NCBI RefSeq assembly: GCF_963664135.1
Contig: NZ_OY760905.1
Coordinates: forward strand, 2,754,736-2,818,735
Length of the DNA stretch: 64,000 nucleotides
Source: an uncultured Acetobacterium sp.
Lineage (GTDB): Bacteria > Bacillota > Clostridia > Eubacteriales > Eubacteriaceae
Reading direction: 5' to 3'
Each line of letters opens with the position of its first letter. Within the stretch, counting starts at the first letter, position 1. This document shows, piece by piece, positions 1-64,000 of this stretch. Under the pieces are notes generated by a model, which was not told the origin of the DNA, did not search any database, and was given only the letters and a program-made list of their open reading frames with translations. The position numbers and the translations under genes are program-made.

Positions 1-1
1 T

Positions 2-2851
2 AATGGGAAAGCAATCGGCTCCATTGGGTTTATGTATGTTGGTAAGGATCATCAATGGTCCAATGAAAAAATCTCTTTCGGTTGTCAGATAGCGGATCAA
101 ATTGGGACGGCTTTTTTAAATCGCGAGCGGATGGAGATTACGCGGGCTTTACAGCAAAGCGAAGCCTTTTTAAAGCAGGCTCAGGAAGTTTCGAAGACTG
201 GGCATTGGCGTTTTGATATTGGCACCAATAAACTGACCTGGTCCAATGAAACCTATCATATTTACGGAGTGGAAATCGATGCACCCCAAACATTTGAAAG
301 TTTTATGAATGCTGTTTATCCGGCTGATCGACAAACAATACAGGATGTTTGGACAGAAAAATCAGCACAAGGTTTGCCCTTCACAATTCTGCATCGAATT
401 GTAGTAGAAGACGAAATCCGATGGGTGGAAGAAAAATCGGAGTTTGAATTTGATGGAATGGGTCAGCCCATCTACAGCTGGGGAACGGTTCAGGATATAA
501 CCGAAAAGATGAAATATCTGGAAGAACTGGAGGAGTATCAAAAGCACCTTGAGGAAATGGTTTTTTCTAGAACCACCGAATTGGAGGTTGCCAAGCTGGA
601 AGCGGAGGCAGCAAATCAAGCAAAAAGCGCATTTCTGTCAAATATGAGCCATGAAATTCGGACCCCAATGAATGCTATCATCGGCCTTGCCCATCTTATC
701 AGGCGCGATCCCCTGACCATACGTCAAGAGGAACAGCTTGACAAGTTGACCGAGGCGGCCAATCATTTGTTGCAGATCATTAACGATATATTGGATCTTT
801 CAAAAATTGAAGCGGGCAAAATGCAAATCGATGCCCATGATTTTGAGCCCACTCGGGAGATTGACAGAGTTTGCAATATCTTAAGACCTGAAGCGGCTAA
901 AAAAGATCTCAACCTGCTTGTGGATGTGGATCATATTCCCGTGGTGCTAAGAGGGGATTCGGTTCGTTTTGGTCAAATTTTACTTAATTTAATGGGCAAT
1001 GCCGTGAAGTTTACACAAAAAGGGAGCATCAAGATCGTCGCCCGGATTATTAAGCAGGATCAAAAACAGATTCGACTGCGATTTGAAGTTTGTGATACCG
1101 GAATTGGTATGTCAAAAGATCAGATGAAAGTCCTGTTTCAGGATTTTGTTCAGGCCGATGAATCGATGACCCGTCTTTATGGTGGCACGGGGTTAGGCTT
1201 GGCCATTAGCGGACGTCTGGTTAAATTTTTAGGTGGCAAAATTGGTGTCGAAAGTGAGTTGGAGAAGGGGAGTAGCTTCTGGTTTGAGTTGCCCTTTGAA
1301 ATATCGACGGCTCTTCCAAAAAACCGTATTAATCTGAAATCATCCGAAGAAATGCGGGTTTTAGTGATTGATGATTTGTTGGAAGCCCGCCAAATACTCA
1401 GTGGAATGCTCGCAGATTTTGGCATTTCCTGTGATGCCGTCAGTTCGGGAAAGGAAGGGTTGGAAGCAGTGGTGAAGGCAGATCAGCTGATGAACCCCTA
1501 TCGACTGATCCTGATGGACTGGAAAATGCCGGATATGGATGGAATTGATACGGCCTTGCTGCTTCAAACGCTGAATTTGAAAGCCCTGCCCACAGTGTAT
1601 TTGATTACCGGTTATGGTAATGAGCTTTCTTATGAAGAAGCACAAAGAGCCGGTATTAGTCGTATACTTGTCAAACCGATGACGCCGTCAACGCTCAACG
1701 ACGCATTAATGGAATTGCTGGAGAATGGTGTGGAAGCAAGAACACCTTCATCGCTGAAAGCGCTGGAGGAAAAATTAAAACAGTATCAGCAAGTGCACAT
1801 CCTGATTGTAGAGGATAACCTGATCAATCAGGAAATTGTTCGACAGCTCCTGGAGCCCTTTAAGTTTAAAGTTGAGCTGGCCGAAAATGGTCAGGAAGCG
1901 ATTAATAAGATCGCTCAGACAAAATTCGACTTGATCCTAATGGATGTGCAAATGCCGGTAATGGATGGATTGGAGGCAACCGCAATCATCAGAGGTTTAC
2001 TGGGTTGGAAATCGGTACCGATCTTAGCCATGACCGCCAATGCTTTTGAAGAAGATCGACGTAAATGTATAAATGCCGGGATGAATGATCATCTGGTTAA
2101 ACCGATGGAACCGGAGGCGTTGTATAAATATTTAATTAAGTGGTTGCCAGTTACTAAAATTGAACAGGAAAACAAAGCGGTTAGAAAAAATGATGAGGAC
2201 AAGAATCGGGGCAGACATCAGTCAGCAGCGCTGGAAGAACAGCTTCGGTTAAAAGCACTTCGGTTTGTGGAAGGCTTAAATGTGGAAGTGGGTCTCAGAA
2301 TTCTTGGTGGCGATATCACCGTCTATTTGAGATTGGTGGAACAGTTTGCCAAAAAATGCGAAGAAGATGCAGTGCATATTTTAAAACAGGCCGAAGCAGA
2401 AAATTATCAGAGCTTAACGCAAACTGCCCATTCAATTAAGGGGGTTGCGGGAAATCTCGGAGCAATCAAAATTCAAGAACTGGCGATCGAATTAGAACAG
2501 GCAATTCGAGACCGAGCCAGTAAGGAGCAATTGCTGAAATTGGCAAATAACTTCTTTATCGAAATAAAAAAATTTGTCGATGCTTTGCCGGAAAAGGGTC
2601 AATCAATTGAAAAAAGCGACAAAGAAGAGGTTGATCAGGCTTGTGCGGATCGGTTGTTGTTTCAATTAGAGGTTCTACTTAAAAATAATGATACCGAAAC
2701 CTATGATTTGTTTGAAAAATCGAGAGAGCTACTGATAAGTGCTTATGGGAAACCGATCGAAACGATGGAACGGCAGATTCATGAATTTGATTATAAGGAC
2801 GCCTTGATAACATTGAAATCAATTCTTGCCAAAAAGGAAGATACTTTTTAA
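2..2851 (+). CDS. Hybrid sensor histidine kinase GAF-PAS-HisKA-HATPase-REC-REC-Hpt (5' end outside window)
   Basis: The reading frame is open from base 2, ahead of the first ATG at 32, and those first codons continue a GAF-domain end, so the gene begins upstream of the window. Domains in order are the GAF end, a PAS domain (about 200-530), a coiled coil, and HisKA with SHEIRTP and phosphorylatable His at 650-652. HATPase_c follows with N box [16 protein letters not shown] and GGTGLGLAI. Two receiver domains have Asp at 1517-1519 and 1943-1945, and a C-terminal Hpt domain has HSIKG with His at 2429-2431. This is a complete BarA-like phosphorelay in one chain. No transmembrane segment is visible in the part present, so the input is probably cytoplasmic or lies upstream. 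The cognate response regulator is not identifiable here. The family is sure; the signal is unknown. Confidence 0.93.
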
Positions 2852-2873
2852 TCGCATAAAAATAAATACAGTA

Positions 2874-2919
2874 CCCTCGTAGATAAATTTCCGGGCTGCG
2901 AGGGATTTTTTGTTTTTTT
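2874..2919 (+). terminator. Rho-independent terminator after the hybrid kinase
   Basis: A 9-bp stem (2874-2882 with 2896-2904, one G-U pair, core CCCTCG/CGAGGG) is followed by a T-rich run at 2906-2919, 22 bases after the kinase stop codon. Confidence 0.85.
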
Positions 2920-3060
2920 GCGACTATCTTATTAAATCACTAAGATGGTAGTAAATAAGTTTATTTGTTAGAATAAGAAAATAAGAAACCCCCAAAACCG
3001 GTTAAAGGAGATTAATGTTTTTCGGAAGTACTACCGAATTTATAACAAAAGGAGAAAGAG

Positions 3061-3492
3061 ATGAACAATCAGAAAAAAAACAAATCTAAAAAAACAATCC
3101 AAACATTATTAGGGTTATCCATCTGCATTGTCACACTATTTATGTTAACAGGATGTGGCGAATCGTCCCCGATTGAAGGGATGGTGATTTCCAATGAACC
3201 CTATGTAAGTGCAGCGGAAATTGAGAAAGCCGAGCAGCTGACAGAGCTAAGTGCAGGAGAAGCCATTTATGGCAGCATTAGCTTTATCGAATCACCAAAA
3301 GGCATGAAATACCAGGCAAAATGGCTGTTGAATGATCAGGAAATCAAGATCGATGAAAAAGCTATGGAAACGGATAAAAGAGGTGAACTTGTATTTTCGC
3401 TTGAAGCAGAAAGGGTAGCTGCGGGAACTCTGAAACTTCAGATCCTCTATAAAGATGTGGTATTGGCTGAAAAAGAAATACTGATTAGATAA
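3061..3492 (+). CDS. Putative lipoprotein with Ig-like beta-sandwich
   Basis: A 143-residue protein with a lysine-rich N-terminus, a hydrophobic segment (about 15-30) and lipobox LTGC, indicating lipidation and attachment to the outer face of the membrane. The mature part has no recognised domain. It alternates hydrophobic and polar residues, with a WLLNDQEI strand-turn pattern that suggests a small beta-sandwich. The start is set by GGAGA upstream of the ATG at 3061. It resembles the lipoprotein at 62508-62927 in size, lipobox placement and the W-x2-(N/E)-(D/G)-Q-E motif in the middle, so the two may be paralogues. It precedes the sigma factor gene by 50 bp and could be co-transcribed with it. 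Function is unknown. Confidence 0.75.
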   Translation: MNNQKKNKSKKTIQTLLGLSICIVTLFMLTGCGESSPIEGMVISNEPYVSAAEIEKAEQLTELSAGEAIYGSISFIESPKGMKYQAKWLLNDQEIKIDEKAMETDKRGELVFSLEAERVAAGTLKLQILYKDVVLAEKEILIR

Positions 3493-3542
3493 TTTGACTA
3501 AATAATTTTATTGAATAAAAGGCGGGAGATTGAGGTGGGTAA

Positions 3543-4085
3543 ATGAACAAAGAAATCAGCGAAGAACAATTCAAAAAAATATACACCCAATACGTTGATG
3601 AAATCTATCAGTATATCTTTTTGCGAACCGGTTTAAATTCCGAAATTGCTGAGGATCTTACTCAGGATGTCTTTATGGATGTGTTTAAAGGCCTCAAACA
3701 ATTTAAAGGTTTGTGTTCGGAACGAACCTGGGTGTTTAAAATCACCAAAAACAAGGTGAATGATTTTTACCGAAAACATTACCGGCAATGCCTGGAACCG
3801 ATTCATATTGAGGATGTGTTGACAGCTGAGATCAGTGACCCCAAACAGGATCTGGATGCCTTTATGGAAAAATCATTTACCAGTGAGTGCATCATGGATT
3901 GTCTGAATCAATTGCCGGAACATTATAAAGCGGTGCTGTTGCTGAAATACATCGATGGCAGAAGTGTCAGGGAAATTGCGTCAATTACCGATAAATCAGT
4001 AAAAGCCATTGAAAATATTTTGCTGCGGGCAAAGGCCGGCTTTATTAAAGCTTATCAAAGCGTGAAAAAGGAGGCGTTACAATGA
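3543..4085 (+). CDS. ECF-type RNA polymerase sigma factor
   Basis: A 180-residue protein with sigma-70 region 2 (about 10-80, including EIAEDLTQDVFMDVF and the RTWVFKITKNKVNDFYR helix) and region 4 (about 120-175, LPEHYKAVLLLKYIDGRSVREIA, then a helix-turn-helix). Region 3 and region 1.1 are absent, as is usual for extracytoplasmic-function sigma factors. The start ATG is preceded by GAGGTGGG. Its stop overlaps the next start by 4 bp (ATGA), so translational coupling with the small membrane protein at 4082 is likely. That protein and the YIP1 protein after it are the natural candidates for a regulator or target. The recognised promoters cannot be told from this window. Confidence 0.92.
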   Translation: MNKEISEEQFKKIYTQYVDEIYQYIFLRTGLNSEIAEDLTQDVFMDVFKGLKQFKGLCSERTWVFKITKNKVNDFYRKHYRQCLEPIHIEDVLTAEISDPKQDLDAFMEKSFTSECIMDCLNQLPEHYKAVLLLKYIDGRSVREIASITDKSVKAIENILLRAKAGFIKAYQSVKKEALQ

Positions 4086-4354
4086 AGCGGAATACGGATG
4101 ATTTTATTAAAAGTGCGTTACAATCGCTTGATGACCGATCAAAACCAGGTCAGGAACAGAAACAGATTATGCTGGAAAATTTGCTCATCCGGAGTCAAAT
4201 TGAGGAAGCCTCTGGAATGGATCGATTTAAAAAGATGGTGACCGTTTATCCCTGGCGGTTTGGATTTGGCGTATCGGCTGTTCAGGCGATTTTGTTTACG
4301 CTGATGTTTGGCTCAAACTATACAAATTTCATTTTACAGTTGCTGGGGAGGTGA
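4082..4354 (+). CDS. Small single-span membrane protein, candidate anti-sigma factor
   Basis: A 90-residue protein with a charged, helical cytoplasmic part (about 1-55) and one hydrophobic segment (about 58-80). It overlaps the sigma gene by 4 bp, the usual place for an anti-sigma factor. The HxxxCxxC zinc motif of ZAS-type anti-sigma factors is absent, so the assignment rests on position and topology only. It could equally be a small membrane partner of the YIP1 protein that follows 4 bp later. Confidence 0.6.
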   Translation: MKRNTDDFIKSALQSLDDRSKPGQEQKQIMLENLLIRSQIEEASGMDRFKKMVTVYPWRFGFGVSAVQAILFTLMFGSNYTNFILQLLGR

Positions 4355-4358
4355 AAAA

Positions 4359-4928
4359 ATGGAGATGTTTTTAGAAGTGCTCAATCGACCGGCAGATGCT
4401 TTCAAAAAAGGAAATGGAAAGCTAGCGTGGACTTTGGTGGGAATCACCATTGCGGTGGTAACTGTTTTTGATGCGGTGATGAATTATCTGGTCAATGGCA
4501 AAGATTACCCGGTGGAGATCAATAGTGTTAACTTGATATTGCTGGTGGGTCTGGGCGTGGCGACCTATTTGGGAATGTGCGGCATTTTGTGGGGAATCGG
4601 CAAGTTATTTGGCAGTCAGACCCAGCTCTTTGAGTATATCCAAACCTGGGGGTTGACCTATATGCCGACGATGCTTTGCGGTCTCACGGTAATTTTTGTG
4701 GAGACTTATTTCACGCTTTTCTGGAATAATGCTATTTGGGGATTATTGCTTAACATCCTATTGGTAGGAATCCTAATCTGGAAAACCATTCTTTATGTCG
4801 TGTTTTTAAAAGAGGTAGCTGGTTTGAGCGGAAAGAAATTGATTGGTGCTTTTTTACTCTGCGGCATCGGGATTCTGATCCTGGCTTTTTTAAATCTGAG
4901 TATCGGATTAAAAACCCCGATTCTTTAA
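4359..4928 (+). CDS. YIP1-family integral membrane protein
   Basis: A 189-residue protein with about five hydrophobic helices separated by short loops, and an N-terminal RPADAFKKGN segment typical of bacterial YIP1/DUF1282-like proteins. The start is placed at the ATG at 4359 because GGGGAGGTG ends just before it. An upstream in-frame ATG at 4308 would lie inside the preceding gene and has no ribosome binding site. It is the third gene of the sigma operon. The biochemical function of this family in bacteria is not established. No clear terminator follows the stop. Confidence 0.75.
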   Translation: MEMFLEVLNRPADAFKKGNGKLAWTLVGITIAVVTVFDAVMNYLVNGKDYPVEINSVNLILLVGLGVATYLGMCGILWGIGKLFGSQTQLFEYIQTWGLTYMPTMLCGLTVIFVETYFTLFWNNAIWGLLLNILLVGILIWKTILYVVFLKEVAGLSGKKLIGAFLLCGIGILILAFLNLSIGLKTPIL

Positions 4929-5017
4929 GATTTTACGTACCATAATTGAGGTTCCTGATAAAGTGCTTAAAGGTCGTGGTGATTATGTTAGAATCCGGTT
5001 AAATTTGCAAATATTTC

Positions 5018-5046
5018 TTGATTTTCACAATCTTTTATAGTACAAT
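5018..5046 (+). promoter_or_regulatory. Sigma-A promoter of the structured RNA upstream of speD
   Basis: TTGATT (5018-5023) and TACAAT (5041-5046) are separated by exactly 17 bases. The predicted transcription start is near 5053. No coding region begins directly downstream, so this promoter serves the non-coding transcript. Confidence 0.7.
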
Positions 5047-5052
5047 TCGAAA

Positions 5053-5468
5053 CGAATGATAGAAATAGATTACTGTCTATTTGGCGTATTCATAAGCAGG
5101 ATTTATGAATACAGCAAAGAATTCTTTTGACCATTTCTTTGTCTGATTTAACTCGGCGATAAAGAAATTGAATGCCATACGGACAGCTAGGTCAAATGCC
5201 GATTGGCAACTTTCGTTGCCTTATTGATTGAGTTTTAACTCAAATTTTATAAGTTGGTTACTTAAAACCGTGTGCGTTTTGCACATCACACTTGTGAAAC
5301 AATCAATAAGAGTAGTAAAAGTAAGTTCTTGCTATATAGACTCTAATTTCTAGGTTTTGAATCATTAAATAAACGGTGCGTTCATGCGCTCGTGTAAATA
5401 TGCAAAATCATTAGAAATAAACTCAAGTGGATGAACAGCGGATGCTGAAGGATCACTTGGGTTTTTTT
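5053..5468 (+). ncRNA. Structured non-coding RNA or long leader upstream of speD
   Basis: The 577-bp gap between the YIP1 gene and speD has no plausible ORF but many paired segments. They are: 10 bp 5086-5095/5103-5112; 4 bp 5129-5132/5190-5193 enclosing 8 bp 5133-5140/5161-5168; GGCAAC/GTTGCC 5205-5210/5215-5220; and 10 bp 5221-5230/5300-5309 enclosing small hairpins such as 5271-5275/5281-5285. Further on, TTTCTA/TAGAAA (5347-5352/5412-5417) and GTTTTG/CAAAAT (5354-5359/5403-5408) enclose a GC-rich hairpin. Loop bases TCGGC (5153-5157) could pair with GCCGA (5198-5202) as a pseudoknot. A promoter lies at 5018 and a terminator at 5421-5468. I did not recognise RNase P, tmRNA, 6S, T-box or SAM riboswitch signatures. 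It may be a free RNA, or a leader whose terminator controls speD, which has no obvious promoter of its own in the 55 bases left. Pairings were made by eye. Confidence 0.6.
5421..5468 (+). terminator. Terminator of the structured RNA, 55 bp before speD
   Basis: ACTCAAGTG (5421-5429) pairs with CACTTGGGT (5454-5462) with one G-U pair, an inner CAGC/GCTG hairpin sits in the loop, and seven T residues follow (5462-5468). It could act as an attenuator for speD. Confidence 0.75.
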
Positions 5469-5523
5469 GTTTTATTAAATACTACACAATTACTGTGCAA
5501 AATAAATGGAAATGAGGTGGATT

Positions 5524-6318
5524 ATGGATAATAAATTAAAGTTGAATGGTTTTAACAATCTAACCAAGTCACTAAGCTTTAATATTTATGATGTGTGTTA
5601 TGCCAAAAGTGAACGGGAGCAACGGGATTATATTGCCTATATTGATGAGCAGTATAACTCGGAGCGCTTAACCAATATTTTATATCATGTGACGGAGATG
5701 ATTGGTGCCCGGGTTTTAAATATATCCAAGCAGGATTATGATCCCCAGGGGGCCAGTGTTACCTTTTTAATTGCGGAAGAAACATTTTTGCGGGAATACC
5801 GGGAAGAAAATGTTGAAAAGACGGATTTGCAGGGCGACACGGTGGTTGCCCATCTGGATAAAAGCCATGTGACGGTTCATACCTATCCGGAATACCACCC
5901 GGACACCTCCATTGCAACATTTCGGGTCGATATTGATGTAGCTACCTGTGGGGAAATCACGCCACTCAGCACCCTGGATTTTCTGATCGGGAGCTTTGAT
6001 TCGGATATTATTACCATGGATTATCGGGTGCGGGGATTTACCCGGGACGTCAGTGGGAAAAAACTCTTTATGGATCACAAAATCACTTCGATCCAGGATT
6101 ACATCGATGACAAGACCTTAAGAGAATATGATGCCATTGATATTAATGTCTATCAATCCAATCTCTTTCACACCAAGATGCTGTTAAAGGAAATTACCCT
6201 CCAGAATTATCTGTTCAATACCGATGCCTACGAGCTGCCGCCGCGAACCCGGCTGCAGATTACCGAAAACCTGCGCCGGGAAATGATCGAAATTTTCAGC
6301 GGCAGCAACGTGTATTAA
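5524..6318 (+). CDS. speD: S-adenosylmethionine decarboxylase proenzyme (SpeD)
   Basis: A pyruvoyl-dependent enzyme that decarboxylates S-adenosylmethionine to supply the aminopropyl donor for SpeE. The 264-residue product matches the length of the E. coli-type (class 1) enzyme rather than the short Bacillus/archaeal form. The self-cleavage site is visible as [12 protein letters not shown], with Ser114 becoming the pyruvoyl group; His and Cys residues needed for processing follow ([15 protein letters not shown]). GAGGTGG at 5513-5519 fixes the start at 5524; an in-frame ATG at 5506 lies ahead of that site. It is the first protein gene of the polyamine cluster and follows the structured RNA, suggesting control at the RNA level. 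A palindromic repeat separates it from speA. Confidence 0.95.
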
Positions 6319-6342
6319 TCGGAGCATCATACTATACATTTC

Positions 6343-6463
6343 GGCAATTGCGAAACTGCTGTGAGCCTGATGCCCAGTTTCGCACGAAACAATTGTTACA
6401 CTGTACGTCGTACAATTCTACGAACTGTTCGCCTACACGTTACACAATTGTTTGTGGAAACTG
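6343..6463 (+). repeat. Palindromic intergenic repeat with large inverted arms
   Basis: Between speD and speA, GCGAAACTG (6350-6358) and CAGTTTCGC (6375-6383) form a hairpin unit of about 53 bp (6343-6395). A second level of symmetry exists: 6375-6399 (CAGTTTCGCACGAAACAATT) is nearly the reverse complement of 6439-6463 (ending TTTGTGGAAACTG). A short TGTACG/CGTACA palindrome sits in the middle. The hairpin unit matches, in reverse orientation, the repeat at 13273-13318. No T-run follows, so it is not a standard terminator. It resembles a small mobile or MITE-like intergenic repeat. Confidence 0.65.
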
Positions 6464-6539
6464 AACACCATGCAATCATTGTTCGATGTTTATGATTCTT
6501 GCAATTACTTTAGAACATAAACTGGGAAGGAATAAAAAC

Positions 6540-7994
6540 GTGCCAAAATTAAATCAAGAACGGATGCCCATCATGGAGGCACTCAATGAATTCAAAAGAA
6601 ATCGGCTGGTGCCTTTTGATGTGCCCGGCCATAAACGGGGCAAGGGGAATCCGGAGTTAACGGAATTTTTAGGGGAACGTTGTATGTCCCTGGATGTCAA
6701 TTCGATGAAGCCGCTGGATAATCTCTGCCATCCGGTTTCGGTGATTAAAGAAGCTGAGGAATTGGCAGCGGATGCCTTTGGGGCCAAACAGGCGTTTTTT
6801 ATGGTCAACGGGACGACATCGGCCGTGCAGACCATGGTGCTGTCGGCCTGCAAAAAGGGCGAGAAGATTATTCTGCCCCGCAATGTCCACCGCAGTGTTA
6901 TTAATGCGATGATTTTAGGCGGCGCGATTCCGGTTTATGTGAATCCCGAAACCAACTGTGAAATCGGTATTTCCTTGGGGATGACTCTGTCGGTAGTGGC
7001 AGAAGCGATCCGGGAAAATCCGGATGCCAAAGCGATCTTAGTCAATAATCCGACTTATTATGGGGTTTGTTCCAACCTGAAAGCGATCACCGAAATGGCT
7101 CACGCGGCGGGCATGCTGGTGCTGGCGGATGAGGCTCATGGCACTCATTTCTATTTTGGCGAAAACATGCCAATCAGTGGCATGGCGGCGGGTGTGGATA
7201 TGGCGTCAGTGAGTATGCATAAATCCGGCGGATCGCTGACGCAAAGCTCCTTTTTATTGGTGGGTGCGGGCATGAACCCCGGTTATGTGCGGCAAATTAT
7301 CAATCTGACCCAGACCACCAGCGGTTCTTATCTGTTGCTTTCCAGTCTGGACATTTCCCGTAAGAATCTGGCGGTGAATGGCAAGGAAATTTTTGCCAAG
7401 GTGACCGCGATGGCTCAATATGCCCGGGATGAAATCAATCAGATCGGGGACTATTACGCATATTCAAAAGAGCTGATCAATGGCGATACCATCTATGATT
7501 TTGATGCCACCAAGCTGTCCATCAATACCCTGAACGTCGGGCTGGCCGGCATTGAAGTTTATAATATTCTACGGGACGAATACGACATCCAGGTGGAATT
7601 CGGAGATGTGGGCAATATTCTGGCCTATATTTCAGTGGGCGACAGCCAGCGCAATCTGGAACGATTGGTTTCGGCACTGGCAGAAATACGCCGAATTTAT
7701 AAAAAAGACAAGGCTGGCATGCTGCAATATGAATACATTAATCCCGAGGTGGCGGTAGCCCCTCAGGAAGCTTTTTATGCTGATAAAGAAGCCCTACCAC
7801 TGGAAAAAAGCGGCGGGCGGATCTGCAGTGAATTTGTGATGTGCTATCCGCCGGGGATTCCGATTCTGGCCCCCGGCGAAAAGATTACCCCAGAAATTCT
7901 CGATTCCATCGAATACGTCAAAGACAAGGGCTGCTTTTTAACTGGCCCTGAAGACATGGAAATAGAATATCTCAATGTGCTGAAGGAGGATTAA
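6540..7994 (+). CDS. speA: Arginine decarboxylase, Orn/Lys/Arg decarboxylase family (SpeA type)
   Basis: A fold-type I PLP enzyme, here most likely converting arginine to agmatine because an agmatinase gene follows two genes later. The 484-residue product has the family's short Gram-positive layout: an N-terminal PFDVPGHKRGKGNPEL segment, a cofactor site with DEAHGTHFYFGE, PLP-binding Lys228 in SMHKSGGSLTQSS, and a C-terminal domain with PPGIPILAPGE. The start is placed at GTG 6540, after GGGAAGGA (6524-6531). An ATG 54 bases upstream has no ribosome binding site and would add an unlikely hydrophobic tail. Lysine or ornithine as substrate cannot be ruled out from sequence alone. speE starts 2 bp after the stop. 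Confidence 0.9.
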   Translation: MPKLNQERMPIMEALNEFKRNRLVPFDVPGHKRGKGNPELTEFLGERCMSLDVNSMKPLDNLCHPVSVIKEAEELAADAFGAKQAFFMVNGTTSAVQTMVLSACKKGEKIILPRNVHRSVINAMILGGAIPVYVNPETNCEIGISLGMTLSVVAEAIRENPDAKAILVNNPTYYGVCSNLKAITEMAHAAGMLVLADEAHGTHFYFGENMPISGMAAGVDMASVSMHKSGGSLTQSSFLLVGAGMNPGYVRQIINLTQTTSGSYLLLSSLDISRKNLAVNGKEIFAKVTAMAQYARDEINQIGDYYAYSKELINGDTIYDFDATKLSINTLNVGLAGIEVYNILRDEYDIQVEFGDVGNILAYISVGDSQRNLERLVSALAEIRRIYKKDKAGMLQYEYINPEVAVAPQEAFYADKEALPLEKSGGRICSEFVMCYPPGIPILAPGEKITPEILDSIEYVKDKGCFLTGPEDMEIEYLNVLKED

Positions 7995-7995
7995 G

Positions 7996-8847
7996 ATGGA
8001 ATTATGGTTTTCAGAAAAACATACCCCCAGCGTCAAATTTTCCATTCAGGTGGATCGCCAGCTTTATTGCGGACAAAGTGAATTTCAGCGGATTGATATC
8101 TTCGATTCCAAGGAGTTTGGCCGTTTTTTAACCCTGGACGGATTTATGATGCTCACCGAAAAAGACGAATTCATTTATCACGAAATGATGGTGCATATCC
8201 CCATGGCTGTTCATCCGGCGGCCAAAAAAGTGCTGATCATCGGCGGCGGCGATGGCGGCGCTGTTCGCGAACTGGTACGCTATCCGCTGGTTGAACACAT
8301 CGACCTGGTCGAAATTGACGAGCTGGTGGTGGAAGTCTGTAAAAAGCATCTACCCCAAACCGCCTGCGGTTTTAATGACGAGCGGGTAACGGTTCATTAT
8401 CAGGATGGCCTGAAATTTATCCGTCGGTGCGAAAATGAGTACGATCTGATTATTGTCGATTCAACGGATCCCTTTGGTCCGGGTGAAGGCCTGTTTACCA
8501 AAGAATTTTACGGCAATTGCTATAAGGCATTAAAAGAAGATGGAATTATGGTCAATCAGCACGAAAGTGCCTTTTATCTGGATGATGCCGTGGCGATGCA
8601 ACGAGCCCATAAACGCATTGTCGAGTCCTTCCCAATTAGCCGGGTCTATCAGGCCCATATACCAACCTATCCCTCGGGTCACTGGCTATTTGGGTTTGCT
8701 TCCAAGAAATATCATCCAACTGAAGATTTAAAGGCTGTGAAATGGAATGCTCTGGGCTTTAAAACCCGTTATTATAACACTCAATTGCACGTCGGTGCCT
8801 TTGCCCTGCCAAACTATGTGGAGGAACTGCTAAAAGATGTTGAATAA
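7996..8847 (+). CDS. speE: Spermidine synthase (polyamine aminopropyltransferase)
   Basis: Transfers the aminopropyl group of decarboxylated S-adenosylmethionine to putrescine, releasing methylthioadenosine. The 283 residues show the N-terminal beta domain and the nucleotide-binding motif GGGDGGAVREL. The catalytic IVDSTDPFGPGEGLF segment and the expected HYQDGLKF acidic region are also present. GGAGG overlaps the end of speA, placing the two in one operon, and the 3' end overlaps speB by 11 bp. Together with SpeD it gives the classical spermidine route. The methylthioadenosine by-product links it to methylthioribose kinase at 60895-62157. Confidence 0.95.
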   Translation: MELWFSEKHTPSVKFSIQVDRQLYCGQSEFQRIDIFDSKEFGRFLTLDGFMMLTEKDEFIYHEMMVHIPMAVHPAAKKVLIIGGGDGGAVRELVRYPLVEHIDLVEIDELVVEVCKKHLPQTACGFNDERVTVHYQDGLKFIRRCENEYDLIIVDSTDPFGPGEGLFTKEFYGNCYKALKEDGIMVNQHESAFYLDDAVAMQRAHKRIVESFPISRVYQAHIPTYPSGHWLFGFASKKYHPTEDLKAVKWNALGFKTRYYNTQLHVGAFALPNYVEELLKDVE

Positions 8848-9685
8848 AAATATCGAGACCTTTTTAGGCTGTGACAATGAATATGGGGAATCTGGTATTG
8901 TCGTTTTTGGGGCGCCCTTTGACTCCACCACCTCCTTTCGTCCCGGCACTCGATTTGCCAGCCGCACCATGCGGGGCGAATCCTATGGACTGGAAACTTA
9001 CAGCCCTTATCAGGATAAGGATCTGGAAGATCTGGCCATTTTTGACGGCGGCGATTTGGAACTCTGCTTTGGCGATACTAAAAAGGCCCTGGAAATGATT
9101 GAAAGCTATGCTACCAGGGTATTAAGAGATGATAAACTGCCGGTGATGATTGGCGGCGAGCATCTGGTGACCTTGGGCGCTGTCCGGGCAGTGGCCCGGA
9201 AATATCCGGATCTGCACGTGGTCCATTTTGATGCTCATGCCGATTTGCGAGATGATTATCTGGGGGCGACCTTATCTCATGCCACGGTTTTGCACCGGGT
9301 TTGGGATCTCATTGGGGACAACCGGATCTATCAGTTTGGGATCCGCTCCGGGGAACGCAGTGAATTCCATTGGGGAAAAGATCACGTCACCACCCAGAAA
9401 TTTAATTTTAATGGATTGTCCGAAGTGGTCGATAAACTAAAAGGCAAGCCGGTGTATTTTACACTGGATCTGGATGTCCTGGACCCGTCCGTCTTTCCCG
9501 GTACCGGAACCCCGGAACCCGGTGGCGTTAGCTTTTTAGAACTGCTTGAAGCGATCCAAAAAGTCAGCCAACTGAGTGTTGTTGGCTGTGACATCAACGA
9601 GTTATCCCCGATCTATGACCAGAGTGGGGCGTCCACCGCCGTGGCCTGCAAGGTGCTGCGGGAACTCTTATTGGCAATTGCATAA
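8837..9685 (+). CDS. speB: Agmatinase (agmatine ureohydrolase)
   Basis: A 282-residue ureohydrolase of the arginase/agmatinase family that hydrolyses agmatine to putrescine and urea. Metal-binding motifs are all present: GGEHLVTLG, HFDAHADLRDDY and TLDLDVLDPSVFPGTGTPEPGG (split across the two metal sites). Lack of the arginase-specific residues and its position after speA/speE favour agmatinase. The first 11 bp overlap the speE end, indicating coupled translation. With SpeA it makes putrescine from arginine without ornithine. Confidence 0.93.
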   Translation: MLNKNIETFLGCDNEYGESGIVVFGAPFDSTTSFRPGTRFASRTMRGESYGLETYSPYQDKDLEDLAIFDGGDLELCFGDTKKALEMIESYATRVLRDDKLPVMIGGEHLVTLGAVRAVARKYPDLHVVHFDAHADLRDDYLGATLSHATVLHRVWDLIGDNRIYQFGIRSGERSEFHWGKDHVTTQKFNFNGLSEVVDKLKGKPVYFTLDLDVLDPSVFPGTGTPEPGGVSFLELLEAIQKVSQLSVVGCDINELSPIYDQSGASTAVACKVLRELLLAIA

Positions 9686-9726
9686 ATGAGTTAGAAATTT
9701 TAAAACAAAAATAGAATCAAAACGTA

Positions 9727-9758
9727 GTACTGACAACAGCTTAACAATTGGTCAGTAC
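9727..9758 (+). promoter_or_regulatory. Inverted repeat upstream of the carboxyspermidine genes
   Basis: GTACTGAC (9727-9734) and GTCAGTAC (9751-9758) are perfect inverted 8-mers with a 16-base loop, 52 bases before the dehydrogenase start. No T-run follows, so an operator or mRNA stem-loop is more likely than a terminator. Its binding partner is unknown. Confidence 0.4.
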
Positions 9759-9810
9759 GGTAGTTGAGAGATAACCTAAAGTATTAGAGAAATATTAGGA
9801 GGAACAAACT

Positions 9811-11010
9811 ATGGGAAAAGCATTAATTATCGGCTGTGGTGGTGTTGCCAGTGTGGCTATTCATAAATGCTGTCAAAACAGCGAGGTGTTTACCGAAATC
9901 TGTATTGCCAGCCGAACAAAAAGTAAGTGCGACGCCTTAAAAGCCAAATTAGACGGCGGGGCTACCAAAATTACCACCGCCCAGGTCAATGCCGACAGCG
10001 TCGATGAACTGATTGCGCTAATCGAAGAAGTTAAGCCCGACGTGGTTTTAAATCTGGCCCTGCCTTATCAGGATCTGACCATTATGGATGCCTGTCTGGC
10101 CACTAAAACCCATTATGTGGATACCGCTAATTACGAGCCGGAAGATACCGCCAAATTTGAATACAAATGGCAGTGGGAATATCGGGAACGGTTTGAAAAA
10201 GCTGGGATTACCGCCTTACTAGGCAGCGGCTTTGATCCCGGTGTGACTGGGGTTTTCTCGGCCTATGCGATGAAGCATCAATTTGACGAAATTAACTATA
10301 TTGATATTCTCGATGCTAATGCTGGGGATCATGGCTACCCTTTTGCCACCAACTTTAATCCGGAAATCAATATCCGGGAAGTCAGCGCTAATGGCAGCTA
10401 CTGGGAAGACGGCAAATGGATTGAAACCAAGCCCATGGAAATTAAACGGGTTTATAATTTCCCGGAGATTGGTCCTAAGGATATGTATCTGCTCCATCAT
10501 GAAGAATTGGAATCGTTGGGTCTGAATATTAAAGGCATCAAACGGATTCGCTTCTTTATGACCTTTGGGGAAAGTTATCTGACTCATTTAAAGTGTCTGG
10601 AAAACGTCGGCATGACTTCCATCGTACCGATTGAATATGACGGGAAAATGATCGTCCCGCTGCAGTTTTTAGCCGCAGTATTGCCAGATCCTTCAACTCT
10701 GGGCCCCAGAACCAAAGGAAAAACCAATATCGGCTGCATTTTCCAGGGAAAAAAAGATGGCAAAGATAAAACCTATTACCTCTACAACGTTTGTGATCAC
10801 GAAGCGTGTTATAAAGAAGTGGGTTCCCAGGCGATCTCCTACACCACTGGGGTACCAGCGATGATTGGTGCCATGTTGGTGATGACTGGTCAGTGGCAAA
10901 AAGCCGGAGTATACAACATTGAAGAGTTTGATCCGGATCCATTTATGGAAGCGTTAAATAAATGGGGATTGCCTTGGCAGGAAAGCTTTGAACCGGAGCT
11001 GGTTGACTAA
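9811..11010 (+). CDS. Carboxynorspermidine/carboxyspermidine dehydrogenase (saccharopine dehydrogenase-like)
   Basis: A 399-residue protein of the saccharopine dehydrogenase family with N-terminal Rossmann motif GCGGVASVAIHKC and the family motifs NLALPYQDLTIMDACL and GFDPGVTGVFSAY. In the known pathway it reductively condenses aspartate semialdehyde with putrescine (or diaminopropane) using NADPH, giving carboxyspermidine (or carboxynorspermidine). AGGAGG before the ATG sets the start. The directly following nspC-type decarboxylase supports this role over a lysine-pathway saccharopine dehydrogenase. Its presence beside speD/speE means two spermidine routes sit in one cluster. Which diamine is used cannot be decided by reading. 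Confidence 0.88.
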   Translation: MGKALIIGCGGVASVAIHKCCQNSEVFTEICIASRTKSKCDALKAKLDGGATKITTAQVNADSVDELIALIEEVKPDVVLNLALPYQDLTIMDACLATKTHYVDTANYEPEDTAKFEYKWQWEYRERFEKAGITALLGSGFDPGVTGVFSAYAMKHQFDEINYIDILDANAGDHGYPFATNFNPEINIREVSANGSYWEDGKWIETKPMEIKRVYNFPEIGPKDMYLLHHEELESLGLNIKGIKRIRFFMTFGESYLTHLKCLENVGMTSIVPIEYDGKMIVPLQFLAAVLPDPSTLGPRTKGKTNIGCIFQGKKDGKDKTYYLYNVCDHEACYKEVGSQAISYTTGVPAMIGAMLVMTGQWQKAGVYNIEEFDPDPFMEALNKWGLPWQESFEPELVD

Positions 11011-11012
11011 AT

Positions 11013-12149
11013 ATGGAATTGAAAGATGCGTTCAACGAACTGCCAACCCCTTGCTATATCGTCGATGAAGCACTGCTGACTAAAAATCTGGAAATCCTGG
11101 ATGAGGTTCAAAAAGAAACCGGATGTAAAATTTTACTCGCTCAGAAAGCTTTTTCGATGTTTTCACTCTATCCCCTGATCGGCCGATATCTGGCTGGGAC
11201 TACCGCCAGTGGCTTATTTGAAGCTAAGTTGGGCTATGAGAAAATGAAAAAGGAAAACCATGTCTTTTCGACCGCCTATCGTGAAGATGAATTTGATGAG
11301 ATTGTCAAATGCTGCGATCACATTGTTTTTAATTCCTTTAATCAATGGATAAAATATCGGGGCCGGGCGCTGGCGGCCAAACGGGAATGCGGCATCCGGA
11401 TTAACCCGGAATATTCGACCCAGGAAAATTCGTTATATGATCCCTGCTCACCGGGGTCACGGATGGGGGTAACCTTGCGGCAATTTCGACCAGAATTACT
11501 GAGTGGCATCAAGGGACTTCATTTTCATACCCTTTGTGAACAAGATGCCGATGCTCTGGAGGACACCCTCCAGGTTGTGATCGATAAATTTGGTCACTAC
11601 CTGCACCAAATGGAATGGTTGAATTTTGGTGGCGGGCACCACATTACCCGGGAAGATTATGATATTGAAAAACTCATTTCCTGTATCAATCGGATCCAGG
11701 AAACCTATCAATTAAAAGTCTATCTTGAACCGGGGGAAGCAGTAGCACTGAACACTGGATTTCTGGTGGCAACCGTGTTGGATGTTGTTGAGAATGGTAT
11801 TCAAAATGCCATCTTGGATACATCGGCCGCCTGTCACATGCCAGATGTGCTGGAAATGCCCTATCGCCCGGAAATAATCGGAGCGGGATTGCCTTTGGAG
11901 AAGCCTTTTACCTATCGACTGGGCGGGCCAACCTGTCTGGCTGGGGATATTATTGGCGATTATGCATTTCCCCAACCGCTGAAGGCTGGTGATCGCGTGG
12001 TATTTCGGGATATGGCGATCTACTCGATGGTAAAAAACAATACCTTTAATGGGATGAATCTGCCTTCCATTGCCATCTTTACCAAAGAAAATAAAATAAG
12101 AATGGTAAAACGATTCAGATATGAAGACTTTAAAAACCGATTGTCCTAA
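11013..12149 (+). CDS. nspC: Carboxynorspermidine/carboxyspermidine decarboxylase (NspC)
   Basis: A 378-residue fold-type III (alanine racemase-like) PLP decarboxylase. The PLP lysine is in ILLAQKAFSMF near the N-terminus; HFHTLCEQ, NFGGGHHITR and YLEPGEAV line the active site, and the family's C-terminal GPTCLAGDIIGDY carries the substrate Cys/Asp from the neighbouring subunit. It removes CO2 from carboxyspermidine or carboxynorspermidine to give the triamine. Two bases separate it from the dehydrogenase gene. The terminator stem begins inside its last codons. Confidence 0.93.
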   Translation: MELKDAFNELPTPCYIVDEALLTKNLEILDEVQKETGCKILLAQKAFSMFSLYPLIGRYLAGTTASGLFEAKLGYEKMKKENHVFSTAYREDEFDEIVKCCDHIVFNSFNQWIKYRGRALAAKRECGIRINPEYSTQENSLYDPCSPGSRMGVTLRQFRPELLSGIKGLHFHTLCEQDADALEDTLQVVIDKFGHYLHQMEWLNFGGGHHITREDYDIEKLISCINRIQETYQLKVYLEPGEAVALNTGFLVATVLDVVENGIQNAILDTSAACHMPDVLEMPYRPEIIGAGLPLEKPFTYRLGGPTCLAGDIIGDYAFPQPLKAGDRVVFRDMAIYSMVKNNTFNGMNLPSIAIFTKENKIRMVKRFRYEDFKNRLS

Positions 12150-12166
12150 GGGGCAGTCGGTTTTTT
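12132..12166 (+). terminator. Terminator ending the polyamine cluster
   Basis: A near-continuous 15-bp stem (AAAAACCGA at 12132-12140 with TCGGTTTTT at 12157-12165, extended inward with G-U pairs) has loop TAAG and a T-run. It overlaps the last codons of nspC. Confidence 0.88.
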
Positions 12167-12182
12167 GATGGATTTTGTGCTG

Positions 12183-12210
12183 TTTCACTGAGTATTTTTT
12201 GTGATATAAT
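12183..12210 (+). promoter_or_regulatory. Extended -10 promoter for the methyltransferase gene
   Basis: TATAAT at 12205-12210 is preceded by TG one base upstream (TGATATAAT), with a weak TTTCAC -35 at 12183-12188 and a 16-base spacer. Confidence 0.55.
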
Positions 12211-12262
12211 AGCAAAAACATTTAACAGAAAAACAAAGTATCTTAGAAAGTAGGGAAAATTC

Positions 12263-12835
12263 ATGGTCCATAAATTTAACCCCATTAATAAAAAGAAACT
12301 GGATAATGAATGGCGACGGGAAAACCTGCCACCACTAGAAACGCTGACAAAATTGGGATTAGAATCAGGCGATATTTTTGCCGATATCGGCTGCGGAATC
12401 GGTTATTTTACGATTCCGGCGACAGAAATTATCGGCAGTCAGGCGGCCTATGCTCTGGATACATCACCGGAAATGTTGGCAGAAGTTAAACTACGGGCAG
12501 TGGCTGCCGGGCTGACCAACATTGTGATAACCCAAACCGGTGAGTATGATTTAAAACTTACAGATGAGCTGGTAACTTTTGCGCTGATGGTCAATGTGAT
12601 TCATGAAATTGAGGATAAGCCTTTGTTTCTAAAAGAAATCAGTCGTATTTTAAAACCCGGAGGAAAATTGGCCATCATCGATTGGGAAAAAAAGGAAACT
12701 GAAATGGGCCCACCGGTTGATCATCGGATTGGCCGAGATGAGTTAACAGCGATGCTAAAGGAAATCGATTTTAGTTGTCTGGAAACGATGAACTTTACTG
12801 AAAATTTCTATGGTCTTGTTTTCTCAAAAAAATAA
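12263..12835 (+). CDS. Class I SAM-dependent methyltransferase
   Basis: A 190-residue protein with methyltransferase motif I FADIGCGIGYFTIPA, acidic post-I region ALDTSPEMLAEV, and ISRILKPGGKLAIIDW as motif III, i.e. the UbiE/Methyltransf_11 group. The substrate is not apparent. Enzymes of this size and N-terminus are found as free-standing small-molecule or metalloid methyltransferases in anaerobes. The ribosome binding site is TAGGG. It is probably co-transcribed with the thioesterase 26 bp downstream. There is no sign of membrane association. Confidence 0.8.
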   Translation: MVHKFNPINKKKLDNEWRRENLPPLETLTKLGLESGDIFADIGCGIGYFTIPATEIIGSQAAYALDTSPEMLAEVKLRAVAAGLTNIVITQTGEYDLKLTDELVTFALMVNVIHEIEDKPLFLKEISRILKPGGKLAIIDWEKKETEMGPPVDHRIGRDELTAMLKEIDFSCLETMNFTENFYGLVFSKK

Positions 12836-12861
12836 TTCACGTAACAGGAAAGGTAGATGGA

Positions 12862-13251
12862 ATGAATAAAGAAATGATCGGAACAGTCGAAAATGATCAG
12901 TTTGCCAAATTGCTTGGCTTGGAGTTAGTAAAGATTGATATTGGATACGCAGAAGTTAGAATGGAGATCTTAGAAAAACATCTCAACGGGATCGGCATCG
13001 TTCAGGGCGGCGCTATTTTCACCCTGGCGGATTTTGCCTTTGCCGCCGCCTCCAATGCCGGTGGAAAGGTTACCGTTGGGATTAATGCCAATATTACCTA
13101 TTCCAAACCAGCTAAGGGGAAATATCTGCTGGCCAAAGCCACCGAAACGTCTGCAAGCAGAAGTCTCTGCAACTATACGGTCGATATTTTTGATGAAGAC
13201 AATGAGATGTTAATCGCCAAATTCAATGCCACCGGATTTATAAAAAACTAA
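12862..13251 (+). CDS. PaaI-type hotdog thioesterase
   Basis: A 129-residue single hotdog domain. The family signature is HLNGIGIVQGGAIFTLADFAFAAA, where the helix and nearby Gly-Gly turn form the acyl-CoA binding and catalytic region, followed by GINANITYSKPAKG. Such enzymes hydrolyse aryl- or acyl-CoA thioesters; the particular substrate is unknown. The ATG follows AAAGGTAG. It shares a likely transcript with the methyltransferase and is followed by the small palindromic repeat at 13273. Confidence 0.82.
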   Translation: MNKEMIGTVENDQFAKLLGLELVKIDIGYAEVRMEILEKHLNGIGIVQGGAIFTLADFAFAAASNAGGKVTVGINANITYSKPAKGKYLLAKATETSASRSLCNYTVDIFDEDNEMLIAKFNATGFIKN

Positions 13252-13272
13252 ATCAGCTGAAAAACTTCGACC

Positions 13273-13318
13273 GTAATTGTGGAAACTGGGCCAAAGCTCA
13301 CGGCACTTTCGCAATTAC
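13273..13318 (-). repeat. 46-bp palindromic repeat, second copy
   Basis: GTAATTGTGGAAACTGG (from 13273) and the inverted ACTTTCGCAATTAC (to 13318) flank a short centre. Read on the minus strand it matches the unit at 6343-6395: AATTGCGAAA, then TGC, GTGAGC and GCCCAGTTTC in the same order. It lies between two genes without a T-run, which supports a dispersed intergenic repeat rather than a terminator. Confidence 0.6.
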
Positions 13319-13346
13319 CAAAAATTTTAAAGATTAGGAGACGCTG

Positions 13347-14057
13347 ATGAAAATAACAGTAATAAACGGAAACATGCATCATGGCAGCACCTGGCACTGT
13401 AAAGATTTACTGGTGCAGAAAATTTCTGAAATGGCCAAGACCCAGGTTACTGAATTCTATTTACCCAAAGATATGCCGCATTTTTGTAATGGTTGTTTTT
13501 CCTGCTTTTTAAAAGGGGAAGAGAGCTGTCCTCATACAGATTTCATTCAACCGATTGTGACCGCTCTGGAAGAGGCCGACCTGGTGATTTTGACCTCTTC
13601 AGTTTACGGCTTGGATGTCACTGGTCAGTTAAAAGCATTGCTGGACCATCTTTGTTTTATGTGGCTTAGCCATCGTCCCAATCCGAAGATGTTTAATACC
13701 GTCGGCATTAGTTTTACCACCACGGTTGGGGCAGGGCTTTCCCACACCACCAAAACCATGCAGAACAGTTTGAAATTCTGGGGGGTGAAAAAACGTTTTG
13801 CCAGTAAACAGGCGGTTTCCGCCATGAAATGGAGTGACATCTCCGACAAAAAGCGTCACCAAATTGAAAAAAATATCGAACAACTGGCAAAAAAAGCCAC
13901 CAGATCGGTGGCTAATATTGAACACAGTCGCGCTCCATTATTTCGAAAAATTATGTTTAATATGATGAAGGGCATGATGAAAAAAAATGACTGGAATCCC
14001 ACCGACCGCAATCACTGGGAAGCCAACGGCTGGTTAACCGGGAGTAAGCCATTTTAA
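13347..14057 (+). CDS. NADPH-dependent FMN reductase / flavodoxin-like oxidoreductase
   Basis: A 236-residue flavodoxin-fold protein. The N-terminal VINGNMHHGSTWH loop corresponds to the FMN phosphate site, followed by CNGCFSCFLKGEESCPH, a Cys-rich segment common in clostridial NAD(P)H-dependent flavin reductases of the IsfD/FMN_red group. TSSVYGLDVTGQLKALLDHL continues the family pattern. It is cytoplasmic, with no signal sequence. The ATG has GGAGACG upstream. The gene ends 3 bp from the convergent minus-strand gene. The electron acceptor is unknown; the Cys cluster may bind Fe-S or be structural. Confidence 0.8.
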   Translation: MKITVINGNMHHGSTWHCKDLLVQKISEMAKTQVTEFYLPKDMPHFCNGCFSCFLKGEESCPHTDFIQPIVTALEEADLVILTSSVYGLDVTGQLKALLDHLCFMWLSHRPNPKMFNTVGISFTTTVGAGLSHTTKTMQNSLKFWGVKKRFASKQAVSAMKWSDISDKKRHQIEKNIEQLAKKATRSVANIEHSRAPLFRKIMFNMMKGMMKKNDWNPTDRNHWEANGWLTGSKPF

Positions 14058-14060
14058 GCG

Positions 14061-15422
14061 CTAGACGACCTCAATCGTCGTGATCATTTTAAGGATTTTG
14101 GCCAGTCGTTCTCTGGTCAGTGAGCGCAGATAAGCATTGATATTTTGCTGCATGCAGATTTCAGCAGCTGAATAATCAACGGCTTCGATTTCTAAGTGGA
14201 GGGGATGGCGTTTGGCTAATACGGCAAGCTCAACGTCCTCCAACAGATCAAAGACCATGGTGGCTTCGGTGGTAGTGAGTTCGCCAGCGATGAGCAGATC
14301 TTCCATATCAGCCAGGGTTTTAATATGCTCTTTAATGATCGCCAGTTTGTCTTCAAAAAAGCGGCAGGACAGAAACTCAACAATAATCTCCCGATAAGCC
14401 TTATCGTCCATTTTAACCCCCAGGTTGTAGTGGATGATCGGTTTGATATTGGGGTTAAATCGTTGGACAAAAACCTTGTTCAGAGAATGGGTAGCCAGCC
14501 CCTTGTAAAGAGTGGTTGTTATTTTAGGCAGGCTGGTCAGCAGATATTTTTTTAACGACGGATTGGATACTTCCAAAACGGCAATAATCTCAACCGTCGC
14601 TGTTTTTAACCGTTGCTGTAACTCGGTTTGACTGCTGCCAATTAAGAGGCTGTTTAAGGTATTGAGTTCAGACGCATTAAAATCCAGTGACGACAACGGT
14701 TTATTCAATAGCTGGCACCCCAGGGTATTTTGAAGTACCTGCTCACAGATATTATCCAACAGATTTTTGTAAGACGCATCATAACCACTCATCACTTCAT
14801 CAATGACAGCAGCGTCAAAATAAGAACAAAACAAATTTTCATAATACAGGTTTTCCAGATACTGGATAATGAACTCAACCCCAGCCAGGTCGGTGACCGG
14901 ATGGATCAGTTGATAATCGATGTCGCTGGGAATTTCATGGGCATGAAAATTGATTTCATAGGTTTCGAAAAAAGGCTTAAAACCCTGGTCGATGGTAATA
15001 TTATAAGCTTGATTTTGGGTTTTAAGCTTGGTTTTACCAACCAGGTGAAAAAAATAATGGGCAACATTAATTTTTCGTTTGAGGATGGCATGTCCATGTT
15101 CATAAAGTTTTTCAATGGGTTCATTCAGGATATGAAAAAGGACGGCGGCAACATCGGGCAATGATTTAAGGTAGATGCCAATGGTGTAGAGGTTTGACGC
15201 CATAATTCCCTGGGCAATTTCTACCCGAACCGAACTGCTTTTCCCTTTTGTGAAGCGCTCTGTGCAGTCGGCCAGGAGTTGAAGACACTCCAGTTGAATC
15301 CGCTCAGATTCGGTACTGCTTAACTCACCTTGAAGAAAGGCTTCCTGCAGCAGGGACTGAAAATAAAATTCTTGGCTCAGCTTAGTGGCATCGATTTTTG
15401 ATCGCTTTTCGATATTATTCAT
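14061..15422 (-). CDS. Uncharacterised protein (possibly DUF6179 family), partner of the 15415-15912 gene
   Basis: About 453 residues, largely helical, soluble, with no signal peptide, transmembrane segment or catalytic motif I recognise. Three consecutive ATG codons occur at the start. AGAGG abuts the first one, so the third (15422) has the best spacing. It overlaps its upstream neighbour by a few bases, so the two are translated as a pair. From memory such pairs occur as DUF6179/DUF6323 proteins in clostridia, but this needs a profile search. A Cys- and metal-free composition argues against a redox role. It converges with the flavin reductase gene. Confidence 0.6.
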   Translation of the reverse strand: MNNIEKRSKIDATKLSQEFYFQSLLQEAFLQGELSSTESERIQLECLQLLADCTERFTKGKSSSVRVEIAQGIMASNLYTIGIYLKSLPDVAAVLFHILNEPIEKLYEHGHAILKRKINVAHYFFHLVGKTKLKTQNQAYNITIDQGFKPFFETYEINFHAHEIPSDIDYQLIHPVTDLAGVEFIIQYLENLYYENLFCSYFDAAVIDEVMSGYDASYKNLLDNICEQVLQNTLGCQLLNKPLSSLDFNASELNTLNSLLIGSSQTELQQRLKTATVEIIAVLEVSNPSLKKYLLTSLPKITTTLYKGLATHSLNKVFVQRFNPNIKPIIHYNLGVKMDDKAYREIIVEFLSCRFFEDKLAIIKEHIKTLADMEDLLIAGELTTTEATMVFDLLEDVELAVLAKRHPLHLEIEAVDYSAAEICMQQNINAYLRSLTRERLAKILKMITTIEVV

Positions 15423-15912
15423 CATCATCCTCTATTTCGATTGTTTTTTCGGTTTCATAGAGATCATTAAAATCAGGATCCAGGCCGAAGCGCACATTTT
15501 TAGCCATGCGCTCAAGTTCCCGGAATTTCAACTGATCCAGAGAGCCCTGACAAACACCGTCAAAATATTTTTTCATATAACCGATAAGGTCATCATCACT
15601 CATTAAGTCCAGGGTTTCATTTTTGAAATAATAAAATATTTCAACCAGTTCATTTAGAAATTCAGCGTAGCGATATTGTGAAATATAAGGGGTATCGGCA
15701 AATACCAGGATTATTTTTTCAATGATGCCGCCACCAAACTCGATTCGGCCAACATTCCTGAGGGAATAAGAACGGGTTTCAATCAGCTCCAGGGCTTGTT
15801 CTTCGGACAATACCAACGAATATTGTTCGGTAATCTTATTACATAACATGACTTCCGAGACTGCCTGTTTTTCCATGAGAAAATTATCAAACAGCATAAG
15901 ATCAAATGACAT
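15415..15912 (-). CDS. Uncharacterised protein (possibly DUF6323 family)
   Basis: A 165-residue acidic, helical protein with a very acidic C-terminus. No known motif is visible. The start is well supported by AAGGAGGTAACCCG before the ATG. It is the first gene of a two-gene minus-strand operon and overlaps the downstream gene. The small size, acidity and pairing suggest a regulatory or adaptor partner, but that is speculation. A promoter reading the opposite way lies 50 bp upstream. Confidence 0.6.
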   Translation of the reverse strand: MSFDLMLFDNFLMEKQAVSEVMLCNKITEQYSLVLSEEQALELIETRSYSLRNVGRIEFGGGIIEKIILVFADTPYISQYRYAEFLNELVEIFYYFKNETLDLMSDDDLIGYMKKYFDGVCQGSLDQLKFRELERMAKNVRFGLDPDFNDLYETEKTIEIEDDDE

Positions 15913-15962
15913 CGGGTTACCTCCTTGAAACTATTAAATAAAGTACAAAAAAGAATTTCATA

Positions 15963-15991
15963 TTGACAATAAGACGAATATGTGGTACAAT
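15963..15991 (+). promoter_or_regulatory. Strong sigma-A promoter upstream of the mgtA remnant
   Basis: A consensus TTGACA (15963-15968), 17-base spacer and TACAAT (15986-15991) point toward the mgtA pseudogene. The predicted start is near 15998. Confidence 0.8.
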
Positions 15992-15997
15992 TTATTT

Positions 15998-16116
15998 GTA
16001 AATTACTAAAATAGGTTATTTATGCGTATGTTTTTTATTGTATCACAGATAATTGAATAAATCAATCATTAAAAATTGGAAGCAGGTGTTGTTTAAGTGA
16101 CAACATCTGCTTTTTT
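15998..16116 (+). ncRNA. Short leader or small RNA ending in a terminator, upstream of mgtA pseudogene
   Basis: Between a consensus promoter and a strong terminator lies about 118 nt with only a tiny possible ORF (from the ATG at 16022, about a dozen codons). It is either the attenuated leader that once controlled mgtA or an independent small RNA. The sequence lacks the conserved elements I would expect of the M-box Mg2+ riboswitch and is shorter than that class. Its upkeep while the ATPase has decayed is notable. Confidence 0.45.
16081..16116 (+). terminator. Strong terminator or attenuator in front of mgtA remnant
   Basis: AGCAGGTGTTGT (16081-16092) pairs with ACAACATCTGCT (16100-16111), 12 bp with one G-U, followed by six T residues. 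Confidence 0.88.
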
Positions 16117-16214
16117 GTCGTTCTGATTTCTTTCGCCATATCAGGGTAGATAAATAAGGCAACGAAAAAGTCTAAATCAGTTAGGATCAAAAAATCAACT
16201 GGAGGTAGATGTCA

Positions 16215-18160
16215 ATGGAAACGAATCAATTTTACAAATAAGAAAATCCCCATAATCCGAGAAAAGCGACATTTTCAGATGAATTATTAAAAATGGCAAC
16301 AATCGATGAAGATGATGTTTTGAAAGCCCTTAATACGAAACTGACTGGATTGACAGAAGATGATGTTAATTTGTATTTTTGATCAACGGAATCAGTAAAG
16401 GTAACTGGCTGGAGGCCTTTCTTTTTGCCATGGCGGTGGCAGTGGGCTTAACCCCGGAGATGATGCCGATGATTGTATCGGTTAATCTTTCAAAGGGAGC
16501 CATGATGATGTCCCGTAAAAAAGTGATTGTCAAGCGGTTAAATTCCATTCAAAACTTTGGTGCCATGGATTTATTGTGTACCGATAAAACCGGTACCATT
16601 ACCGAGGGCAAAATCATTCTGGAAAAGCACATCGATGTCTCCGGTAAACCAAATATAAAAGTCTTGCATTATGGTTATTTAAATAGCTATCATCATACGG
16701 GTCTAAAAAATCTTCTGGATGAAGCCATCCTTGAGCATGGTGAATTGGAAGAGACCTTACAGGCAAATGAAAAATATACGAAGATAGACGAGATTCCTTT
16801 TGATTTTAATCGAAAGCGGATGTCAGTCATCATGGAAGATGATCAGGGCTTAAACATTCTGATTTGCAAAGGTGCCGTTGAGGAGATCATGGATTGCTGT
16901 GATCAGGTTGCGATTGATGGCAAAATTCTACCAATGCTAGCGGAATATAAAGATCAGGCCAAAAAACTAGTTAGTGAATTAAACAGCTAGGGCTACCGGG
17001 AGGTTGCGTTGGCATATAAAGAAATGCCGGATGCGCCGGATGAACCGGTTTATGAGGTTAAAGATGAGTCAAAACTGATTTTATTAGGGTTTTTATCCTT
17101 TCTTGATCCGCCCAAAGAATCGGCCTCGGAAGCGCTGAAAAAATTAAGTGCTTTAAATGTGGATGTGAAAATCCTGACTGGTGATAATGACGTGGTTACC
17201 GCTTATATTTGTAAAGAAGTGGGACTTTCCATCAAAAATATTCTGCTTGGTTCTCAAATTGAGGATATGAGCGAGGCAGAACTTGGTGAGTCGGTCGAGA
17301 ACGCCAGTATCTTTGCCAAACTGGCGCCAAATCAAAAGGAACAGATTATCCGGGCCTTACAAAAAAATGGACATGTCGTCGGCTTTATGGGTGATGGAAT
17401 CAATGATGCACCGGCCTTAAAGGTAGGCGATGTGGGAATCTCTGTTAATACAGCGGTTGATATTGCCAAGGAGTCTTCAGCAATCATCTTACTGGATAAC
17501 GACCTGCTTGTACTGGAGCAAGGCGTGATGGAAGGACGACGGGTGTTTGGAAATATTGTAAAATATATTAAGATGGCAGCCAGTTCTAACTTTGGCAATA
17601 TGTTTAGTGTTTTAGGCGCCAGTGCGTTTTTACCATTTCTGCCAATGTTGCCAATCCAGGTGTTAACCAATAACTTGCTATATGATTTTTCTCAAACAAC
17701 TATCCCCTTGGATCAGGTTGATGCAGAATGGATGAAGAAACCTCGCAAATGGGAAATTAGCGGAATCCGGAAATTTATTTTATTTATTGGACCAATCAGT
17801 TCAATTTTTGATTATTTAACTTTTTTTATCATGCTTTACGTTTTTAACTGCTGGGATAATCCGGATTTGTTCCATACCGGATGGTTTATCGAGTCGCTGT
17901 TTACCCAAACCATGATTATCCATGTTATTCGGACCAATAAAATTCCGTTTATTCAGAGTCACGCCAGTTGGCCGCTGATTATTTCATCGATTATCATTGT
18001 TTCTTTTGGGGCCTGGCTAACGGTTTCACCGTTAGCTGCAACATTGGGTTTTATTGCGTTGCCGCCGTTGTATTGGCTAATCCTGCTATTTATTTTAATG
18101 GGCTACATTATCTTAACGCAACTCGTCAAGACTTGGTTTTTTCACAAGTTTGGCGATTGA
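16215..18160 (+). pseudogene. mgtA: Broken Mg2+-transporting P-type ATPase (MgtA/MgtB)
   Basis: Three lesions are visible. The ATG at 16215 after GGAGG starts an N-terminal cation-ATPase segment (with VLKALNTKLTGLTEDDV), but codon 9 is TAA (16239-16241). The segment then stops at TGA 16380-16382, and the sequence jumps in another frame to the middle of the protein (GNWLEAFLFAMAVAVGLTPE). By comparison with the family, roughly 250 residues, including the first membrane helices and actuator domain, are gone. A third lesion, TAG at 16988-16990, replaces an expected Gln codon in the nucleotide-binding domain, with the same frame continuing after it. The remaining parts keep phosphorylation motif DKTGT, GDGINDAPAL and the C-terminal helices. 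The remaining ORFs should not be called as genes. Confidence 0.9.
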
Positions 18161-18267
18161 TTTCTTAATAGAATCTTTATCTCTCAGTCAATTTTTGATA
18201 TGCCAAATTTACTAATATATCTATATAATAAAGTCACAAGATAAAGCTTTATTAAGGAGGAGAAAAG

Positions 18268-18657
18268 ATGAGTGATTACCAGAATGTTTTTGAAGAATCC
18301 ATCGATCTGGCAAAAAAAGCATTAGAGGAAGGAGATTATATTCTGGCAGAAGAAAAAATCAAAAAAGCCATGAATGGAAATCCTCATTCACCAATTAGCC
18401 ATAACCTATATGGTATTTTAGAAGAATTGTTAAAGGAAGATAATTTAGCACACAAGCATTATCGGGCGGCCTATGCTCTGGACCCGACTTACAAACCGGC
18501 AATTAGGAATCTGGAAAGAATTGCGGCTTTTGATGCCAGAAAAAATAAGATGCCCATTGATTTTGGCGATGAACCGGTGGAAGAGGAAGAAGATTTATAT
18601 ATTATTGAATATGATAAAAATCATGTTGGGCATTTGCGAAAAAAAGAAGGGAAGTGA
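18268..18657 (+). CDS. Small TPR protein heading the kdp operon
   Basis: A 129-residue soluble protein with about two tetratricopeptide-like helical repeats (roughly 5-90) and an acidic tail. AAGGAGG precedes the ATG, and a TATAAT-like -10 lies at 18224-18229 without a good -35, as expected for a KdpE-activated promoter. kdpF starts 6 bp after its stop, so it is very probably co-transcribed with kdpFABCDE. It is not part of the classical Kdp complex; a scaffold or assembly role is possible but untested. Confidence 0.7.
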   Translation: MSDYQNVFEESIDLAKKALEEGDYILAEEKIKKAMNGNPHSPISHNLYGILEELLKEDNLAHKHYRAAYALDPTYKPAIRNLERIAAFDARKNKMPIDFGDEPVEEEEDLYIIEYDKNHVGHLRKKEGK

Positions 18658-18663
18658 CAATCG

Positions 18664-18753
18664 ATGGGGATTGTTTTAATCATTTCGGGTTTGGTAGCAT
18701 TGGCTTTATTGGTCTATCTTGTTTTGGTCTTGTTTAAGGGGGAAGAATTATGA
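18664..18753 (+). CDS. kdpF: K+-transporting ATPase subunit KdpF
   Basis: A 29-residue single hydrophobic helix (from [16 protein letters not shown]) ending KGEEL, of the size and position of KdpF, the peptide that stabilises the KdpABC complex. It starts 6 bp after the TPR gene and its TGA overlaps the kdpA ATG (ATGA), the same arrangement as in other kdpFABC operons. It is easily missed because of its length. Confidence 0.85.
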
Positions 18754-20438
18754 GCTTTATTTTAATTCAGGATATTATCTTTCTGATCGTGCTGGTGGCA
18801 CTGTCAATTCCCCTTGGTAATTATATTTATCGGGTAATGAGTGGTCAAACGGTGTTTTTATCCCGTGTGATCAATCCGATTGAGAATGGTTTGTATAAAT
18901 TAATGGGAATTGTAAGTGAAGATGAGATGAGTCCGAAAAAATATGCAGTAGCTGTTCTTATTTTCAGCAGCATCGGATTCATCTTCGTTTTTGCCATTCA
19001 AATGCTTCAAAATATCTTACCGCTCAACCCAGAGAATTTTCAACCGCTGAGCTGGGATCTGGCTTTTAATACGGCAGCCAGTTTTGTTTCAAATACCAAT
19101 TGGCAAGCCTATTCTGGAGAGCTAAGCTTATCCTATTTCACTCAGGCGGTGGGCTTAGGGGTTCAGAATTTTTTATCGGCCGCAACTGGGATTGCCGTTG
19201 TCTTTGCCTTAACCAGAGGGTTTACGGCTACTAAAAAGACAACAATTGGAAGTTTTTGGAAAGATTTGATTAGAATGACACTCTATGTGTTGATTCCCTT
19301 ATCACTATTTCTGGCGCTAATACTTGTTTCGCAAGGAGTCGTTCAATCATTGGGGCCTTACCGAGAAATTAGCACCCTTCAAGATGGTTTGGTCCAGACG
19401 GTGCCGTTAGGACAAGCCGCCAGCCAAATTGCCATTAAACAGCTGGGTACCAATGGCGGGGGTTTTTTTGGATTGAACTCAGCATTTCCACTTGAAAATC
19501 CTACCGCACTATCCAATTTATTACAGCTTCTATCAATTTTATTGATTCCGGCATCCCTTTGTATTTCTTTTGGAAAAGCTGTTAAAGACAGTAAACAGGG
19601 CCGGGCTATTTATGCCGCCATGCTGATTCTATTTGTGATATCATTAACTATTTTAACCTATAGCGAGCACTATCTTGCCCCTGCTTTTCAAGGCGTAATG
19701 GCATCTGGTAATATGGAAGGCAAAGAAATTATTCATGGTATTGGCACCTCCGCGTTATGGGGCACTGCTACTACAGCGGCGTCGAATGGCTCGGTGAATG
19801 CCATGCTTGACAGTTTTACGCCATTGGGGGGATTGATTCTGATGTTCCTGATGCAGCTTGGGGAAGTTGTTTTTGGAGGCGTGGGCAGCGGATTGTATGG
19901 GATGGTTGCTTTTGTGATCCTGACAGTGTTTATTGCCGGGCTGATGGTCGGTCGAACCCCAGAATATTTAGGGAAAAAAATTGAACCCTTTGATATGAAA
20001 ATGGTCTGTCTGATTGTGCTGGTACCACCACTTGTGACTCTATTTGGGACGGCAGCTGCAGTTATGATGCCCCAGGCAGGGACGTGGTTGACGAATATGG
20101 GTGCCCATGGCTTTTCAGAAATACTCTATGCCTTTACTTCAATGGGAAATAACAACGGCAGTGCCTTTGGTGGGTTTTTGGCCAATACGTTATTTACGAA
20201 TGTGATTGGTGGAATCATGATGTTATTTGTGCGTTTTATACCGTTAGTGGCGGTCATCTTTCTGGCCGGGAATTTATCCAATAAAAAGACCGTTGCGGCA
20301 AGTGATGGAACGCTCTCAACAAGTGATCTGCTATTTGTAGGGTTGCTGATCGCCATTGTCTTATTAATCGGAGCACTCAGCTTTTTGCCGGCACTGGCAT
20401 TGGGGCCGATTGCCGATTTTTTTACTAACATCAAGTGA
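18750..20438 (+). CDS. kdpA: K+-transporting ATPase subunit A (KdpA)
   Basis: The K+-selective channel-like subunit of the high-affinity KdpFABC pump in the cytoplasmic membrane. The 562 residues have about ten transmembrane helices and the selectivity-filter loops: [11 protein letters not shown]-like ([17 protein letters not shown]), [30 protein letters not shown] and [12 protein letters not shown]. Length and motifs match the family. It overlaps kdpF by 4 bp; the ribosome binding site is AGGGGGAAG. kdpB follows 10 bp later. Confidence 0.97.
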
Positions 20439-20448
20439 GGTGAGAGCA

Positions 20449-22506
20449 GTGAAAGAAAATGATTTAAATAAAAATATTTTCATCGATGCAATTCAGCAAT
20501 CGTTTGTCAAATTGTCACCACGGGTTCAAATTAAAAATCCGGTGATGTTTGTGGTTTATATTGGGGCAATCATGACGACGATGCTCTTTTTTCTAAATTT
20601 TGCTGCAATAAAAGACGAGAATGCCGGTTACACCTTGGCGATTGCTTTAATTCTCTGGTTTACGGTGCTGTTTGCAAATTTTGCAGAATCGATAGCAGAA
20701 GGCAGGGGTCGGGCTCAGGCAGATAGTTTGCGCAGTGCGCGAAAAGATGTCAAAGCTAAAAAACTGAAATCAGCTGCCAATGTGGAAGATTATACCGAAA
20801 TAGTATCAAATCTTTTGAAAAAGGGAGATATTGTTTATGTAAAATCAGGCGAGCAGATTCCGATGGACGGTGATGTCATTGATGGCGCTGCTTCGGTGGA
20901 TGAAAGCGCGATTACCGGGGAATCAGCGCCGGTCATCCGCGAGTCTGGCGGCGATCGTAGTGCCGTCACAGGTGGAACCACGTTGCTATCGGATTGGCTT
21001 GTCATCCGAATAACCGCCGAAGCAGGAGAGAGCTTTCTGGATAAAATGATTGCAATGGTAGAGGGCGCCTCCCGAAAGAAAACCCCCAATGAGATTGCTC
21101 TGCAAATACTGCTGGTAACCCTCACCATTATTTTTCTGGTGGTAACCGCGACATTATTACCGTTTTCGAGCTTTGCCAGCAATCAGGCCGGTCAGGGGGC
21201 GGCAATTTCCATCACCAATGTGATCGCCCTGTTGGTATGCCTGGCACCCACTACCATCGGTGCGCTCTTGTCATCGATTGGGATTGCTGGGATGAGCCGC
21301 TTGAATCAGGCTAACGTGCTGGCGATGAGCGGTAGAGCCATTGAAGCAGCCGGTGATGTGGACGTGCTGCTGCTGGATAAAACCGGCACAATTACCCTTG
21401 GTAACCGCCAGGCAAGCGTCTTTATTCCGGTAACGGGAGTGACCGAGAAGGAACTGGCCGATGCGGCGCAACTGTCTTCACTGGCCGACGAAACCGCGGA
21501 GGGCCGCAGTATTGTTGTGCTGGCAAAAGAACGCTTTGATATCAGAGGAAGAGATCTTGAAAAGCTTGATGCAACCTTTGTCGCGTTTACCGCAAAAACG
21601 CGGATGAGTGGCATCGACTATCAGGGAAATGAGATTCGCAAAGGGGCGGCCGAAGCAGTAAAGAACTTAGTTCTCGAAAAAGGCGGGGACTACCCCGAAG
21701 AATGCAATGCGATTGTCATGCAAGTGGCAAATGATGGCGGAACACCCCTTGTGGTTGTAAAAAACAATCTCGTATTAGGGGTTATCTATCTTAAAGATAT
21801 TGTCAAGAACGGTGTTAAGGAACGGTTTGAAGATTTGCGAAAAATGGGGATTAAGACCATTATGATCACGGGCGATAATCCGATGACCGCCGCCGCTATT
21901 GCCGCCGAAGCCGGAGTGGATGACTTTCTGGCAGAAGCGACGCCCGAAGCAAAATTGATACTGATTCGAGATTACCAAGCCAAAGGACATCTGGTAGCAA
22001 TGACTGGTGATGGAACCAATGATGCCCCGGCCCTTGCCCAGGCAGATGTGGCAGTGGCCATGAATACCGGGACCCAGGCTGCCAAGGAAGCCGGAAATAT
22101 GGTTGATCTGGATTCGAATCCAACTAAATTGATCGACATTGTTCGAATCGGAAAGCAGCTTTTGATGACCAGAGGATCATTAACAACCTTTAGCGTTGCC
22201 AATGACGTGGCAAAATACTTTGCGATTATTCCGGTTTTGTTTTTTGGTATTTATCCCCAATTGATGGCACTTAATTTTATGGGCCTGACCAGTGCAAAAA
22301 GCGCCATATTATCGGCGATCATCTATAATGCCTTAATCATCATCGCTTTAATTCCATTGGCATTAAAAGGTGTTAAGTATCATGAAATGCCAGCCGGAAA
22401 ATTATTAAAAAGAAATATGCTGATTTATGGCTTGGGTGGTCTGGTGGCGCCTTTTGTGGCAATTAAGCTGATTGATATCGTGCTGACTGTCTGCGGTTTG
22501 GCGTGA
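20449..22506 (+). CDS. kdpB: K+-transporting P-type ATPase subunit B (KdpB)
   Basis: The ATP-hydrolysing subunit of the Kdp pump, 685 residues. The phosphorylated Asp310 lies in [13 protein letters not shown], with [12 protein letters not shown] in the actuator domain and [17 protein letters not shown] in the hinge, all intact. The GTG start at 20449 follows GAGGTGAGAG; an ATG 39 bases upstream lies inside kdpA. Functional residues appear complete, in contrast to the broken mgtA just upstream in the window. Confidence 0.97.
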
Positions 22507-22516
22507 GGTGAAGGAT

Positions 22517-23080
22517 ATGATGAAAAAAATTGCAAAAGAGCTAAGACCAGCATTGGTGTGTTTTTTAGGAATAACGATATTGTGTGGGATTGTCTATCCG
22601 TTATTGGTAACTGGGATTGCACAAATGGCATTCCCAAATCAGGCAAATGGTAGTATTATTACTATAACAGAAGCAAATGGGACAAAAGCCGATGTGGGGT
22701 CGGCATTGCTCGGACAGGAATTTACAAGTCCGGAATATTTGATCGGTAGACCCATGGGGGTAACGAATTTAGCGCCGTTTAGTGAAAAACAGGCCGCGCT
22801 GGTACAGGAACGGATCAATTGGTGGCATGCCCTTGATCCGAATAATGCCAAGGCGATTCCCATGGATCTGGTTACGGCATCCGGTAGTGGGGTTGATCCC
22901 AATATTTCACCGGAGGCAGCTGAATATCAGGTGACTCGCATTGCCAACGCCAGGGGACTCAGTCAGGATGAAGTGCGGGCCGTGATCAGCAAATACACGA
23001 CCGGAAGATTCATGAATTTTTGGGGAGAATCAGGGGTTAATGTACTAAAGGTCAATTTAGCATTGGATGGATTGATTTGA
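22517..23080 (+). CDS. kdpC: K+-transporting ATPase subunit C (KdpC)
   Basis: Small subunit of the Kdp pump, about 187 residues, with one N-terminal transmembrane helix (about 12-33). The conserved extracytoplasmic domain shows IGQxF-like (LLGQEFTSPEYLIGRP), DLVTASGSGVDPNISPEAA and RIANARGL. Start choice: GAGGTG at 22505-22510 places translation at the ATG at 22517; a GTG at 22508 overlaps that site. It forms a unit with kdpB (10 bp away) and kdpD. Confidence 0.96.
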   Translation: MMKKIAKELRPALVCFLGITILCGIVYPLLVTGIAQMAFPNQANGSIITITEANGTKADVGSALLGQEFTSPEYLIGRPMGVTNLAPFSEKQAALVQERINWWHALDPNNAKAIPMDLVTASGSGVDPNISPEAAEYQVTRIANARGLSQDEVRAVISKYTTGRFMNFWGESGVNVLKVNLALDGLI

Positions 23081-23111
23081 CCGAAATAAGCACAGTTAAG
23101 GTGGTGAAGGT

Positions 23112-25823
23112 GTGGTAGATTTCAGTGATAAACGTCCGAATCCGGATGATATTTTAGAAGATTTATTTATTAGTGAACAAAACAAAAAGGGGCGGCTTGA
23201 AATATTTTTGGGCTATGCAGCAGGGGTCGGAAAAACCTATGCCATGCTGGATGACGCTCATGAACAGATGAAGTGCGGCGTTAATGTCTTGGTCGGTTAT
23301 ATTGAAGAACATACCCGGCCGGAAACCATCCAGTTAATGGGTGGTTTACCGACCTTGCCGCCTAAATTTGTGGAGTATCGGAATATTCAATTAAAAGAAT
23401 TTGATTTAGATGCTGCCCTGAAAAGAAAACCGGATTTAATTCTGGTCGATGAGCTGGCGCATACCAATGCGCCAGGGGTGCGGAATAAAAAACGCTATCA
23501 GGATATTGAAGAACTGCTCAATGCCGGGATTGATGTTTTTACCACGGTAAATATTCAGCATCTGGAAAGTCTCAATGATATTGTCCAAAATATTACGAAG
23601 ATCAGTGTCCATGAAACAGTGCCGGATTATGTTTTTAATCAGGCCGATAAAATCAGACTGATTGATATCGAACCGGAGGAACTGTTAAGGCGGTTTGAAA
23701 GCGGCAAAATTTATCGTCAGGAACGGGCTGAAAAAGCCCTGGAGAATTTTTTCACCAAAGAAAACCTCCGACTGTTGCGTGAGATTGCGATGCGAAAAGC
23801 GGCCAACCGAATTAGCCAGGATAATCAGAATGAACCGCGATTGTCCTCAAAAATGGCCAATATCAAACTGATGGTTTGTATCAGTGCTTCCCCGTCGGCG
23901 GCAAAATGTATTCGCTGGACAGAACGTACAGCAGAAGCCTTTCGGGCCCCTTGGACAGCCGTTTATGTGGAAAATCTGGAAAGTGATTACCTTACTGATG
24001 TGGAAAAGAAAAGTATTCGGGAAAATCTGGCTCTGGCTGAACGATTAGGGGCGGAAATTGTAACCCTCAACGGTGATGATATTGCTACAGTGATTGCTGA
24101 ATATGCCAAGCTTTCCGGCATTACCAATATTGTGATTGGAAAAAGCCGAAATAAAAAAACACTGAGAAATTTTCTCAGATCCAGTCTGGAAGATCAATTG
24201 ATTGCCATGCTGTGGAGTATTGAAGTTCATATTATTCCGGGAAACGTTGCCCCGAATAAGACCGTTCAATATAAACATAAACGGATCCGGTTCCGCAAAA
24301 ACTTATTTTTATCCTGGCAGGATGCGTTGAAGACGATGGCGATATTAGTTGCGGCAACCCTTTTATCACTAGGCTTTCAGAAGTTTGATATTGGTGATCA
24401 GAATATCATTATGGTCTATATTTTATCAGTGCTGATTATTTCAAGAGCAACAATGGGTTATCTTTATGGCGTTTCGGCTTCGATACTCAGTGTATTAGTA
24501 TTTAATTTCTTTTTCACGATTCCTTATTATACCTTTCATGTTATTCAAAAAGGATATCCGATCACTTTTCTGATTATGCTGTTGGTCGCATTAATCACCA
24601 GTGCGTTAACGGTCCGGATCAAATCCCAGGCACGGTTTGCCGTGGAAAGAGAACACCGTACGGAAGTGTTATATGAAATCAATAAAAAATTATTGGCATC
24701 GCGTGATACTGAAAATACTGTTAAACTAATAAATGAGTATCTGACAAAAATATTTGGGCGTTCTGCCATTTTCTACACCGAAGATCCGGTAAATAGTGGT
24801 AAAATGAACTACCTACAGTCCCCTCTTGATCCGGATGCGCACTTTCTTTTATCAGAAAGTGAGCGCGCCGTGGCCCATTGGGTATTCGTTAATAAAAAGT
24901 ATGCGGGAGCAGGTGCGGATACACTGATGGGCGCCGGTGCCTTTTATATGCCCCTGGTTTCTCAAAATCGCGTGTTAGGTGTGCTTGGTCTTTCCTGTGC
25001 AAATGGAAAACTCAATCAAAACAATCGTTTGTTTCTGGAGAAAATCGCTTCTCAGGTAGAAATGGCGTTAGAACGGCATTTTTTTTCGGGAGAACAGCGA
25101 CGGATGTTAATTGAATCGGAAAAAGAAAAAATGCGCAGCAACCTGCTTCGGGGGATATCCCATGATCTTCGAACCCCGCTTACCGGGATATTAGGGGCAA
25201 GTTCGGCGATTCTGGAAAATGGTGACGAATTCGATAAGAAAACCCACGACACGTTGGTTTATAATATCAAAGAAGAGGCACAGTGGCTCATCCGGATGGT
25301 TGAAAATCTTTTATCAATCACCCGGATTTCGGAAGGACCCATGAATGTGAAAAAAACACCGGAGGCCGCTGAAGAAATTGTCGCCGAAGCCATCAGCCGA
25401 ATTCGCAAGCGATTTTCCAAGCGCAAATTTTCGGTCATTGTACCTGAAGCGCTGTTGATGGTGCCCATGGATGGAACCTTAATTGAGCAGGTGATTATTA
25501 ATCTTCTGGAAAATGCTGTCAAACATTCACCGGATGATTCAACCATTGAAGTTAAAGTAAAAAAAAGCGAGCAACTGGCCGTATTTGAAGTGAGTGATCA
25601 TGGCAAAGGCATCAGTGATGAGGACTTGCCCTATCTATTTGAAACTTATGTTCCGAACAGGGAACATAGTCTTGATTCATCACGTGGAATGGGAATTGGT
25701 TTATCGATATGTAAATCCATTGTTAAAGCGCATCAGGGGATCATCGAAGCAGAGAATAAAAAAAATGGCGGGGCCGTTTTTCGGTTCACCCTGCCATTGG
25801 AGGAAAGAGAAGATAATGGATAA
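23112..25823 (+). CDS. kdpD: Osmosensitive K+ channel histidine kinase KdpD
   Basis: Sensor kinase controlling the kdp operon. The 903 residues show the full domain set. The KdpD domain has Walker A-like GYAAGVGKTYAML from residue 34 and LILVDELAHTNAPG. A universal-stress-like domain (about 250-370) and the four-helix DUF4118 membrane region (about 400-500) come next. A GAF domain follows (about 520-660), then HisKA with His684 in SHDLRTPLTGILG and HATPase_c with NLLENAVKHSP and GMGIGLSI. The GTG start has AAGG upstream. It overlaps kdpE by 8 bp. Confidence 0.96.
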   Translation: MVDFSDKRPNPDDILEDLFISEQNKKGRLEIFLGYAAGVGKTYAMLDDAHEQMKCGVNVLVGYIEEHTRPETIQLMGGLPTLPPKFVEYRNIQLKEFDLDAALKRKPDLILVDELAHTNAPGVRNKKRYQDIEELLNAGIDVFTTVNIQHLESLNDIVQNITKISVHETVPDYVFNQADKIRLIDIEPEELLRRFESGKIYRQERAEKALENFFTKENLRLLREIAMRKAANRISQDNQNEPRLSSKMANIKLMVCISASPSAAKCIRWTERTAEAFRAPWTAVYVENLESDYLTDVEKKSIRENLALAERLGAEIVTLNGDDIATVIAEYAKLSGITNIVIGKSRNKKTLRNFLRSSLEDQLIAMLWSIEVHIIPGNVAPNKTVQYKHKRIRFRKNLFLSWQDALKTMAILVAATLLSLGFQKFDIGDQNIIMVYILSVLIISRATMGYLYGVSASILSVLVFNFFFTIPYYTFHVIQKGYPITFLIMLLVALITSALTVRIKSQARFAVEREHRTEVLYEINKKLLASRDTENTVKLINEYLTKIFGRSAIFYTEDPVNSGKMNYLQSPLDPDAHFLLSESERAVAHWVFVNKKYAGAGADTLMGAGAFYMPLVSQNRVLGVLGLSCANGKLNQNNRLFLEKIASQVEMALERHFFSGEQRRMLIESEKEKMRSNLLRGISHDLRTPLTGILGASSAILENGDEFDKKTHDTLVYNIKEEAQWLIRMVENLLSITRISEGPMNVKKTPEAAEEIVAEAISRIRKRFSKRKFSVIVPEALLMVPMDGTLIEQVIINLLENAVKHSPDDSTIEVKVKKSEQLAVFEVSDHGKGISDEDLPYLFETYVPNREHSLDSSRGMGIGLSICKSIVKAHQGIIEAENKKNGGAVFRFTLPLEEREDNG

Positions 25824-26523
25824 CAAATCATTAATATTAATTGTCGAGGATGAGGTTGGTATTGCCAATTTTATCTCTGCCATACTCAAAGCAAATGACT
25901 ATAAATTGATCAAAGCAGGTACCGGAAAAGAGGCCATCTCAATGACGGCATCGTACGCTCCGGATCTGATTTTACTTGATTTAGGATTACCGGATATGGA
26001 TGGTATGGAGGTATTAAGAAATATTCGGGAATGGTCAAAGATCCCGGTTGTGATCGTTTCGGCCCGCGGTCACGAACGGGAAAAAGTGGAAGCCCTTGAT
26101 TTGGGAGCCGATGATTATATTACGAAGCCTTTTGGGACCGCCGAACTGTTGGCGAGAATTAGAACGGGAATTCGACATAGTCCTAAAAATATGCAGGAGA
26201 ACACCTTGGATACGACAACGCTCGTTGTCGGCGAACTTGAAATTGACTATGATAAACGGCAGGTTGGTGTGGGTGGACGGGCGATTCATCTTACACCCAT
26301 TGAGTATAAAATCATGGTGTTGTTATCCAAAAATATTGGGAAAGTGCTGACTCATGATTATATTATCAAAGAAGTATGGGGTCCTTACACCAATGAAATT
26401 CAAGCGCTACGGGTGAATATGGCAAATATTCGAAGAAAAATTGAAGAAAATCCTGCCGAACCAAAATATATTGTGACTCAGGTTGGCGTTGGCTACCGGA
26501 TGGTAGAGGAGCTTGAACAGTAA
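25816..26523 (+). CDS. kdpE: KDP operon response regulator KdpE
   Basis: An OmpR-family regulator of 235 residues: receiver domain with Asp55 in LILLDLGLPDMDG, Lys in YITKPFG, and a C-terminal winged helix (about 135-230, LTPIEYKIMVLLSKN, HDYIIKEVWGP, YIVTQVGVGYRM). The start at 25816 follows AGAGAAG and overlaps kdpD by 8 bp; the longer open frame upstream is only kdpD sequence in another frame. It activates kdp transcription on K+ limitation in known systems. A terminator closes the operon. Confidence 0.96.
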   Translation: MDNKSLILIVEDEVGIANFISAILKANDYKLIKAGTGKEAISMTASYAPDLILLDLGLPDMDGMEVLRNIREWSKIPVVIVSARGHEREKVEALDLGADDYITKPFGTAELLARIRTGIRHSPKNMQENTLDTTTLVVGELEIDYDKRQVGVGGRAIHLTPIEYKIMVLLSKNIGKVLTHDYIIKEVWGPYTNEIQALRVNMANIRRKIEENPAEPKYIVTQVGVGYRMVEELEQ

Positions 26524-26540
26524 AATCATAATACCCAGAT

Positions 26541-26580
26541 ACCAATTGAAATTCAAACCGACTTTCAATTGGTGTTTTTT
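26541..26580 (+). terminator. Terminator of the kdp operon
   Basis: A perfect 11-bp stem, ACCAATTGAAA (26541-26551) and TTTCAATTGGT (26563-26573), is followed by GTTTTTT. Confidence 0.93.
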
Positions 26581-26975
26581 ATTTTAAAATAACAACTGGG
26601 TAAGAAACACGGACATAATTGGGATAAAATTTAATAATTGAGAACCATAGACGCTGATTTCTTGAATTTTATTAAATCTATTGACGGTTAATGGTTAATG
26701 ATGGCATACTAAAGGTAATTATCACCGAGAAATTGAATTAAACAGCATAGTCGTCATAATAAATTAAATATATTTAAAGAGATTATAATGTAGATAAGAT
26801 ATAATGAACCATTAAACATCGAAATAACTTAATTTCATAACGATTAGTAGCACCTACCCATTGAATAAAAAAAGAATTTCTGGATTCACAGAAGCGATGC
26901 GTAAAAACTGACTTTTGATTGAATGTGAAATAACAGTCGTCAAAGTCATAACCAATGATTAGAGAAGGAAAAAAA
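26581..26975. other. AT-rich intergenic region, no gene seen
   Basis: No credible coding frame or strong hairpin. A TTGACG at 26681-26686 with CATACT at 26705-26710 (18-base spacer) is a weak promoter candidate. Two TATAAT boxes occur at 26784-26789 and 26800-26805 without good -35 boxes. A short tandem GGTTAAT occurs near 26686-26698. Confidence 0.4.
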
Positions 26976-28880
26976 ATGAAAATATCGGCGCTGAATATAG
27001 CAATCATCGTGAGTGTTCTTTTTTTATTTGGACTGGCGGTGTACTTTATTCTTAAAAAAGGTAGAAAAAGAAGAAAACAACGGGAAATACGTCGGTTTAA
27101 TGAGCTGGTTCAGACGTTTATTGAATCCGAAGAAATACCGGTTTGTTTAAAAGATGAAGAGTTGAATTATATCTTCGTCAATAGTGCCATGGAAGAATTC
27201 TATGGAATCAGCTCTGAAGAAATCATTGGGCAGGATGATTTTGACATACTGGAAGAAAAAATGGCCATGAATGAAAGAAAAACCGATAAGAAGGTGTTGG
27301 CGACAAAAACTTTTGTTACCGATGAAATGTTGTGGCGGGGTAAAGTTTTCAAAACCACTAAATTTCCAGTCGATATGCTCAATGGGAAATATGGAGTAGG
27401 CGCATACATTCGTAGCGTTTCTGAAAAAAACCGCGAGCGCTATTTAAAAACATTAATGTCAATCAATGATGGGGTAATGATTGTTGATCCCATGGGACGG
27501 ATTGAGATGTTAAACAGTACCGCTGAGGAAATGACCGGCTGGACTGCCAGAGAAGCCATCGGAAAACACTATACTCAGGTTTTTGTTTTGGAACATGAAA
27601 AAGAGAATGGCGAGGTTCCGGATCCGATTCAGGAAGTGTTTGAAGACAATACCATGAAAGAATTGGATAGTCAGGCGGTGTTGGTTTCCCGAGACGGCAA
27701 AAAATATCATCTAGAGGACAGTATCGCACCCATTAGTGACGAAGTCGGGAATATTGATGGGGCAATTGTTATCTTCAGAGATGTTACCGAAAAGAAAGAA
27801 AAACGGGATGCCATTGAATATAACAGCTTTCATGATGCCCTTACCGGATTGTATAATCGTCGATTTTTCGAAGAAGAACTGGTTCGCCTGGACACAGAAC
27901 GAAATTTACCGTTGTCGGTCATCATTGGTGATGTGGATGGTTTAAAACTGACCAATGATATCTTCGGGCATGAAGCCGGGGATGAATTAATTAAAAAAGT
28001 TTCGGAAATATTCAAAAAAGTATGCCGGGCTGATGATATTATTGCCCGGTGGGGCGGTGACGAATTTGCCATCCTATTGCCGCAAACAGAAAAGAAGGAT
28101 GCCCAACGAATTTCTGATCGGATCAAAGACAATTTCAGTAAAGAAAAAATAAAATCCATTCAGGGGAATGTCTCGCTTGGTATTGCAACAAAGTATCAGG
28201 CCGAAGAAAATATCGGCGTTATCATCGCCAGCGCTGAAGATAACATGTATATGAAAAAAACCATCGATAAGGGAAAAAAGAAAGAAGATGCCTTCAATAT
28301 TATTCTTGACAAATTGTATGGCGATTTTCCTGAAGAAGCTGATCACTCCCGAAAAACGAGCGAAATCAGCAAAAAGATTGCCCGACAGATGAATCTGACG
28401 GAAGCAGAAATCAATAAGGTATCAAAGGCAGCCTACTTACATGATATTGGAAAAGTTGCTCTGGATAAAGAGGTCGCCAATAAAAATGAGTACGAAATTA
28501 ATGACACCTACAAAGAAATGAAAATGCACCCGGTGGTCGGTTATCGAATCCTTAATGCTTTTGACCACACCATTGATTTGGCCAACATCGTCCTGGGGCA
28601 TCACGAACGCTGGGACGGAACCGGTTACCCGCAGGGACTCAAAGGCAAAGAAATACCCAAACTATCCCGGATTATTTCGGTGGGAGAGCGTTTTGACGAT
28701 ATGACCAGAGAAAGTAACTATCGCAGAGCAATCAGTAAAATGGAAGCACTGGAAGAAATGAAACGAAATGTTGGAACCCATTATGATCCGGCAGTTGTAG
28801 ATGCCCTGGAAAAAATAATTCTGGAAGAGGAAAATCACGCGAGCAGTCGGATAGATAAAGGGAAAGCAACAAAAAAATAG
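26976..28880 (+). CDS. Membrane-anchored PAS-PAS-GGDEF-HD-GYP protein
   Basis: A 634-residue c-di-GMP protein with one N-terminal transmembrane helix (about 3-22), two PAS domains (about 40-265), GGDEF (intact RWGGDEF, residues 360-364, with upstream RADD as a possible product-inhibition site) and HD-GYP (H489-D490 in YLHDIGK, HHERWDGTGYP). In the last HD-GYP block, where related proteins in this window read VADAYDAMT, this one reads VGERFDDMT, so an expected metal-ligand Asp is Glu. Phosphodiesterase activity may be altered. The start at 26976 has AGAAGGAA upstream; the extra 7 codons to 26955 lie before this site. Monocistronic and convergent with the next gene. Confidence 0.92.
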   Translation: MKISALNIAIIVSVLFLFGLAVYFILKKGRKRRKQREIRRFNELVQTFIESEEIPVCLKDEELNYIFVNSAMEEFYGISSEEIIGQDDFDILEEKMAMNERKTDKKVLATKTFVTDEMLWRGKVFKTTKFPVDMLNGKYGVGAYIRSVSEKNRERYLKTLMSINDGVMIVDPMGRIEMLNSTAEEMTGWTAREAIGKHYTQVFVLEHEKENGEVPDPIQEVFEDNTMKELDSQAVLVSRDGKKYHLEDSIAPISDEVGNIDGAIVIFRDVTEKKEKRDAIEYNSFHDALTGLYNRRFFEEELVRLDTERNLPLSVIIGDVDGLKLTNDIFGHEAGDELIKKVSEIFKKVCRADDIIARWGGDEFAILLPQTEKKDAQRISDRIKDNFSKEKIKSIQGNVSLGIATKYQAEENIGVIIASAEDNMYMKKTIDKGKKKEDAFNIILDKLYGDFPEEADHSRKTSEISKKIARQMNLTEAEINKVSKAAYLHDIGKVALDKEVANKNEYEINDTYKEMKMHPVVGYRILNAFDHTIDLANIVLGHHERWDGTGYPQGLKGKEIPKLSRIISVGERFDDMTRESNYRRAISKMEALEEMKRNVGTHYDPAVVDALEKIILEEENHASSRIDKGKATKK

Positions 28881-28891
28881 AGATAGAAATA

Positions 28892-28930
28892 AAAAAATGA
28901 GGGCCTCAGTAAGTACAAATTACTGAGGCC
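28892..28930 (-). terminator. Shared bidirectional terminator between convergent signalling genes
   Basis: A perfect 11-bp stem, GGCCTCAGTAA (28902-28912) and TTACTGAGGCC (28920-28930). On the minus strand it is followed by a run of seven T residues and overlaps the stop codon of the minus-strand gene. On the plus strand the T tail is poor. Confidence 0.82.
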
Positions 28931-30416
28931 TTAAATGTTTAGCAATAACTTGATCAAATATGCCGACCAATTTGGGATCAAATTGAGATCCGGCGCAGGA
29001 AAGGATTTCTTTAATGGCGGTGTTGGGAGTGAGCGCTGCTCGATAAGGACGGTCATTGGTCATGGCATCATAGGAATCTACAATTGATAAAACCCGACAT
29101 TCAATGGGGATCTCTTCAGCCGTAAGTCCCAAAGGATAACCGGCACCATCCCAGCGTTCATGGTGCTTAAGAATCAGATGAGAAATTTCTTTGAGCTCTG
29201 AGGACTCATTGGCGATGCGTTCGCCGATGGTGCAGTGGGTTTTCATGACTTTCCATTCATCCGGGGTTAAACCAGCCGGCTTTTTCAGAATACTGTCGGG
29301 AATGCCAACCTTGCCGATATCATGAAATTTAGTTAATAGCTGAATGCGATCCATGATATTTTGCGGTAGACGGAGGGCATGACCGATGAGTGTGGACAAT
29401 GTATCCATCCGATTGGTGTGGCCTTCGGTGACATAATCCTTGGCTTCCAGCGCTTTCATCAACGTCTTGACCAGGTTGTTGCGGGTGCTGGACTCCTTCA
29501 GTAACTTGTTCTGATACATGTTATTATCAGCTTCCTGAAAAAGAAAATCGGTGTTGACAGATCCCGAAGCATGATAGGAATAACCATAGGAAAGGGATAT
29601 TTTAAAGGTTGCATCAGGTAGTTCATTAAAAATTCTTAAGTTGGCGTTCATTTTTTCCAGTGCGGTCTCAATTGCTTCCAGCAGTTGATTTTTGATAATG
29701 ACGCCAAATTCATCACCGCCGACCCGCGAAACAATGCCCAATGGTTGAAAACTCTGAGTGATCATCTGGCTGGCCGAAACAATCACCTGGTCGCCCATTA
29801 AATGACCAAGCGTATCATTGACAAATTTAAGACCATCAATATCCAGCAGCAGAATCGTTAAGTTCTCAATATCCCGGCTATTTATTTTGGCCAGTTCGGT
29901 TTCAAAAAACAAACGGTTGGTAACGTGGGTGAGTGAATCTTTTTCAGCCATATCCCGAAGTTTGTTTTCCATGGTGATCCGTTCGGTCATATCGCGGATC
30001 ATAATCAGCACCTCTTCAAAAGCTGAAATTTGGATTCGGACTTCAAAATAATGCAGGGCTTCATTAAATGGCATTGAAAAATAGTAGGTTGACAGTGTCT
30101 TCGTTTCATTAACTTGTTCAATTACCTGCTTTAAATCAGACATCAGGATCCGGTTTCGCATGATCTCCAAAATAACATTGGAATCGTTATTGTATGAAGC
30201 GTTTAATGGCGTGATCTGGCCTTTGCCATTACTGATCAGCAAAATATCCGGAATGGTGGCAATTAAAGCCTTGGTACGGCTGTTGACCCGCTCTAAATCC
30301 AGAAGCTTGGTTTGCAATTCAGAGTAATAATTTTTTTTAAAGGAGTTTTCCCCAAGTCCGATGATGGATTCCCGGGTTATTTCTTTTTTATTTTTGGGGC
30401 TGTAATATTCGTCCAT
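28920..30416 (-). CDS. PAS-GGDEF-HD-GYP protein
   Basis: A 498-residue soluble c-di-GMP protein: N-terminal coiled coil, a PAS-like domain (about 40-155), GGDEF (RVGGDEF, residues 233-237, no RxxD inhibitory site visible) and HD-GYP (H365-D366 in FHDIGKVGIPD, KHHERWDGAGYP, VDSYDAMTNDRPYR). All HD-GYP ligands appear intact, so synthesis and hydrolysis are both possible. GAGGTGAG precedes the ATG. Its first 29 bases overlap the end of the alcohol dehydrogenase gene, so the two are probably one transcription unit, an unusual pairing of metabolism and signalling. Confidence 0.92.
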   Translation of the reverse strand: MDEYYSPKNKKEITRESIIGLGENSFKKNYYSELQTKLLDLERVNSRTKALIATIPDILLISNGKGQITPLNASYNNDSNVILEIMRNRILMSDLKQVIEQVNETKTLSTYYFSMPFNEALHYFEVRIQISAFEEVLIMIRDMTERITMENKLRDMAEKDSLTHVTNRLFFETELAKINSRDIENLTILLLDIDGLKFVNDTLGHLMGDQVIVSASQMITQSFQPLGIVSRVGGDEFGVIIKNQLLEAIETALEKMNANLRIFNELPDATFKISLSYGYSYHASGSVNTDFLFQEADNNMYQNKLLKESSTRNNLVKTLMKALEAKDYVTEGHTNRMDTLSTLIGHALRLPQNIMDRIQLLTKFHDIGKVGIPDSILKKPAGLTPDEWKVMKTHCTIGERIANESSELKEISHLILKHHERWDGAGYPLGLTAEEIPIECRVLSIVDSYDAMTNDRPYRAALTPNTAIKEILSCAGSQFDPKLVGIFDQVIAKHLRPQ

Positions 30417-31563
30417 AGATAATTCTCACCTCATCTTTTGTCAAAACCCTTGGATTGGTTACCATACATGGGTCGTTAAGGGCATTTTCTACTAAATACT
30501 CGACGGTGTTTACATCAAGCGCGTTCACCACAATGCTGGAGGGGATATGTAAATTTTCCCGCATCGAAACGATCCGGTCAACAATCAATTCAATCAGATC
30601 GGAATCGCTCAGGTTATCGACAGATAACCCCAATTGTTTAGCAATATCTCGATAGCGCAACGGAACGGTATCAAAATTAATCCGGATAATATGCTCTAGG
30701 AGGATACTGTTGCATTCGCCATGGGGAAGATCCAAAAGACCGCCCATCGAGTGGGACATGGCATGGACAGCGCCCAGACTGGCATTGGAAAAAGCTAAAC
30801 CGGCTTGAAGGGACCCAAGCATTAATTGAAACATGGTTTCAATCGTACGCTCGGAATTGACCGAGTTTTCAATTTCCTGATTGATCAGGCGGATCGATTC
30901 CAGGGCATGGACATCGGACAGGGCTGAATGGGTATTGGATACATAGGCTTCAATGGCATGGGTTAAGGCATCCATCGCAGTGCAGGCGGTGAGGTAGAAA
31001 TCCATGGTCATCAGGGGAACCGGGTCAATCAGCGCCAGATCGGGGACGACTTTTTTGCTGATAATCGCTCGTTTAATATTGGTGGACGTATCTTTAATAA
31101 TGGCAAATTGGGAAACATCGGCAGAAGAACCGGCGGTGGTGGGAATACAAATTAGCGGTGGACCGGGCATTTTCACCTCGTCAACACCTTCATAGTCCAG
31201 AATATTACCGCCGTTTGAAGCTACAATGCTGATGCATTTGGCGCAGTCAATGGAACTGCCACCGCCAATGGCAATGAGCAAATCACAGCCCAGCGATAAA
31301 AACAGATCAGCTCCAAGCATGGCTTCAAAATCCTTGGGGTTCGGGGTCGTTTCATCAAAAAAGTAGAGTTTTTCGACATGCGATCGGATTTCGTTAATGG
31401 TTTGGTGGAACCATTCAAACTCCTGAATCGCTTTATCGGTTACGATCATCGGTTTTTTAGAATTAAAATGTGATATGTAGCGTCCAATCAATAATCGGGC
31501 GTCAACCCCGATTATTATTTCCGGGACTACGAATTTTCTAAGTTCCAATAGTGTTTCAGTCAT
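30388..31563 (-). CDS. Iron-containing alcohol dehydrogenase
   Basis: A group III NAD(P)-dependent Fe-alcohol dehydrogenase of 391 residues. GGGSSIDCAK is the dinucleotide-binding loop, IPTTAGSSADVSQFAII follows, and metal ligands lie in AMDALTHAIEAY, GAVHAMSHSMGG and LPHGECNSILL. The ATG at 31563 is preferred over the TTG at 31566, with AAGAGG upstream. The substrate (ethanol, butanol, 1,3-propanediol or other) is not readable. The 3' end overlaps the PAS-GGDEF-HD-GYP gene by 29 bp. It is divergent from the EAL gene, with 230 bp between. Confidence 0.93.
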   Translation of the reverse strand: MTETLLELRKFVVPEIIIGVDARLLIGRYISHFNSKKPMIVTDKAIQEFEWFHQTINEIRSHVEKLYFFDETTPNPKDFEAMLGADLFLSLGCDLLIAIGGGSSIDCAKCISIVASNGGNILDYEGVDEVKMPGPPLICIPTTAGSSADVSQFAIIKDTSTNIKRAIISKKVVPDLALIDPVPLMTMDFYLTACTAMDALTHAIEAYVSNTHSALSDVHALESIRLINQEIENSVNSERTIETMFQLMLGSLQAGLAFSNASLGAVHAMSHSMGGLLDLPHGECNSILLEHIIRINFDTVPLRYRDIAKQLGLSVDNLSDSDLIELIVDRIVSMRENLHIPSSIVVNALDVNTVEYLVENALNDPCMVTNPRVLTKDEVRIIYGRILQPQK

Positions 31564-31793
31564 CAAACTAACCTCTTATTTTCTCGAGAAATTAATTTCA
31601 GTATATCAGTTGGAATTTTAAATGTAAACAGGATTGTCCGTTAAAATAGGCAAGCGAGCATTTCAGGATAAAAAGGCTATTGATCATATTTACCCAGTCT
31701 GAATAAAAATTAACGTAAATTTAACAAGATGATAATATTAAAGACCGGCTGGGATGGATATAATTTGTAACATAACAATTTGGAGGAATAGGC

Positions 31794-33551
31794 TTGGATA
31801 TTAATCATAATAGTGAAGAAGAACGGTGGCGAGGGGAACTTCTGGAAATACTCTATCATAAAAAAATTCAGACCGTTTTTCAGCCCATTGTCTCATTGCA
31901 AGATGGGACCGTACATGGTTATGAGGCCCTGAGCCGAGGGCCAATCGATTCCATTCTCCATGCCCCGGATATGTTATTTAAATGGGCACAAAAGTTTAAT
32001 AAGCTTTGGGAACTGGAGTTTCTTTGCCGTTCCAAGGCTTTTGAAGCGGCGTTTAAGCTTGAAAGTGAGTTCAAACTTTTTTTGAATGTCAATCCGAATA
32101 TTATGCAAGATGTCAAATTTCGAAAAGGGTTTACCAAGGAATATCTGGAAAGATTTGGAATTGATCCGAAACGAATCATCTTTGAAATTACCGAGAGTGA
32201 GGCCATTAATCATCTCGCTGATTTCATTAAGACCATTGACAATTATAAGGAGCAGGATTATCGGATTGCCATTGATGATGCTGGGGCTGGTTATTCAGGG
32301 CTTAATTTAATCTCCGATATTCACCCAAATTATATTAAGCTGGACATGAAACTGATTCGGGATATTGATAGTGATCGAACCAAACAGTCATTAGTACAAT
32401 GTCTCAATGAATTTTCGGCACATACCGAAACAGTACTGATCGCCGAAGGGATCGAGACCAGAGAAGAATTACTGACGCTGATCGAAATTGGGGTTCAGTA
32501 TGGACAAGGATTTTTCATTCAAAAGCCAAACGGAATTTTAAATTCAATCTCAAAGGATGTGGTTGAAATAATCATGGAAGAGAATGCAAATAAAAGAAAG
32601 TTACTGGACAATCGTGTCCTTGATGATCGGATTGAGTCCATTTGCAAGCCGGACAAGACCATCTTTCCAGATGTGCTGGTATCTCAGGTTCACGAAATGT
32701 TCAAGTCCGACGAAACTGTTTCAGGTTTTTGTGTGGTTGAGGATGAGGCACCAATCGGGGTGATTACCAGAAACGCCCTGTATAAAAAAATAAGTGGCCA
32801 ATATGGATACATTCTTTATGCCAATAAACCGGTGAGTAATATCATGGATCGTGATTTTATGCAGGTCGATTGTCAGACAACCATTGATGTGGTCGGGAAA
32901 AATGCCATGCAGCGGGATTATGATAAGATCTATGACTTTATTGTCATTACCAATCAGAATAACTATCAGGGAACCGTAACGGTTAAAGACCTGATGGAGA
33001 AATTGATCGAAATTGAGTTTGTCTATGCCAAACATCTTAATCCTCTTTCAGAACTCCCTGGCAATTTGATGATTGAACAGCAGCTTGAAAAAGCCTTGGC
33101 ATCTAAAGATAAAAAGAATATTTTATATTTTGATCTGGATAATTTTAAAGCTTATAACGATCTTTATGGGTTTGAAAACGGTGATCGGGTTTTAAAAGAA
33201 TTTGCCCAGATTTTAAAAACCAGAATTCCGGCGGAACATTTCATTGGTCACATTGGCGGAGATGATTTCATTGCGATTGTTCCCAAAAAGAAAACCGAAC
33301 AATTGTGTATTAACATCATCCATGCTTTTAATGATGCAGTGATTAAATTCTACAATAAGGAAGACATTGATAAAGGTTATATTACCTCCAAGGATCGCAA
33401 GGATGTGGAGGAGGACTTTCCCTTTCTTTCTGTTTCTATTGCCGGCGTACCCAATGATCATACCAAAACTATTTTTGACTTGGCGGAAACAGCTGCGAAA
33501 ATAAAAAAGAAATGCAAGAAAAAAACTGGCAGTAATTATCTGTTGAGTTGA
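31794..33551 (+). CDS. EAL-CBS-GGDEF c-di-GMP protein
   Basis: A 585-residue protein with an EAL phosphodiesterase domain (about 15-255), a CBS pair (about 285-410) and C-terminal GGDEF (about 425-580). The EAL active-site residues are all there: YEALSRG, LNVNPN, FEITES, IDDAGAGYSGL, IKLDM, AEGIET and GQGFFIQ. The GGDEF signature reads GGDDF (residues 488-492), so cyclase activity is doubtful. The CBS pair suggests regulation by an adenine nucleotide. Start: TTG at 31794 after GGAGGAATAGGC. This is the only EAL domain in the window, set among several HD-GYP proteins. Confidence 0.92.
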   Translation: MDINHNSEEERWRGELLEILYHKKIQTVFQPIVSLQDGTVHGYEALSRGPIDSILHAPDMLFKWAQKFNKLWELEFLCRSKAFEAAFKLESEFKLFLNVNPNIMQDVKFRKGFTKEYLERFGIDPKRIIFEITESEAINHLADFIKTIDNYKEQDYRIAIDDAGAGYSGLNLISDIHPNYIKLDMKLIRDIDSDRTKQSLVQCLNEFSAHTETVLIAEGIETREELLTLIEIGVQYGQGFFIQKPNGILNSISKDVVEIIMEENANKRKLLDNRVLDDRIESICKPDKTIFPDVLVSQVHEMFKSDETVSGFCVVEDEAPIGVITRNALYKKISGQYGYILYANKPVSNIMDRDFMQVDCQTTIDVVGKNAMQRDYDKIYDFIVITNQNNYQGTVTVKDLMEKLIEIEFVYAKHLNPLSELPGNLMIEQQLEKALASKDKKNILYFDLDNFKAYNDLYGFENGDRVLKEFAQILKTRIPAEHFIGHIGGDDFIAIVPKKKTEQLCINIIHAFNDAVIKFYNKEDIDKGYITSKDRKDVEEDFPFLSVSIAGVPNDHTKTIFDLAETAAKIKKKCKKKTGSNYLLS

Positions 33552-33573
33552 CAAAAAAATAATGAGTAAAACT

Positions 33574-33598
33574 GATGCGCGGTGCGTGTCTTTTTTTT
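33574..33598 (+). terminator. Terminator after the EAL-CBS-GGDEF gene
   Basis: A short stem GATGCGC/GCGTGTC (33574-33580/33584-33590, two G-U pairs) with a 3-base loop and eight T residues. Confidence 0.65.
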
Positions 33599-33728
33599 AG
33601 TAAAAATTCAGGTATTGCACTAACCGCTTTCCTATTGCGATGTTTCATGAAAATTGATATACTGCAATAATGAGATAGATTAAATAATGAAGTGGAACTT
33701 GCGCTTAACAAAAAAGTTGAGGTGAAAA

Positions 33729-34028
33729 TTGAACATCTTTGATTTACCGACACTTCCGCTAGTTCATGAATTAACCACAATTCTTGAACAGAGCAACGCT
33801 GTTCGGATTGAACGCATTATCAGCACCGGGCAAACGTCGGACTGGTATGATCAGGAAGAAACTGAATTTGTAATATTGTTGGACGGGGTGGCAGAATTGA
33901 CATTTGAAAATGAGGTGCGAATTACCTTGAACAAGGGTGATACCATCTTGATCCAGCCCCATCAAAAACATCAGGTTACATACACGTCGACTGAGCCTCC
34001 TTGTAATTGGTTGTGTGTTTTCTATTGA
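33729..34028 (+). CDS. Small cupin-domain protein
   Basis: A 99-residue single cupin barrel. Motif 1 is degenerate (DWYDQEETEFVILLDGVAEL, with one E-rich face instead of the two His of metal cupins), and motif 2 is KGDTILIQPHQKHQV with His residues. Such small cupins bind metals or small ligands; no function can be assigned. TTG start at 33729 after TTGAGGTG. It lies 83 bp before the CDGSH gene and may share its transcript. Confidence 0.75.
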   Translation: MNIFDLPTLPLVHELTTILEQSNAVRIERIISTGQTSDWYDQEETEFVILLDGVAELTFENEVRITLNKGDTILIQPHQKHQVTYTSTEPPCNWLCVFY

Positions 34029-34110
34029 AAGTATAAACACTAAATTTAAAAAATAAAATAGTATTTTTAAAACGATTGTGATACTAGATTAAAAAGTATG
34101 GAGAGCATAA

Positions 34111-34791
34111 ATGGAAAAAGAAGCAAATCCCAAAATCAAAATTTTAAAAGATGGTCCTTATGTTGTTACCGGAAATGTTAAATTGTCAGAAAAAATAATT
34201 ACTGCCAAAGGAAAGGGATATATTTATCAGGAAGGACGAAGCCTGCCCCAGGCAAAAACGTATACCCTGTGTCGGTGTGGTAAGTCAAAAAATCCGCCCT
34301 TTTGTGATGGCGCACATGTTAAGGGTGATTTTCATGGTGAGGAAACCGCTTCAAAGGAAAGCTTTGAAGATCGGGCAGAACTGTTGATCGGACCGGAGCT
34401 TGACTTAAAAGATGATCACCGCTGTGCCTTTGCCCGGTTCTGTCACAGAAATGACGGCACCGCTTGGGAATTAGTCAGACAGTCGGATGATTCGCGACTC
34501 AAAGAAGAAGCCATTAAAGCAGCCAGTGAATGTCCGGCGGGACGTTTGGTTGCCGTAGAAAAAAATGGAGAAAATCTGGAGCCGGAGTATCAGCCGGAAA
34601 TCGAGATTCTGCAGGATCCCGAGAGACGGGTGAGCTGTGGAATTTTTGTTAAAGGCGGCATTCCCATTCAATCGGCGGATGGCACTTTATATGAAAGCAG
34701 AAACCGGGTGGTGTTGTGCCGTTGTGGTGGATCGGTTAACAAACCTTTTTGCGATGCAACCCATGTACATATTAGATACCGGGCTAAATAA
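34111..34791 (+). CDS. Double CDGSH iron-sulfur protein with a middle Fe-S-like domain
   Basis: A 226-residue protein with two complete CDGSH [2Fe-2S] motifs of the form CxCx(S)x3Px2Cx4H: CRCGKSKNPPFCDGAH (about 72-87) and CRCGGSVNKPFCDATH (near the C-terminus). Between them a Cys-containing segment with HRCAFARFCHRN and ECPAGRL resembles the Fer4_19/divergent ferredoxin domain seen next to CDGSH motifs. Up to three clusters could be carried. It is cytoplasmic. Electron transfer or redox sensing is the general expectation; the partner is unknown. Ribosome binding site GGAG. Confidence 0.9.
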   Translation: MEKEANPKIKILKDGPYVVTGNVKLSEKIITAKGKGYIYQEGRSLPQAKTYTLCRCGKSKNPPFCDGAHVKGDFHGEETASKESFEDRAELLIGPELDLKDDHRCAFARFCHRNDGTAWELVRQSDDSRLKEEAIKAASECPAGRLVAVEKNGENLEPEYQPEIEILQDPERRVSCGIFVKGGIPIQSADGTLYESRNRVVLCRCGGSVNKPFCDATHVHIRYRAK

Positions 34792-34885
34792 GCGGACTAG
34801 GAAGGTCTTGTCACGAGTAAGAACGAAATTAATAGCCAAGCTTTCTTAAATCTTGCGATGATATGAGGGTGATTGGTATAATTAT

Positions 34886-34914
34886 TTGAAGTATTGTTTT
34901 TGGTATGGTACTAT
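34886..34914 (+). promoter_or_regulatory. Promoter of the 7TM-PAS-GGDEF-HD-GYP gene
   Basis: TTGAAG (34886-34891), 17-base spacer and TACTAT (34909-34914) lie 50 bases before the start codon. Confidence 0.55.
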
Positions 34915-34964
34915 CTAATGTGGCTGTAAAATTTAGTGGCATATCTCAGGGATAAGGAATTTAG

Positions 34965-37373
34965 ATGAATGTTCAAAACGTAGTGTTGAATTTAATAGTA
35001 TATAGCTTGCCGATTATTGCTGCTGCATACATTTTTGCTGGAATCAAGTTATTAAAGCAAAAAGTGGATGGTCACTTTAATTATTTTTCAGTGTTGATGT
35101 TTTCGTCTGCGATTTATGCGCTAGGCTATTTTCTATCCCTAAATTCGTTAACCATCGAGATGATGATCTTTGCCCGGGATTGTGAGAATCTGGGGGTAAT
35201 CTTTATTCCAACATTTGGAATTTTATTTATTTCTCAATTTGTGAAAAAGAAACTGTCAGTTACCATAAAACATTTATTATATTCCCTCTCAGTGATGCTA
35301 TGGATTATTTATATTACCAATCCGATTCATCATTGGGCCTTTAGTCGGGTGGAGCTGATTAAAATCAACGGATTTGCGGTCGCCGCGACATCAAAAAATA
35401 TCGGATATTATCTGATTCTCGCTTATTATGGCTTTTTTATCATTTTTTCGACCGTTGCATTACTAAGCGCCATAAAGAAATCAAATACTGAGAGTTTAAA
35501 AAAAAGTTATCAATTCATTTTTGTCGCATTACAAATATCGTGGATAGCAGTTTTTGTTATCATTGTTGGATTAGACAAATATATTGATCCCACACCCGTT
35601 GTCATTTTATTTATTGCGGCTATTATTGGTCTTAATGAAGTAAAAAATGATCTATTTGAATTGGAAATCAATCGCTGGAAACACACTTTCTCAAATATGG
35701 GAGAGGTGGCATTTCTGATCAATGACTACCATGAAATTATTTGTATGAATCCCGTTGCAAATCATTTTTTTGTTGGCCGGAAAGAAAGTGTTTCAGAAAT
35801 TCTGAAAATTCTGGATCAGGGCGATCAGAAACGAACACCAGTAAAGATCCGGGTTGATAATGATATTCGTTGGTTTTATGTCAATAAAAATGACTTTGAT
35901 ATAAAACGAAAACTGATCAACTACATGCTGGTGGATTTTACCGAACGTCACCAGGCTGAAGCTGCCCTGAAGGAAAGCGAAGAAAAACACCGACTACTGA
36001 TTACCCAGATGGCTCAAGGTCTGGCGGTGCATGAGATCATTCTTGATGAAACAGATAAACCCGTTGATTACCGGTTTTTGGACGCTAATGAGAGTTATGA
36101 GCGTTTGGTTGATTTAAAGCGCGACAATATCATTGGAAAAACGGCCCTTGAACTGTCACCAGATATGGATCAAACCTGGATTGAAAAATATGGACAGGTT
36201 GCCATGACCAGTGAGCCCGTTCGTTTTGAACACTATAACGCGAAATTAGATAAATATTTTGAAGTGGTTGCCTATTCCCCCAGATTTAAACAATTTGCAG
36301 TGATTATTTCTGATAGTACCGAACGAAAGAAGGCCGAACAGGAAATTCGCTATTTAAGCTATCACGATTATCTCACCGGTCTCCACAATCGCAGGTTTTA
36401 TGAAGAAGAATTGGAACGGCTGGATGTGTCTGTTAATTTACCGATTACCCTGATTATGGCAGATGTTAATGGTTTGAAACTCATTAATGACTCTTTTGGC
36501 CATGCCATGGGCGATGAGTTGCTAAAGAAGGCGGCTCGATTAATCACAGAGGCCTCTCCAGAAGGCAGTATTATTGCCAGACTGGGTGGGGACGAGTTTA
36601 TTGTAATACTGCCGCAGACCGATATATTTCAGGCCGTTGATATAATCAATGATATGAAAGCGCGAACATCTGATGAAAAGATCGATGCTTTTGACATATC
36701 GATATCCTTCGGGTATGAAATAAAAGAAATGGCAGATCAGGATATTCAGGAAATTTATAAACGGGCGGAAGATGACATGTATCGTCATAAGCTCTATGAA
36801 AGTGCCAGCATTAAAAACAAAACCATTGAACTGATTATGAATACCCTTTATGAAAAAAGTAGCCGGGAAATGCTCCATTCCCGACGTGTAAGTGAGATCT
36901 GTAAGTCCATTGCTGCTGAAATGAATCTGAATAAAGATGCGATCAACCAAATTGGTGCCGCCGGCCTCATGCACGATATTGGAAAAATGGGAATCGATGA
37001 AAAAATTCTCAATAAACAGGGGCAGTTAAATTTTGAAGAATGGCAGGAAATTCAACGCCATCCCGAAATCGGCTATCGCATTCTAAGTTCCTCCAGTGAA
37101 TTTTCGGAGCTGGCCAAGTATGTCTTTGAACATCATGAACGTTGGGATGGGAAAGGTTACCCCAATAAGCTGGCTGGGGACAAAATATCCATTCAAGCCC
37201 GTATTATCGGAGTAGCCGACGCCTACGATGCGATGACCTGTGATCGGACCTATCGGAAGGGACTGAGTGAACAGGAAGCCATTGCTGAATTAAAACGATA
37301 TTCTGGGATTCAGTTCGACCCGGAAGTTGCCCAAGTATTTATCGAAAAAGTTCTAAAAGTAGATATAAATTGA
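34965..37373 (+). CDS. 7TM-PAS-PAS-GGDEF-HD-GYP sensor protein
   Basis: An 802-residue protein with seven hydrophobic helices (about 10-225) of the histidine-kinase N-terminal 7TM type, then two PAS domains (about 235-330 and 340-450), GGDEF (RLGGDEF, residues 541-545, no RxxD site) and HD-GYP (H670-D671 in MHDIGKMGID, EHHERWDGKGYP, VADAYDAMTCDRTYR). The C-terminal half is strikingly similar to the proteins at 40475 and 46402 (shared HKLYESASIKNKTIELIMNT and RHPEIGYRILSSSSEF), indicating duplication with exchange of sensor parts. All catalytic residues look intact. A terminator follows. Confidence 0.93.
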   Translation: MNVQNVVLNLIVYSLPIIAAAYIFAGIKLLKQKVDGHFNYFSVLMFSSAIYALGYFLSLNSLTIEMMIFARDCENLGVIFIPTFGILFISQFVKKKLSVTIKHLLYSLSVMLWIIYITNPIHHWAFSRVELIKINGFAVAATSKNIGYYLILAYYGFFIIFSTVALLSAIKKSNTESLKKSYQFIFVALQISWIAVFVIIVGLDKYIDPTPVVILFIAAIIGLNEVKNDLFELEINRWKHTFSNMGEVAFLINDYHEIICMNPVANHFFVGRKESVSEILKILDQGDQKRTPVKIRVDNDIRWFYVNKNDFDIKRKLINYMLVDFTERHQAEAALKESEEKHRLLITQMAQGLAVHEIILDETDKPVDYRFLDANESYERLVDLKRDNIIGKTALELSPDMDQTWIEKYGQVAMTSEPVRFEHYNAKLDKYFEVVAYSPRFKQFAVIISDSTERKKAEQEIRYLSYHDYLTGLHNRRFYEEELERLDVSVNLPITLIMADVNGLKLINDSFGHAMGDELLKKAARLITEASPEGSIIARLGGDEFIVILPQTDIFQAVDIINDMKARTSDEKIDAFDISISFGYEIKEMADQDIQEIYKRAEDDMYRHKLYESASIKNKTIELIMNTLYEKSSREMLHSRRVSEICKSIAAEMNLNKDAINQIGAAGLMHDIGKMGIDEKILNKQGQLNFEEWQEIQRHPEIGYRILSSSSEFSELAKYVFEHHERWDGKGYPNKLAGDKISIQARIIGVADAYDAMTCDRTYRKGLSEQEAIAELKRYSGIQFDPEVAQVFIEKVLKVDIN

Positions 37374-37389
37374 ATATCACGATATTAGC

Positions 37390-37416
37390 AAAGAGTCTGA
37401 ATCCAGACTCTTTTTT
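37390..37416 (+). terminator. Terminator after the 7TM sensor gene
   Basis: AAAGAGTCTG (37390-37399) and CAGACTCTTT (37404-37413) form a perfect 10-bp stem with a 4-base loop and a T-run. Confidence 0.9.
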
Positions 37417-37461
37417 GTTTAAAAAATTAACAAGATATCATTGATTTTACATGCAATTCGC

Positions 37462-37490
37462 TTCATATTCAGATTCATTTCTGATATAAT
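37462..37490 (+). promoter_or_regulatory. Promoter upstream of the UV endonuclease gene
   Basis: TTCATA (37462-37467), 17-base spacer and consensus TATAAT (37485-37490). About 165 bases of leader follow, including a small CAACAT/ATGTTG hairpin. Confidence 0.5.
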
Positions 37491-37657
37491 GAACAAAACC
37501 ATTGGCAATATCTTAATCGAACCTGTTTTATGCATGCAACATAAAGGGATGTTGGATTGATCGTTGTGAGAATGGTTATTTTTTCAGGCTTTAGTCAGAA
37601 GCAAAAGTCGGATAAAATAATTAAATCGTGAAGTTTGTTTGAGGAAAGAAGGTTATT

Positions 37658-38917
37658 ATGAAAATAGGATATGCATGTTTAACAGTGGGTGTGCCGAATA
37701 CAGAATTGAAGACTTGCTTACTTAAAAATGCGTCCGATGAAAAACTGACAGAATTGATCAAACATAACTTGAATTCCTTAGATAATATGATTGAATATAA
37801 TATCAATAATAACATCGAACTTTTCAGAATCAGTTCATCGCTGATTCCCTTTGCTTCAAATTCAGTTAACCAGATTGTCTGGTGGGAAGTTTTTGAAAAG
37901 CAGCTAAAAAAAATCGGTCGAAAGATTATCAAAAGTGGCATGCGGGTTTCGATGCATCCGGGTCAATATACGGTTTTAAATTCAGCGGACGAAAATGTGG
38001 TAACGAATGCCATTGCCGATTTAAATTATCACGCCTGCCTGTTGGATAGTCTGGGGGTGGGACCCGCACATAAAATCATTCTTCATGTGGGTGGGGTTTA
38101 TAATGACAAAAAACAGGCGATTAAGCGTTTTATAAAAAATTATGATCGTTTGGAAGAAACCGTAAAAAAAAGACTGGTCATTGAAAACGATGATAAATCC
38201 TATACCATCAGTGATGTTCTGGAGATTGGGCGGTTACTTGAAATGCCGGTTATCTTTGATAATCTTCATCATCGTGTGAATCCCTGCAATGGAAATAAGA
38301 GTGATTTCGATTGGATTGATGAATGCCAGACAACATGGAAAACCGCTGATGGCGATCAAAAGATTCATTATTCCCAACAGAATCCTGATAAAAAAAGCGG
38401 TTCACATTCAAAGACCATTAAGATTACCGAATTTATGGACTATTATCAAACCTTGGAAAGCCGCAAGCTTGACATCATGCTTGAAGTTAAAGATAAGAAT
38501 CTATCCGCTATTAAGTGCATTAATTGCACTACTCGAAAAAAAGAAATCAATCAGCTGGAGCATGAGTGGAGCAAGTATAAATATGCCGTTCTGGAAAGAT
38601 CCCCGCTGGATTATCTGGAGATTCGAAAACTACTTAACAATAAAGACAGTTATCCCTGCATTGAGTTTTATAATCTCATCGAAAGCTCATTTCAAAAAGA
38701 TACGACGATTGGGAATTCAATCAATGTAGCCCAGCATATTTGGGGATATTTTAGAACCATTGCCCTACCGAGTGAAAAGAAGTATTTTTTAAAACTCCTG
38801 GACCGCTATGAAAAAGGCGAAACTTCGATAAAAAAAATCAAGAAGAACTTATGGAAAATGACTGTTAAATATGATCAGACCTATCTGCTGGACTCCTACT
38901 ATTATGTCATTATTTAG
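37658..38917 (+). CDS. uvsE: UV damage endonuclease UvsE/UVDE
   Basis: A 419-residue TIM-barrel endonuclease that nicks DNA 5' of UV photoproducts. Family motifs are present: the N-terminal KIGYACLTVG, FRISSSLIPFAS, SMHPGQYTVLNS with a metal-ligand His, IILHVGGVYNDK, RLVIENDDKSY, FDNLHHRVNP and HYSQQNPDKKSGSHS. The length exceeds the compact Thermus form, with an extra C-terminal helical region (about 310-419). GAGGAAAGAAGG precedes the ATG. No repair neighbours are seen; it stands alone among signalling genes. Confidence 0.92.
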   Translation: MKIGYACLTVGVPNTELKTCLLKNASDEKLTELIKHNLNSLDNMIEYNINNNIELFRISSSLIPFASNSVNQIVWWEVFEKQLKKIGRKIIKSGMRVSMHPGQYTVLNSADENVVTNAIADLNYHACLLDSLGVGPAHKIILHVGGVYNDKKQAIKRFIKNYDRLEETVKKRLVIENDDKSYTISDVLEIGRLLEMPVIFDNLHHRVNPCNGNKSDFDWIDECQTTWKTADGDQKIHYSQQNPDKKSGSHSKTIKITEFMDYYQTLESRKLDIMLEVKDKNLSAIKCINCTTRKKEINQLEHEWSKYKYAVLERSPLDYLEIRKLLNNKDSYPCIEFYNLIESSFQKDTTIGNSINVAQHIWGYFRTIALPSEKKYFLKLLDRYEKGETSIKKIKKNLWKMTVKYDQTYLLDSYYYVII

Positions 38918-38965
38918 TTTAAAAAACGGATAGCACCATAAAAAAAATTTAAAGGAGAACGGATC

Positions 38966-39397
38966 ATGAATTATAAAGTTGTTTATTTTTCAAGAACAGG
39001 AACAAGTGAAAAGATTGCTAAAAAAATTGGTGAAAAGTTGAATTCTGAAGTGATTGAAATAACCGACGACATGAACTGGAAGGGACCCCTTGGCTTTGTC
39101 AAAGGGGGGATGTATGCAACCCAGAACAAACCGGTCAATATTACGGTACATGGAAATTTGGATAATGTGGATGAAGTAATTGTGGTTTCACCGATCTGGG
39201 CTAGCCATGTGGTGCCAGCCATCACTGCTTTTCAAAAGCCCAGAGATTTAAAAACGATCCATCTGGTGACGACATCCAAGGGAAGTACAATCGCGATGGT
39301 GGCGGACTATCAATCCGCCCATGCTATTATTGAAAAAGAAAAAAACGAGGAAGCAATAATAGCAGAACTGGTTCGTTTATTGAAGCCACATCTTTGA
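38966..39397 (+). CDS. Flavodoxin-family protein
   Basis: A 143-residue flavodoxin fold. FSRTGTSEKIAKKIGEKL is the FMN-phosphate loop; VVSPIWASHVVPAITAF is the second flavin loop. It probably binds FMN and acts as a low-potential electron carrier or small reductase. AAAGGAG precedes the ATG. It is followed 33 bp later by the PAS-GGDEF cyclase and may be co-transcribed. Confidence 0.85.
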   Translation: MNYKVVYFSRTGTSEKIAKKIGEKLNSEVIEITDDMNWKGPLGFVKGGMYATQNKPVNITVHGNLDNVDEVIVVSPIWASHVVPAITAFQKPRDLKTIHLVTTSKGSTIAMVADYQSAHAIIEKEKNEEAIIAELVRLLKPHL

Positions 39398-39429
39398 TGA
39401 TGAATCAGAAAGTGATGTGAGAAAAGATC

Positions 39430-40431
39430 ATGTTAAATGCGGAAATAAAAGAACTGATTAGCTATTTAAAAAATAGTGTCTCTGAAGAAAAAAACAGTGA
39501 TGAGGTGTTCGAAAAATACGGTGCAGATCCTGATTTTTTGGAGCTTGATAAAACGATCAGAGGAATTCGCAATGCTTGTAAAGCACACTTTGAAATGATT
39601 TTTGACTTATTACCCGACCCAACCATTATCACCACCATGGAAGATGGAAAGCTGCTGGCTTATAACAAAGCTTTTTTACAACTGATTGAAACAAGAGGTA
39701 AGAAAATAATTGACGAATCAATGAACATTCATGATTTGTATTTTGAACTGGATAAAAGAGATCAGTTAGTTGCAGAATTGAAACGAACCGGCATCAGTGA
39801 CAATATGGAAATTAGGGTGAATGACGCAAATAATGAAATGTTTGTGGGTCTGGTTTCATCACAGGCAATTAACATTGAGGGTACACCGCATATTTTGAGC
39901 GTGATCCGGGATGTGACTGAGATCAAAAAAATGGAAATAGAAATAAAACGGCTTGCCATTACGGATAAGTTAACCCAAGTTTTTAATCGCCTCAAATTAG
40001 ATGAAATTTTAGACTGTGAACTGGAACGTTCAGAACGGACAAAGGCACCTTTTTCAATTATCATTGTTGATATCGATTTATTAAAAAGTATTAATGAAGC
40101 GCATGGCAATCAATGGGGTGACGTTTTATTGGTGGGAATAGCAGACATTCTTAAAGATCAGGTAAGATCCACCGATATTGTGGGAAGATGGGGTGGCGAG
40201 GAGTTCTTGGTCATTCTTCCAGATACCGATGTCAAAGGAGCGATTGTCTTGGCAGAAAAACTCCGGGCAGTTATAGCCGAAACCAAATTTGAACAAGTCG
40301 GTAAATTAACAGCCAGTTTTGGGGTAGCAGCCTATCAAAAAGACTTGTTGCCGGCAACCATTATTTCCCGAGCGTATACGGCTCGAAATCAGGCCAAAGA
40401 AAAGGGCAGAAACCGTGTGGAATGGCAATAG
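39430..40431 (+). CDS. PAS-GGDEF diguanylate cyclase
   Basis: A 333-residue protein with a helical N-terminus, one PAS domain (about 55-165) and a C-terminal GGDEF domain with consensus RWGGEEF (GGEEF at 255-259). RSTD lies exactly five residues upstream, the layout of a c-di-GMP product-inhibition I-site. It has no HD-GYP or EAL partner domain, so it is the most straightforward c-di-GMP synthase of the window. It is soluble. The REC-PAS-GGDEF-HD-GYP gene follows 44 bp later, suggesting one transcript with opposing activities. Confidence 0.92.
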   Translation: MLNAEIKELISYLKNSVSEEKNSDEVFEKYGADPDFLELDKTIRGIRNACKAHFEMIFDLLPDPTIITTMEDGKLLAYNKAFLQLIETRGKKIIDESMNIHDLYFELDKRDQLVAELKRTGISDNMEIRVNDANNEMFVGLVSSQAINIEGTPHILSVIRDVTEIKKMEIEIKRLAITDKLTQVFNRLKLDEILDCELERSERTKAPFSIIIVDIDLLKSINEAHGNQWGDVLLVGIADILKDQVRSTDIVGRWGGEEFLVILPDTDVKGAIVLAEKLRAVIAETKFEQVGKLTASFGVAAYQKDLLPATIISRAYTARNQAKEKGRNRVEWQ

Positions 40432-40474
40432 CGAACAGGCGCGATGATAAAAATCGATTTTCAAGAGGTGACAT

Positions 40475-42406
40475 GTGGATAAAAGACAATTAAAAATTTT
40501 AGTGATTGATGACAACCAGGATAATGTGATTGTCTTAAAAGCCCTGATCGTTGATGCATTTCCAGAAGCCGGGGTGTTAATGGCCATGGATGGTAAAACC
40601 GGGCTTGAAATTGCCACGATGGAAGATCCCGATATCATCTTTTTGGATATTATCATGCCCGATATGGATGGTTTTGATGTGTGCCGAAAATTAAAATCCC
40701 AAACGGATCTGGCCGATATTCCGGTGGTTTTTGTTACCGCATCCCGGGGGGATCGGGAACATCGGATTCTTGCCTTGGAATGCGGTGGTGAGGGCTTTCT
40801 TGCTAAACCCATTGATGAATATGAGCTGATCTGTCAAATTCGAGCAATGGCAAAAATAAAAAATGCCAATATTCAAAAACGGAACGAAAAAGAACGATTG
40901 GGAGTACTGGTTAAACAGCAGACTCAGGCACTGAAAATTGCCCATACCCGAACACTGAGACTATTGAGATCGCTGGAAAAAGAAAATGAAGCCCGAAAAA
41001 AAAGCGAAAAAGCACTGGTTGAAGCTCAAAAGTTGGCTCATTTAGGGAGTTATGAATACGATCTGAATGGCGGGGGAATTGGTTATTCGGACGAAGTCCT
41101 TAATATTTTTGGGGTTACTTCAATAGCGGAAATGAGTCCCAGAGATCAGTTGCTCAGGCTTACCCACCCGGATGATATTGCACATCTACTGGAAAACATC
41201 GAAAAGGTGATGGTGGAAAAATCAACGGCAGATTTTATGTTCCGGGTCATCCGACCGGATGGGGAAGAACGGGTTGTCAATTTAAGAATGATCCCTCAAC
41301 TGGACAAGGATCAGAATCACATTGGTAATTTTGGAACCATCCAGGATATTACCCAAATCAGAAAAACAGAAGAAGAAATTAAATATCTGAGTTACCATGA
41401 CTATTTAACCGGCCTGTTTAATCGGCGGTTTTATGAAGAAGTGCTGACTAAGTTGGATAAAGAAGAGAATTTCCCTTTAACGCTGGTTATGGCGGACGTT
41501 AATGGCTTGAAAATGATCAATGACTCCTTTGGTCATGCCGTGGGAGATGAATTGTTACGGAAAGCGTCAAATGTAATTAAAAATGGTTGCCGGGAAAAGG
41601 ATGTGATCGCCAGATTGGGCGGGGATGAATTTGTTATCATTTTGACTAAAACAGATGCTGAAACAGCAGCGCTGATCATCAAAAGGCTGGAAACACTGGC
41701 AGCCAGAGAAAAAATCAGAGGATTAAAGCTTTCCATTGCTTTTGGCAGTCGAACCAAAATCAGAGTAGAAGAGAATATTCAAAAAGTCCTTAAAAATGCC
41801 GAGGATGATATGTATCGCCACAAGTTGTACGAAAGTGCCAGCATGCGCAGCAAAACCATCGAGTTGATTATGAACACCCTTTATGAGAAGAGCAATCGTG
41901 AAATGATGCATTCCAACCGGGTTGGTCAAATCTGCGAAAAAATTGGCATGAAAATGAATCTAGAAAAAGATGAGATCAATCAAATCAGAACGGCCGGACT
42001 CATTCATGATATCGGGAAAATGGGGATCGACGAAAAGATCCTCAATAAGCCGGGAGCGCTCAACGATGATGAATGGAAAGAAATTCAGCGACATCCGGAA
42101 ATTGGCTACCGGATTTTGAGCTCAGTTAACGAGTTTTCAGAAATGGCCAACTGTATTCTGGAACATCACGAACGATGGGATGGCAGAGGTTACCCGAAAG
42201 GTTTAAAGGGTGAAGAAATTTCTCTTCAGGGACGGATTGTAGCCGTGGCGGATTCCTTTGATGCCATGACCAGTGATCGCACTTATCGAAAAGGGTTGGC
42301 TCAGGATGATGCCATCGCCGAAATTAAACGATGCGCCGGAACCCATTTTGATCCCGGGGTAACAAAAATGTTAATCGAAGTCGTCCGAGCAGAAAGAATC
42401 CATTAG
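40475..42406 (+). CDS. Response regulator REC-PAS-GGDEF-HD-GYP
   Basis: A 643-residue protein: receiver domain with Asp58 (IIFLDIIMPDMDG) and Lys in FLAKPIDEYE, coiled coil, PAS (about 180-300), GGDEF (RLGGDEF, 382-386, with upstream REKD I-site) and HD-GYP (LIHDIGKMGID, EHHERWDGRGYP, VADSFDAMTSDRTYR). All catalytic residues look intact. Start is GTG 40475 after GAGGTGAC. Its receiver is close to that of the 46402 protein, so both are probably outputs for the hybrid kinase at 43422. The third relative, at 34965, has a 7TM sensor instead of the receiver. Confidence 0.93.
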   Translation: MDKRQLKILVIDDNQDNVIVLKALIVDAFPEAGVLMAMDGKTGLEIATMEDPDIIFLDIIMPDMDGFDVCRKLKSQTDLADIPVVFVTASRGDREHRILALECGGEGFLAKPIDEYELICQIRAMAKIKNANIQKRNEKERLGVLVKQQTQALKIAHTRTLRLLRSLEKENEARKKSEKALVEAQKLAHLGSYEYDLNGGGIGYSDEVLNIFGVTSIAEMSPRDQLLRLTHPDDIAHLLENIEKVMVEKSTADFMFRVIRPDGEERVVNLRMIPQLDKDQNHIGNFGTIQDITQIRKTEEEIKYLSYHDYLTGLFNRRFYEEVLTKLDKEENFPLTLVMADVNGLKMINDSFGHAVGDELLRKASNVIKNGCREKDVIARLGGDEFVIILTKTDAETAALIIKRLETLAAREKIRGLKLSIAFGSRTKIRVEENIQKVLKNAEDDMYRHKLYESASMRSKTIELIMNTLYEKSNREMMHSNRVGQICEKIGMKMNLEKDEINQIRTAGLIHDIGKMGIDEKILNKPGALNDDEWKEIQRHPEIGYRILSSVNEFSEMANCILEHHERWDGRGYPKGLKGEEISLQGRIVAVADSFDAMTSDRTYRKGLAQDDAIAEIKRCAGTHFDPGVTKMLIEVVRAERIH

Positions 42407-42504
42407 TCAGGATAATTGCGCAAGTAAATTGGCAGCGAAGTAAGTTAGATGCGATTTTTTTAGATTTCATAATACTGATTTAAATTTTTTTAAGGAGGCT
42501 GAAT

Positions 42505-43335
42505 ATGGACACTCAGAAAGATAAAATGATACATGAAATTATCCAGATTATGAAAGAGACCTATGCTAAAGATCTCACCATATTCGATGACGCCTTTCTT
42601 ATAAAGTCCCTGGAGAGAAGAATGGCAGCAGCCGTAAAGGCATCAGACTACCCTTTGTTCTTGCAGGATAACCGCGTTGAAGCGGAGATGCTAATGGCAT
42701 CTTTTAATATTATGTACAGCCAGTTTTTTAGAAATTCAATGACTTTTGCGGTACTGGAGCAGTTGGTTTTGCCCCAACTATTAAGTCGAAAACCTGAGGG
42801 TAGTGAGATCCGGGTTTGGTCAGCCGGCTGCTCGACTGGGCAAGAAGCCTACTCCATTAGCATTTTATTAGAGGAAATGGTAAAATCTGCTTCAAAATCG
42901 ATGCGATTTCGAATTTTTGCCACCGATTTGTCCCGAGAGGCGCTTAATATGGCCAGAGAGGGCAGCTATGATGAGGATGGGGTTGCCAATCTTCGAATGA
43001 AACACCTGAAAAGCTATTTTACCAGAAAGGGAGAGACCTATACGGTTGAACCCTGGTTAAAACAGAAGATTGATTTTTCAGAATATGATTTACTGGATCC
43101 GTATTCCATTAATCCGCCTGACAGCATTTTTGGTGATTTTGATATCATCTTTTGCTGTAATCTTCTTTTTTATTACCGAACCGATGTGCGGCGGGCCATT
43201 ATTAAGAAGTTAAAACGTTCATTATCGGCGCAGGGGTATCTGGTTACCGGTGAGGCAGAGGCGATATTCATAGGAAAAGATGAAGAATTGAAGATGATCT
43301 CTTCAAACGCTGCAATTTTTCAATTGAGTAAGTAA
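42505..43335 (+). CDS. CheR-type chemotaxis methyltransferase
   Basis: A 276-residue SAM-dependent glutamate methyltransferase: helical N-domain (about 1-75, with KSLERRMAA in the region that contacts the substrate) and a methyltransferase domain with VWSAGCSTGQEAYSIS, FRIFATDLSREAL and IIFCCNLLFYY. It lacks an obvious C-terminal pentapeptide-binding extension. No MCP, CheA or CheB gene is in the window. The next gene is a hybrid kinase with a MCP-like four-helix sensor, which could be its substrate. GGAGG precedes the ATG. Confidence 0.92.
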   Translation: MDTQKDKMIHEIIQIMKETYAKDLTIFDDAFLIKSLERRMAAAVKASDYPLFLQDNRVEAEMLMASFNIMYSQFFRNSMTFAVLEQLVLPQLLSRKPEGSEIRVWSAGCSTGQEAYSISILLEEMVKSASKSMRFRIFATDLSREALNMAREGSYDEDGVANLRMKHLKSYFTRKGETYTVEPWLKQKIDFSEYDLLDPYSINPPDSIFGDFDIIFCCNLLFYYRTDVRRAIIKKLKRSLSAQGYLVTGEAEAIFIGKDEELKMISSNAAIFQLSK

Positions 43336-43421
43336 AAGGTGCGATAAACAGTGGGACAAATAACAATAGGGCTGTGTTACAAGAAGTGTTGCATTTGGGA
43401 AAAGTCATTCAAGGAGAAATT

Positions 43422-46412
43422 ATGAACATTAAGGATTTAAAGGTAAAAACACAGCTTCGCATCGGGTTTGCGGTTATTCTTTTTTTTGTAATGCTGCTGG
43501 GAATTGTGGGTTATTCTGAAACCAATGCGATTGTTGAGCAGGCCGAAACCATGTATGACCATCCTTTCCAGGTGACCAAAGCAATTGACAGTCTGGATGA
43601 CGATATTTTAGGCATTCGGGTTGGGATAAGAGATCTGATTCTGGATGATACAAAAGAAGATCAGAATAAGGCCATTGAATTAATGGAACAGTTTGATGCA
43701 GATGCTGAGATCCAATTTGATCGTATCAGAGAGCTTTATCTGGGACCGAAACAAGATATAGAGGAAGCATATATGGCCTATATCAACTGGAAAACAGCCC
43801 GGGCTGAAATTGTCGAACTGACCCGTTCGGGAGATCTCGAAAACGCCAAGAAAAGTTTGTTGTCTGGGGAAAAAGTAGGTAACTACCGGGAGGTATTAAC
43901 TGAAAAAATGGCAGTTATCGAAACCTATGCAAGCAATAAGGCGGATTCCTTATATCAGGATGCAATTGACCTATATGCATATGTTAAAGTCCAACTAGCT
44001 ACGGTAATCTTAATTATTATTGTTTTGTCTGTTCTGATTAGCTTTATTATCCTCAGGAATGTTCAAGAGCCATTAAATGAACTTACTCGCGCTACCGATG
44101 ATTTTCAAAATGGTAACCGGAATGCCCGCAGCAACTACGTGTATAGCAATGAATTTGGTGTTCTTTCCGCATCCTTTAACGAACTGGCAGCGGATATTCA
44201 AAAAAACATAGAGCTGAACGAAAAAAGAGCAAATTTCACAAAGGTTATGCTCGGGGAAGAAGATGCCAGAGCATTCTTCCGAAAAACCCTCAGTACGCTT
44301 TCACAGTATACCGATTCTCAAATTGCAGCGGCTTATCTGCTGAACTCCCAAACCAACCAGTTCGAACATTTTGAATCCATCGGCTTGGAGGAAAAGGGCA
44401 GAGCAGCATTTGGCTCTGATAACCTGGAGGGCGAATTTGGAGCGTCGGTTGCCAGCGGCAGATATCAGCACATCAAGGATATTCCGGAAGATTCACGTTT
44501 TGAATTTTATACCGTCAGCGGGAAATTTATGCCCAAAGAAATAATCACCATCCCGATCATTTTTGGTAGCGAGGTGATTGCGGTAGTCTCATTGGCTTCG
44601 ATCGGCAAATACAATCAGAGAGCCATCGATTTTATTGAAGCTTCCGTTAATACCATGAGCGCCCGGATCGAAGGTATCTTGGCCTACCGTACCATAAAAG
44701 AATTTTCGGAAAAATTGGAATATCAGAACCGGGAATTGGATGCTCAAAAGAACGAAATGGAAGAACAATCCGTGGAACTGATCCATCAGAATATTGAACT
44801 GGAAATGCAGAAAAAAGAATTAAATGAAGCGAATCGACTCAAAACCAATTTTTTATCAAATATGAGTCACGAACTGCGAACTCCTCTTAATTCGGTAATT
44901 GCCCTTTCTGGTATTCTTAACCGTCGCCTCAAAAATGAAATTCCAGAAGAAGAATACAGCTATTTGGAAGTCATTGAACGAAACGGCAAAAACCTCTTGG
45001 CGTTGATTAATGATATTTTAGATATTTCCCGCATAGAGGCTGGTCGGGAAGAGATAGACATCACCACCTTTAATGTTAATCAGTTAATCAATGACGTCGT
45101 TGAAATGCTGGCACCGCAGGCAAGTGAAAAAAATATTTCGTGTATTAATGCCGCTAGAGATACAGCTGTGTATATCAACAGTGACAGTGACAAGTGTCGG
45201 CATATTCTGGAAAATTTGGCTGGGAATGCGGTTAAGTTCACTGAAACAGGAACGGTTGAACTGTCCATTGGCCAGAATGAGGAGAACATTGAAATCCGGG
45301 TTAAAGATACCGGTATCGGCATTGACGAAAATTATCTGCCGTTTATTTTTGATGAATTTCGACAAGGGGATGGCAGTACCTCCCGGAAATTTGGCGGAAC
45401 CGGACTGGGACTGGCCATTGCTAAAAAATATGCTAATCTCCTGGGTGGAACGGTCCGTGTTAAAAGTGTTGTGAACCAGGGGTCGGAGTTTATTCTCTCC
45501 CTACCGATTCATTATTCGGTTGAAAATAGAATTGAAGAAGACCATCGCCCGGAACCTGAAAGGTTTAAACGCGTGGTTAAAGAAGAGCTGCGATCATTAC
45601 CGGACAAACCAAATTCCGATCCGTCGACAAAGACTTTATTAATGGTTGAAGACAGTGAACCAGCGGTGATCCAGATCAGAGATCTGCTGGCAGAAAGTGG
45701 TTACACCATTCGGGTGGCCAGAGATGCTAAAGAAGCCTTTGGGATCATTGAAGAGGTTATTCCGGATGCCATGGTCCTGGATTTAATGATGCCGGGAATT
45801 GATGGCTTTGAGTTGCTTCATACCTTGAGAGAAGCCGAAACCACCGCGCATATTCCGGTTCTGATTCTCACAGCCAAACACATTACTAAAGATGAATTGA
45901 AATTCCTGACCAAAAATAATATTCATCAACTGATTCAAAAAGGTGATGTGAACAAGGATGAGCTGAAAAAAGCCGTCGCATCGATGCTCTATCCGGAAAT
46001 CAAAGCGAAAAAAGCAAAGCGGTTTGAGCCACAACCCAACCAGCGAAAACCGCTGGTACTGGCGGTTGAAGATAATCCGGATAATATGATCACCGTAAAA
46101 GCTCTGCTTGAGGATCATTTCCGGGTATTGGAGGCCGTTGACGGCCGGGAAGGAATCGAAATGGCCAAACAGTTTGTGCCGGATCTGATCCTGATGGATA
46201 TCGCCCTGCCAGGTATTGATGGCATCCAGGCATTTAAGGTTATCCGGGAACTGCCAGCGTTACAAAACATTCCGGTAATTGCTTTGACTGCCAGTGCCAT
46301 GACCCAGGACCGAGAAGGAATTTTAGCCCAGGGATTTGATGCCTTTATTCCCAAACCAATCATTGAACGGGAGTTTTTGAAAGTAATCAGAGAGGTGCTC
46401 TATGGCAGATAA
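43422..46412 (+). CDS. Hybrid sensor kinase: 4HB-HAMP-GAF-HisKA-HATPase-REC-REC
   Basis: A 996-residue membrane kinase. TM1 (about 12-32), an extracytoplasmic four-helix bundle like that of MCPs (about 33-185), TM2 (about 188-208), HAMP, GAF (about 275-425) and coiled coil come first. HisKA follows with His483 in SHELRTPLNSVIAL, then HATPase_c ([29 protein letters not shown]) and two receivers with Asp787 and Asp926. No Hpt domain, so phosphotransfer to the next gene's receiver is plausible. Start at 43422 follows AAGGAG; 16 extra upstream codons lack a site. Its end overlaps the 46402 gene by 11 bp, indicating a coupled pair. The methylatable-looking sensor type fits with the neighbouring CheR. 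Confidence 0.93.
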   Translation: MNIKDLKVKTQLRIGFAVILFFVMLLGIVGYSETNAIVEQAETMYDHPFQVTKAIDSLDDDILGIRVGIRDLILDDTKEDQNKAIELMEQFDADAEIQFDRIRELYLGPKQDIEEAYMAYINWKTARAEIVELTRSGDLENAKKSLLSGEKVGNYREVLTEKMAVIETYASNKADSLYQDAIDLYAYVKVQLATVILIIIVLSVLISFIILRNVQEPLNELTRATDDFQNGNRNARSNYVYSNEFGVLSASFNELAADIQKNIELNEKRANFTKVMLGEEDARAFFRKTLSTLSQYTDSQIAAAYLLNSQTNQFEHFESIGLEEKGRAAFGSDNLEGEFGASVASGRYQHIKDIPEDSRFEFYTVSGKFMPKEIITIPIIFGSEVIAVVSLASIGKYNQRAIDFIEASVNTMSARIEGILAYRTIKEFSEKLEYQNRELDAQKNEMEEQSVELIHQNIELEMQKKELNEANRLKTNFLSNMSHELRTPLNSVIALSGILNRRLKNEIPEEEYSYLEVIERNGKNLLALINDILDISRIEAGREEIDITTFNVNQLINDVVEMLAPQASEKNISCINAARDTAVYINSDSDKCRHILENLAGNAVKFTETGTVELSIGQNEENIEIRVKDTGIGIDENYLPFIFDEFRQGDGSTSRKFGGTGLGLAIAKKYANLLGGTVRVKSVVNQGSEFILSLPIHYSVENRIEEDHRPEPERFKRVVKEELRSLPDKPNSDPSTKTLLMVEDSEPAVIQIRDLLAESGYTIRVARDAKEAFGIIEEVIPDAMVLDLMMPGIDGFELLHTLREAETTAHIPVLILTAKHITKDELKFLTKNNIHQLIQKGDVNKDELKKAVASMLYPEIKAKKAKRFEPQPNQRKPLVLAVEDNPDNMITVKALLEDHFRVLEAVDGREGIEMAKQFVPDLILMDIALPGIDGIQAFKVIRELPALQNIPVIALTASAMTQDREGILAQGFDAFIPKPIIEREFLKVIREVLYGR

Positions 46413-48339
46413 GATTTTGAAATTTTTAGCAATTGATGATAATCAGGACAATTTAATTACCATGCGAGCATTGATCAGAGAAGCATTTCCAGAATCGGTG
46501 GTGCTGACCGCAACAAGCGGTGTCAAAGGGATTGAAATAGCCAAACAAGAAGATCCGGATGTGATCTTGCTTGATATTGTGATGCCGGGAATGGATGGCT
46601 TTGAGGTTTGTCAGCACTTGAAAGCGGATCAGGAGACACAAGAAATACCGGTAATTTTTGTAACCGCCATAAAAGGCGATCGGGAGCATCGAATCCTGGC
46701 ACTGGAATCCGGTGCCGAGGCATTTCTGGCAAAACCCATTGATGAATCAGAACTCACGGCCCAGATCCGGGCGATGGTAAAAATCAAAATGGCCAATCAA
46801 CAAAAACGTGATGAACAAGGTCGGCTGGCCCAGATGGTCGAAGAAAAAACCGCAGAACTGAAAGCGGCCCATCAAAAAACGATTGAATTGCTGGAAAGCT
46901 TGAAAATCAGTGAAGAAAGAAACCGCAGACTGATCAGCCAGATGGAACAGGGTTTAGCAGTACATGAAATTCTTGTTGATGAAAAGGGCAATCCGATTAC
47001 CTGTAGCTTTTTGTATGTGAACAATAGCTTTGAACGGCTCACGGGATTGGAAAGCAAAAATATTCTAGGAAAAACGCTGAGCGAAATTATGCCGGAATCA
47101 AAAGATTTTTTGATGGACAAATACACCAGATTATTAAAAAATCGCGAATCAATCCGGTATGAGAAATATTTTGATCAGTTTCAAAAATATTTTGAAGTGG
47201 TGGCCTATTGTCCACAACCCCAACAGGTAGCGGTGATTATATCCGATATTACCGAACGAAAAAAGACGGAAGAAGAGATCCGTTTCTTAAGTAACCATGA
47301 CTATCTGACAGAGGTCTACAACCGACGCTATTATGAAGAAGCATTGGAGAGAATTGATCGAGAAGAAAACCTGCCTCTGAGTCTGGTCATTTCGGACGTC
47401 AACGGATTAAAATTGATTAATGAATCCTTTGGACATGTCCTGGGGGATGAACTGTTAAAAAAGGTGGCTGATGTTATCCTCGAGGAGAGTCGTGACAAAG
47501 ACATTGTGGCCAGACTCAGTGGTGATGAATTTATTATTCTGCTTCCGAAAACGAATGAATTAGAGACTGCAAAAATAGTAAAACGAATGAAAACAGCCGC
47601 AATGAAAGAGTCAATTGGGACCATTAATTTCTCTATTTCGTTTGGCTATGAAACAAAAACCAATATGAACCAGGATATCCAGGAGATATTGAAAAATGCC
47701 GAGGACAATATGTATCGGCATAAGCTTTATGAAAGTGCCAGCATCAAAAACAAGACCATTGACCTGATTATGAATACCCTTTATGAAAAAAGCAGCCGGG
47801 AAATGCTGCATTCAAAAAGAGTCAGCGAAATTTGCGAAAAAATTGCGGAAAAAATGAATTTTGATCAAGATGACATCAGCCAGGTGAAGGCCGCCGGTTT
47901 AATTCACGATATCGGAAAAATGGGGATTGATGAGAAAATTCTGAATAAACCCGGGGGATTGGATCCGGATGAATGGAAAAAAATTCAACGCCATCCAGAG
48001 ATTGGTTATCGAATTTTAAGTTCGTCCAGTGAATTTTCAGAATTGGCAAGATATGTGCTCGAACACCAGGAGCGATGGGACGGAAATGGGTACCCGAAAC
48101 GACTGATGGGGGAAGAAATTTCCATTCAGGCCAGAATTATCGGGGTGGCAGATGCCTTTGATGCGATGACCTGTGACCGCGCCTATCGGAAAGGACTGAG
48201 TGTGGAAGAAGCAGTGGCGGAAATAAACCGATGTTCGGGTACGCAATTTGATCCGGAAGTCGTTGCAGTATTTGTGAAAAGAGTTTTAAATACAATTGAT
48301 CATTGCGATCGAAAAATAAGTAGTAATGATTTCAGCTGA
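46402..48339 (+). CDS. Response regulator REC-PAS-GGDEF-HD-GYP with degenerate catalytic residues
   Basis: A 645-residue protein with receiver Asp58 (ILLDIVMPGMDG), coiled coil, PAS (about 175-285), GGDEF and HD-GYP. The cyclase signature reads SGDEF (Ser373 in place of Gly), with RDKD upstream. The HD-GYP metal motif HHE is changed to HQE (His555-Gln556-Glu557) in EHQERWDGNGYP, while LIHDIGKMGID and VADAFDAMTCDRAYR are kept. One or both activities may be lost, leaving a receptor role. It overlaps the hybrid kinase gene by 11 bp and is the likely phosphorylation target. The C-terminal half is paralogous to 34965 and 40475. Confidence 0.92.
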   Translation: MADKILKFLAIDDNQDNLITMRALIREAFPESVVLTATSGVKGIEIAKQEDPDVILLDIVMPGMDGFEVCQHLKADQETQEIPVIFVTAIKGDREHRILALESGAEAFLAKPIDESELTAQIRAMVKIKMANQQKRDEQGRLAQMVEEKTAELKAAHQKTIELLESLKISEERNRRLISQMEQGLAVHEILVDEKGNPITCSFLYVNNSFERLTGLESKNILGKTLSEIMPESKDFLMDKYTRLLKNRESIRYEKYFDQFQKYFEVVAYCPQPQQVAVIISDITERKKTEEEIRFLSNHDYLTEVYNRRYYEEALERIDREENLPLSLVISDVNGLKLINESFGHVLGDELLKKVADVILEESRDKDIVARLSGDEFIILLPKTNELETAKIVKRMKTAAMKESIGTINFSISFGYETKTNMNQDIQEILKNAEDNMYRHKLYESASIKNKTIDLIMNTLYEKSSREMLHSKRVSEICEKIAEKMNFDQDDISQVKAAGLIHDIGKMGIDEKILNKPGGLDPDEWKKIQRHPEIGYRILSSSSEFSELARYVLEHQERWDGNGYPKRLMGEEISIQARIIGVADAFDAMTCDRAYRKGLSVEEAVAEINRCSGTQFDPEVVAVFVKRVLNTIDHCDRKISSNDFS

Positions 48340-48388
48340 TCATAGAAAAGTGAGAGTCTTTGCTGAAAAATGAAAAAGGGAAATAACG

Positions 48389-48958
48389 ATGAAAAAAACA
48401 CAGATCAAAACAATCAATGAAGCCGTACAGGCTTTGATCCAGGGAAATAAAAATTACGTGAATGCTCAAAAAACTGGAAATATTTCACAGGAGTTGAATC
48501 CATTATCAGCAGAAGATGGGCAACAGCCCTATGCGGTGATCGTAACCTGCTCGGATTCGCGAGTACCCTCGGAGTATATTTTTTCGGCCGGGGCGGGTGA
48601 GCTCTTTGTAATTCGAACGGCTGGGCATGTGATTGGGAATTTTGAATTAGGTAGCATTGAATATGGGGTCAAGTATCTTGGGGCAAAAGTGGTTTTCGTG
48701 CTTGGACATAATCATTGCGGCGCGGTTAAGGCGGCTATGGGCAGTCATGGCAAAGGTTATGTTCAAAAAATATTAGATGAGATTATCCCGGTCATTACCG
48801 GGGAAGATGATGTTGAAAGGTGTGAAAAGCTGAACATCGAAAACAGTATCCGGCGAATCATGGAAAGCGAAATGATCAGTGAATATGTCGATGAAGGCCG
48901 AGTGAAAGTTATTTCTGGGAAATATGATATCGAAAGCGGGATGGTCGAATTTTTTTAA
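48389..48958 (+). CDS. Beta-carbonic anhydrase
   Basis: A 189-residue beta-class enzyme interconverting CO2 and bicarbonate. Zinc ligands and the Asp-Arg dyad appear in VTCSDSRVPSEYIF, and the second ligand set in LGHNHCGAVKAAM; IRTAGHVIG lies between. Size and motifs match the prokaryotic clade. Useful for a CO2-fixing acetogen. GGGAAATAACG precedes the ATG. The gene ends against the serpin remnant. Confidence 0.93.
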   Translation: MKKTQIKTINEAVQALIQGNKNYVNAQKTGNISQELNPLSAEDGQQPYAVIVTCSDSRVPSEYIFSAGAGELFVIRTAGHVIGNFELGSIEYGVKYLGAKVVFVLGHNHCGAVKAAMGSHGKGYVQKILDEIIPVITGEDDVERCEKLNIENSIRRIMESEMISEYVDEGRVKVISGKYDIESGMVEFF

Positions 48959-49040
48959 CAGCCCCTTTTTTTATGTCATCCAGGACAGTGAAACCGGAAC
49001 GATTATCTTTATGGGTTCAGTCATAAATCCTATAAAGTAG
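48957..49040 (+). pseudogene. C-terminal remnant of a serpin gene
   Basis: Directly after the carbonic anhydrase stop, a frame open to TAG 49038-49040 encodes 27 residues that read like the extreme C-terminus of serpins: NSPFFYVI followed by DSETGTIIFMGSVINP. The serpin consensus there is roughly NxPFxFxIxDxxTGxILFMGxVxNP. No start codon, ribosome binding site or upstream serpin domain exists; the reactive-centre loop and body are gone. It is what remains after deletion, perhaps when the carbonic anhydrase gene arrived. It is a short match but a highly specific one. Confidence 0.72.
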
Positions 49041-49055
49041 AGAAAGATGTAGATT

Positions 49056-49087
49056 AAAGGATTAAGATTTTTCTTAGTCTTTTTTTA
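49056..49087 (+). terminator. Terminator after carbonic anhydrase/serpin remnant
   Basis: AAAGGATTAAGA pairs with TCTTAGTCTTT (one bulge and one G-U), followed by a T-run; probably once the serpin terminator, now serving carbonic anhydrase. Confidence 0.65.
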
Positions 49088-49156
49088 CGTTCATACATAA
49101 ACAACTTGCAAAATAATCTTGTAATCGTATTAATCGGGCGACGTCATTGAAACCGC

Positions 49157-49207
49157 TTGACAAATGTAGATATTGAGCTATGATGAATAGAGACTACCTT
49201 ACGGTAG
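49157..49207 (+). promoter_or_regulatory. Promoter and TetR-type operator of the hydrogenase-like operon
   Basis: TTGACA (49157-49162), 16-base spacer and TATGAT (49179-49184) form a promoter. CTACC-TTAC-GGTAG (49194-49207), a palindrome, covers the expected transcription start, 23 bases before the TetR gene. This is the usual arrangement for TetR autorepression, extended here to the whole operon. Confidence 0.65.
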
Positions 49208-49229
49208 GTAGGATGAGGAGGGTAAGCCT

Positions 49230-49778
49230 GTGGAAACAAAAAAAAAGATAATGAATTCGGCATTTAGATTGTTTGCCGAAAAAGGAAATGAATTTTCATT
49301 GACAGAAGTAGCCAATGAAGTTGGGATAAAAAAAGCATCAATTTATGCTCATTTTAATAGCAAAGAGGTGTTGCTTTATGAAGTGATCGATCAGGAAATT
49401 TACGAGTACTTTTTTGAGATTGACGAACAAAGCCGGGATTTAAAAAGCACCTTCGATATGATCTTAAATTATTATAGTAAATCCAAGTCAAAGCGCTACT
49501 TTTGGAAAAGGCTGTTATTATTTCCACCGATAGCCTTTGAAACAACCTTGATCCAGAAAATAAATAAATTAACCGAGCAGCGCTATGGCATTATCAAAGA
49601 TTTAATCAAATCCGAAATGGAAAAGGGCATCATCAGAAATCAGGATCCGGAAACAGTTTTATATTCATTTCTAGCAATGATTCATGGATTGGTGTCAATC
49701 ACAATTATTTATGAAGCTGAGGATTTGAATATCAATCAAGATGATATTTGGCAGAATTTCTGGAATGGCATAAGATAA
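49230..49778 (+). CDS. TetR/AcrR-family transcriptional repressor
   Basis: A 182-residue regulator with an N-terminal helix-turn-helix (about 5-50: IMNSAFRLFAEKG, LTEVANEVGIKKASIYAHF, NSKEVLLYEVI) and a helical ligand-binding C-domain. GTG start after GAGGAGGG. The next gene (hyfB-like) begins 12 bp after its stop, so it is the first gene of the hydrogenase-like operon and probably controls it through the palindrome at 49194-49207. The inducing ligand is unknown. Confidence 0.9.
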   Translation: METKKKIMNSAFRLFAEKGNEFSLTEVANEVGIKKASIYAHFNSKEVLLYEVIDQEIYEYFFEIDEQSRDLKSTFDMILNYYSKSKSKRYFWKRLLLFPPIAFETTLIQKINKLTEQRYGIIKDLIKSEMEKGIIRNQDPETVLYSFLAMIHGLVSITIIYEAEDLNINQDDIWQNFWNGIR

Positions 49779-49790
49779 GGAGCCCTTAAC

Positions 49791-51851
49791 ATGATGGATG
49801 TACTTAATACGATCGGCGGAGAGAATAATTTGTTTTTAGCCGCGATGCTACTTTATTTGGTCGCCGCAATCATATCACTTGTTTTGATGAAACACCATAA
49901 ATTGTGTAACATAGTATCAAATAGTGTTTGCATTGCAGCCGCTTTTTTGGGAGCAGCCGCTTCGCTTTTCAAAATTTTTTCAGGTACGACAAAGACCACT
50001 AGTTTCATTCTGCACTCACCAATTCCGCAGCTTTCCATGGACATAAAAATTGACAGCCTCTCGGCCTTCTTTGTCCTGTGCTTATCAATCATTGTGCTGG
50101 CTGTTTCTATTTATTCCATCGGCTATATTTCCCACTATTATGGAAAAAGAAATGTTGGATTTTTTAATTTTTTATATGCTGCATTTATTTTAGCTATGTT
50201 CCTGGTGATGATATCCGGAAATGCCATTTTTTTCTATATTGCCTGGGAGGCGATGTCGATTATTTCATACTTTTTGGTTATCTTCGAGTCGGAACACGAA
50301 GAAAATCAGAGAGCCGGAAAATTGTATCTGATCATGACCCATTTAGGCACCGCCTTTTTATTAATCGGTTTTATGATGATGTACAGCTATACCGGGTCGT
50401 TTGATCTGTTTGGAAGTTCGGCAGCGATACCGGAAGCGGCCAAAAATTTAATGTTTGTCTTTTTCCTGATTGGATTTGGAACCAAAGCGGGGGTGGTGCC
50501 TCTCCATATCTGGCTGCCTTACGCCCATCCCGCGGCACCCAGTAATGTATCGGCACTGATGTCCGGGATTATGATTAAAACAGCTATCTATGGAATGATC
50601 CGTTTTATGCTTTGCTATTTGCAGATCCAAGCCAGCTGGTGGGGCGTGGTGATCTTGTGCATTGGGATTGTCTCTGCGGTGCTGGGGGTTGCCTATGCAT
50701 TAATGGAGCATAATATTAAACGGCTCCTGGCCTTTCACAGTGTCGAGAATATTGGCATTATTCTGATTGGTATAGGGGTGTCTTTTATTGCCTTTGCCCA
50801 AAACAACGAATTTTTAGGCGGGTTGGCTCTGATCGCGGCGCTTCTGCATACCTTTAACCATACCCTCTTCAAAGGTGGCTTATTTCTGGGGGCGGGATCG
50901 ATACAATATGCTACCCACACGAAAGATATTGAAAAATTGGGCGGACTGATTAAAAAAATGCCTATCACAGCGCTGCTGGTGCTGTGCTTTTCGCTGGCAA
51001 TCTCGGCCATTGTTCCGTTTAATGGATTTATCAGTGAGTGGATGATTTACCAATCACTGTTCTTAAATATTGGTTTGGGAATGCCGGCCATGAATATTTT
51101 ATCGATTTTATCGATCGCGGCCCTGGCATTGTCCGGCGCTTTGGCGGCGGCGTGTTTCGTCAAGCTGTTCGGGATTTCTTTTCTCGGGCTGCCCCGGAGT
51201 GAACAGGCCCAAAAGGCCAAAGAGGTTCCCGTGACGATGAATATCGGAATGGGAATACTGGCGGTCTTCTGCCTTCTGATCGGTCTGTTTCCGGTGTTTT
51301 TCATCAACATCGTCGATCAAGTTGTTTTCAGTCTGGTCGGGTCATCGATCCACGACAACCTGCAGGGCGGATTCTTTGAGATGTTTTCACCACTGATTGT
51401 ATCCAGCAACAGTATTGCCCCGGTTGAAATATTAATTGTTCTGGTAGTTGCCATTATCGCGGCGCTGATTATCATCAGACTCATCGCCGGGAAATATGTG
51501 GAAAGAAAATATGGCACCTGGGATTGTGGTTTTGAAGCCCTTAATTCAAGAATGCAGTACAGTGCCACCGGATTTTCCAAACCGATTCGAATTGTGTTAA
51601 GTATTTTATATCGACCCGGCCGAAAAGTGGTAGTGGAGGAGGGGGCCTCCGATTATTTCCCCAACTCGATAAAATATAAGGTCTGGACGGAGCCAATTTT
51701 TGAAAAATATCTTTACGATCCGGCCCTGCGGCTGGCCACCAATTTTTCACTTAAAGTCATCCGTATGGTCCAGACTGGCAGTGTTCATGCTTACCTGATC
51801 TACATTTTCGTATCGGTGATCGCATTAATGCTCTATAACAGATTGGCATAG
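49791..51851 (+). CDS. hyfB: Hydrogenase-4-like membrane subunit B (HyfB/NuoL-type ion translocator)
   Basis: A 686-residue antiporter-like membrane subunit with about 15 helices. The proton_antipo_M motifs are clear: GTKAGVVPLHIWLPYAHP with SALMSGIMIK, and LLAFHSVENIGIILIG, containing the Lys and His/Glu residues used for ion translocation. The long C-terminus, with KYGTWDCGFE and STGFSKP-like SATGFSKPIR, is typical of HyfB/HycC. It follows tetR by 12 bp, and subunit C begins 14 bp later. It is part of a complex related to group 4 hydrogenases; coupling ion (H+ or Na+) unknown. Confidence 0.9.
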   Translation: MMDVLNTIGGENNLFLAAMLLYLVAAIISLVLMKHHKLCNIVSNSVCIAAAFLGAAASLFKIFSGTTKTTSFILHSPIPQLSMDIKIDSLSAFFVLCLSIIVLAVSIYSIGYISHYYGKRNVGFFNFLYAAFILAMFLVMISGNAIFFYIAWEAMSIISYFLVIFESEHEENQRAGKLYLIMTHLGTAFLLIGFMMMYSYTGSFDLFGSSAAIPEAAKNLMFVFFLIGFGTKAGVVPLHIWLPYAHPAAPSNVSALMSGIMIKTAIYGMIRFMLCYLQIQASWWGVVILCIGIVSAVLGVAYALMEHNIKRLLAFHSVENIGIILIGIGVSFIAFAQNNEFLGGLALIAALLHTFNHTLFKGGLFLGAGSIQYATHTKDIEKLGGLIKKMPITALLVLCFSLAISAIVPFNGFISEWMIYQSLFLNIGLGMPAMNILSILSIAALALSGALAAACFVKLFGISFLGLPRSEQAQKAKEVPVTMNIGMGILAVFCLLIGLFPVFFINIVDQVVFSLVGSSIHDNLQGGFFEMFSPLIVSSNSIAPVEILIVLVVAIIAALIIIRLIAGKYVERKYGTWDCGFEALNSRMQYSATGFSKPIRIVLSILYRPGRKVVVEEGASDYFPNSIKYKVWTEPIFEKYLYDPALRLATNFSLKVIRMVQTGSVHAYLIYIFVSVIALMLYNRLA

Positions 51852-51865
51852 GAGGAGAATCAGAC

Positions 51866-52813
51866 ATGACAGCAGCAACCTATTTTATCATTCAGCTAAT
51901 CGTCATTATTTTAGTGGCGCCATTAATCAATGGAATTATCAAAAAAGTTAAGGCCTTGTCCCAGAAAAGAAAGGGTGCTCCGCTTTTGCAAATGTATTTT
52001 GATTTGTTCAAGCTGTTAAGAAAAACAGCAGTGGTGTCGGATGTGTCCTCATGGATATCCCGGGTGACCCCTTATATTGTCTTTTCCACCGCCATCGCAG
52101 CAGCCATGATTGTCCCGGTGACGACATTAATCGAACCGCTTTGGTTTGCCGGCGACATCATTTTATTAGTTTATATTTTGGCGCTGGGCCGATTTTTTAT
52201 GATGCTGGGAGCCTTAGATACCGGGAGTACCTTTGGGGGAATGGGTGCCAGCCGGGAAGCAATGATCTCTTCACTGATTGAACCGTCGATCCTCGTGACA
52301 CTGCTGACGGTGGGGCTACTTGCCAAATCAACCGCAGTCTTCCAGATCATGGCCTTCATGCAGGGCGTTAATAATCCTTTGATTCACCCGGTTTACATCA
52401 TGGCATTTTGTGCCCTGTTTATTATCATTATTGCCGAGACGTCACGAACACCGGTGGATGATCCATCGACGCATCTTGAACTGACAATGGTTCACGAGGC
52501 CATGGTACTGGAGTATTCCGGACGAAATCTGGCCTTGATGGAGCTTGGCGCTGCGATTAAGCAATTGGTCTTTATTACCCTGCTGGTTAATATTTTCTTT
52601 CCTCATGATCAGCTGATCGGATCATCCGGCGTGGTTGCCATCGGGGTATCGCTGTTAATTTATCTGATCAAGGTCGTTTTGGCGGCAATCCTGTTCGCGA
52701 TTGCCGAGATCAGTACCGTCAAACTCAGGTTATTCAGTATTCCCAATCTGGCCGCGTTATCGTTTATCTTTGCTTTTATCGGATTTTTACAGGTTTTCGT
52801 TTTTGGAGGTTGA
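51866..52813 (+). CDS. hyfC: Hydrogenase-4-like membrane subunit C (HyfC/NuoH-type)
   Basis: A 315-residue membrane protein of the NuoH/HycD family, the subunit that joins the membrane arm to the soluble redox arm. It has about eight helices. Conserved cytoplasmic loops are RKGAPLLQMYFDLFKLLRK and ETSRTPVDDPSTHLELTMVHE, where acidic residues form part of the ion path. GGAGG precedes the ATG. The stop is at 52811-52813, 2 bp before the next ATG. Confidence 0.92.
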   Translation: MTAATYFIIQLIVIILVAPLINGIIKKVKALSQKRKGAPLLQMYFDLFKLLRKTAVVSDVSSWISRVTPYIVFSTAIAAAMIVPVTTLIEPLWFAGDIILLVYILALGRFFMMLGALDTGSTFGGMGASREAMISSLIEPSILVTLLTVGLLAKSTAVFQIMAFMQGVNNPLIHPVYIMAFCALFIIIIAETSRTPVDDPSTHLELTMVHEAMVLEYSGRNLALMELGAAIKQLVFITLLVNIFFPHDQLIGSSGVVAIGVSLLIYLIKVVLAAILFAIAEISTVKLRLFSIPNLAALSFIFAFIGFLQVFVFGG

Positions 52814-52815
52814 AA

Positions 52816-53472
52816 ATGACAAATTATCTTGATGCATTATCAGTTTTAATACTTGTCTCGGCGTTCGTTCTGATGGGTAATAAAAAAATAAAATCTTACA
52901 TTAAAACCTTTCGGCTCCAATCCGTTTTGATTGCCATTCTGACCGGAATCATGGGCATCACGAGTTTAAACGAAGGAGGACACGTTGATGTCCTGATCGT
53001 TTGCGGCGTGATTATCGGAATTAAAGTCGTCCTGATTCCCTATCTGCTGAATAAAACTTATGAAAAAGTCGCGTACAAGGTTGAAAAAGACTTTTTCTTT
53101 AATATTCCGATTCTGATTATTGGGTGTTGTTTCATTGTCGTCTTCACCCATTTTTCATTTACCACCACGACCGGAATCAATTCCGGAGTGGTGAATGCCC
53201 AGGTGGTCAATTCGGTCTCACTTGTTTTAATCGGCTTATTTTTTATGATCAGCCGAAAAAAAGCAATTGGTCAAATTATCGGATTTCTGGTGATTGAAAA
53301 CGGCATTTTTGTGACTGCGCTGTTTGCCACCCAGGGGATGCCGTTTATCGTCGACATGGGGATATTAATGGACGTCTTGGTGGCAGTGATCATCATGGGG
53401 ATTATGGTCTTCAGAATCGATGAAAAATTCGGGTCCACCGATATCAATAAGATTAAAGATTTGAGAGGATAA
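52816..53472 (+). CDS. hyfE: Hydrogenase-4-like membrane subunit E (HyfE)
   Basis: A 218-residue protein with about six to seven helices, similar in size and position to HyfE, which contains a NuoK-like domain (about 90-200, GLFFMISRKKAIGQIIGFLVIENGIF). The start is ATG 52816, spaced from GGAGG at 52805-52809; a TTG at 52810 overlaps the stop of subunit C. Subunit F begins 4 bp after the stop. Confidence 0.88.
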   Translation: MTNYLDALSVLILVSAFVLMGNKKIKSYIKTFRLQSVLIAILTGIMGITSLNEGGHVDVLIVCGVIIGIKVVLIPYLLNKTYEKVAYKVEKDFFFNIPILIIGCCFIVVFTHFSFTTTTGINSGVVNAQVVNSVSLVLIGLFFMISRKKAIGQIIGFLVIENGIFVTALFATQGMPFIVDMGILMDVLVAVIIMGIMVFRIDEKFGSTDINKIKDLRG

Positions 53473-53476
53473 AATA

Positions 53477-54949
53477 ATGGGATTTGTTTTACTGGGGATA
53501 CCAGTCGTTGCCGTGATACTATTTTTTCTTCTGAAGAGCACACCAATTCAACACGGAATCAGCATCGTCGCCACCATTGCCTTAATACTGGTCGGGGCGG
53601 TTTTAACCCGTGATGTTATGACCTTGGGGATAGTTGAATATGCTGCCCTGGGCGGGATTTTTTATCTTGATGCGTTGAGCATTATTGTACTAGACATCGT
53701 CGTCATCATTGCTTTTATGACCAGTGTTTATTCCGTTGGTTATCTGGACGAAGAATTAAAACATGGCAAGATTGATACCAATAAATTACGGGTTTATTAT
53801 ATTTTGATGTACACCTTTATTTTCATCATGCTGCTGGCGTTAACGGTTAAAAATATTGGCATCATGTGGGTCGCCATTGAAGCCACCACCTTGGCGTCAG
53901 CCTTTCTGGTCGGTTTTTACAATGGCAAGGATTCTATTGAAGCGGCCTGGAAGTATATTATTATCTGCTCCGTAGGAATTGCCATTGCCCTGCTGGGGAT
54001 CATCTTTTTACAGTTTTCATCCATCGGTGTTTTAGACAGCAGTCAATTTTTGGATTGGACCGCCATGATGAATAAGGCCACTGAATTAAATGGCTCAACA
54101 TTAAGATTGGCCTTTATCTTTATTGTGATAGGATTTGGAACCAAAGCCGGCCTTGCCCCGATGCACACCTGGCTGCCGGATGCTCACAGCCAGGCACCTT
54201 CACCAATCAGTACCTTGATGTCGGGGGTGTTGTTAAATGGCGCCATGTACGGCATCATCCGGGTGGTGGCGATCATTAACCATAGCTTTGGTAGCAGTGT
54301 TTTTGTGGGCAGAATCATGATCACTCTGGGCGTTTTGTCAGTGCTTACCGCGGCGATATTTATTTTCACCCAAAAGGATTACAAACGGCTGCTGGCTTAT
54401 TCAAGTATTGAGCATATGGGCATCATTGCGATTGCGATTGGTTTTTTTACCCCGTTGTCAATTTTTGGCGGATTACTGCATATGATCAATCACTCATTTA
54501 CCAAGTCGACGCTGTTTTTGTCTTCCGGTAATATTTTGCTGAAATATAATACCAAAGAGATTTCGAAAATTAAGGGTGTACTTAAATGTCTGCCGGTTAC
54601 CGGAACTGTTTTTCTGTTGGGTTTGTTTGCCATCGGGGGAGCGCCGCCCTTTAGTGTTTTCGCCAGTGAATTTGTCGTCATTTCAGCAATTTTTCAGGAC
54701 CATAATTTCCTGGTCGGGGGAGCCTTAATCCTGCTGTTGGCATTGATTTTCACCGGGATTGTCCTGACCATGTTTAAACTGTTTTACGGCAATATACAAC
54801 CGGAAGAAACAAGCCCAGGTGAAATAAATATTTCCGGCGTAGCCGTTATTGTGGTGCTATTGGGGATTATCACAATTACCGGTTTTTATATTCCCAATGG
54901 GTTAAAAGAGCTGATTGACCACGCGGTAAAAATAATAATTGGAGGATAG
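53477..54949 (+). CDS. hyfF: Hydrogenase-4-like membrane subunit F (HyfF/NuoN-type ion translocator)
   Basis: A 490-residue second antiporter-like subunit with about 14 helices: GTKAGLAPMHTWLPDAH, APSPISTLMSGVLLNGAMYG, and LLAYSSIEHMGIIAIAIG. It gives the complex at least two ion-translocating modules with HyfB. GAGAGG lies upstream. The frame ends inside the ribosome binding site region of the large-subunit gene. Confidence 0.92.
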   Translation: MGFVLLGIPVVAVILFFLLKSTPIQHGISIVATIALILVGAVLTRDVMTLGIVEYAALGGIFYLDALSIIVLDIVVIIAFMTSVYSVGYLDEELKHGKIDTNKLRVYYILMYTFIFIMLLALTVKNIGIMWVAIEATTLASAFLVGFYNGKDSIEAAWKYIIICSVGIAIALLGIIFLQFSSIGVLDSSQFLDWTAMMNKATELNGSTLRLAFIFIVIGFGTKAGLAPMHTWLPDAHSQAPSPISTLMSGVLLNGAMYGIIRVVAIINHSFGSSVFVGRIMITLGVLSVLTAAIFIFTQKDYKRLLAYSSIEHMGIIAIAIGFFTPLSIFGGLLHMINHSFTKSTLFLSSGNILLKYNTKEISKIKGVLKCLPVTGTVFLLGLFAIGGAPPFSVFASEFVVISAIFQDHNFLVGGALILLLALIFTGIVLTMFKLFYGNIQPEETSPGEINISGVAVIVVLLGIITITGFYIPNGLKELIDHAVKIIIGG

Positions 54950-54953
54950 ACAT

Positions 54954-56549
54954 TTGATCGATAACGAAATAAAGCTAGAAATAATTAAAAAACTAACTGA
55001 AATTTTTGCTGATGATATCATGGCAATGTTGAACGGGAAATCAAATGAACTTTATCTAACGGTTAATCCCGCAAAAATATTGGAGATTGCCAGCTATTTC
55101 AATCAGGAAATGGGTTTTCCGCTGGTTTCCATGTTTGCTAATGATGAAACTGGTTTGTGCGACCATTATGCCCTTTATTATGGTTTTGCCGATCGCGAAA
55201 AGGGATTGTTTGTAACACTGATCACCCTGATTGATCCGGCTGAACCCTTTTTTAAATCCATCGCCGGCCAGATCCATGCGGCCGCACGGTATGAACGGGA
55301 AATCAAGGATTTATTTGGGCTTACTCCGGTGGGTCACCCCAATCCGAAACGACTGGTCTTTCACAGCAACTGGCCAACAAAAACATATCCTCTGCGTAAA
55401 AGCTTTGATGTGAAAGAAAAACCGAGTTTCGCCAATGAAAAAATCACCTTCACCAAGGTGATTAGCGAGGGCGTTTACGAGATTCCGGTGGGACCGGTTC
55501 ATGCCGGGATCATCGAACCCGGCCATTTCAGATTCAGTGTGGCCGGTGAACCGATCATTAACCTTGAAGCCCAATTATATTTTGTCCATAAAGGGATTGA
55601 AAAAATGTGCGAAGGGGAAAGTATTGAAAAGTGTCTGTACGTGTCCGAACGAATCTCCGGGGATGAGAGCTTTACCAACTCAATGGCTTATTGTCAGGCG
55701 CTTGAAAAGATTGCTGGCGTAAAAATTCCCCTAAGAGCTGAATTTACCCGGGTTATTTTTGCGGAACTGGAAAGGCTGACCAGTCATCTTGGCGATCTTG
55801 GTGGAATATGTACCGACGTGGCCTATGGCTTTGCCGCCTACCAATTTACGATGATGAAAGGCTGGGCCTACAACATTGCTGATGAGCTCTGCGGGATGCG
55901 GTTTTTAAGAGGGGTCAATAAACCCGGCGGGGTCAGAAAAGAATTTGTTGCCGGTAAAGAAAAAACGGTCATTGAACAATTGAAAAAAATAAAAACAGAG
56001 CTTGAGGATACGGTGGAAATGATGAAATCAAACGGACTGTTCATTGATCGGGTTGAAAACACCGGGATTCTCAGTGAAAAGATTGCCATTGATTTAAATG
56101 CGGTGGGACCGCCGGGACGGGCCTCGGGAATCCATTATGATGTCCGAAAAGCCTTTCCAACAGAAGCCTATCAACAACTCACATTTACGATCCCAGCGCA
56201 TCATAACGGCGATGTCAATTGCCGGATGAATGTAAAAATAGAAGAGTGTTTTCAAGCCATGGATTTAATCATAGCAGCAATCGCAAAAATGCCGACGGGT
56301 AAGATCAGCGTGACGCTTGAATCAGTGGAACCGTATCAATTTGCTTTTGGCATCACTGAAGCACCACGAGGGGAAAATATCCACTGGATCATGACCGGAG
56401 AAAATAATACCATCTTCCGGTATAAAATCAGAACGCCTTCGTTTTGCAACTGGCCGGCTTTGTGCCATGCGGTTAAGGGCAATATTGTCCCGGATTTTCC
56501 GCTGATTAACAAGAGTTTCAATTTATCCTATGCCGGAAATGATTTGTAA
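54954..56549 (+). CDS. hyfG: Hydrogenase-like large subunit (NuoC-NuoD fusion) without Ni-binding cysteines
   Basis: A 531-residue fusion: N-terminal NuoC-like domain (about 1-160, with ERMEIKDLFG-like YEREIKDLFGLTPVGHP) and C-terminal NuoD/large-subunit domain. GPVHAGIIEPGHFRFSVAGE is well kept. Where [NiFe] hydrogenases have the first CxxC (RxCGxC), this protein reads SERISGDESF, with Ser235 and Glu238 in the cysteine positions. The C-terminus DFPLINKSFNLSYAGNDL has no cysteine at all, so the second CxxC is also gone. It therefore resembles energy-converting-hydrogenase-related (Ehr) subunits and complex I rather than hydrogenases. TTG start at 54954 with GGAGG at 54941-54945. No maturation genes are nearby. 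Confidence 0.9.
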   Translation: MIDNEIKLEIIKKLTEIFADDIMAMLNGKSNELYLTVNPAKILEIASYFNQEMGFPLVSMFANDETGLCDHYALYYGFADREKGLFVTLITLIDPAEPFFKSIAGQIHAAARYEREIKDLFGLTPVGHPNPKRLVFHSNWPTKTYPLRKSFDVKEKPSFANEKITFTKVISEGVYEIPVGPVHAGIIEPGHFRFSVAGEPIINLEAQLYFVHKGIEKMCEGESIEKCLYVSERISGDESFTNSMAYCQALEKIAGVKIPLRAEFTRVIFAELERLTSHLGDLGGICTDVAYGFAAYQFTMMKGWAYNIADELCGMRFLRGVNKPGGVRKEFVAGKEKTVIEQLKKIKTELEDTVEMMKSNGLFIDRVENTGILSEKIAIDLNAVGPPGRASGIHYDVRKAFPTEAYQQLTFTIPAHHNGDVNCRMNVKIEECFQAMDLIIAAIAKMPTGKISVTLESVEPYQFAFGITEAPRGENIHWIMTGENNTIFRYKIRTPSFCNWPALCHAVKGNIVPDFPLINKSFNLSYAGNDL

Positions 56550-56560
56550 GGAGGACGAAA

Positions 56561-57352
56561 ATGTTTAAAAAAATCAGAAAAATTATAAAGTACCCAAGAT
56601 TGACTCAGGACTATCCCAAACATTCCTCTATTGCAGTTCCTTTTATTGGCAAACCGGAAATTGATCAAAAAAAATGCACCCGCTGCGGGACCTGTGTGAA
56701 TCGCTGCCCATCCGGTGCGATTGTCCTAAATCGTGACAAAAATGACATTGGCATCAATTATGACGAATGCATATTTTGCGGTCTCTGCGCAGAAATTTGC
56801 CCGGCGGAAGCGGTGGCGATGACCAGTCAGTTTGAGCTGGCGGAGAAAGACCGCGACAAGCTTAGAAAGAATCCGATCATTATTGGTGAACGGACGTATC
56901 TGGACAAATCATACGAAATCATTTGCAGCGAACTGAAGGCTAATATCAACAAAACATTTGGCCGCAGTCTGCAGATCAGAGAAGTGGATGCCGGGTCATG
57001 CAATGGCTGTGACTCTGAAATTAACGCCTTGAACAACCCTTTTAACGATGTGGAACGCTTGGGAATTCATTTTGTCGCGTCCCCCCGGCACGCGGATATG
57101 CTCCTGGTGACCGGAACGGCCACTCGAAACATGCAGCTGGCCCTGGCTAAAACCTATAATGCTACCCCGGATCCCAAGCTAGTGGTGGCGGTGGGAGCCT
57201 GTGCCTGCAGCGGTGGTATCTTCAAGGATACCTATGCAACCTGCAACGGCATTGATCGCATTGCTCCGGTCGATGTTTATATTCCCGGCTGTCCCCCGAG
57301 ACCCCAAGCCATCCTGTATGGGATCTTAAAAGCATTGAACCGGATCGAATAA
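56561..57352 (+). CDS. Fused ferredoxin (NuoI-like) and small subunit (NuoB-like) of the hydrogenase-like complex
   Basis: A 263-residue fusion of two usually separate subunits (HyfH and HyfI). The N-terminal half holds two [4Fe-4S] motifs, CTRCGTCVNRCP (from Cys39) and CIFCGLCAEICP (from Cys70). The C-terminal half has the proximal-cluster cysteines in SCNGCDSE (Cys147/150), GACACSGG (Cys214/216) and PGCPPRP (Cys244). The electron wire is thus intact, although the large subunit lacks NiFe ligands. GGAGG precedes the ATG. It is the last gene of the operon. Confidence 0.92.
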   Translation: MFKKIRKIIKYPRLTQDYPKHSSIAVPFIGKPEIDQKKCTRCGTCVNRCPSGAIVLNRDKNDIGINYDECIFCGLCAEICPAEAVAMTSQFELAEKDRDKLRKNPIIIGERTYLDKSYEIICSELKANINKTFGRSLQIREVDAGSCNGCDSEINALNNPFNDVERLGIHFVASPRHADMLLVTGTATRNMQLALAKTYNATPDPKLVVAVGACACSGGIFKDTYATCNGIDRIAPVDVYIPGCPPRPQAILYGILKALNRIE

Positions 57353-57653
57353 ACTTAGTTTCTAATCGGATTAAATACAGGGTGGATTAAAAAATTAAAT
57401 AGCGTTCAATTTTAAAGAATGAGACCGTCGTTTAAGGTGCTGGGTGTATCTTAATCGACGGTGGTTTACATTTAAGCGAAGAATTCAACTTAATTATCTT
57501 AAAAAAAGTTGTAATTTGTGATATTAAAAAGTAAACTTAGTGATGGAAGTTTTATTCATTGTTTCTTTAAGAAGTTTCTTAAAGAAATCATCATACCGGG
57601 AGAGTCAACCCGAGCTTTAATAGACTTTTATACTTTAGGCAAGAGAGGAAAAA
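57353..57653. other. Intergenic region with hairpins upstream of uppP
   Basis: ACCGTCG (57424-57430) and CGACGGT (57456-57462) form a stem without a T-run, perhaps a weak terminator of the operon. TTTCTTTAAGAA (57562-57573) and TTCTTAAAGAAA (57576-57587) make a perfect 12-bp inverted repeat with a 2-base gap, 66 bases before uppP. No credible gene is seen. Confidence 0.5.
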
Positions 57654-58484
57654 ATGGGTTTTTTAGAAATTTTAAAGGCAATCTTTCTGGGGATTGTGGA
57701 AGGTTTAACCGAGTGGCTGCCCATCAGCAGCACCGGACACATGATATTGGTAGATGACGTTATTAAATTGAATATGTCAGATCCGTTTATCGAAATGTTT
57801 TTGTATGTGATTCAATTGGGGGCAATTTTAGCCGTTGTTTATATCTATTGGCATAAACTGGTGCCGTTTTCCATTAAAGATAAAAAAATAATGATCAGAA
57901 AAAACACCGTCGTTCTCTGGTCAAAAATAGCGGTGGCCTGTATCCCAGGTATTTTAGCCTATTTGTTGCTGGATAGCCTTTTCGATACCTACTTTATGAA
58001 TTCAATTACCGTTGCCGCCATGCTGATTCTGTATGGGATTCTTTTTATTGTCATTGAGAATTACAATAAAAAGCACCAACCGGAAGTCGTCAAATTATCA
58101 CAGATGACCTATAAAAAAGCTTTGCAGATTGGCGCATTTCAGGCTTTGTCGATTGTACCGGGAACATCCCGATCCGGGGTTACAATCCTGGGCGGGATGA
58201 TTCTGGGAACATCCCGAACGGTGGCTGCCGAATTTACCTTCTTTATGGCCATTCCGGTGATGTTTGGGATCAGCCTTTTAAAACTGATTAAATTCGGCTT
58301 TGCTTTTACCGGTTGGGAAGTCGTTATTCTATTGGTCGGGATGATTTCAGCTTTTATCACCTCCGTATTGGCGATTAAATTTTTAATGACCTATATCAAA
58401 AAGCATGACTTCAAAATATTCGGTTGGTACCGCATTGTTTTGGGTGTGATCGTATTGCTGTATTTCTTTATCACCGGTAATTAG
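57654..58484 (+). CDS. uppP: Undecaprenyl-diphosphatase (UppP/BacA)
   Basis: A 276-residue membrane phosphatase that recycles undecaprenyl diphosphate for cell-wall synthesis. Both signature segments are present: EGLTEWLPISSTGHMIL (residues about 16-33) and PGTSRSGVTILGGMILGTSR (about 165-185). About eight helices. GAGAGG precedes the ATG. It stands alone; overexpression of the family gives bacitracin resistance, but nothing here suggests more than housekeeping. Confidence 0.94.
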   Translation: MGFLEILKAIFLGIVEGLTEWLPISSTGHMILVDDVIKLNMSDPFIEMFLYVIQLGAILAVVYIYWHKLVPFSIKDKKIMIRKNTVVLWSKIAVACIPGILAYLLLDSLFDTYFMNSITVAAMLILYGILFIVIENYNKKHQPEVVKLSQMTYKKALQIGAFQALSIVPGTSRSGVTILGGMILGTSRTVAAEFTFFMAIPVMFGISLLKLIKFGFAFTGWEVVILLVGMISAFITSVLAIKFLMTYIKKHDFKIFGWYRIVLGVIVLLYFFITGN

Positions 58485-58526
58485 GACGATTTAAAATACC
58501 ACGAATGTTGAAAGGAACAAAGAGAA

Positions 58527-59351
58527 ATGATTAAGATCGATCAGGAAAAATGTGTTGGTTGTGGCACATGTGTTGATGATTGTTTTACCCGGGATCTTGT
58601 GATTGAAGATGATAAGGCACAAGCCCTTGATCAAACCTGCATTAAATGCGGCCATTGTATTGCTATTTGTCCGGTAAATGCGGTTAGCATCAGTGACTAC
58701 GACATGGGTGACGTAAAGGAGTACGAACCAGCCAGCTTTGATATTGAACCGGAAAAGCTACTGAATTTTATTCAATTCAGACGTTCAGTTCGTCAGTTCA
58801 AAGACAAACCCATCGAAAAAGAAAAGCTGGAAGCAATTATTGAAGCCGGACGTTTTACGCCAACTGGCGGTAATCGTCAGCCGGTGTCTTTTGTGGTGGT
58901 TCAGGAAGAACTTTCAGAATTGACCGGACTGGCGCTGGAAAGCCTTAACGAATTGGGCAAACAGTTACTGGCGGATAAAGAAAATACCCCACCCTTAATT
59001 GCGTATTATGCTAAGCGTTGGCTGCAGATGTATGAAGGCTATCTGGCCAATCCGGAAAAACCGACTGATTTATTTTTTAATGCCAAAGCAGTGATGATTG
59101 TTGTCTCAGAATCACCCATCGATGGCGGCCTGGCTGCCACCTCCATGGAACTGATGACTCACGCTCAGGGACTGGGCATGTATTACAGCGGCTTTTTTGT
59201 CCGGGCAGCGGCCAACAGTGAAAAACTAAGACGCTTTCTGGGAATTGCAGATAGTAACAAACAGGTGATTGCCTGTCAGGTGATGGGATACCCCAAAGTG
59301 TCTTATCAACGAACCGTGCCCCGAAAAAAAGCAGAAGTATCCTGGCGATAA
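58527..59351 (+). CDS. Ferredoxin-nitroreductase fusion protein
   Basis: A 274-residue protein with an N-terminal two-cluster ferredoxin domain (CVGCGTCVDDCF and CIKCGHCIAICP, about 9-52) and a C-terminal FMN nitroreductase domain (about 75-270, FIQFRRSVRQFKDKPI, AGRFTPTGGNRQPVSFVVV). Such fusions in clostridia reduce organic substrates with electrons from ferredoxin. The second Cys of the first motif set has the spacing expected for [4Fe-4S]. AAAGGAAC precedes the ATG. Physiological substrate unknown. Confidence 0.9.
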   Translation: MIKIDQEKCVGCGTCVDDCFTRDLVIEDDKAQALDQTCIKCGHCIAICPVNAVSISDYDMGDVKEYEPASFDIEPEKLLNFIQFRRSVRQFKDKPIEKEKLEAIIEAGRFTPTGGNRQPVSFVVVQEELSELTGLALESLNELGKQLLADKENTPPLIAYYAKRWLQMYEGYLANPEKPTDLFFNAKAVMIVVSESPIDGGLAATSMELMTHAQGLGMYYSGFFVRAAANSEKLRRFLGIADSNKQVIACQVMGYPKVSYQRTVPRKKAEVSWR

Positions 59352-59392
59352 GACCATCATCCTGGGAGTAACAGCGTTTAAAGGTGAGGTGA

Positions 59393-60013
59393 ATGATGGC
59401 TTATCTGGAATTCCGAAATATTCAGTTGAAATATGAACAGCGGACGATTTTTTCAGGCTTAAATCTGGAAATCGAGCGCCAGGAAAAAGTTCTTTTTTGT
59501 GCGCCCTCGGGTCGGGGAAAGACCAGCCTGGTTAAAATGCTGCTGGGATTTGTGGTACCGGAAGCAGGTGAAATCTTTGTCGATGGGATTAAACTGTCTG
59601 GCGAAACGGGGAATAGTATTCGCAGTAAAATTTCTTATGTGAGCCAGGATGCTGATATTCCCAAAGGGATTGTCAGTGATGTTTTCGCGGATGTTTTTAA
59701 ATTTCAGGTGAACCGCCATTTAAATTATCAGGAAGCAGTTTTGAGTGACTGGCTTAAAACCATGTCCCTGTCAGAAGATACCCTGGAAAAAAACGTCGAC
59801 GCCCTTTCTGGAGGCGAACGGCAGCGGCTGGCTCTGATTATGGGGATTCTTCTGGATCGGGACATCTGGATCCTGGACGAAATAACCACCGGGCTGGATC
59901 ATGAGCTGAAGAAAAAAATGGTGGAGTTGCTTTTGAGCTACGACAAAACCATTTTAGTGGTCTCCCACGACGACATTTATAAAAATCAGGGACTAAGAGA
60001 AGTGAGCTGGTAA
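59393..60013 (+). CDS. fetA: ABC transporter ATP-binding protein, FetA-like
   Basis: A 206-residue ATPase: Walker A CAPSGRGKTSLVK, signature LSGGERQRLALIMG, Walker B IWILDEITTGLD, and His in VVSHDD. GAGGTGA precedes the ATG. Its last base is the first base of the downstream permease start (TAATGG), indicating strict coupling. With the UPF0014 permease it matches the YbbL/YbbM (FetAB) pair, described as an iron exporter in E. coli. The metal role here is inferred. Confidence 0.87.
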   Translation: MMAYLEFRNIQLKYEQRTIFSGLNLEIERQEKVLFCAPSGRGKTSLVKMLLGFVVPEAGEIFVDGIKLSGETGNSIRSKISYVSQDADIPKGIVSDVFADVFKFQVNRHLNYQEAVLSDWLKTMSLSEDTLEKNVDALSGGERQRLALIMGILLDRDIWILDEITTGLDHELKKKMVELLLSYDKTILVVSHDDIYKNQGLREVSW

Positions 60014-60786
60014 TGGGCGTTCAAGAAATACCTTTTTATACCCCTTTTTATCTACTGATCTTTGTTGTGCCGATGGCCATCATCAATTATAAACTGGGAG
60101 TCGGACTCAATAAGCGGATCATCTATTCTTTGTTCCGCATGACCATCCAGCTGGTGCTGGTGGGCTTTTTTCTGCAGTACATCTTCTTATTCAACAACCT
60201 CTGGGTTAATTCGGCCTATGTTTTATTTATGATCGGAGCGGCCGGGTTATCCACCGTTAAAACCTGCGGATTGACCATGAAGAATCAGTTTTTGCCGATT
60301 GTAATCGGATTTGGTGTTCCCAATCTGATTATGATTCTTTTTATTAATCAATTTGTGATCGGACTTGACAATATTTTTGACGCTCAATATTATATCCCCT
60401 TGGTGGGAATGCTGTTGGGCAACAGTCTCAGTGGCAACATCATTGGGATCAATACCTTTTACACCGGTTTAAGACAAAATGAACGACAGTATCAGTATCG
60501 CCTGGCGCTGTCAGCCAACCAGTGGGAATCCACCCTGCCCTGGTACAAAGAGGCCATTATCGCCTGCATGAACCCAATCATTGCCTCTACTGAAACCGTT
60601 GGTCTGGTGTCCCTGCCGGGGATGATGACCGGTCAGATTCTCGGGGGCTCGATGCCGATGACCGCCATTGTTTATCAGATTGTCATCATGGGAGCGATTC
60701 TGATCTCCCGCTATTTTGGGATCCACTGTTCGATTCTGTTAACTCGGAAGAAGGCCTTTGACCCTTATGATCGCTTGATTCTTTAG
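60013..60786 (+). CDS. fetB: UPF0014/FetB-like permease
   Basis: A 257-residue membrane protein with about seven helices. The family hallmark is STETVGLVSLPGMMTGQILG followed by GSMPMTAIVYQI; LVGMLLGNSLSG is also characteristic. It overlaps the ATPase gene by one base and forms with it a two-component exporter. Substrate by homology is iron, not proven here. No terminator is obvious before the next gene. Confidence 0.87.
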   Translation: MGVQEIPFYTPFYLLIFVVPMAIINYKLGVGLNKRIIYSLFRMTIQLVLVGFFLQYIFLFNNLWVNSAYVLFMIGAAGLSTVKTCGLTMKNQFLPIVIGFGVPNLIMILFINQFVIGLDNIFDAQYYIPLVGMLLGNSLSGNIIGINTFYTGLRQNERQYQYRLALSANQWESTLPWYKEAIIACMNPIIASTETVGLVSLPGMMTGQILGGSMPMTAIVYQIVIMGAILISRYFGIHCSILLTRKKAFDPYDRLIL

Positions 60787-60894
60787 ATTGGCGCAAAAAA
60801 TTCCCGTTAGTCAAATAATTAGTTCATTTATTTCCATCGTTCTTCGTGATAAAATATAAAAAATTGAATCTGTTTAAAAATCGCGAGGTAGAAA

Positions 60895-62157
60895 ATGTCC
60901 TATAAAGATTTAACACCAGATACTGTCATTGAATATATTAAAGCATATACGGATATTTTTCCGACCGATGCCAGGCTTGAAGTTTATGAGGTTGGCGGCG
61001 GTGAAGACGACGGGGATGGCTTTGTCAACCATATTTATCGGGTTTGGGATGAAACCGGAAAGTCGGTTATTCTCAAACAGGCTAAACCCTACCTGAAGCT
61101 ATTTGGTGAAGGGGTACCCCTGACCGCCAAGCGCAACCAGTTAGAATCCGAAATCATTAAACTGAGATCCGCCATCACCCCAGAGTATTTGCCGGAAATG
61201 TATCATCTCGATCCCGACAATAATCTCTTCGTTTACGAGGATTGCGGACGCCTGAAGATTATGCGTTTTGAATTGATCAAGGGCAAGCGGTTCCCCGAAT
61301 TCCCCAAACAGATTGGTGAATTTCTGGCCAAATCGAATTTCTATACATCCGAGATTTATTTGGATCAGATTGCCCATAAGGGGCTGGAATGCAAATTTAT
61401 GAATCCCGAGATGCGGGTCATTATGGAAACCATCCTGTTTCTGCGGGAATCCTTTATTGAGGGTGACGTCGATTTGCCGGCCGGCGATCCCAATCATCTG
61501 GCCATGAGCGATCTGCTCTGGGAAAAACGGGAATTGCGGGTTGAACTGCTGAAGCTGCGGGGCATTTTTATGAAGAAAAGCGAATGTCTGGTTCATGGCG
61601 ATTTGCATACGTCCAACATTATGATTGACGAAAACGAAATGAAAATCATCGATATGGAATACCCGTTTATGGGTCCATCCTCATCCGATACCGGTTATCT
61701 GGTGGGAAACCTGGTTTATGAATATATTGCCTGGTTCCACCATGAAGAAGGAAGTAAAGCGTCCCGGAAAGCCTATCGCCAGGAAATGCTGGGTTATATC
61801 AGAGATTTAATTACCGAATATCAGCGGGTTTATACGGCCTGCTGGGATCAGGATGCCAAGCCGATGTACCGGGAGTATACCGAGTATCGGGATGATTTGC
61901 TGAGAACCTATATTAAAGAGGTCTGCGGCTTCACCGGCTGCCAGATTGTCAGTCGGGTCGGTGGCATTGTGCCCCTGCCGGATTTTGATGTAATCAAGAA
62001 CCCGGTTAGCCGGAACTGCGCCAGACGACTGTCGTTGCTGATTGCCGATGCGCTGATTATGAAGCGGGAAGAAATGGAATCGGCGGTCGACATCATCGCT
62101 TTGATCGAAACCATTACCTATCGCTATTTTGATGTGATGAAGGCGTTAAAAAACTGA
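60895..62157 (+). CDS. mtnK: S-methyl-5-thioribose kinase
   Basis: A 420-residue aminoglycoside-phosphotransferase-like kinase. Motifs are VILKQAKPYLK (phosphate-binding Lys), LVHGDLHTSNIMID (catalytic loop) and IIDMEYPFMGPSSSDTGYLVGN (metal-binding DxE and GP segment), matching MtnK. It phosphorylates methylthioribose in salvage of methylthioadenosine, the by-product of the spermidine synthase encoded at 7996. An extended -10 (TGATAAAAT near 60848-60856) could be its promoter. GCGAGGTAG precedes the ATG. Other mtn genes are not in the window. Confidence 0.9.
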   Translation: MSYKDLTPDTVIEYIKAYTDIFPTDARLEVYEVGGGEDDGDGFVNHIYRVWDETGKSVILKQAKPYLKLFGEGVPLTAKRNQLESEIIKLRSAITPEYLPEMYHLDPDNNLFVYEDCGRLKIMRFELIKGKRFPEFPKQIGEFLAKSNFYTSEIYLDQIAHKGLECKFMNPEMRVIMETILFLRESFIEGDVDLPAGDPNHLAMSDLLWEKRELRVELLKLRGIFMKKSECLVHGDLHTSNIMIDENEMKIIDMEYPFMGPSSSDTGYLVGNLVYEYIAWFHHEEGSKASRKAYRQEMLGYIRDLITEYQRVYTACWDQDAKPMYREYTEYRDDLLRTYIKEVCGFTGCQIVSRVGGIVPLPDFDVIKNPVSRNCARRLSLLIADALIMKREEMESAVDIIALIETITYRYFDVMKALKN

Positions 62158-62191
62158 TGTAAAGTCAGAGAGACAAATTAAGATGACTATT

Positions 62192-62226
62192 AAAAACTCA
62201 AGTGATTTTCTTGCTTGAGTTTTTTG
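62192..62226 (+). terminator. Terminator after mtnK
   Basis: AAAAACTCAAG (62192-62202) and CTTGAGTTTTT (62214-62224) form an 11-bp stem followed by more T residues. Confidence 0.88.
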
Positions 62227-62507
62227 TTTGCTGAAATGTCGGTGGGGAATGTTTATTCTTACAGAATTGTGGTAAAATAATAATACGAAAATAGGTTGGA
62301 ACGAACATCGAAATCTTTTTTATAAAAAAGGGAGGGTTAAGCGAAATACAGGGGTTAATTAAAAGACCGGACAAGCAAGTGAAAGTTTGACTGAAATCGG
62401 TTGCTATATAAATCAGCCGGTCAAACTGTGGTTAAGTAATTAGGATAACGTGCAGAAATGGGATTCCAGCTATTCTTGTAAAAATAATTATTCAGGAGGG
62501 AAGAATC
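62227..62507 (+). other. Leader region of the second lipoprotein gene
   Basis: About 280 bases without a gene. Inverted segments GACCGG/CCGGTC enclosing AGTTTGAC/GTCAAACT (around 62374-62426) suggest a folded leader. A TAAAAT-type -10 near 62274 is a weak promoter candidate. I recognised no known riboswitch. Confidence 0.35.
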
Positions 62508-62927
62508 ATGAAAAAAAATAAATTAACGCTTTATCTTTTAGCCATAACCATCATGATGGTTTCGGTACTTTTTATGGGGGCAAGCTGCAGTTCAACCACA
62601 GCCAATGTCAGCAATGCGGTGATGACAACTGGAGTAGATGACAGTTCCATGCCAATTGACAATGTGACAGAATTCCCGGTCAATACCGATGTATATGTAG
62701 CCGCTGAATTGCATAATGCGCCAGACGATACGAATATTACCTTTATCTGGTATTTTGAAGGCCAGGAAGTGGATTCAGTTACGATTAATAATGGCGACGT
62801 CAGCGATGCACCACTTTGGGGAATTCTTCCCGCCGACCTGGTCAATAAAGCGGGAAAATATGCTGTAGAGATTTACATTGATGATCGGACCGATCCCGAT
62901 ACGGTAACAGAATTCGTCGTTAAATAA
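62508..62927 (+). CDS. Putative lipoprotein, related in layout to the one at 3061
   Basis: A 139-residue protein with a Lys-rich N-terminus, hydrophobic segment and MGASC as a slightly atypical lipobox (Gly at -3), so export and lipidation are likely. The mature part carries a beta-rich domain with ITFIWYFEGQEVDSVTI and KYAVEIYIDD, resembling a small Ig-like fold. GGAGGG precedes the ATG. It shares the W-x-x-x-GQE pattern with the lipoprotein at 3061-3492. Function unknown. Confidence 0.78.
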   Translation: MKKNKLTLYLLAITIMMVSVLFMGASCSSTTANVSNAVMTTGVDDSSMPIDNVTEFPVNTDVYVAAELHNAPDDTNITFIWYFEGQEVDSVTINNGDVSDAPLWGILPADLVNKAGKYAVEIYIDDRTDPDTVTEFVVK

Positions 62928-62934
62928 AACGAAC

Positions 62935-62962
62935 AAAAGCGCAGGCAGATGCCTGCGCTTTT
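62935..62962 (+). terminator. Bidirectional terminator between the lipoprotein and metA
   Basis: AAAAGCGCAGGC and GCCTGCGCTTTT form a perfect 12-bp stem with a 4-base loop, carrying A and T runs on both sides so that it can serve both convergent genes. Confidence 0.92.
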
Positions 62963-62971
62963 AAATTGCCT

Positions 62972-63892
62972 TTAAAAGGCTGCGTCAGATAATTCATAAG
63001 GTGTTTCCTGATAAACGTAGTAATTTAACCAGTTACTGAATAACAGGTTAGCATGGCCTCGCCACCGCACCACTGGGGGCTGGGTGGGATCATCATTAGG
63101 GTAATAGTTCATGGGGACATTAATCGGTTTACCCTGGGAAACATCACGGTCGTATTCGCCTTTTAATGTTTCAGGATCATATTCACTGTGGCCGGTGACA
63201 AAAATCTGGCGGCCGTTTTGAGCTATTGCGATATAAACCCCAGCTTCGTTTGATGCCGCCATCACCTCCAGATCCGGGTGGGCATCAATGAGTTCCCGAT
63301 GAATACTGGTGTGCCGGGAATGGGGAGCGTAAAAGGTATCATCAAAGCCCCTAAACAGCTTCACATAACTTTGTTCCAGATGATGTTCAAAAACACCAAA
63401 GGCTTTTTCGGGCAATAAATACTTTTGAATACCATAATGATAGTAAAGTCCGGCCTGGGCCCCCCAGCAGATATGCAAGGTGGAAAAAACATTGGTTTTG
63501 CTCCAATCCATAATTTGGGTGAGCTCATCCCAGTAGTCCACATCTTCAAACTCCAGGGTTTCTATCGGGGCTCCGGTGATAATCAGCCCATCAAAACGTT
63601 GGTCTTTGATATCTTCGAAGTAACAATAGAAAGAACCCAAATGTTCGGATGAGGTATTCTTGCTTTCATAGGTTTTAGTTTGTAGTAGGGTTACTTCGAT
63701 TTGTAGTGGGGTATTTCCCAACAACCGCAGAAGCTGGGTTTCGGTCGAAATTTTCGTGGGCATCAGGTTGAGGATGGCAATTTTTAACGGACGAATGTCC
63801 TGGTGACTGGCCCGGTTGGCATCCATCACAAAGATATTTTCATTGCTTAAAATTTGGCTGGCTGGCAGGTTGTTGGGTATTTTAATGGGCAT
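62972..63892 (-). CDS. metA: Homoserine O-acetyltransferase (MetA family)
   Basis: A 306-residue MetA-type acyltransferase, first committed step to methionine. Counting from the start, catalytic Cys142 (TLHICWG) and His235/Glu237 (TGHSEYD) fall exactly at the family positions. Residue 111 is Glu ([10 protein letters not shown]); published work on this family links Glu111 to acetyl-CoA use and Gly111 to succinyl-CoA, so this is expected to be an acetyltransferase despite the usual 'succinyltransferase' label. GGAGGTG precedes the ATG. The metY-like gene lies directly upstream on the same strand. Confidence 0.95.
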
Positions 63893-63925
63893 GTTTTCAC
63901 CTCCGGGTGATTTGTTTTAAGAAAA

Positions 63926-64000
63926 CTAAAGGGCTTTGGTTAGCGCCTGATCCAAATCAGCCAGGATATCATCAATGTGCTCCAGACCAATCGATAAACG
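63926..64000 (-). CDS. metY: O-acetylhomoserine sulfhydrylase, C-terminal end only (gene runs off the window)
   Basis: On the minus strand the window's end encodes the last 24 residues, RLSIGLEHIDDILADLDQAL plus TKAL, and TAG at 63926-63928. RLSIGxExxDDILxDLxxAL is the C-terminal signature of Cys/Met-metabolism PLP enzymes, most often O-acetylhomoserine (thiol)-lyase. The neighbouring acetyl-type MetA 33 bp downstream supports MetY over cystathionine enzymes, but these cannot be excluded from the tail alone. Confidence 0.8.
   Translation of the reverse strand, partial: RLSIGLEHIDDILADLDQALTKAL

Follow-up and report, generated by a model that had tools for sequence, protein, structure and literature searches.

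The six-gene operon described here encodes a new member of the energy-converting-hydrogenase-related (Ehr) family, which is established but whose reaction is not known. It lies in the window, i.e., the whole 64,000-nucleotide stretch of DNA from an uncultured Acetobacterium sp. that was analyzed. We put the probability at roughly 0.5 that its product translocates ions in a ferredoxin-linked manner and handles protons in the emptied nickel–iron pocket. Judging from the loss of Fe–S ligands in some distant members, the basic task of the Ehr family may be ion transport and not a redox reaction.

Operon, regulator, and host

The six co-directional genes (49791–57352, + strand) have reading frames open throughout, and encode HyfB-, HyfC-, HyfE-, and HyfF-like membrane subunits, a NuoC–NuoD large subunit, and a ferredoxin/NuoB fusion, at the place and with the family assignments proposed in the initial annotation (Table 1). 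Residue comparison showed that E/K/K/E of both antiporter-type subunits and the acidic loop of the HyfC-like subunit are retained. The dN/dS values of the six genes against the genus relatives L119 and L122 were 0.05–0.12, with one value saturated. Against a third genus relative, L121, they were 0.06–0.10 for five genes, the HyfB gene being left out because a paralogue was matched, the L121 contig being cut. These values indicate purifying selection on all six genes.

Table 1. Coordinates of the features of the operon and its control region in the window
Feature	Position	Strand	Evidence
Sigma-70-type promoter (TTGACA 49157–49162, 16-bp spacer, TATGAT 49179–49184)	49157..49184	+	computed position
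Probable TetR operator, palindrome CTACCTTACGGTAGGTAG, just 3' of the -10 box	49194..49211	.	conserved core
TetR-family regulator, first gene of the unit	49230..49778	+	PF00440 43 bits
HyfB-like antiporter-type subunit (EhrA-type)	49791..51851	+	NF005086 667.5 bits (cut-off 667); E/K/K/E ion-path residues kept
HyfC/NuoH-like membrane anchor	51866..52813	+	PF00146 137 bits; acidic loop residues kept
HyfE-like subunit, NuoK-type C-terminal part	52810..53472	+	NF008556 87 bits (below 136-bit cut-off); PF00420 27.1 bits
HyfF-like antiporter-type subunit	53477..54949	+	NF005044 475 bits (below 610-bit cut-off); ion-path residues kept
NuoC–NuoD (HycE-like) large subunit without Ni ligands	54939..56549	+	536-aa ORF from TTG 54939
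Glu193, equivalent of MbhL Glu21, kept	55515..55517	+	gapless alignment
Former ligand site 1, Ser240-Gly241-Asp242-Glu243 replacing C-G-A-C	55656..55667	+	alignments
Former ligand site 2, last nine residues NLSYAGNDL replacing ELCYSCxDR	56520..56546	+	alignments
Ferredoxin domain fused to NuoB-type small subunit	56561..57352	+	

The start coordinate of the initial annotation, 49157, is that of the promoter -35 box, and the TetR gene lies inside its range but is absent from it. An intact TetR homologue stands ahead of the operon in 9 of the 20 loci of the window's clade, and the 18-bp operator core is conserved in all nine of these; in the 4.08-Mb genome the operator has a single exact match. 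Judged by eye, similar -35/-10 pairs also lie in front of this gene in the other loci compared. The operon is probably under its own TetR regulator, and the combination of this gene with an operator conserved in 9/9 loci is new here. A wider regulon was rejected: further genomic sites with two mismatches showed no excess over a reversed-pattern control, and neither of the two that were inspected lies ahead of a clear gene. Genes for carbonic anhydrase, BacA, and a nitroreductase neighbor the operon; a functional link with them was dropped, as they recur in 3/20 clade loci, all of the genus. Another, unannotated neighbor family occurs in 5/20 clade loci, at differing places.

Compared with E. 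coli hydrogenase 4 (Hyf) and formate hydrogenlyase (Hyc), the cluster lacks the nickel ligands and a counterpart of HyfA/HycB or HyfD, its HyfH-like and HyfI-like parts are fused, and no HycH/I-type maturation gene is found among the 22 ORFs scanned around it. The earlier statement that neither maturation genes nor formate dehydrogenase lie nearby stands for the 22 main ORFs at 37658–63892 (Pfam); moreover, HypD (PF01924) gave no match in the whole host genome, with a positive control in E. coli. HypD is absent from 11 of 17 carrier genomes, including all five of the genus, and present in six. Similarly, MenD and MqnA/D gave nothing above cut-off in the host genome, and both are absent above cut-off from 11/17 carriers, again including all five of the genus, with a menaquinone marker in the other six. 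These exclusions therefore hold for the genus and not for every carrier. The acetogen setting suggested by the initial annotation is borne out by CODH/ACS beta and RnfC-type domains in the genome, and the latter lead us to expect reduced ferredoxin. A tight link with acetogenesis was dropped, since the CODH/ACS beta domain occurs in only 11/17 carriers. Only 5 of 19 genus genomes carry the operon, so the complex is dispensable.

Nickel site and iron–sulfur wire

The large subunit has a NuoD fold; in this comparison MBH and MBS chains lie outside the best 50 matches listed, hence it carries no inference on MBH/MBS. Its alignment with HycE of the solved E. coli FHL (7z0s_E; 301 bits) is gapless at both ligand sites, where RVCGIC and DPCYSC of HycE correspond to RISGDE and NLSYAG. 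The sister hydrogenases have RICGAC and ELCYSC at these sites; all four nickel ligands are thus gone, and both group 4 [NiFe] hydrogenase motifs, RxCGxC near the N-terminus and the C-terminal DPCxxC/ELCxxC, are missing. This agrees with the missing CxxC pairs reported at the outset (0/4 ligand cysteines), as does the last cysteine, which lies 27 residues before the C-terminus, with the reported cysteine-free last 18 residues. Residues are numbered here from TTG 54939 (536-aa ORF, P0005); Ser235 and Glu238 of the initial annotation, counted from TTG 54954, are our Ser240 and Glu243. The latter start (531 aa) is the likelier one, lying 7 bases after GGAGGA, and this arrangement is shared by L002 and L003.

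The ligand replacements are invariant in 17/17 and, for the window's clade, in 20/20 rows, which, together with the low dN/dS, speaks strongly against decay of the genes. Serine at ligands 1 and 3 is a fixed signature of the cysteine-less relatives (82/82), and Glu at ligand position 2 marks the clade (20/20 rows versus 5 of 62 other Ehr rows). His188, Glu193, and His196 are invariant in 82/82 Ehr rows, and Glu193 also in 31/31 NiFe sister rows; its MbhL equivalent, Glu21, is described as a key proton-reduction residue (PMC7684303).

Cysteine pairs elsewhere that fill the NiFe site had been named as a finding that would speak against such a complex. The large subunit has ten cysteines, five of which (C252, C291, C428, C503, and C509) are present in at least 18 of 20 clade rows, C503 in 20 and C509 in 19. 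Of these, C252, C291, and C503 are shared with 21, 28, and 18 of 31 NiFe rows, respectively, where they stand alongside the NiFe ligands, and so cannot on their own replace the latter. C428 and C509 are almost exclusive to the clade (2/31 and 0/31 NiFe rows; 0/62 other Ehr rows for both). No family-wide replacement pair was found among the 82 Ehr rows compared, but C503 and C509 may have a clade-specific role, such as lining the pocket.

As initially reported, the small-subunit and ferredoxin motifs are intact. The two-cluster ferredoxin domain has C39/42/45/49 and C70/73/76/80, the proximal cluster of the NuoB-type part has C147, C150, C214, and C244, and all 20 clade rows keep these 12 cysteines, eight in the ferredoxin domain and four at the proximal cluster. 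Aligned with MbhJ, the proximal motif GSCNGCD shows no gap; the Fe–S wire should thus end beside the pocket. Fusion of the small subunit to an intact two-cluster ferredoxin domain is found in 20/20 clade rows versus 1 of 53 other readable Ehr rows; of the 82 Ehr rows, 73 have a small subunit that can be read on the contig and 9 do not.

Family placement and cysteine-poor relatives

The Ehr layout noted initially is confirmed by the six genes, the lost ligands, and the tree, in which the large subunit falls among cysteine-less relatives. The locus has the roughly six genes, with L, S, NuoH-, HyfE-, and NuoL-like subunits, by which Ehr complexes are recognized. It shares this gene number, the HyfE-/NuoL-like subunits, and a large subunit without NiFe ligands with the Ehr complexes of Geobacter sulfurreducens (GSU0739–0745), comammox Nitrospira, Sulfobacillus, and Methylacidiphilum (ehrABCDLS) as these are described, with function called unknown, in PMC7894505, PMC10284858, PMC4378227, and PMC6688271. 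In contrast to other Ehr, the window's clade has the ferredoxin-fused small subunit, Glu at ligand position 2, and, in 9/20 loci, a TetR gene ahead. Titles of the named-species loci (8 of 80 on contigs <6.8 kb) place Ehr complexes in nitrifiers, methanotrophs, acidobacteria, candidate-phyla bacteria, and anaerobes; 25 of 55 phylum matches had no locus and were left out of the classification. Going by the titles listed, nothing usable was found in the literature on this complex in Acetobacterium.

The short-search tree needs two changes for the cysteine loss, and a tree with all 82 cysteine-less rows held together was 15 log units better (p-AU 0.741; L040 was omitted from tree and counts, being the same locus as L013). 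A single origin of the cysteine-less large subunits is not rejected by this tree comparison, which allows one clade but does not prove it. The cysteine-bearing sister group (D. ruminis EhrL type) is 38–45% identical to the window's protein and shares its PDFPLINKSF-type tail, with the same six genes in the same order in 10 of the 14 such loci compared; two further loci are truncated at contig ends. Unlike the window's protein, it has all four cysteines in 30/31 rows, and its chemistry is likely that of H2.

Loss reaches further in other Ehr members. Among the 73 readable Ehr rows, 12 have 0–1 of the four proximal cysteines (none in five rows, one in seven), versus 0/33 NiFe rows, and in 11 of these 12 loci neither strand of the retrieved DNA contains a ferredoxin motif. 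Ehr thus presents a graded series: full wire, proximal cluster only, and no full cluster. Nevertheless, the pocket residues S240, G241, D242, S530, E193, H188, and H196 are kept in 12/12 of these rows, which have 95 conserved columns versus 93.7 (sd 6.4) in other Ehr, of about 356. Ion-path residues are retained in the four such loci tested, and in four of the cysteine-poor loci a co-oriented gene for F1-ATPase beta lies upstream. Since the pocket is under equal constraint in these relatives, it need not see electrons or be a redox site. The loss of proximal cysteines with the pocket kept is novel here, though an earlier remark in the primary Ehr papers is possible; these are reportedly Coppi 2005 and Marreiros 2013. 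Among the titles listed, nothing usable was found on Ehr without Fe–S clusters.

Mechanism, alternatives, and meaning

In the reading that we favor, soluble ferredoxin would give electrons to, or take them from, the small subunit at its N-terminal two-cluster domain, and the electrons would run on to the proximal cluster, which adjoins the former NiFe pocket. The latter, presumably no longer holding a NiFe center, would handle protons through its Ser240/Asp242/Glu243/Ser530 lining and the retained His188, Glu193, and His196, and would probably bind a small polar, non-quinone ligand. Changes in the pocket could then pass via the HyfC-like subunit to the two antiporter-type subunits, which would move H+ or Na+. 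We infer ferredoxin as the partner from motifs; ion translocation, coupling, and TetR control are likewise inferences. The earlier proposal that ferredoxin oxidation could drive ion pumping, with electrons passing to some acceptor, would suit the intact wire, but an acceptor in the pocket is weakened by the 12 cysteine-poor relatives, whose equally invariant pocket residues argue against a redox reaction there.

These relatives also sustain a possible but less likely alternative, namely that Ehr complexes essentially exchange cations and protons without redox chemistry, their hydrogenase-like arm serving as a gate that binds protons, ions, or a small ligand. The window's clade would then have kept its wire only so that a ligand or the redox state of ferredoxin could gate the complex, with no substrate reduced. 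The proximal-cysteine loss seen in Ehr and in no NiFe row, the rarity of ferredoxin motifs, the preserved pocket, conserved columns, and ion path, and the upstream F1-ATPase gene all favor it, as does the pH-homeostasis role suggested for Methylacidiphilum Ehr (PMC6688271). However, 12 cluster cysteines in every clade row are more than a silent relic would keep, higher Ehr in formate-grown Geobacter (PMC7894505) and a proposed formate dehydrogenase–Ehr unit (PMC6349859) point to redox, and ferredoxin redox gating of an antiporter-type complex would be unprecedented.

A sulfane-sulfur (polysulfide) reductase like Pyrococcus MBS is improbable. MBS belongs to the same superfamily and has also lost its NiFe center, ferredoxin input would be common to both, and the host is anaerobic; yet MBS is described with a proximal-cluster motif three residues shorter, one open Fe, no MbhL E21 residue, and two NiFe cysteines kept (PMC7684303). 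In the window's complex, the motif has MBH spacing without the MBS-type shortening, Glu193 is present, and none of the four cysteines remains. Quinone reduction as in complex I or Fpo seems very improbable despite the NuoD fold and the menaquinone marker in 6/17 carriers, because Ile192 and Gly241 align with Nqo4 His38 and Tyr87, whose quinone-binding roles are given in PMC7684303, and the five genus genomes lack the markers above cut-off. Just as little credence can be given to a metalloenzyme that uses other ligands (new Cys or Ser/Asp/Glu) or a hydrogenase in decay: the retained second-sphere Glu193, His188, and His196 and the clade-specific C503 and C509 would be in favor, but no cysteine stands at the four ligand positions, one of which is Gly, HypD is absent, and constraint is strict.

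A broader and more tentative view, which we hold to be rather doubtful, is that in the Ehr branch of the complex I superfamily the NiFe pocket has become a redox-independent proton/ion gate. Some members would be pure exchangers without a complete set of redox-cofactor ligands, encoded in some bacteria next to F1-ATPase, and the window would hold the ferredoxin-linked form. For the organism, the operator and TetR gene offer a handle for finding when the acetogen switches the complex on. For the family, the graded Fe–S series from full wire to no full cluster is a clean experimental set-up: if an Ehr member without Fe–S ligands moves ions, redox chemistry would not be the defining trait of the family, and coupling of the complex I type could be studied without electrons.

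Operon organization, distribution and upstream region

The operon lies in a genome consisting of a single contig of 4,084,676 bases, and its six genes are consecutive, separated by short gaps or overlapping. The NuoC-NuoD large subunit is the sole relative of its kind in this genome (1 match), and a search for NiFeSe_Hases (PF00374) gave no match up to E 0.001. Residues of the large subunit are numbered from TTG 54939; TTG 54954 is the likelier start, and the Ser235/Glu238 of the initial annotation are obtained from it, five lower than in our numbering. The same two-TTG arrangement is found in the relative loci L002 and L003.

Features of the operon and its surroundings (window coordinates)
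Feature	Position	Strand	Remark
UvdE endonuclease domain fused to DUF1722	37658-38917		
Beta-carbonic anhydrase gene	48389-48958		Upstream of the TetR gene
Promoter TTGACA-16-TATGAT	49157-49184		Before the TetR gene
18-bp palindrome (putative operator)	49194-49211		Between promoter and TetR gene
TetR gene	49230-49778		Precedes the six genes
Six-gene operon	49791-57352	+	HyfB-like, HyfC/NuoH-like, HyfE-like, HyfF-like, NuoC-NuoD large subunit, ferredoxin/small-subunit fusion (two-cluster ferredoxin domain fused to a NuoB-type small subunit)
Start region of the large subunit	54939-54956		Two in-frame TTG; the first overlaps the GGAGGA of the second

The large subunit belongs to a clade of 20 aligned sequences (rows; SH-aLRT 97 in a short-search tree), all of which have Glu243 and Asn247. 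Gene order was compared in 20 loci (the window, 16 from other genomes and three from named species), and 16 have the six genes complete and in the same order; the exceptions are interrupted by contig ends (L121 and L039) or carry an ORF without family assignment at the HyfE place (L120 and L134). The operon occurs in 5 of 19 genomes of the genus and in at least 12 of the 398 phylum genomes sampled, not counting its own; it was not found in a second genome of the species (81% complete). The neighbourhood with the beta-carbonic anhydrase gene is common to 3 of the 20 loci, all from the genus. Genome G007 of the same genus (220 contigs) has two NuoCD-type proteins (L008 and L009) on other contigs, of 7.6 and 44 kb, which are possibly foreign to it.

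An intact TetR homologue (62–91% identity) stands ahead of the operon in nine loci, including the window, and in each of them the -10 box is separated from the start of the TetR gene by the palindrome, with core TACCT-N-ACG-N-T-W-GGTA. The palindrome is perfect across 18 bp in three of these loci, which come from one genus, and the exact operator pattern has no second match anywhere in the window's genome. In a tenth locus (L123, 15866–16052), the TetR gene is present as fragments and the palindrome is partly kept, with the Ehr operon intact behind them. Since small molecules are the usual signals of TetR proteins, expression of the complex is probably inducible, not constitutive.

Replacement of the NiFe ligands in the Ehr family

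Relatives were taken from 40 genomes of the family and 398 drawn from the phylum; the phylum sample gave 55 relatives at E ≤ 1e-60, with loci retrieved for the best 30, and the named species genomes contributed the best 80 loci among the matches listed. Among the 117 non-NuoD rows compared (E. coli HycE, HyfG and two Ech-like rows included, the duplicate L040 left out), the first Cys is missing in 82 and present in 35. Ser occupies ligand positions 1 and 3 in all 82 Cys-less (Ehr) rows and Gly position 4 in 81, while ligand 2 is variable (Thr 28, Glu 25, Ser 23, Asn 4, Met 2). An Asp directly precedes ligand 2 in 78 of the Ehr rows and in none of the 31 rows of the Cys-bearing NiFe sister group. 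A switch at ≥80% on both sides distinguishes these two groups at just eight positions, of which five lie at the two ligand motifs. The absence of both nickel-binding Cys pairs, reported in the initial annotation, is upheld, and the Ser replacements at ligands 1 and 3 are fixed in the Ehr rows. The dN/dS values of the six genes against L119 and L122, relatives of the genus, are 0.05–0.12, with high dS and one gene saturated. The ligand replacement reads as a signature, not decay.

The short-search tree, with motif columns excluded, requires two changes of Cys state; a tree constrained to keep the 82 Cys-less rows together has a likelihood better by 15 units (p-AU 0.741), so a single loss of the ligands is allowed, not proven. 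In genome G250, which is without HypD, a sister-group large subunit (L026) has Phe at ligand 3 (FELFYSC) and is perhaps a hydrogenase caught while losing its centre.

The window complex belongs to the already known Ehr family, which, according to PMC3569383, was first identified in Geobacter; the same paper describes D. ruminis EhrL as carrying the four cysteines. Lack of the ligands, lack of a known function, or both are stated in PMC10284858, PMC4378227, PMC10432482, PMC6349859 and PMC7304191. The literature search, with two primary Ehr papers outside it, yielded no account of an Ehr complex in Acetobacterium or of one without Fe-S ligands.

Ehr relatives without proximal cluster ligands

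The small subunit is readable on the contig in 73 of the 82 Ehr rows. All four proximal Cys occur with two intact ferredoxin motifs in 21 (the 20 clade rows and L075) and without an intact fused motif in 39, one of which (L043) has a separate ferredoxin motif adjoining the small subunit. The remaining rows retain three (one row), one (seven) or no (five) proximal Cys. All 33 NiFe rows have the four Cys; the fused motif is absent in 11 of them (two Ech-like) and five have one, so a missing motif by itself says little.

The 12 rows with 0–1 Cys (L063, L065, L076, L077, L078, L080, L081, L082, L091, L094, L104 and L107) come, by record title, from candidate-phyla and unassigned bins, one bin each of Thermoleophilia, Dehalococcoidales and Altiarchaeales, and a bin labelled Methanosarcina. 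Their small subunits are Oxidored_q6 in 4/4 tested (83–92 bits), with GSC changed to GS(D/T/S), GAC to GD(D/G) and GCPP to G(N/D)PP; the replacing residues are mostly Asp, Asn and Thr, and seven rows retain the second Cys. On both strands of the DNA retrieved for each locus, no ferredoxin motif was found in 11 (two loci <10 kb); L078 has one on the opposite strand. A single origin of cluster loss was not rejected (p-AU 0.379; 15 rows, three without a readable small subunit). Ion-path residues are retained in the four loci tested, with Glu or Lys at TM12. Judged from sequence, these 12 loci encode complex I-type assemblies without a complete redox cofactor site.

The pocket is equally kept: Ser240, Gly241, Asp242, Ser530, Glu193, His188 and His196 occur in 12/12 rows and Gly533 in 11. 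Columns conserved at 90% number 95 of 356; random sets of 12 rows gave 93.7 (sd 6.4) for the other Ehr and 119.4 (sd 4.7) for NiFe rows. The constraint on the pocket is therefore independent of electrons arriving via a proximal cluster.

An F1-ATPase beta gene (Pfam-confirmed) lies upstream on the same strand in L063, L077, L104 and L107. Gamma and epsilon genes are also Pfam-confirmed in L077; the remaining F1-ATPase genes, including those on the other strand in L065, were assigned by similarity clustering. The five hosts are candidate-phyla and unassigned bins. In L094 (Altiarchaeales bin), a second HyfB/C/E/F-like gene set (15823–20849) follows the first Ehr cluster on the same contig.

Candidate functions of the complex

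The window complex is probably not a hydrogenase: its large subunit has no NiFe ligand, and HypD was not found in its own genome, in any of the five genus carriers or in 11 of 17 carrier genomes, being present in the other six and in six of seven genomes having the Cys-bearing sister. A complex I-type quinone reductase is likewise improbable, as Nqo4 His38 and Tyr87 are replaced by Ile192 and Gly241; of the two routes covered, neither MenD (above cut-off) nor MqnA/D was found in the five genus genomes, and among the 17 carriers both are missing in 11 and one is present in six. Nor is the complex probably MBS-like, since its proximal-cluster motif has MBH spacing and it retains Glu193, the equivalent of MbhL Glu21; MBS, according to PMC7684303, is without this Glu and keeps two of the four Cys, whereas the window large subunit keeps none. 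A metal site built from the clade's own C503/C509 is conceivable; polysulfide, quinone and metal-enzyme readings all receive low probability.

In the antiporter-type subunits, the Glu of TM5, the Lys of TM7 and of TM8 and a Glu in TM12 are retained, as is the acidic loop of the HyfC-like subunit; the roles of these residues are those known for complex I. The genome fits an acetogen having a ferredoxin pool, with RnfC-type domains (six matches, of which three are strong) as well as CODH/ACS beta domains, in agreement with the acetogen-like setting first proposed. The cluster-less relatives favour a non-redox exchanger that is only gated by ferredoxin, a less probable reading against which stand the 12 ligands of the three small-subunit clusters, retained without exception in the 20 clade rows, and hints in the literature that other Ehr are connected with formate (PMC7894505 and PMC6349859), including more Ehr in the proteome of formate-grown Geobacter (PMC7894505). 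On these two grounds, we favour, at even odds (about 0.5), a ferredoxin-linked ion-translocating machine, in which the emptied pocket of the large subunit would handle protons and perhaps bind a small ligand.
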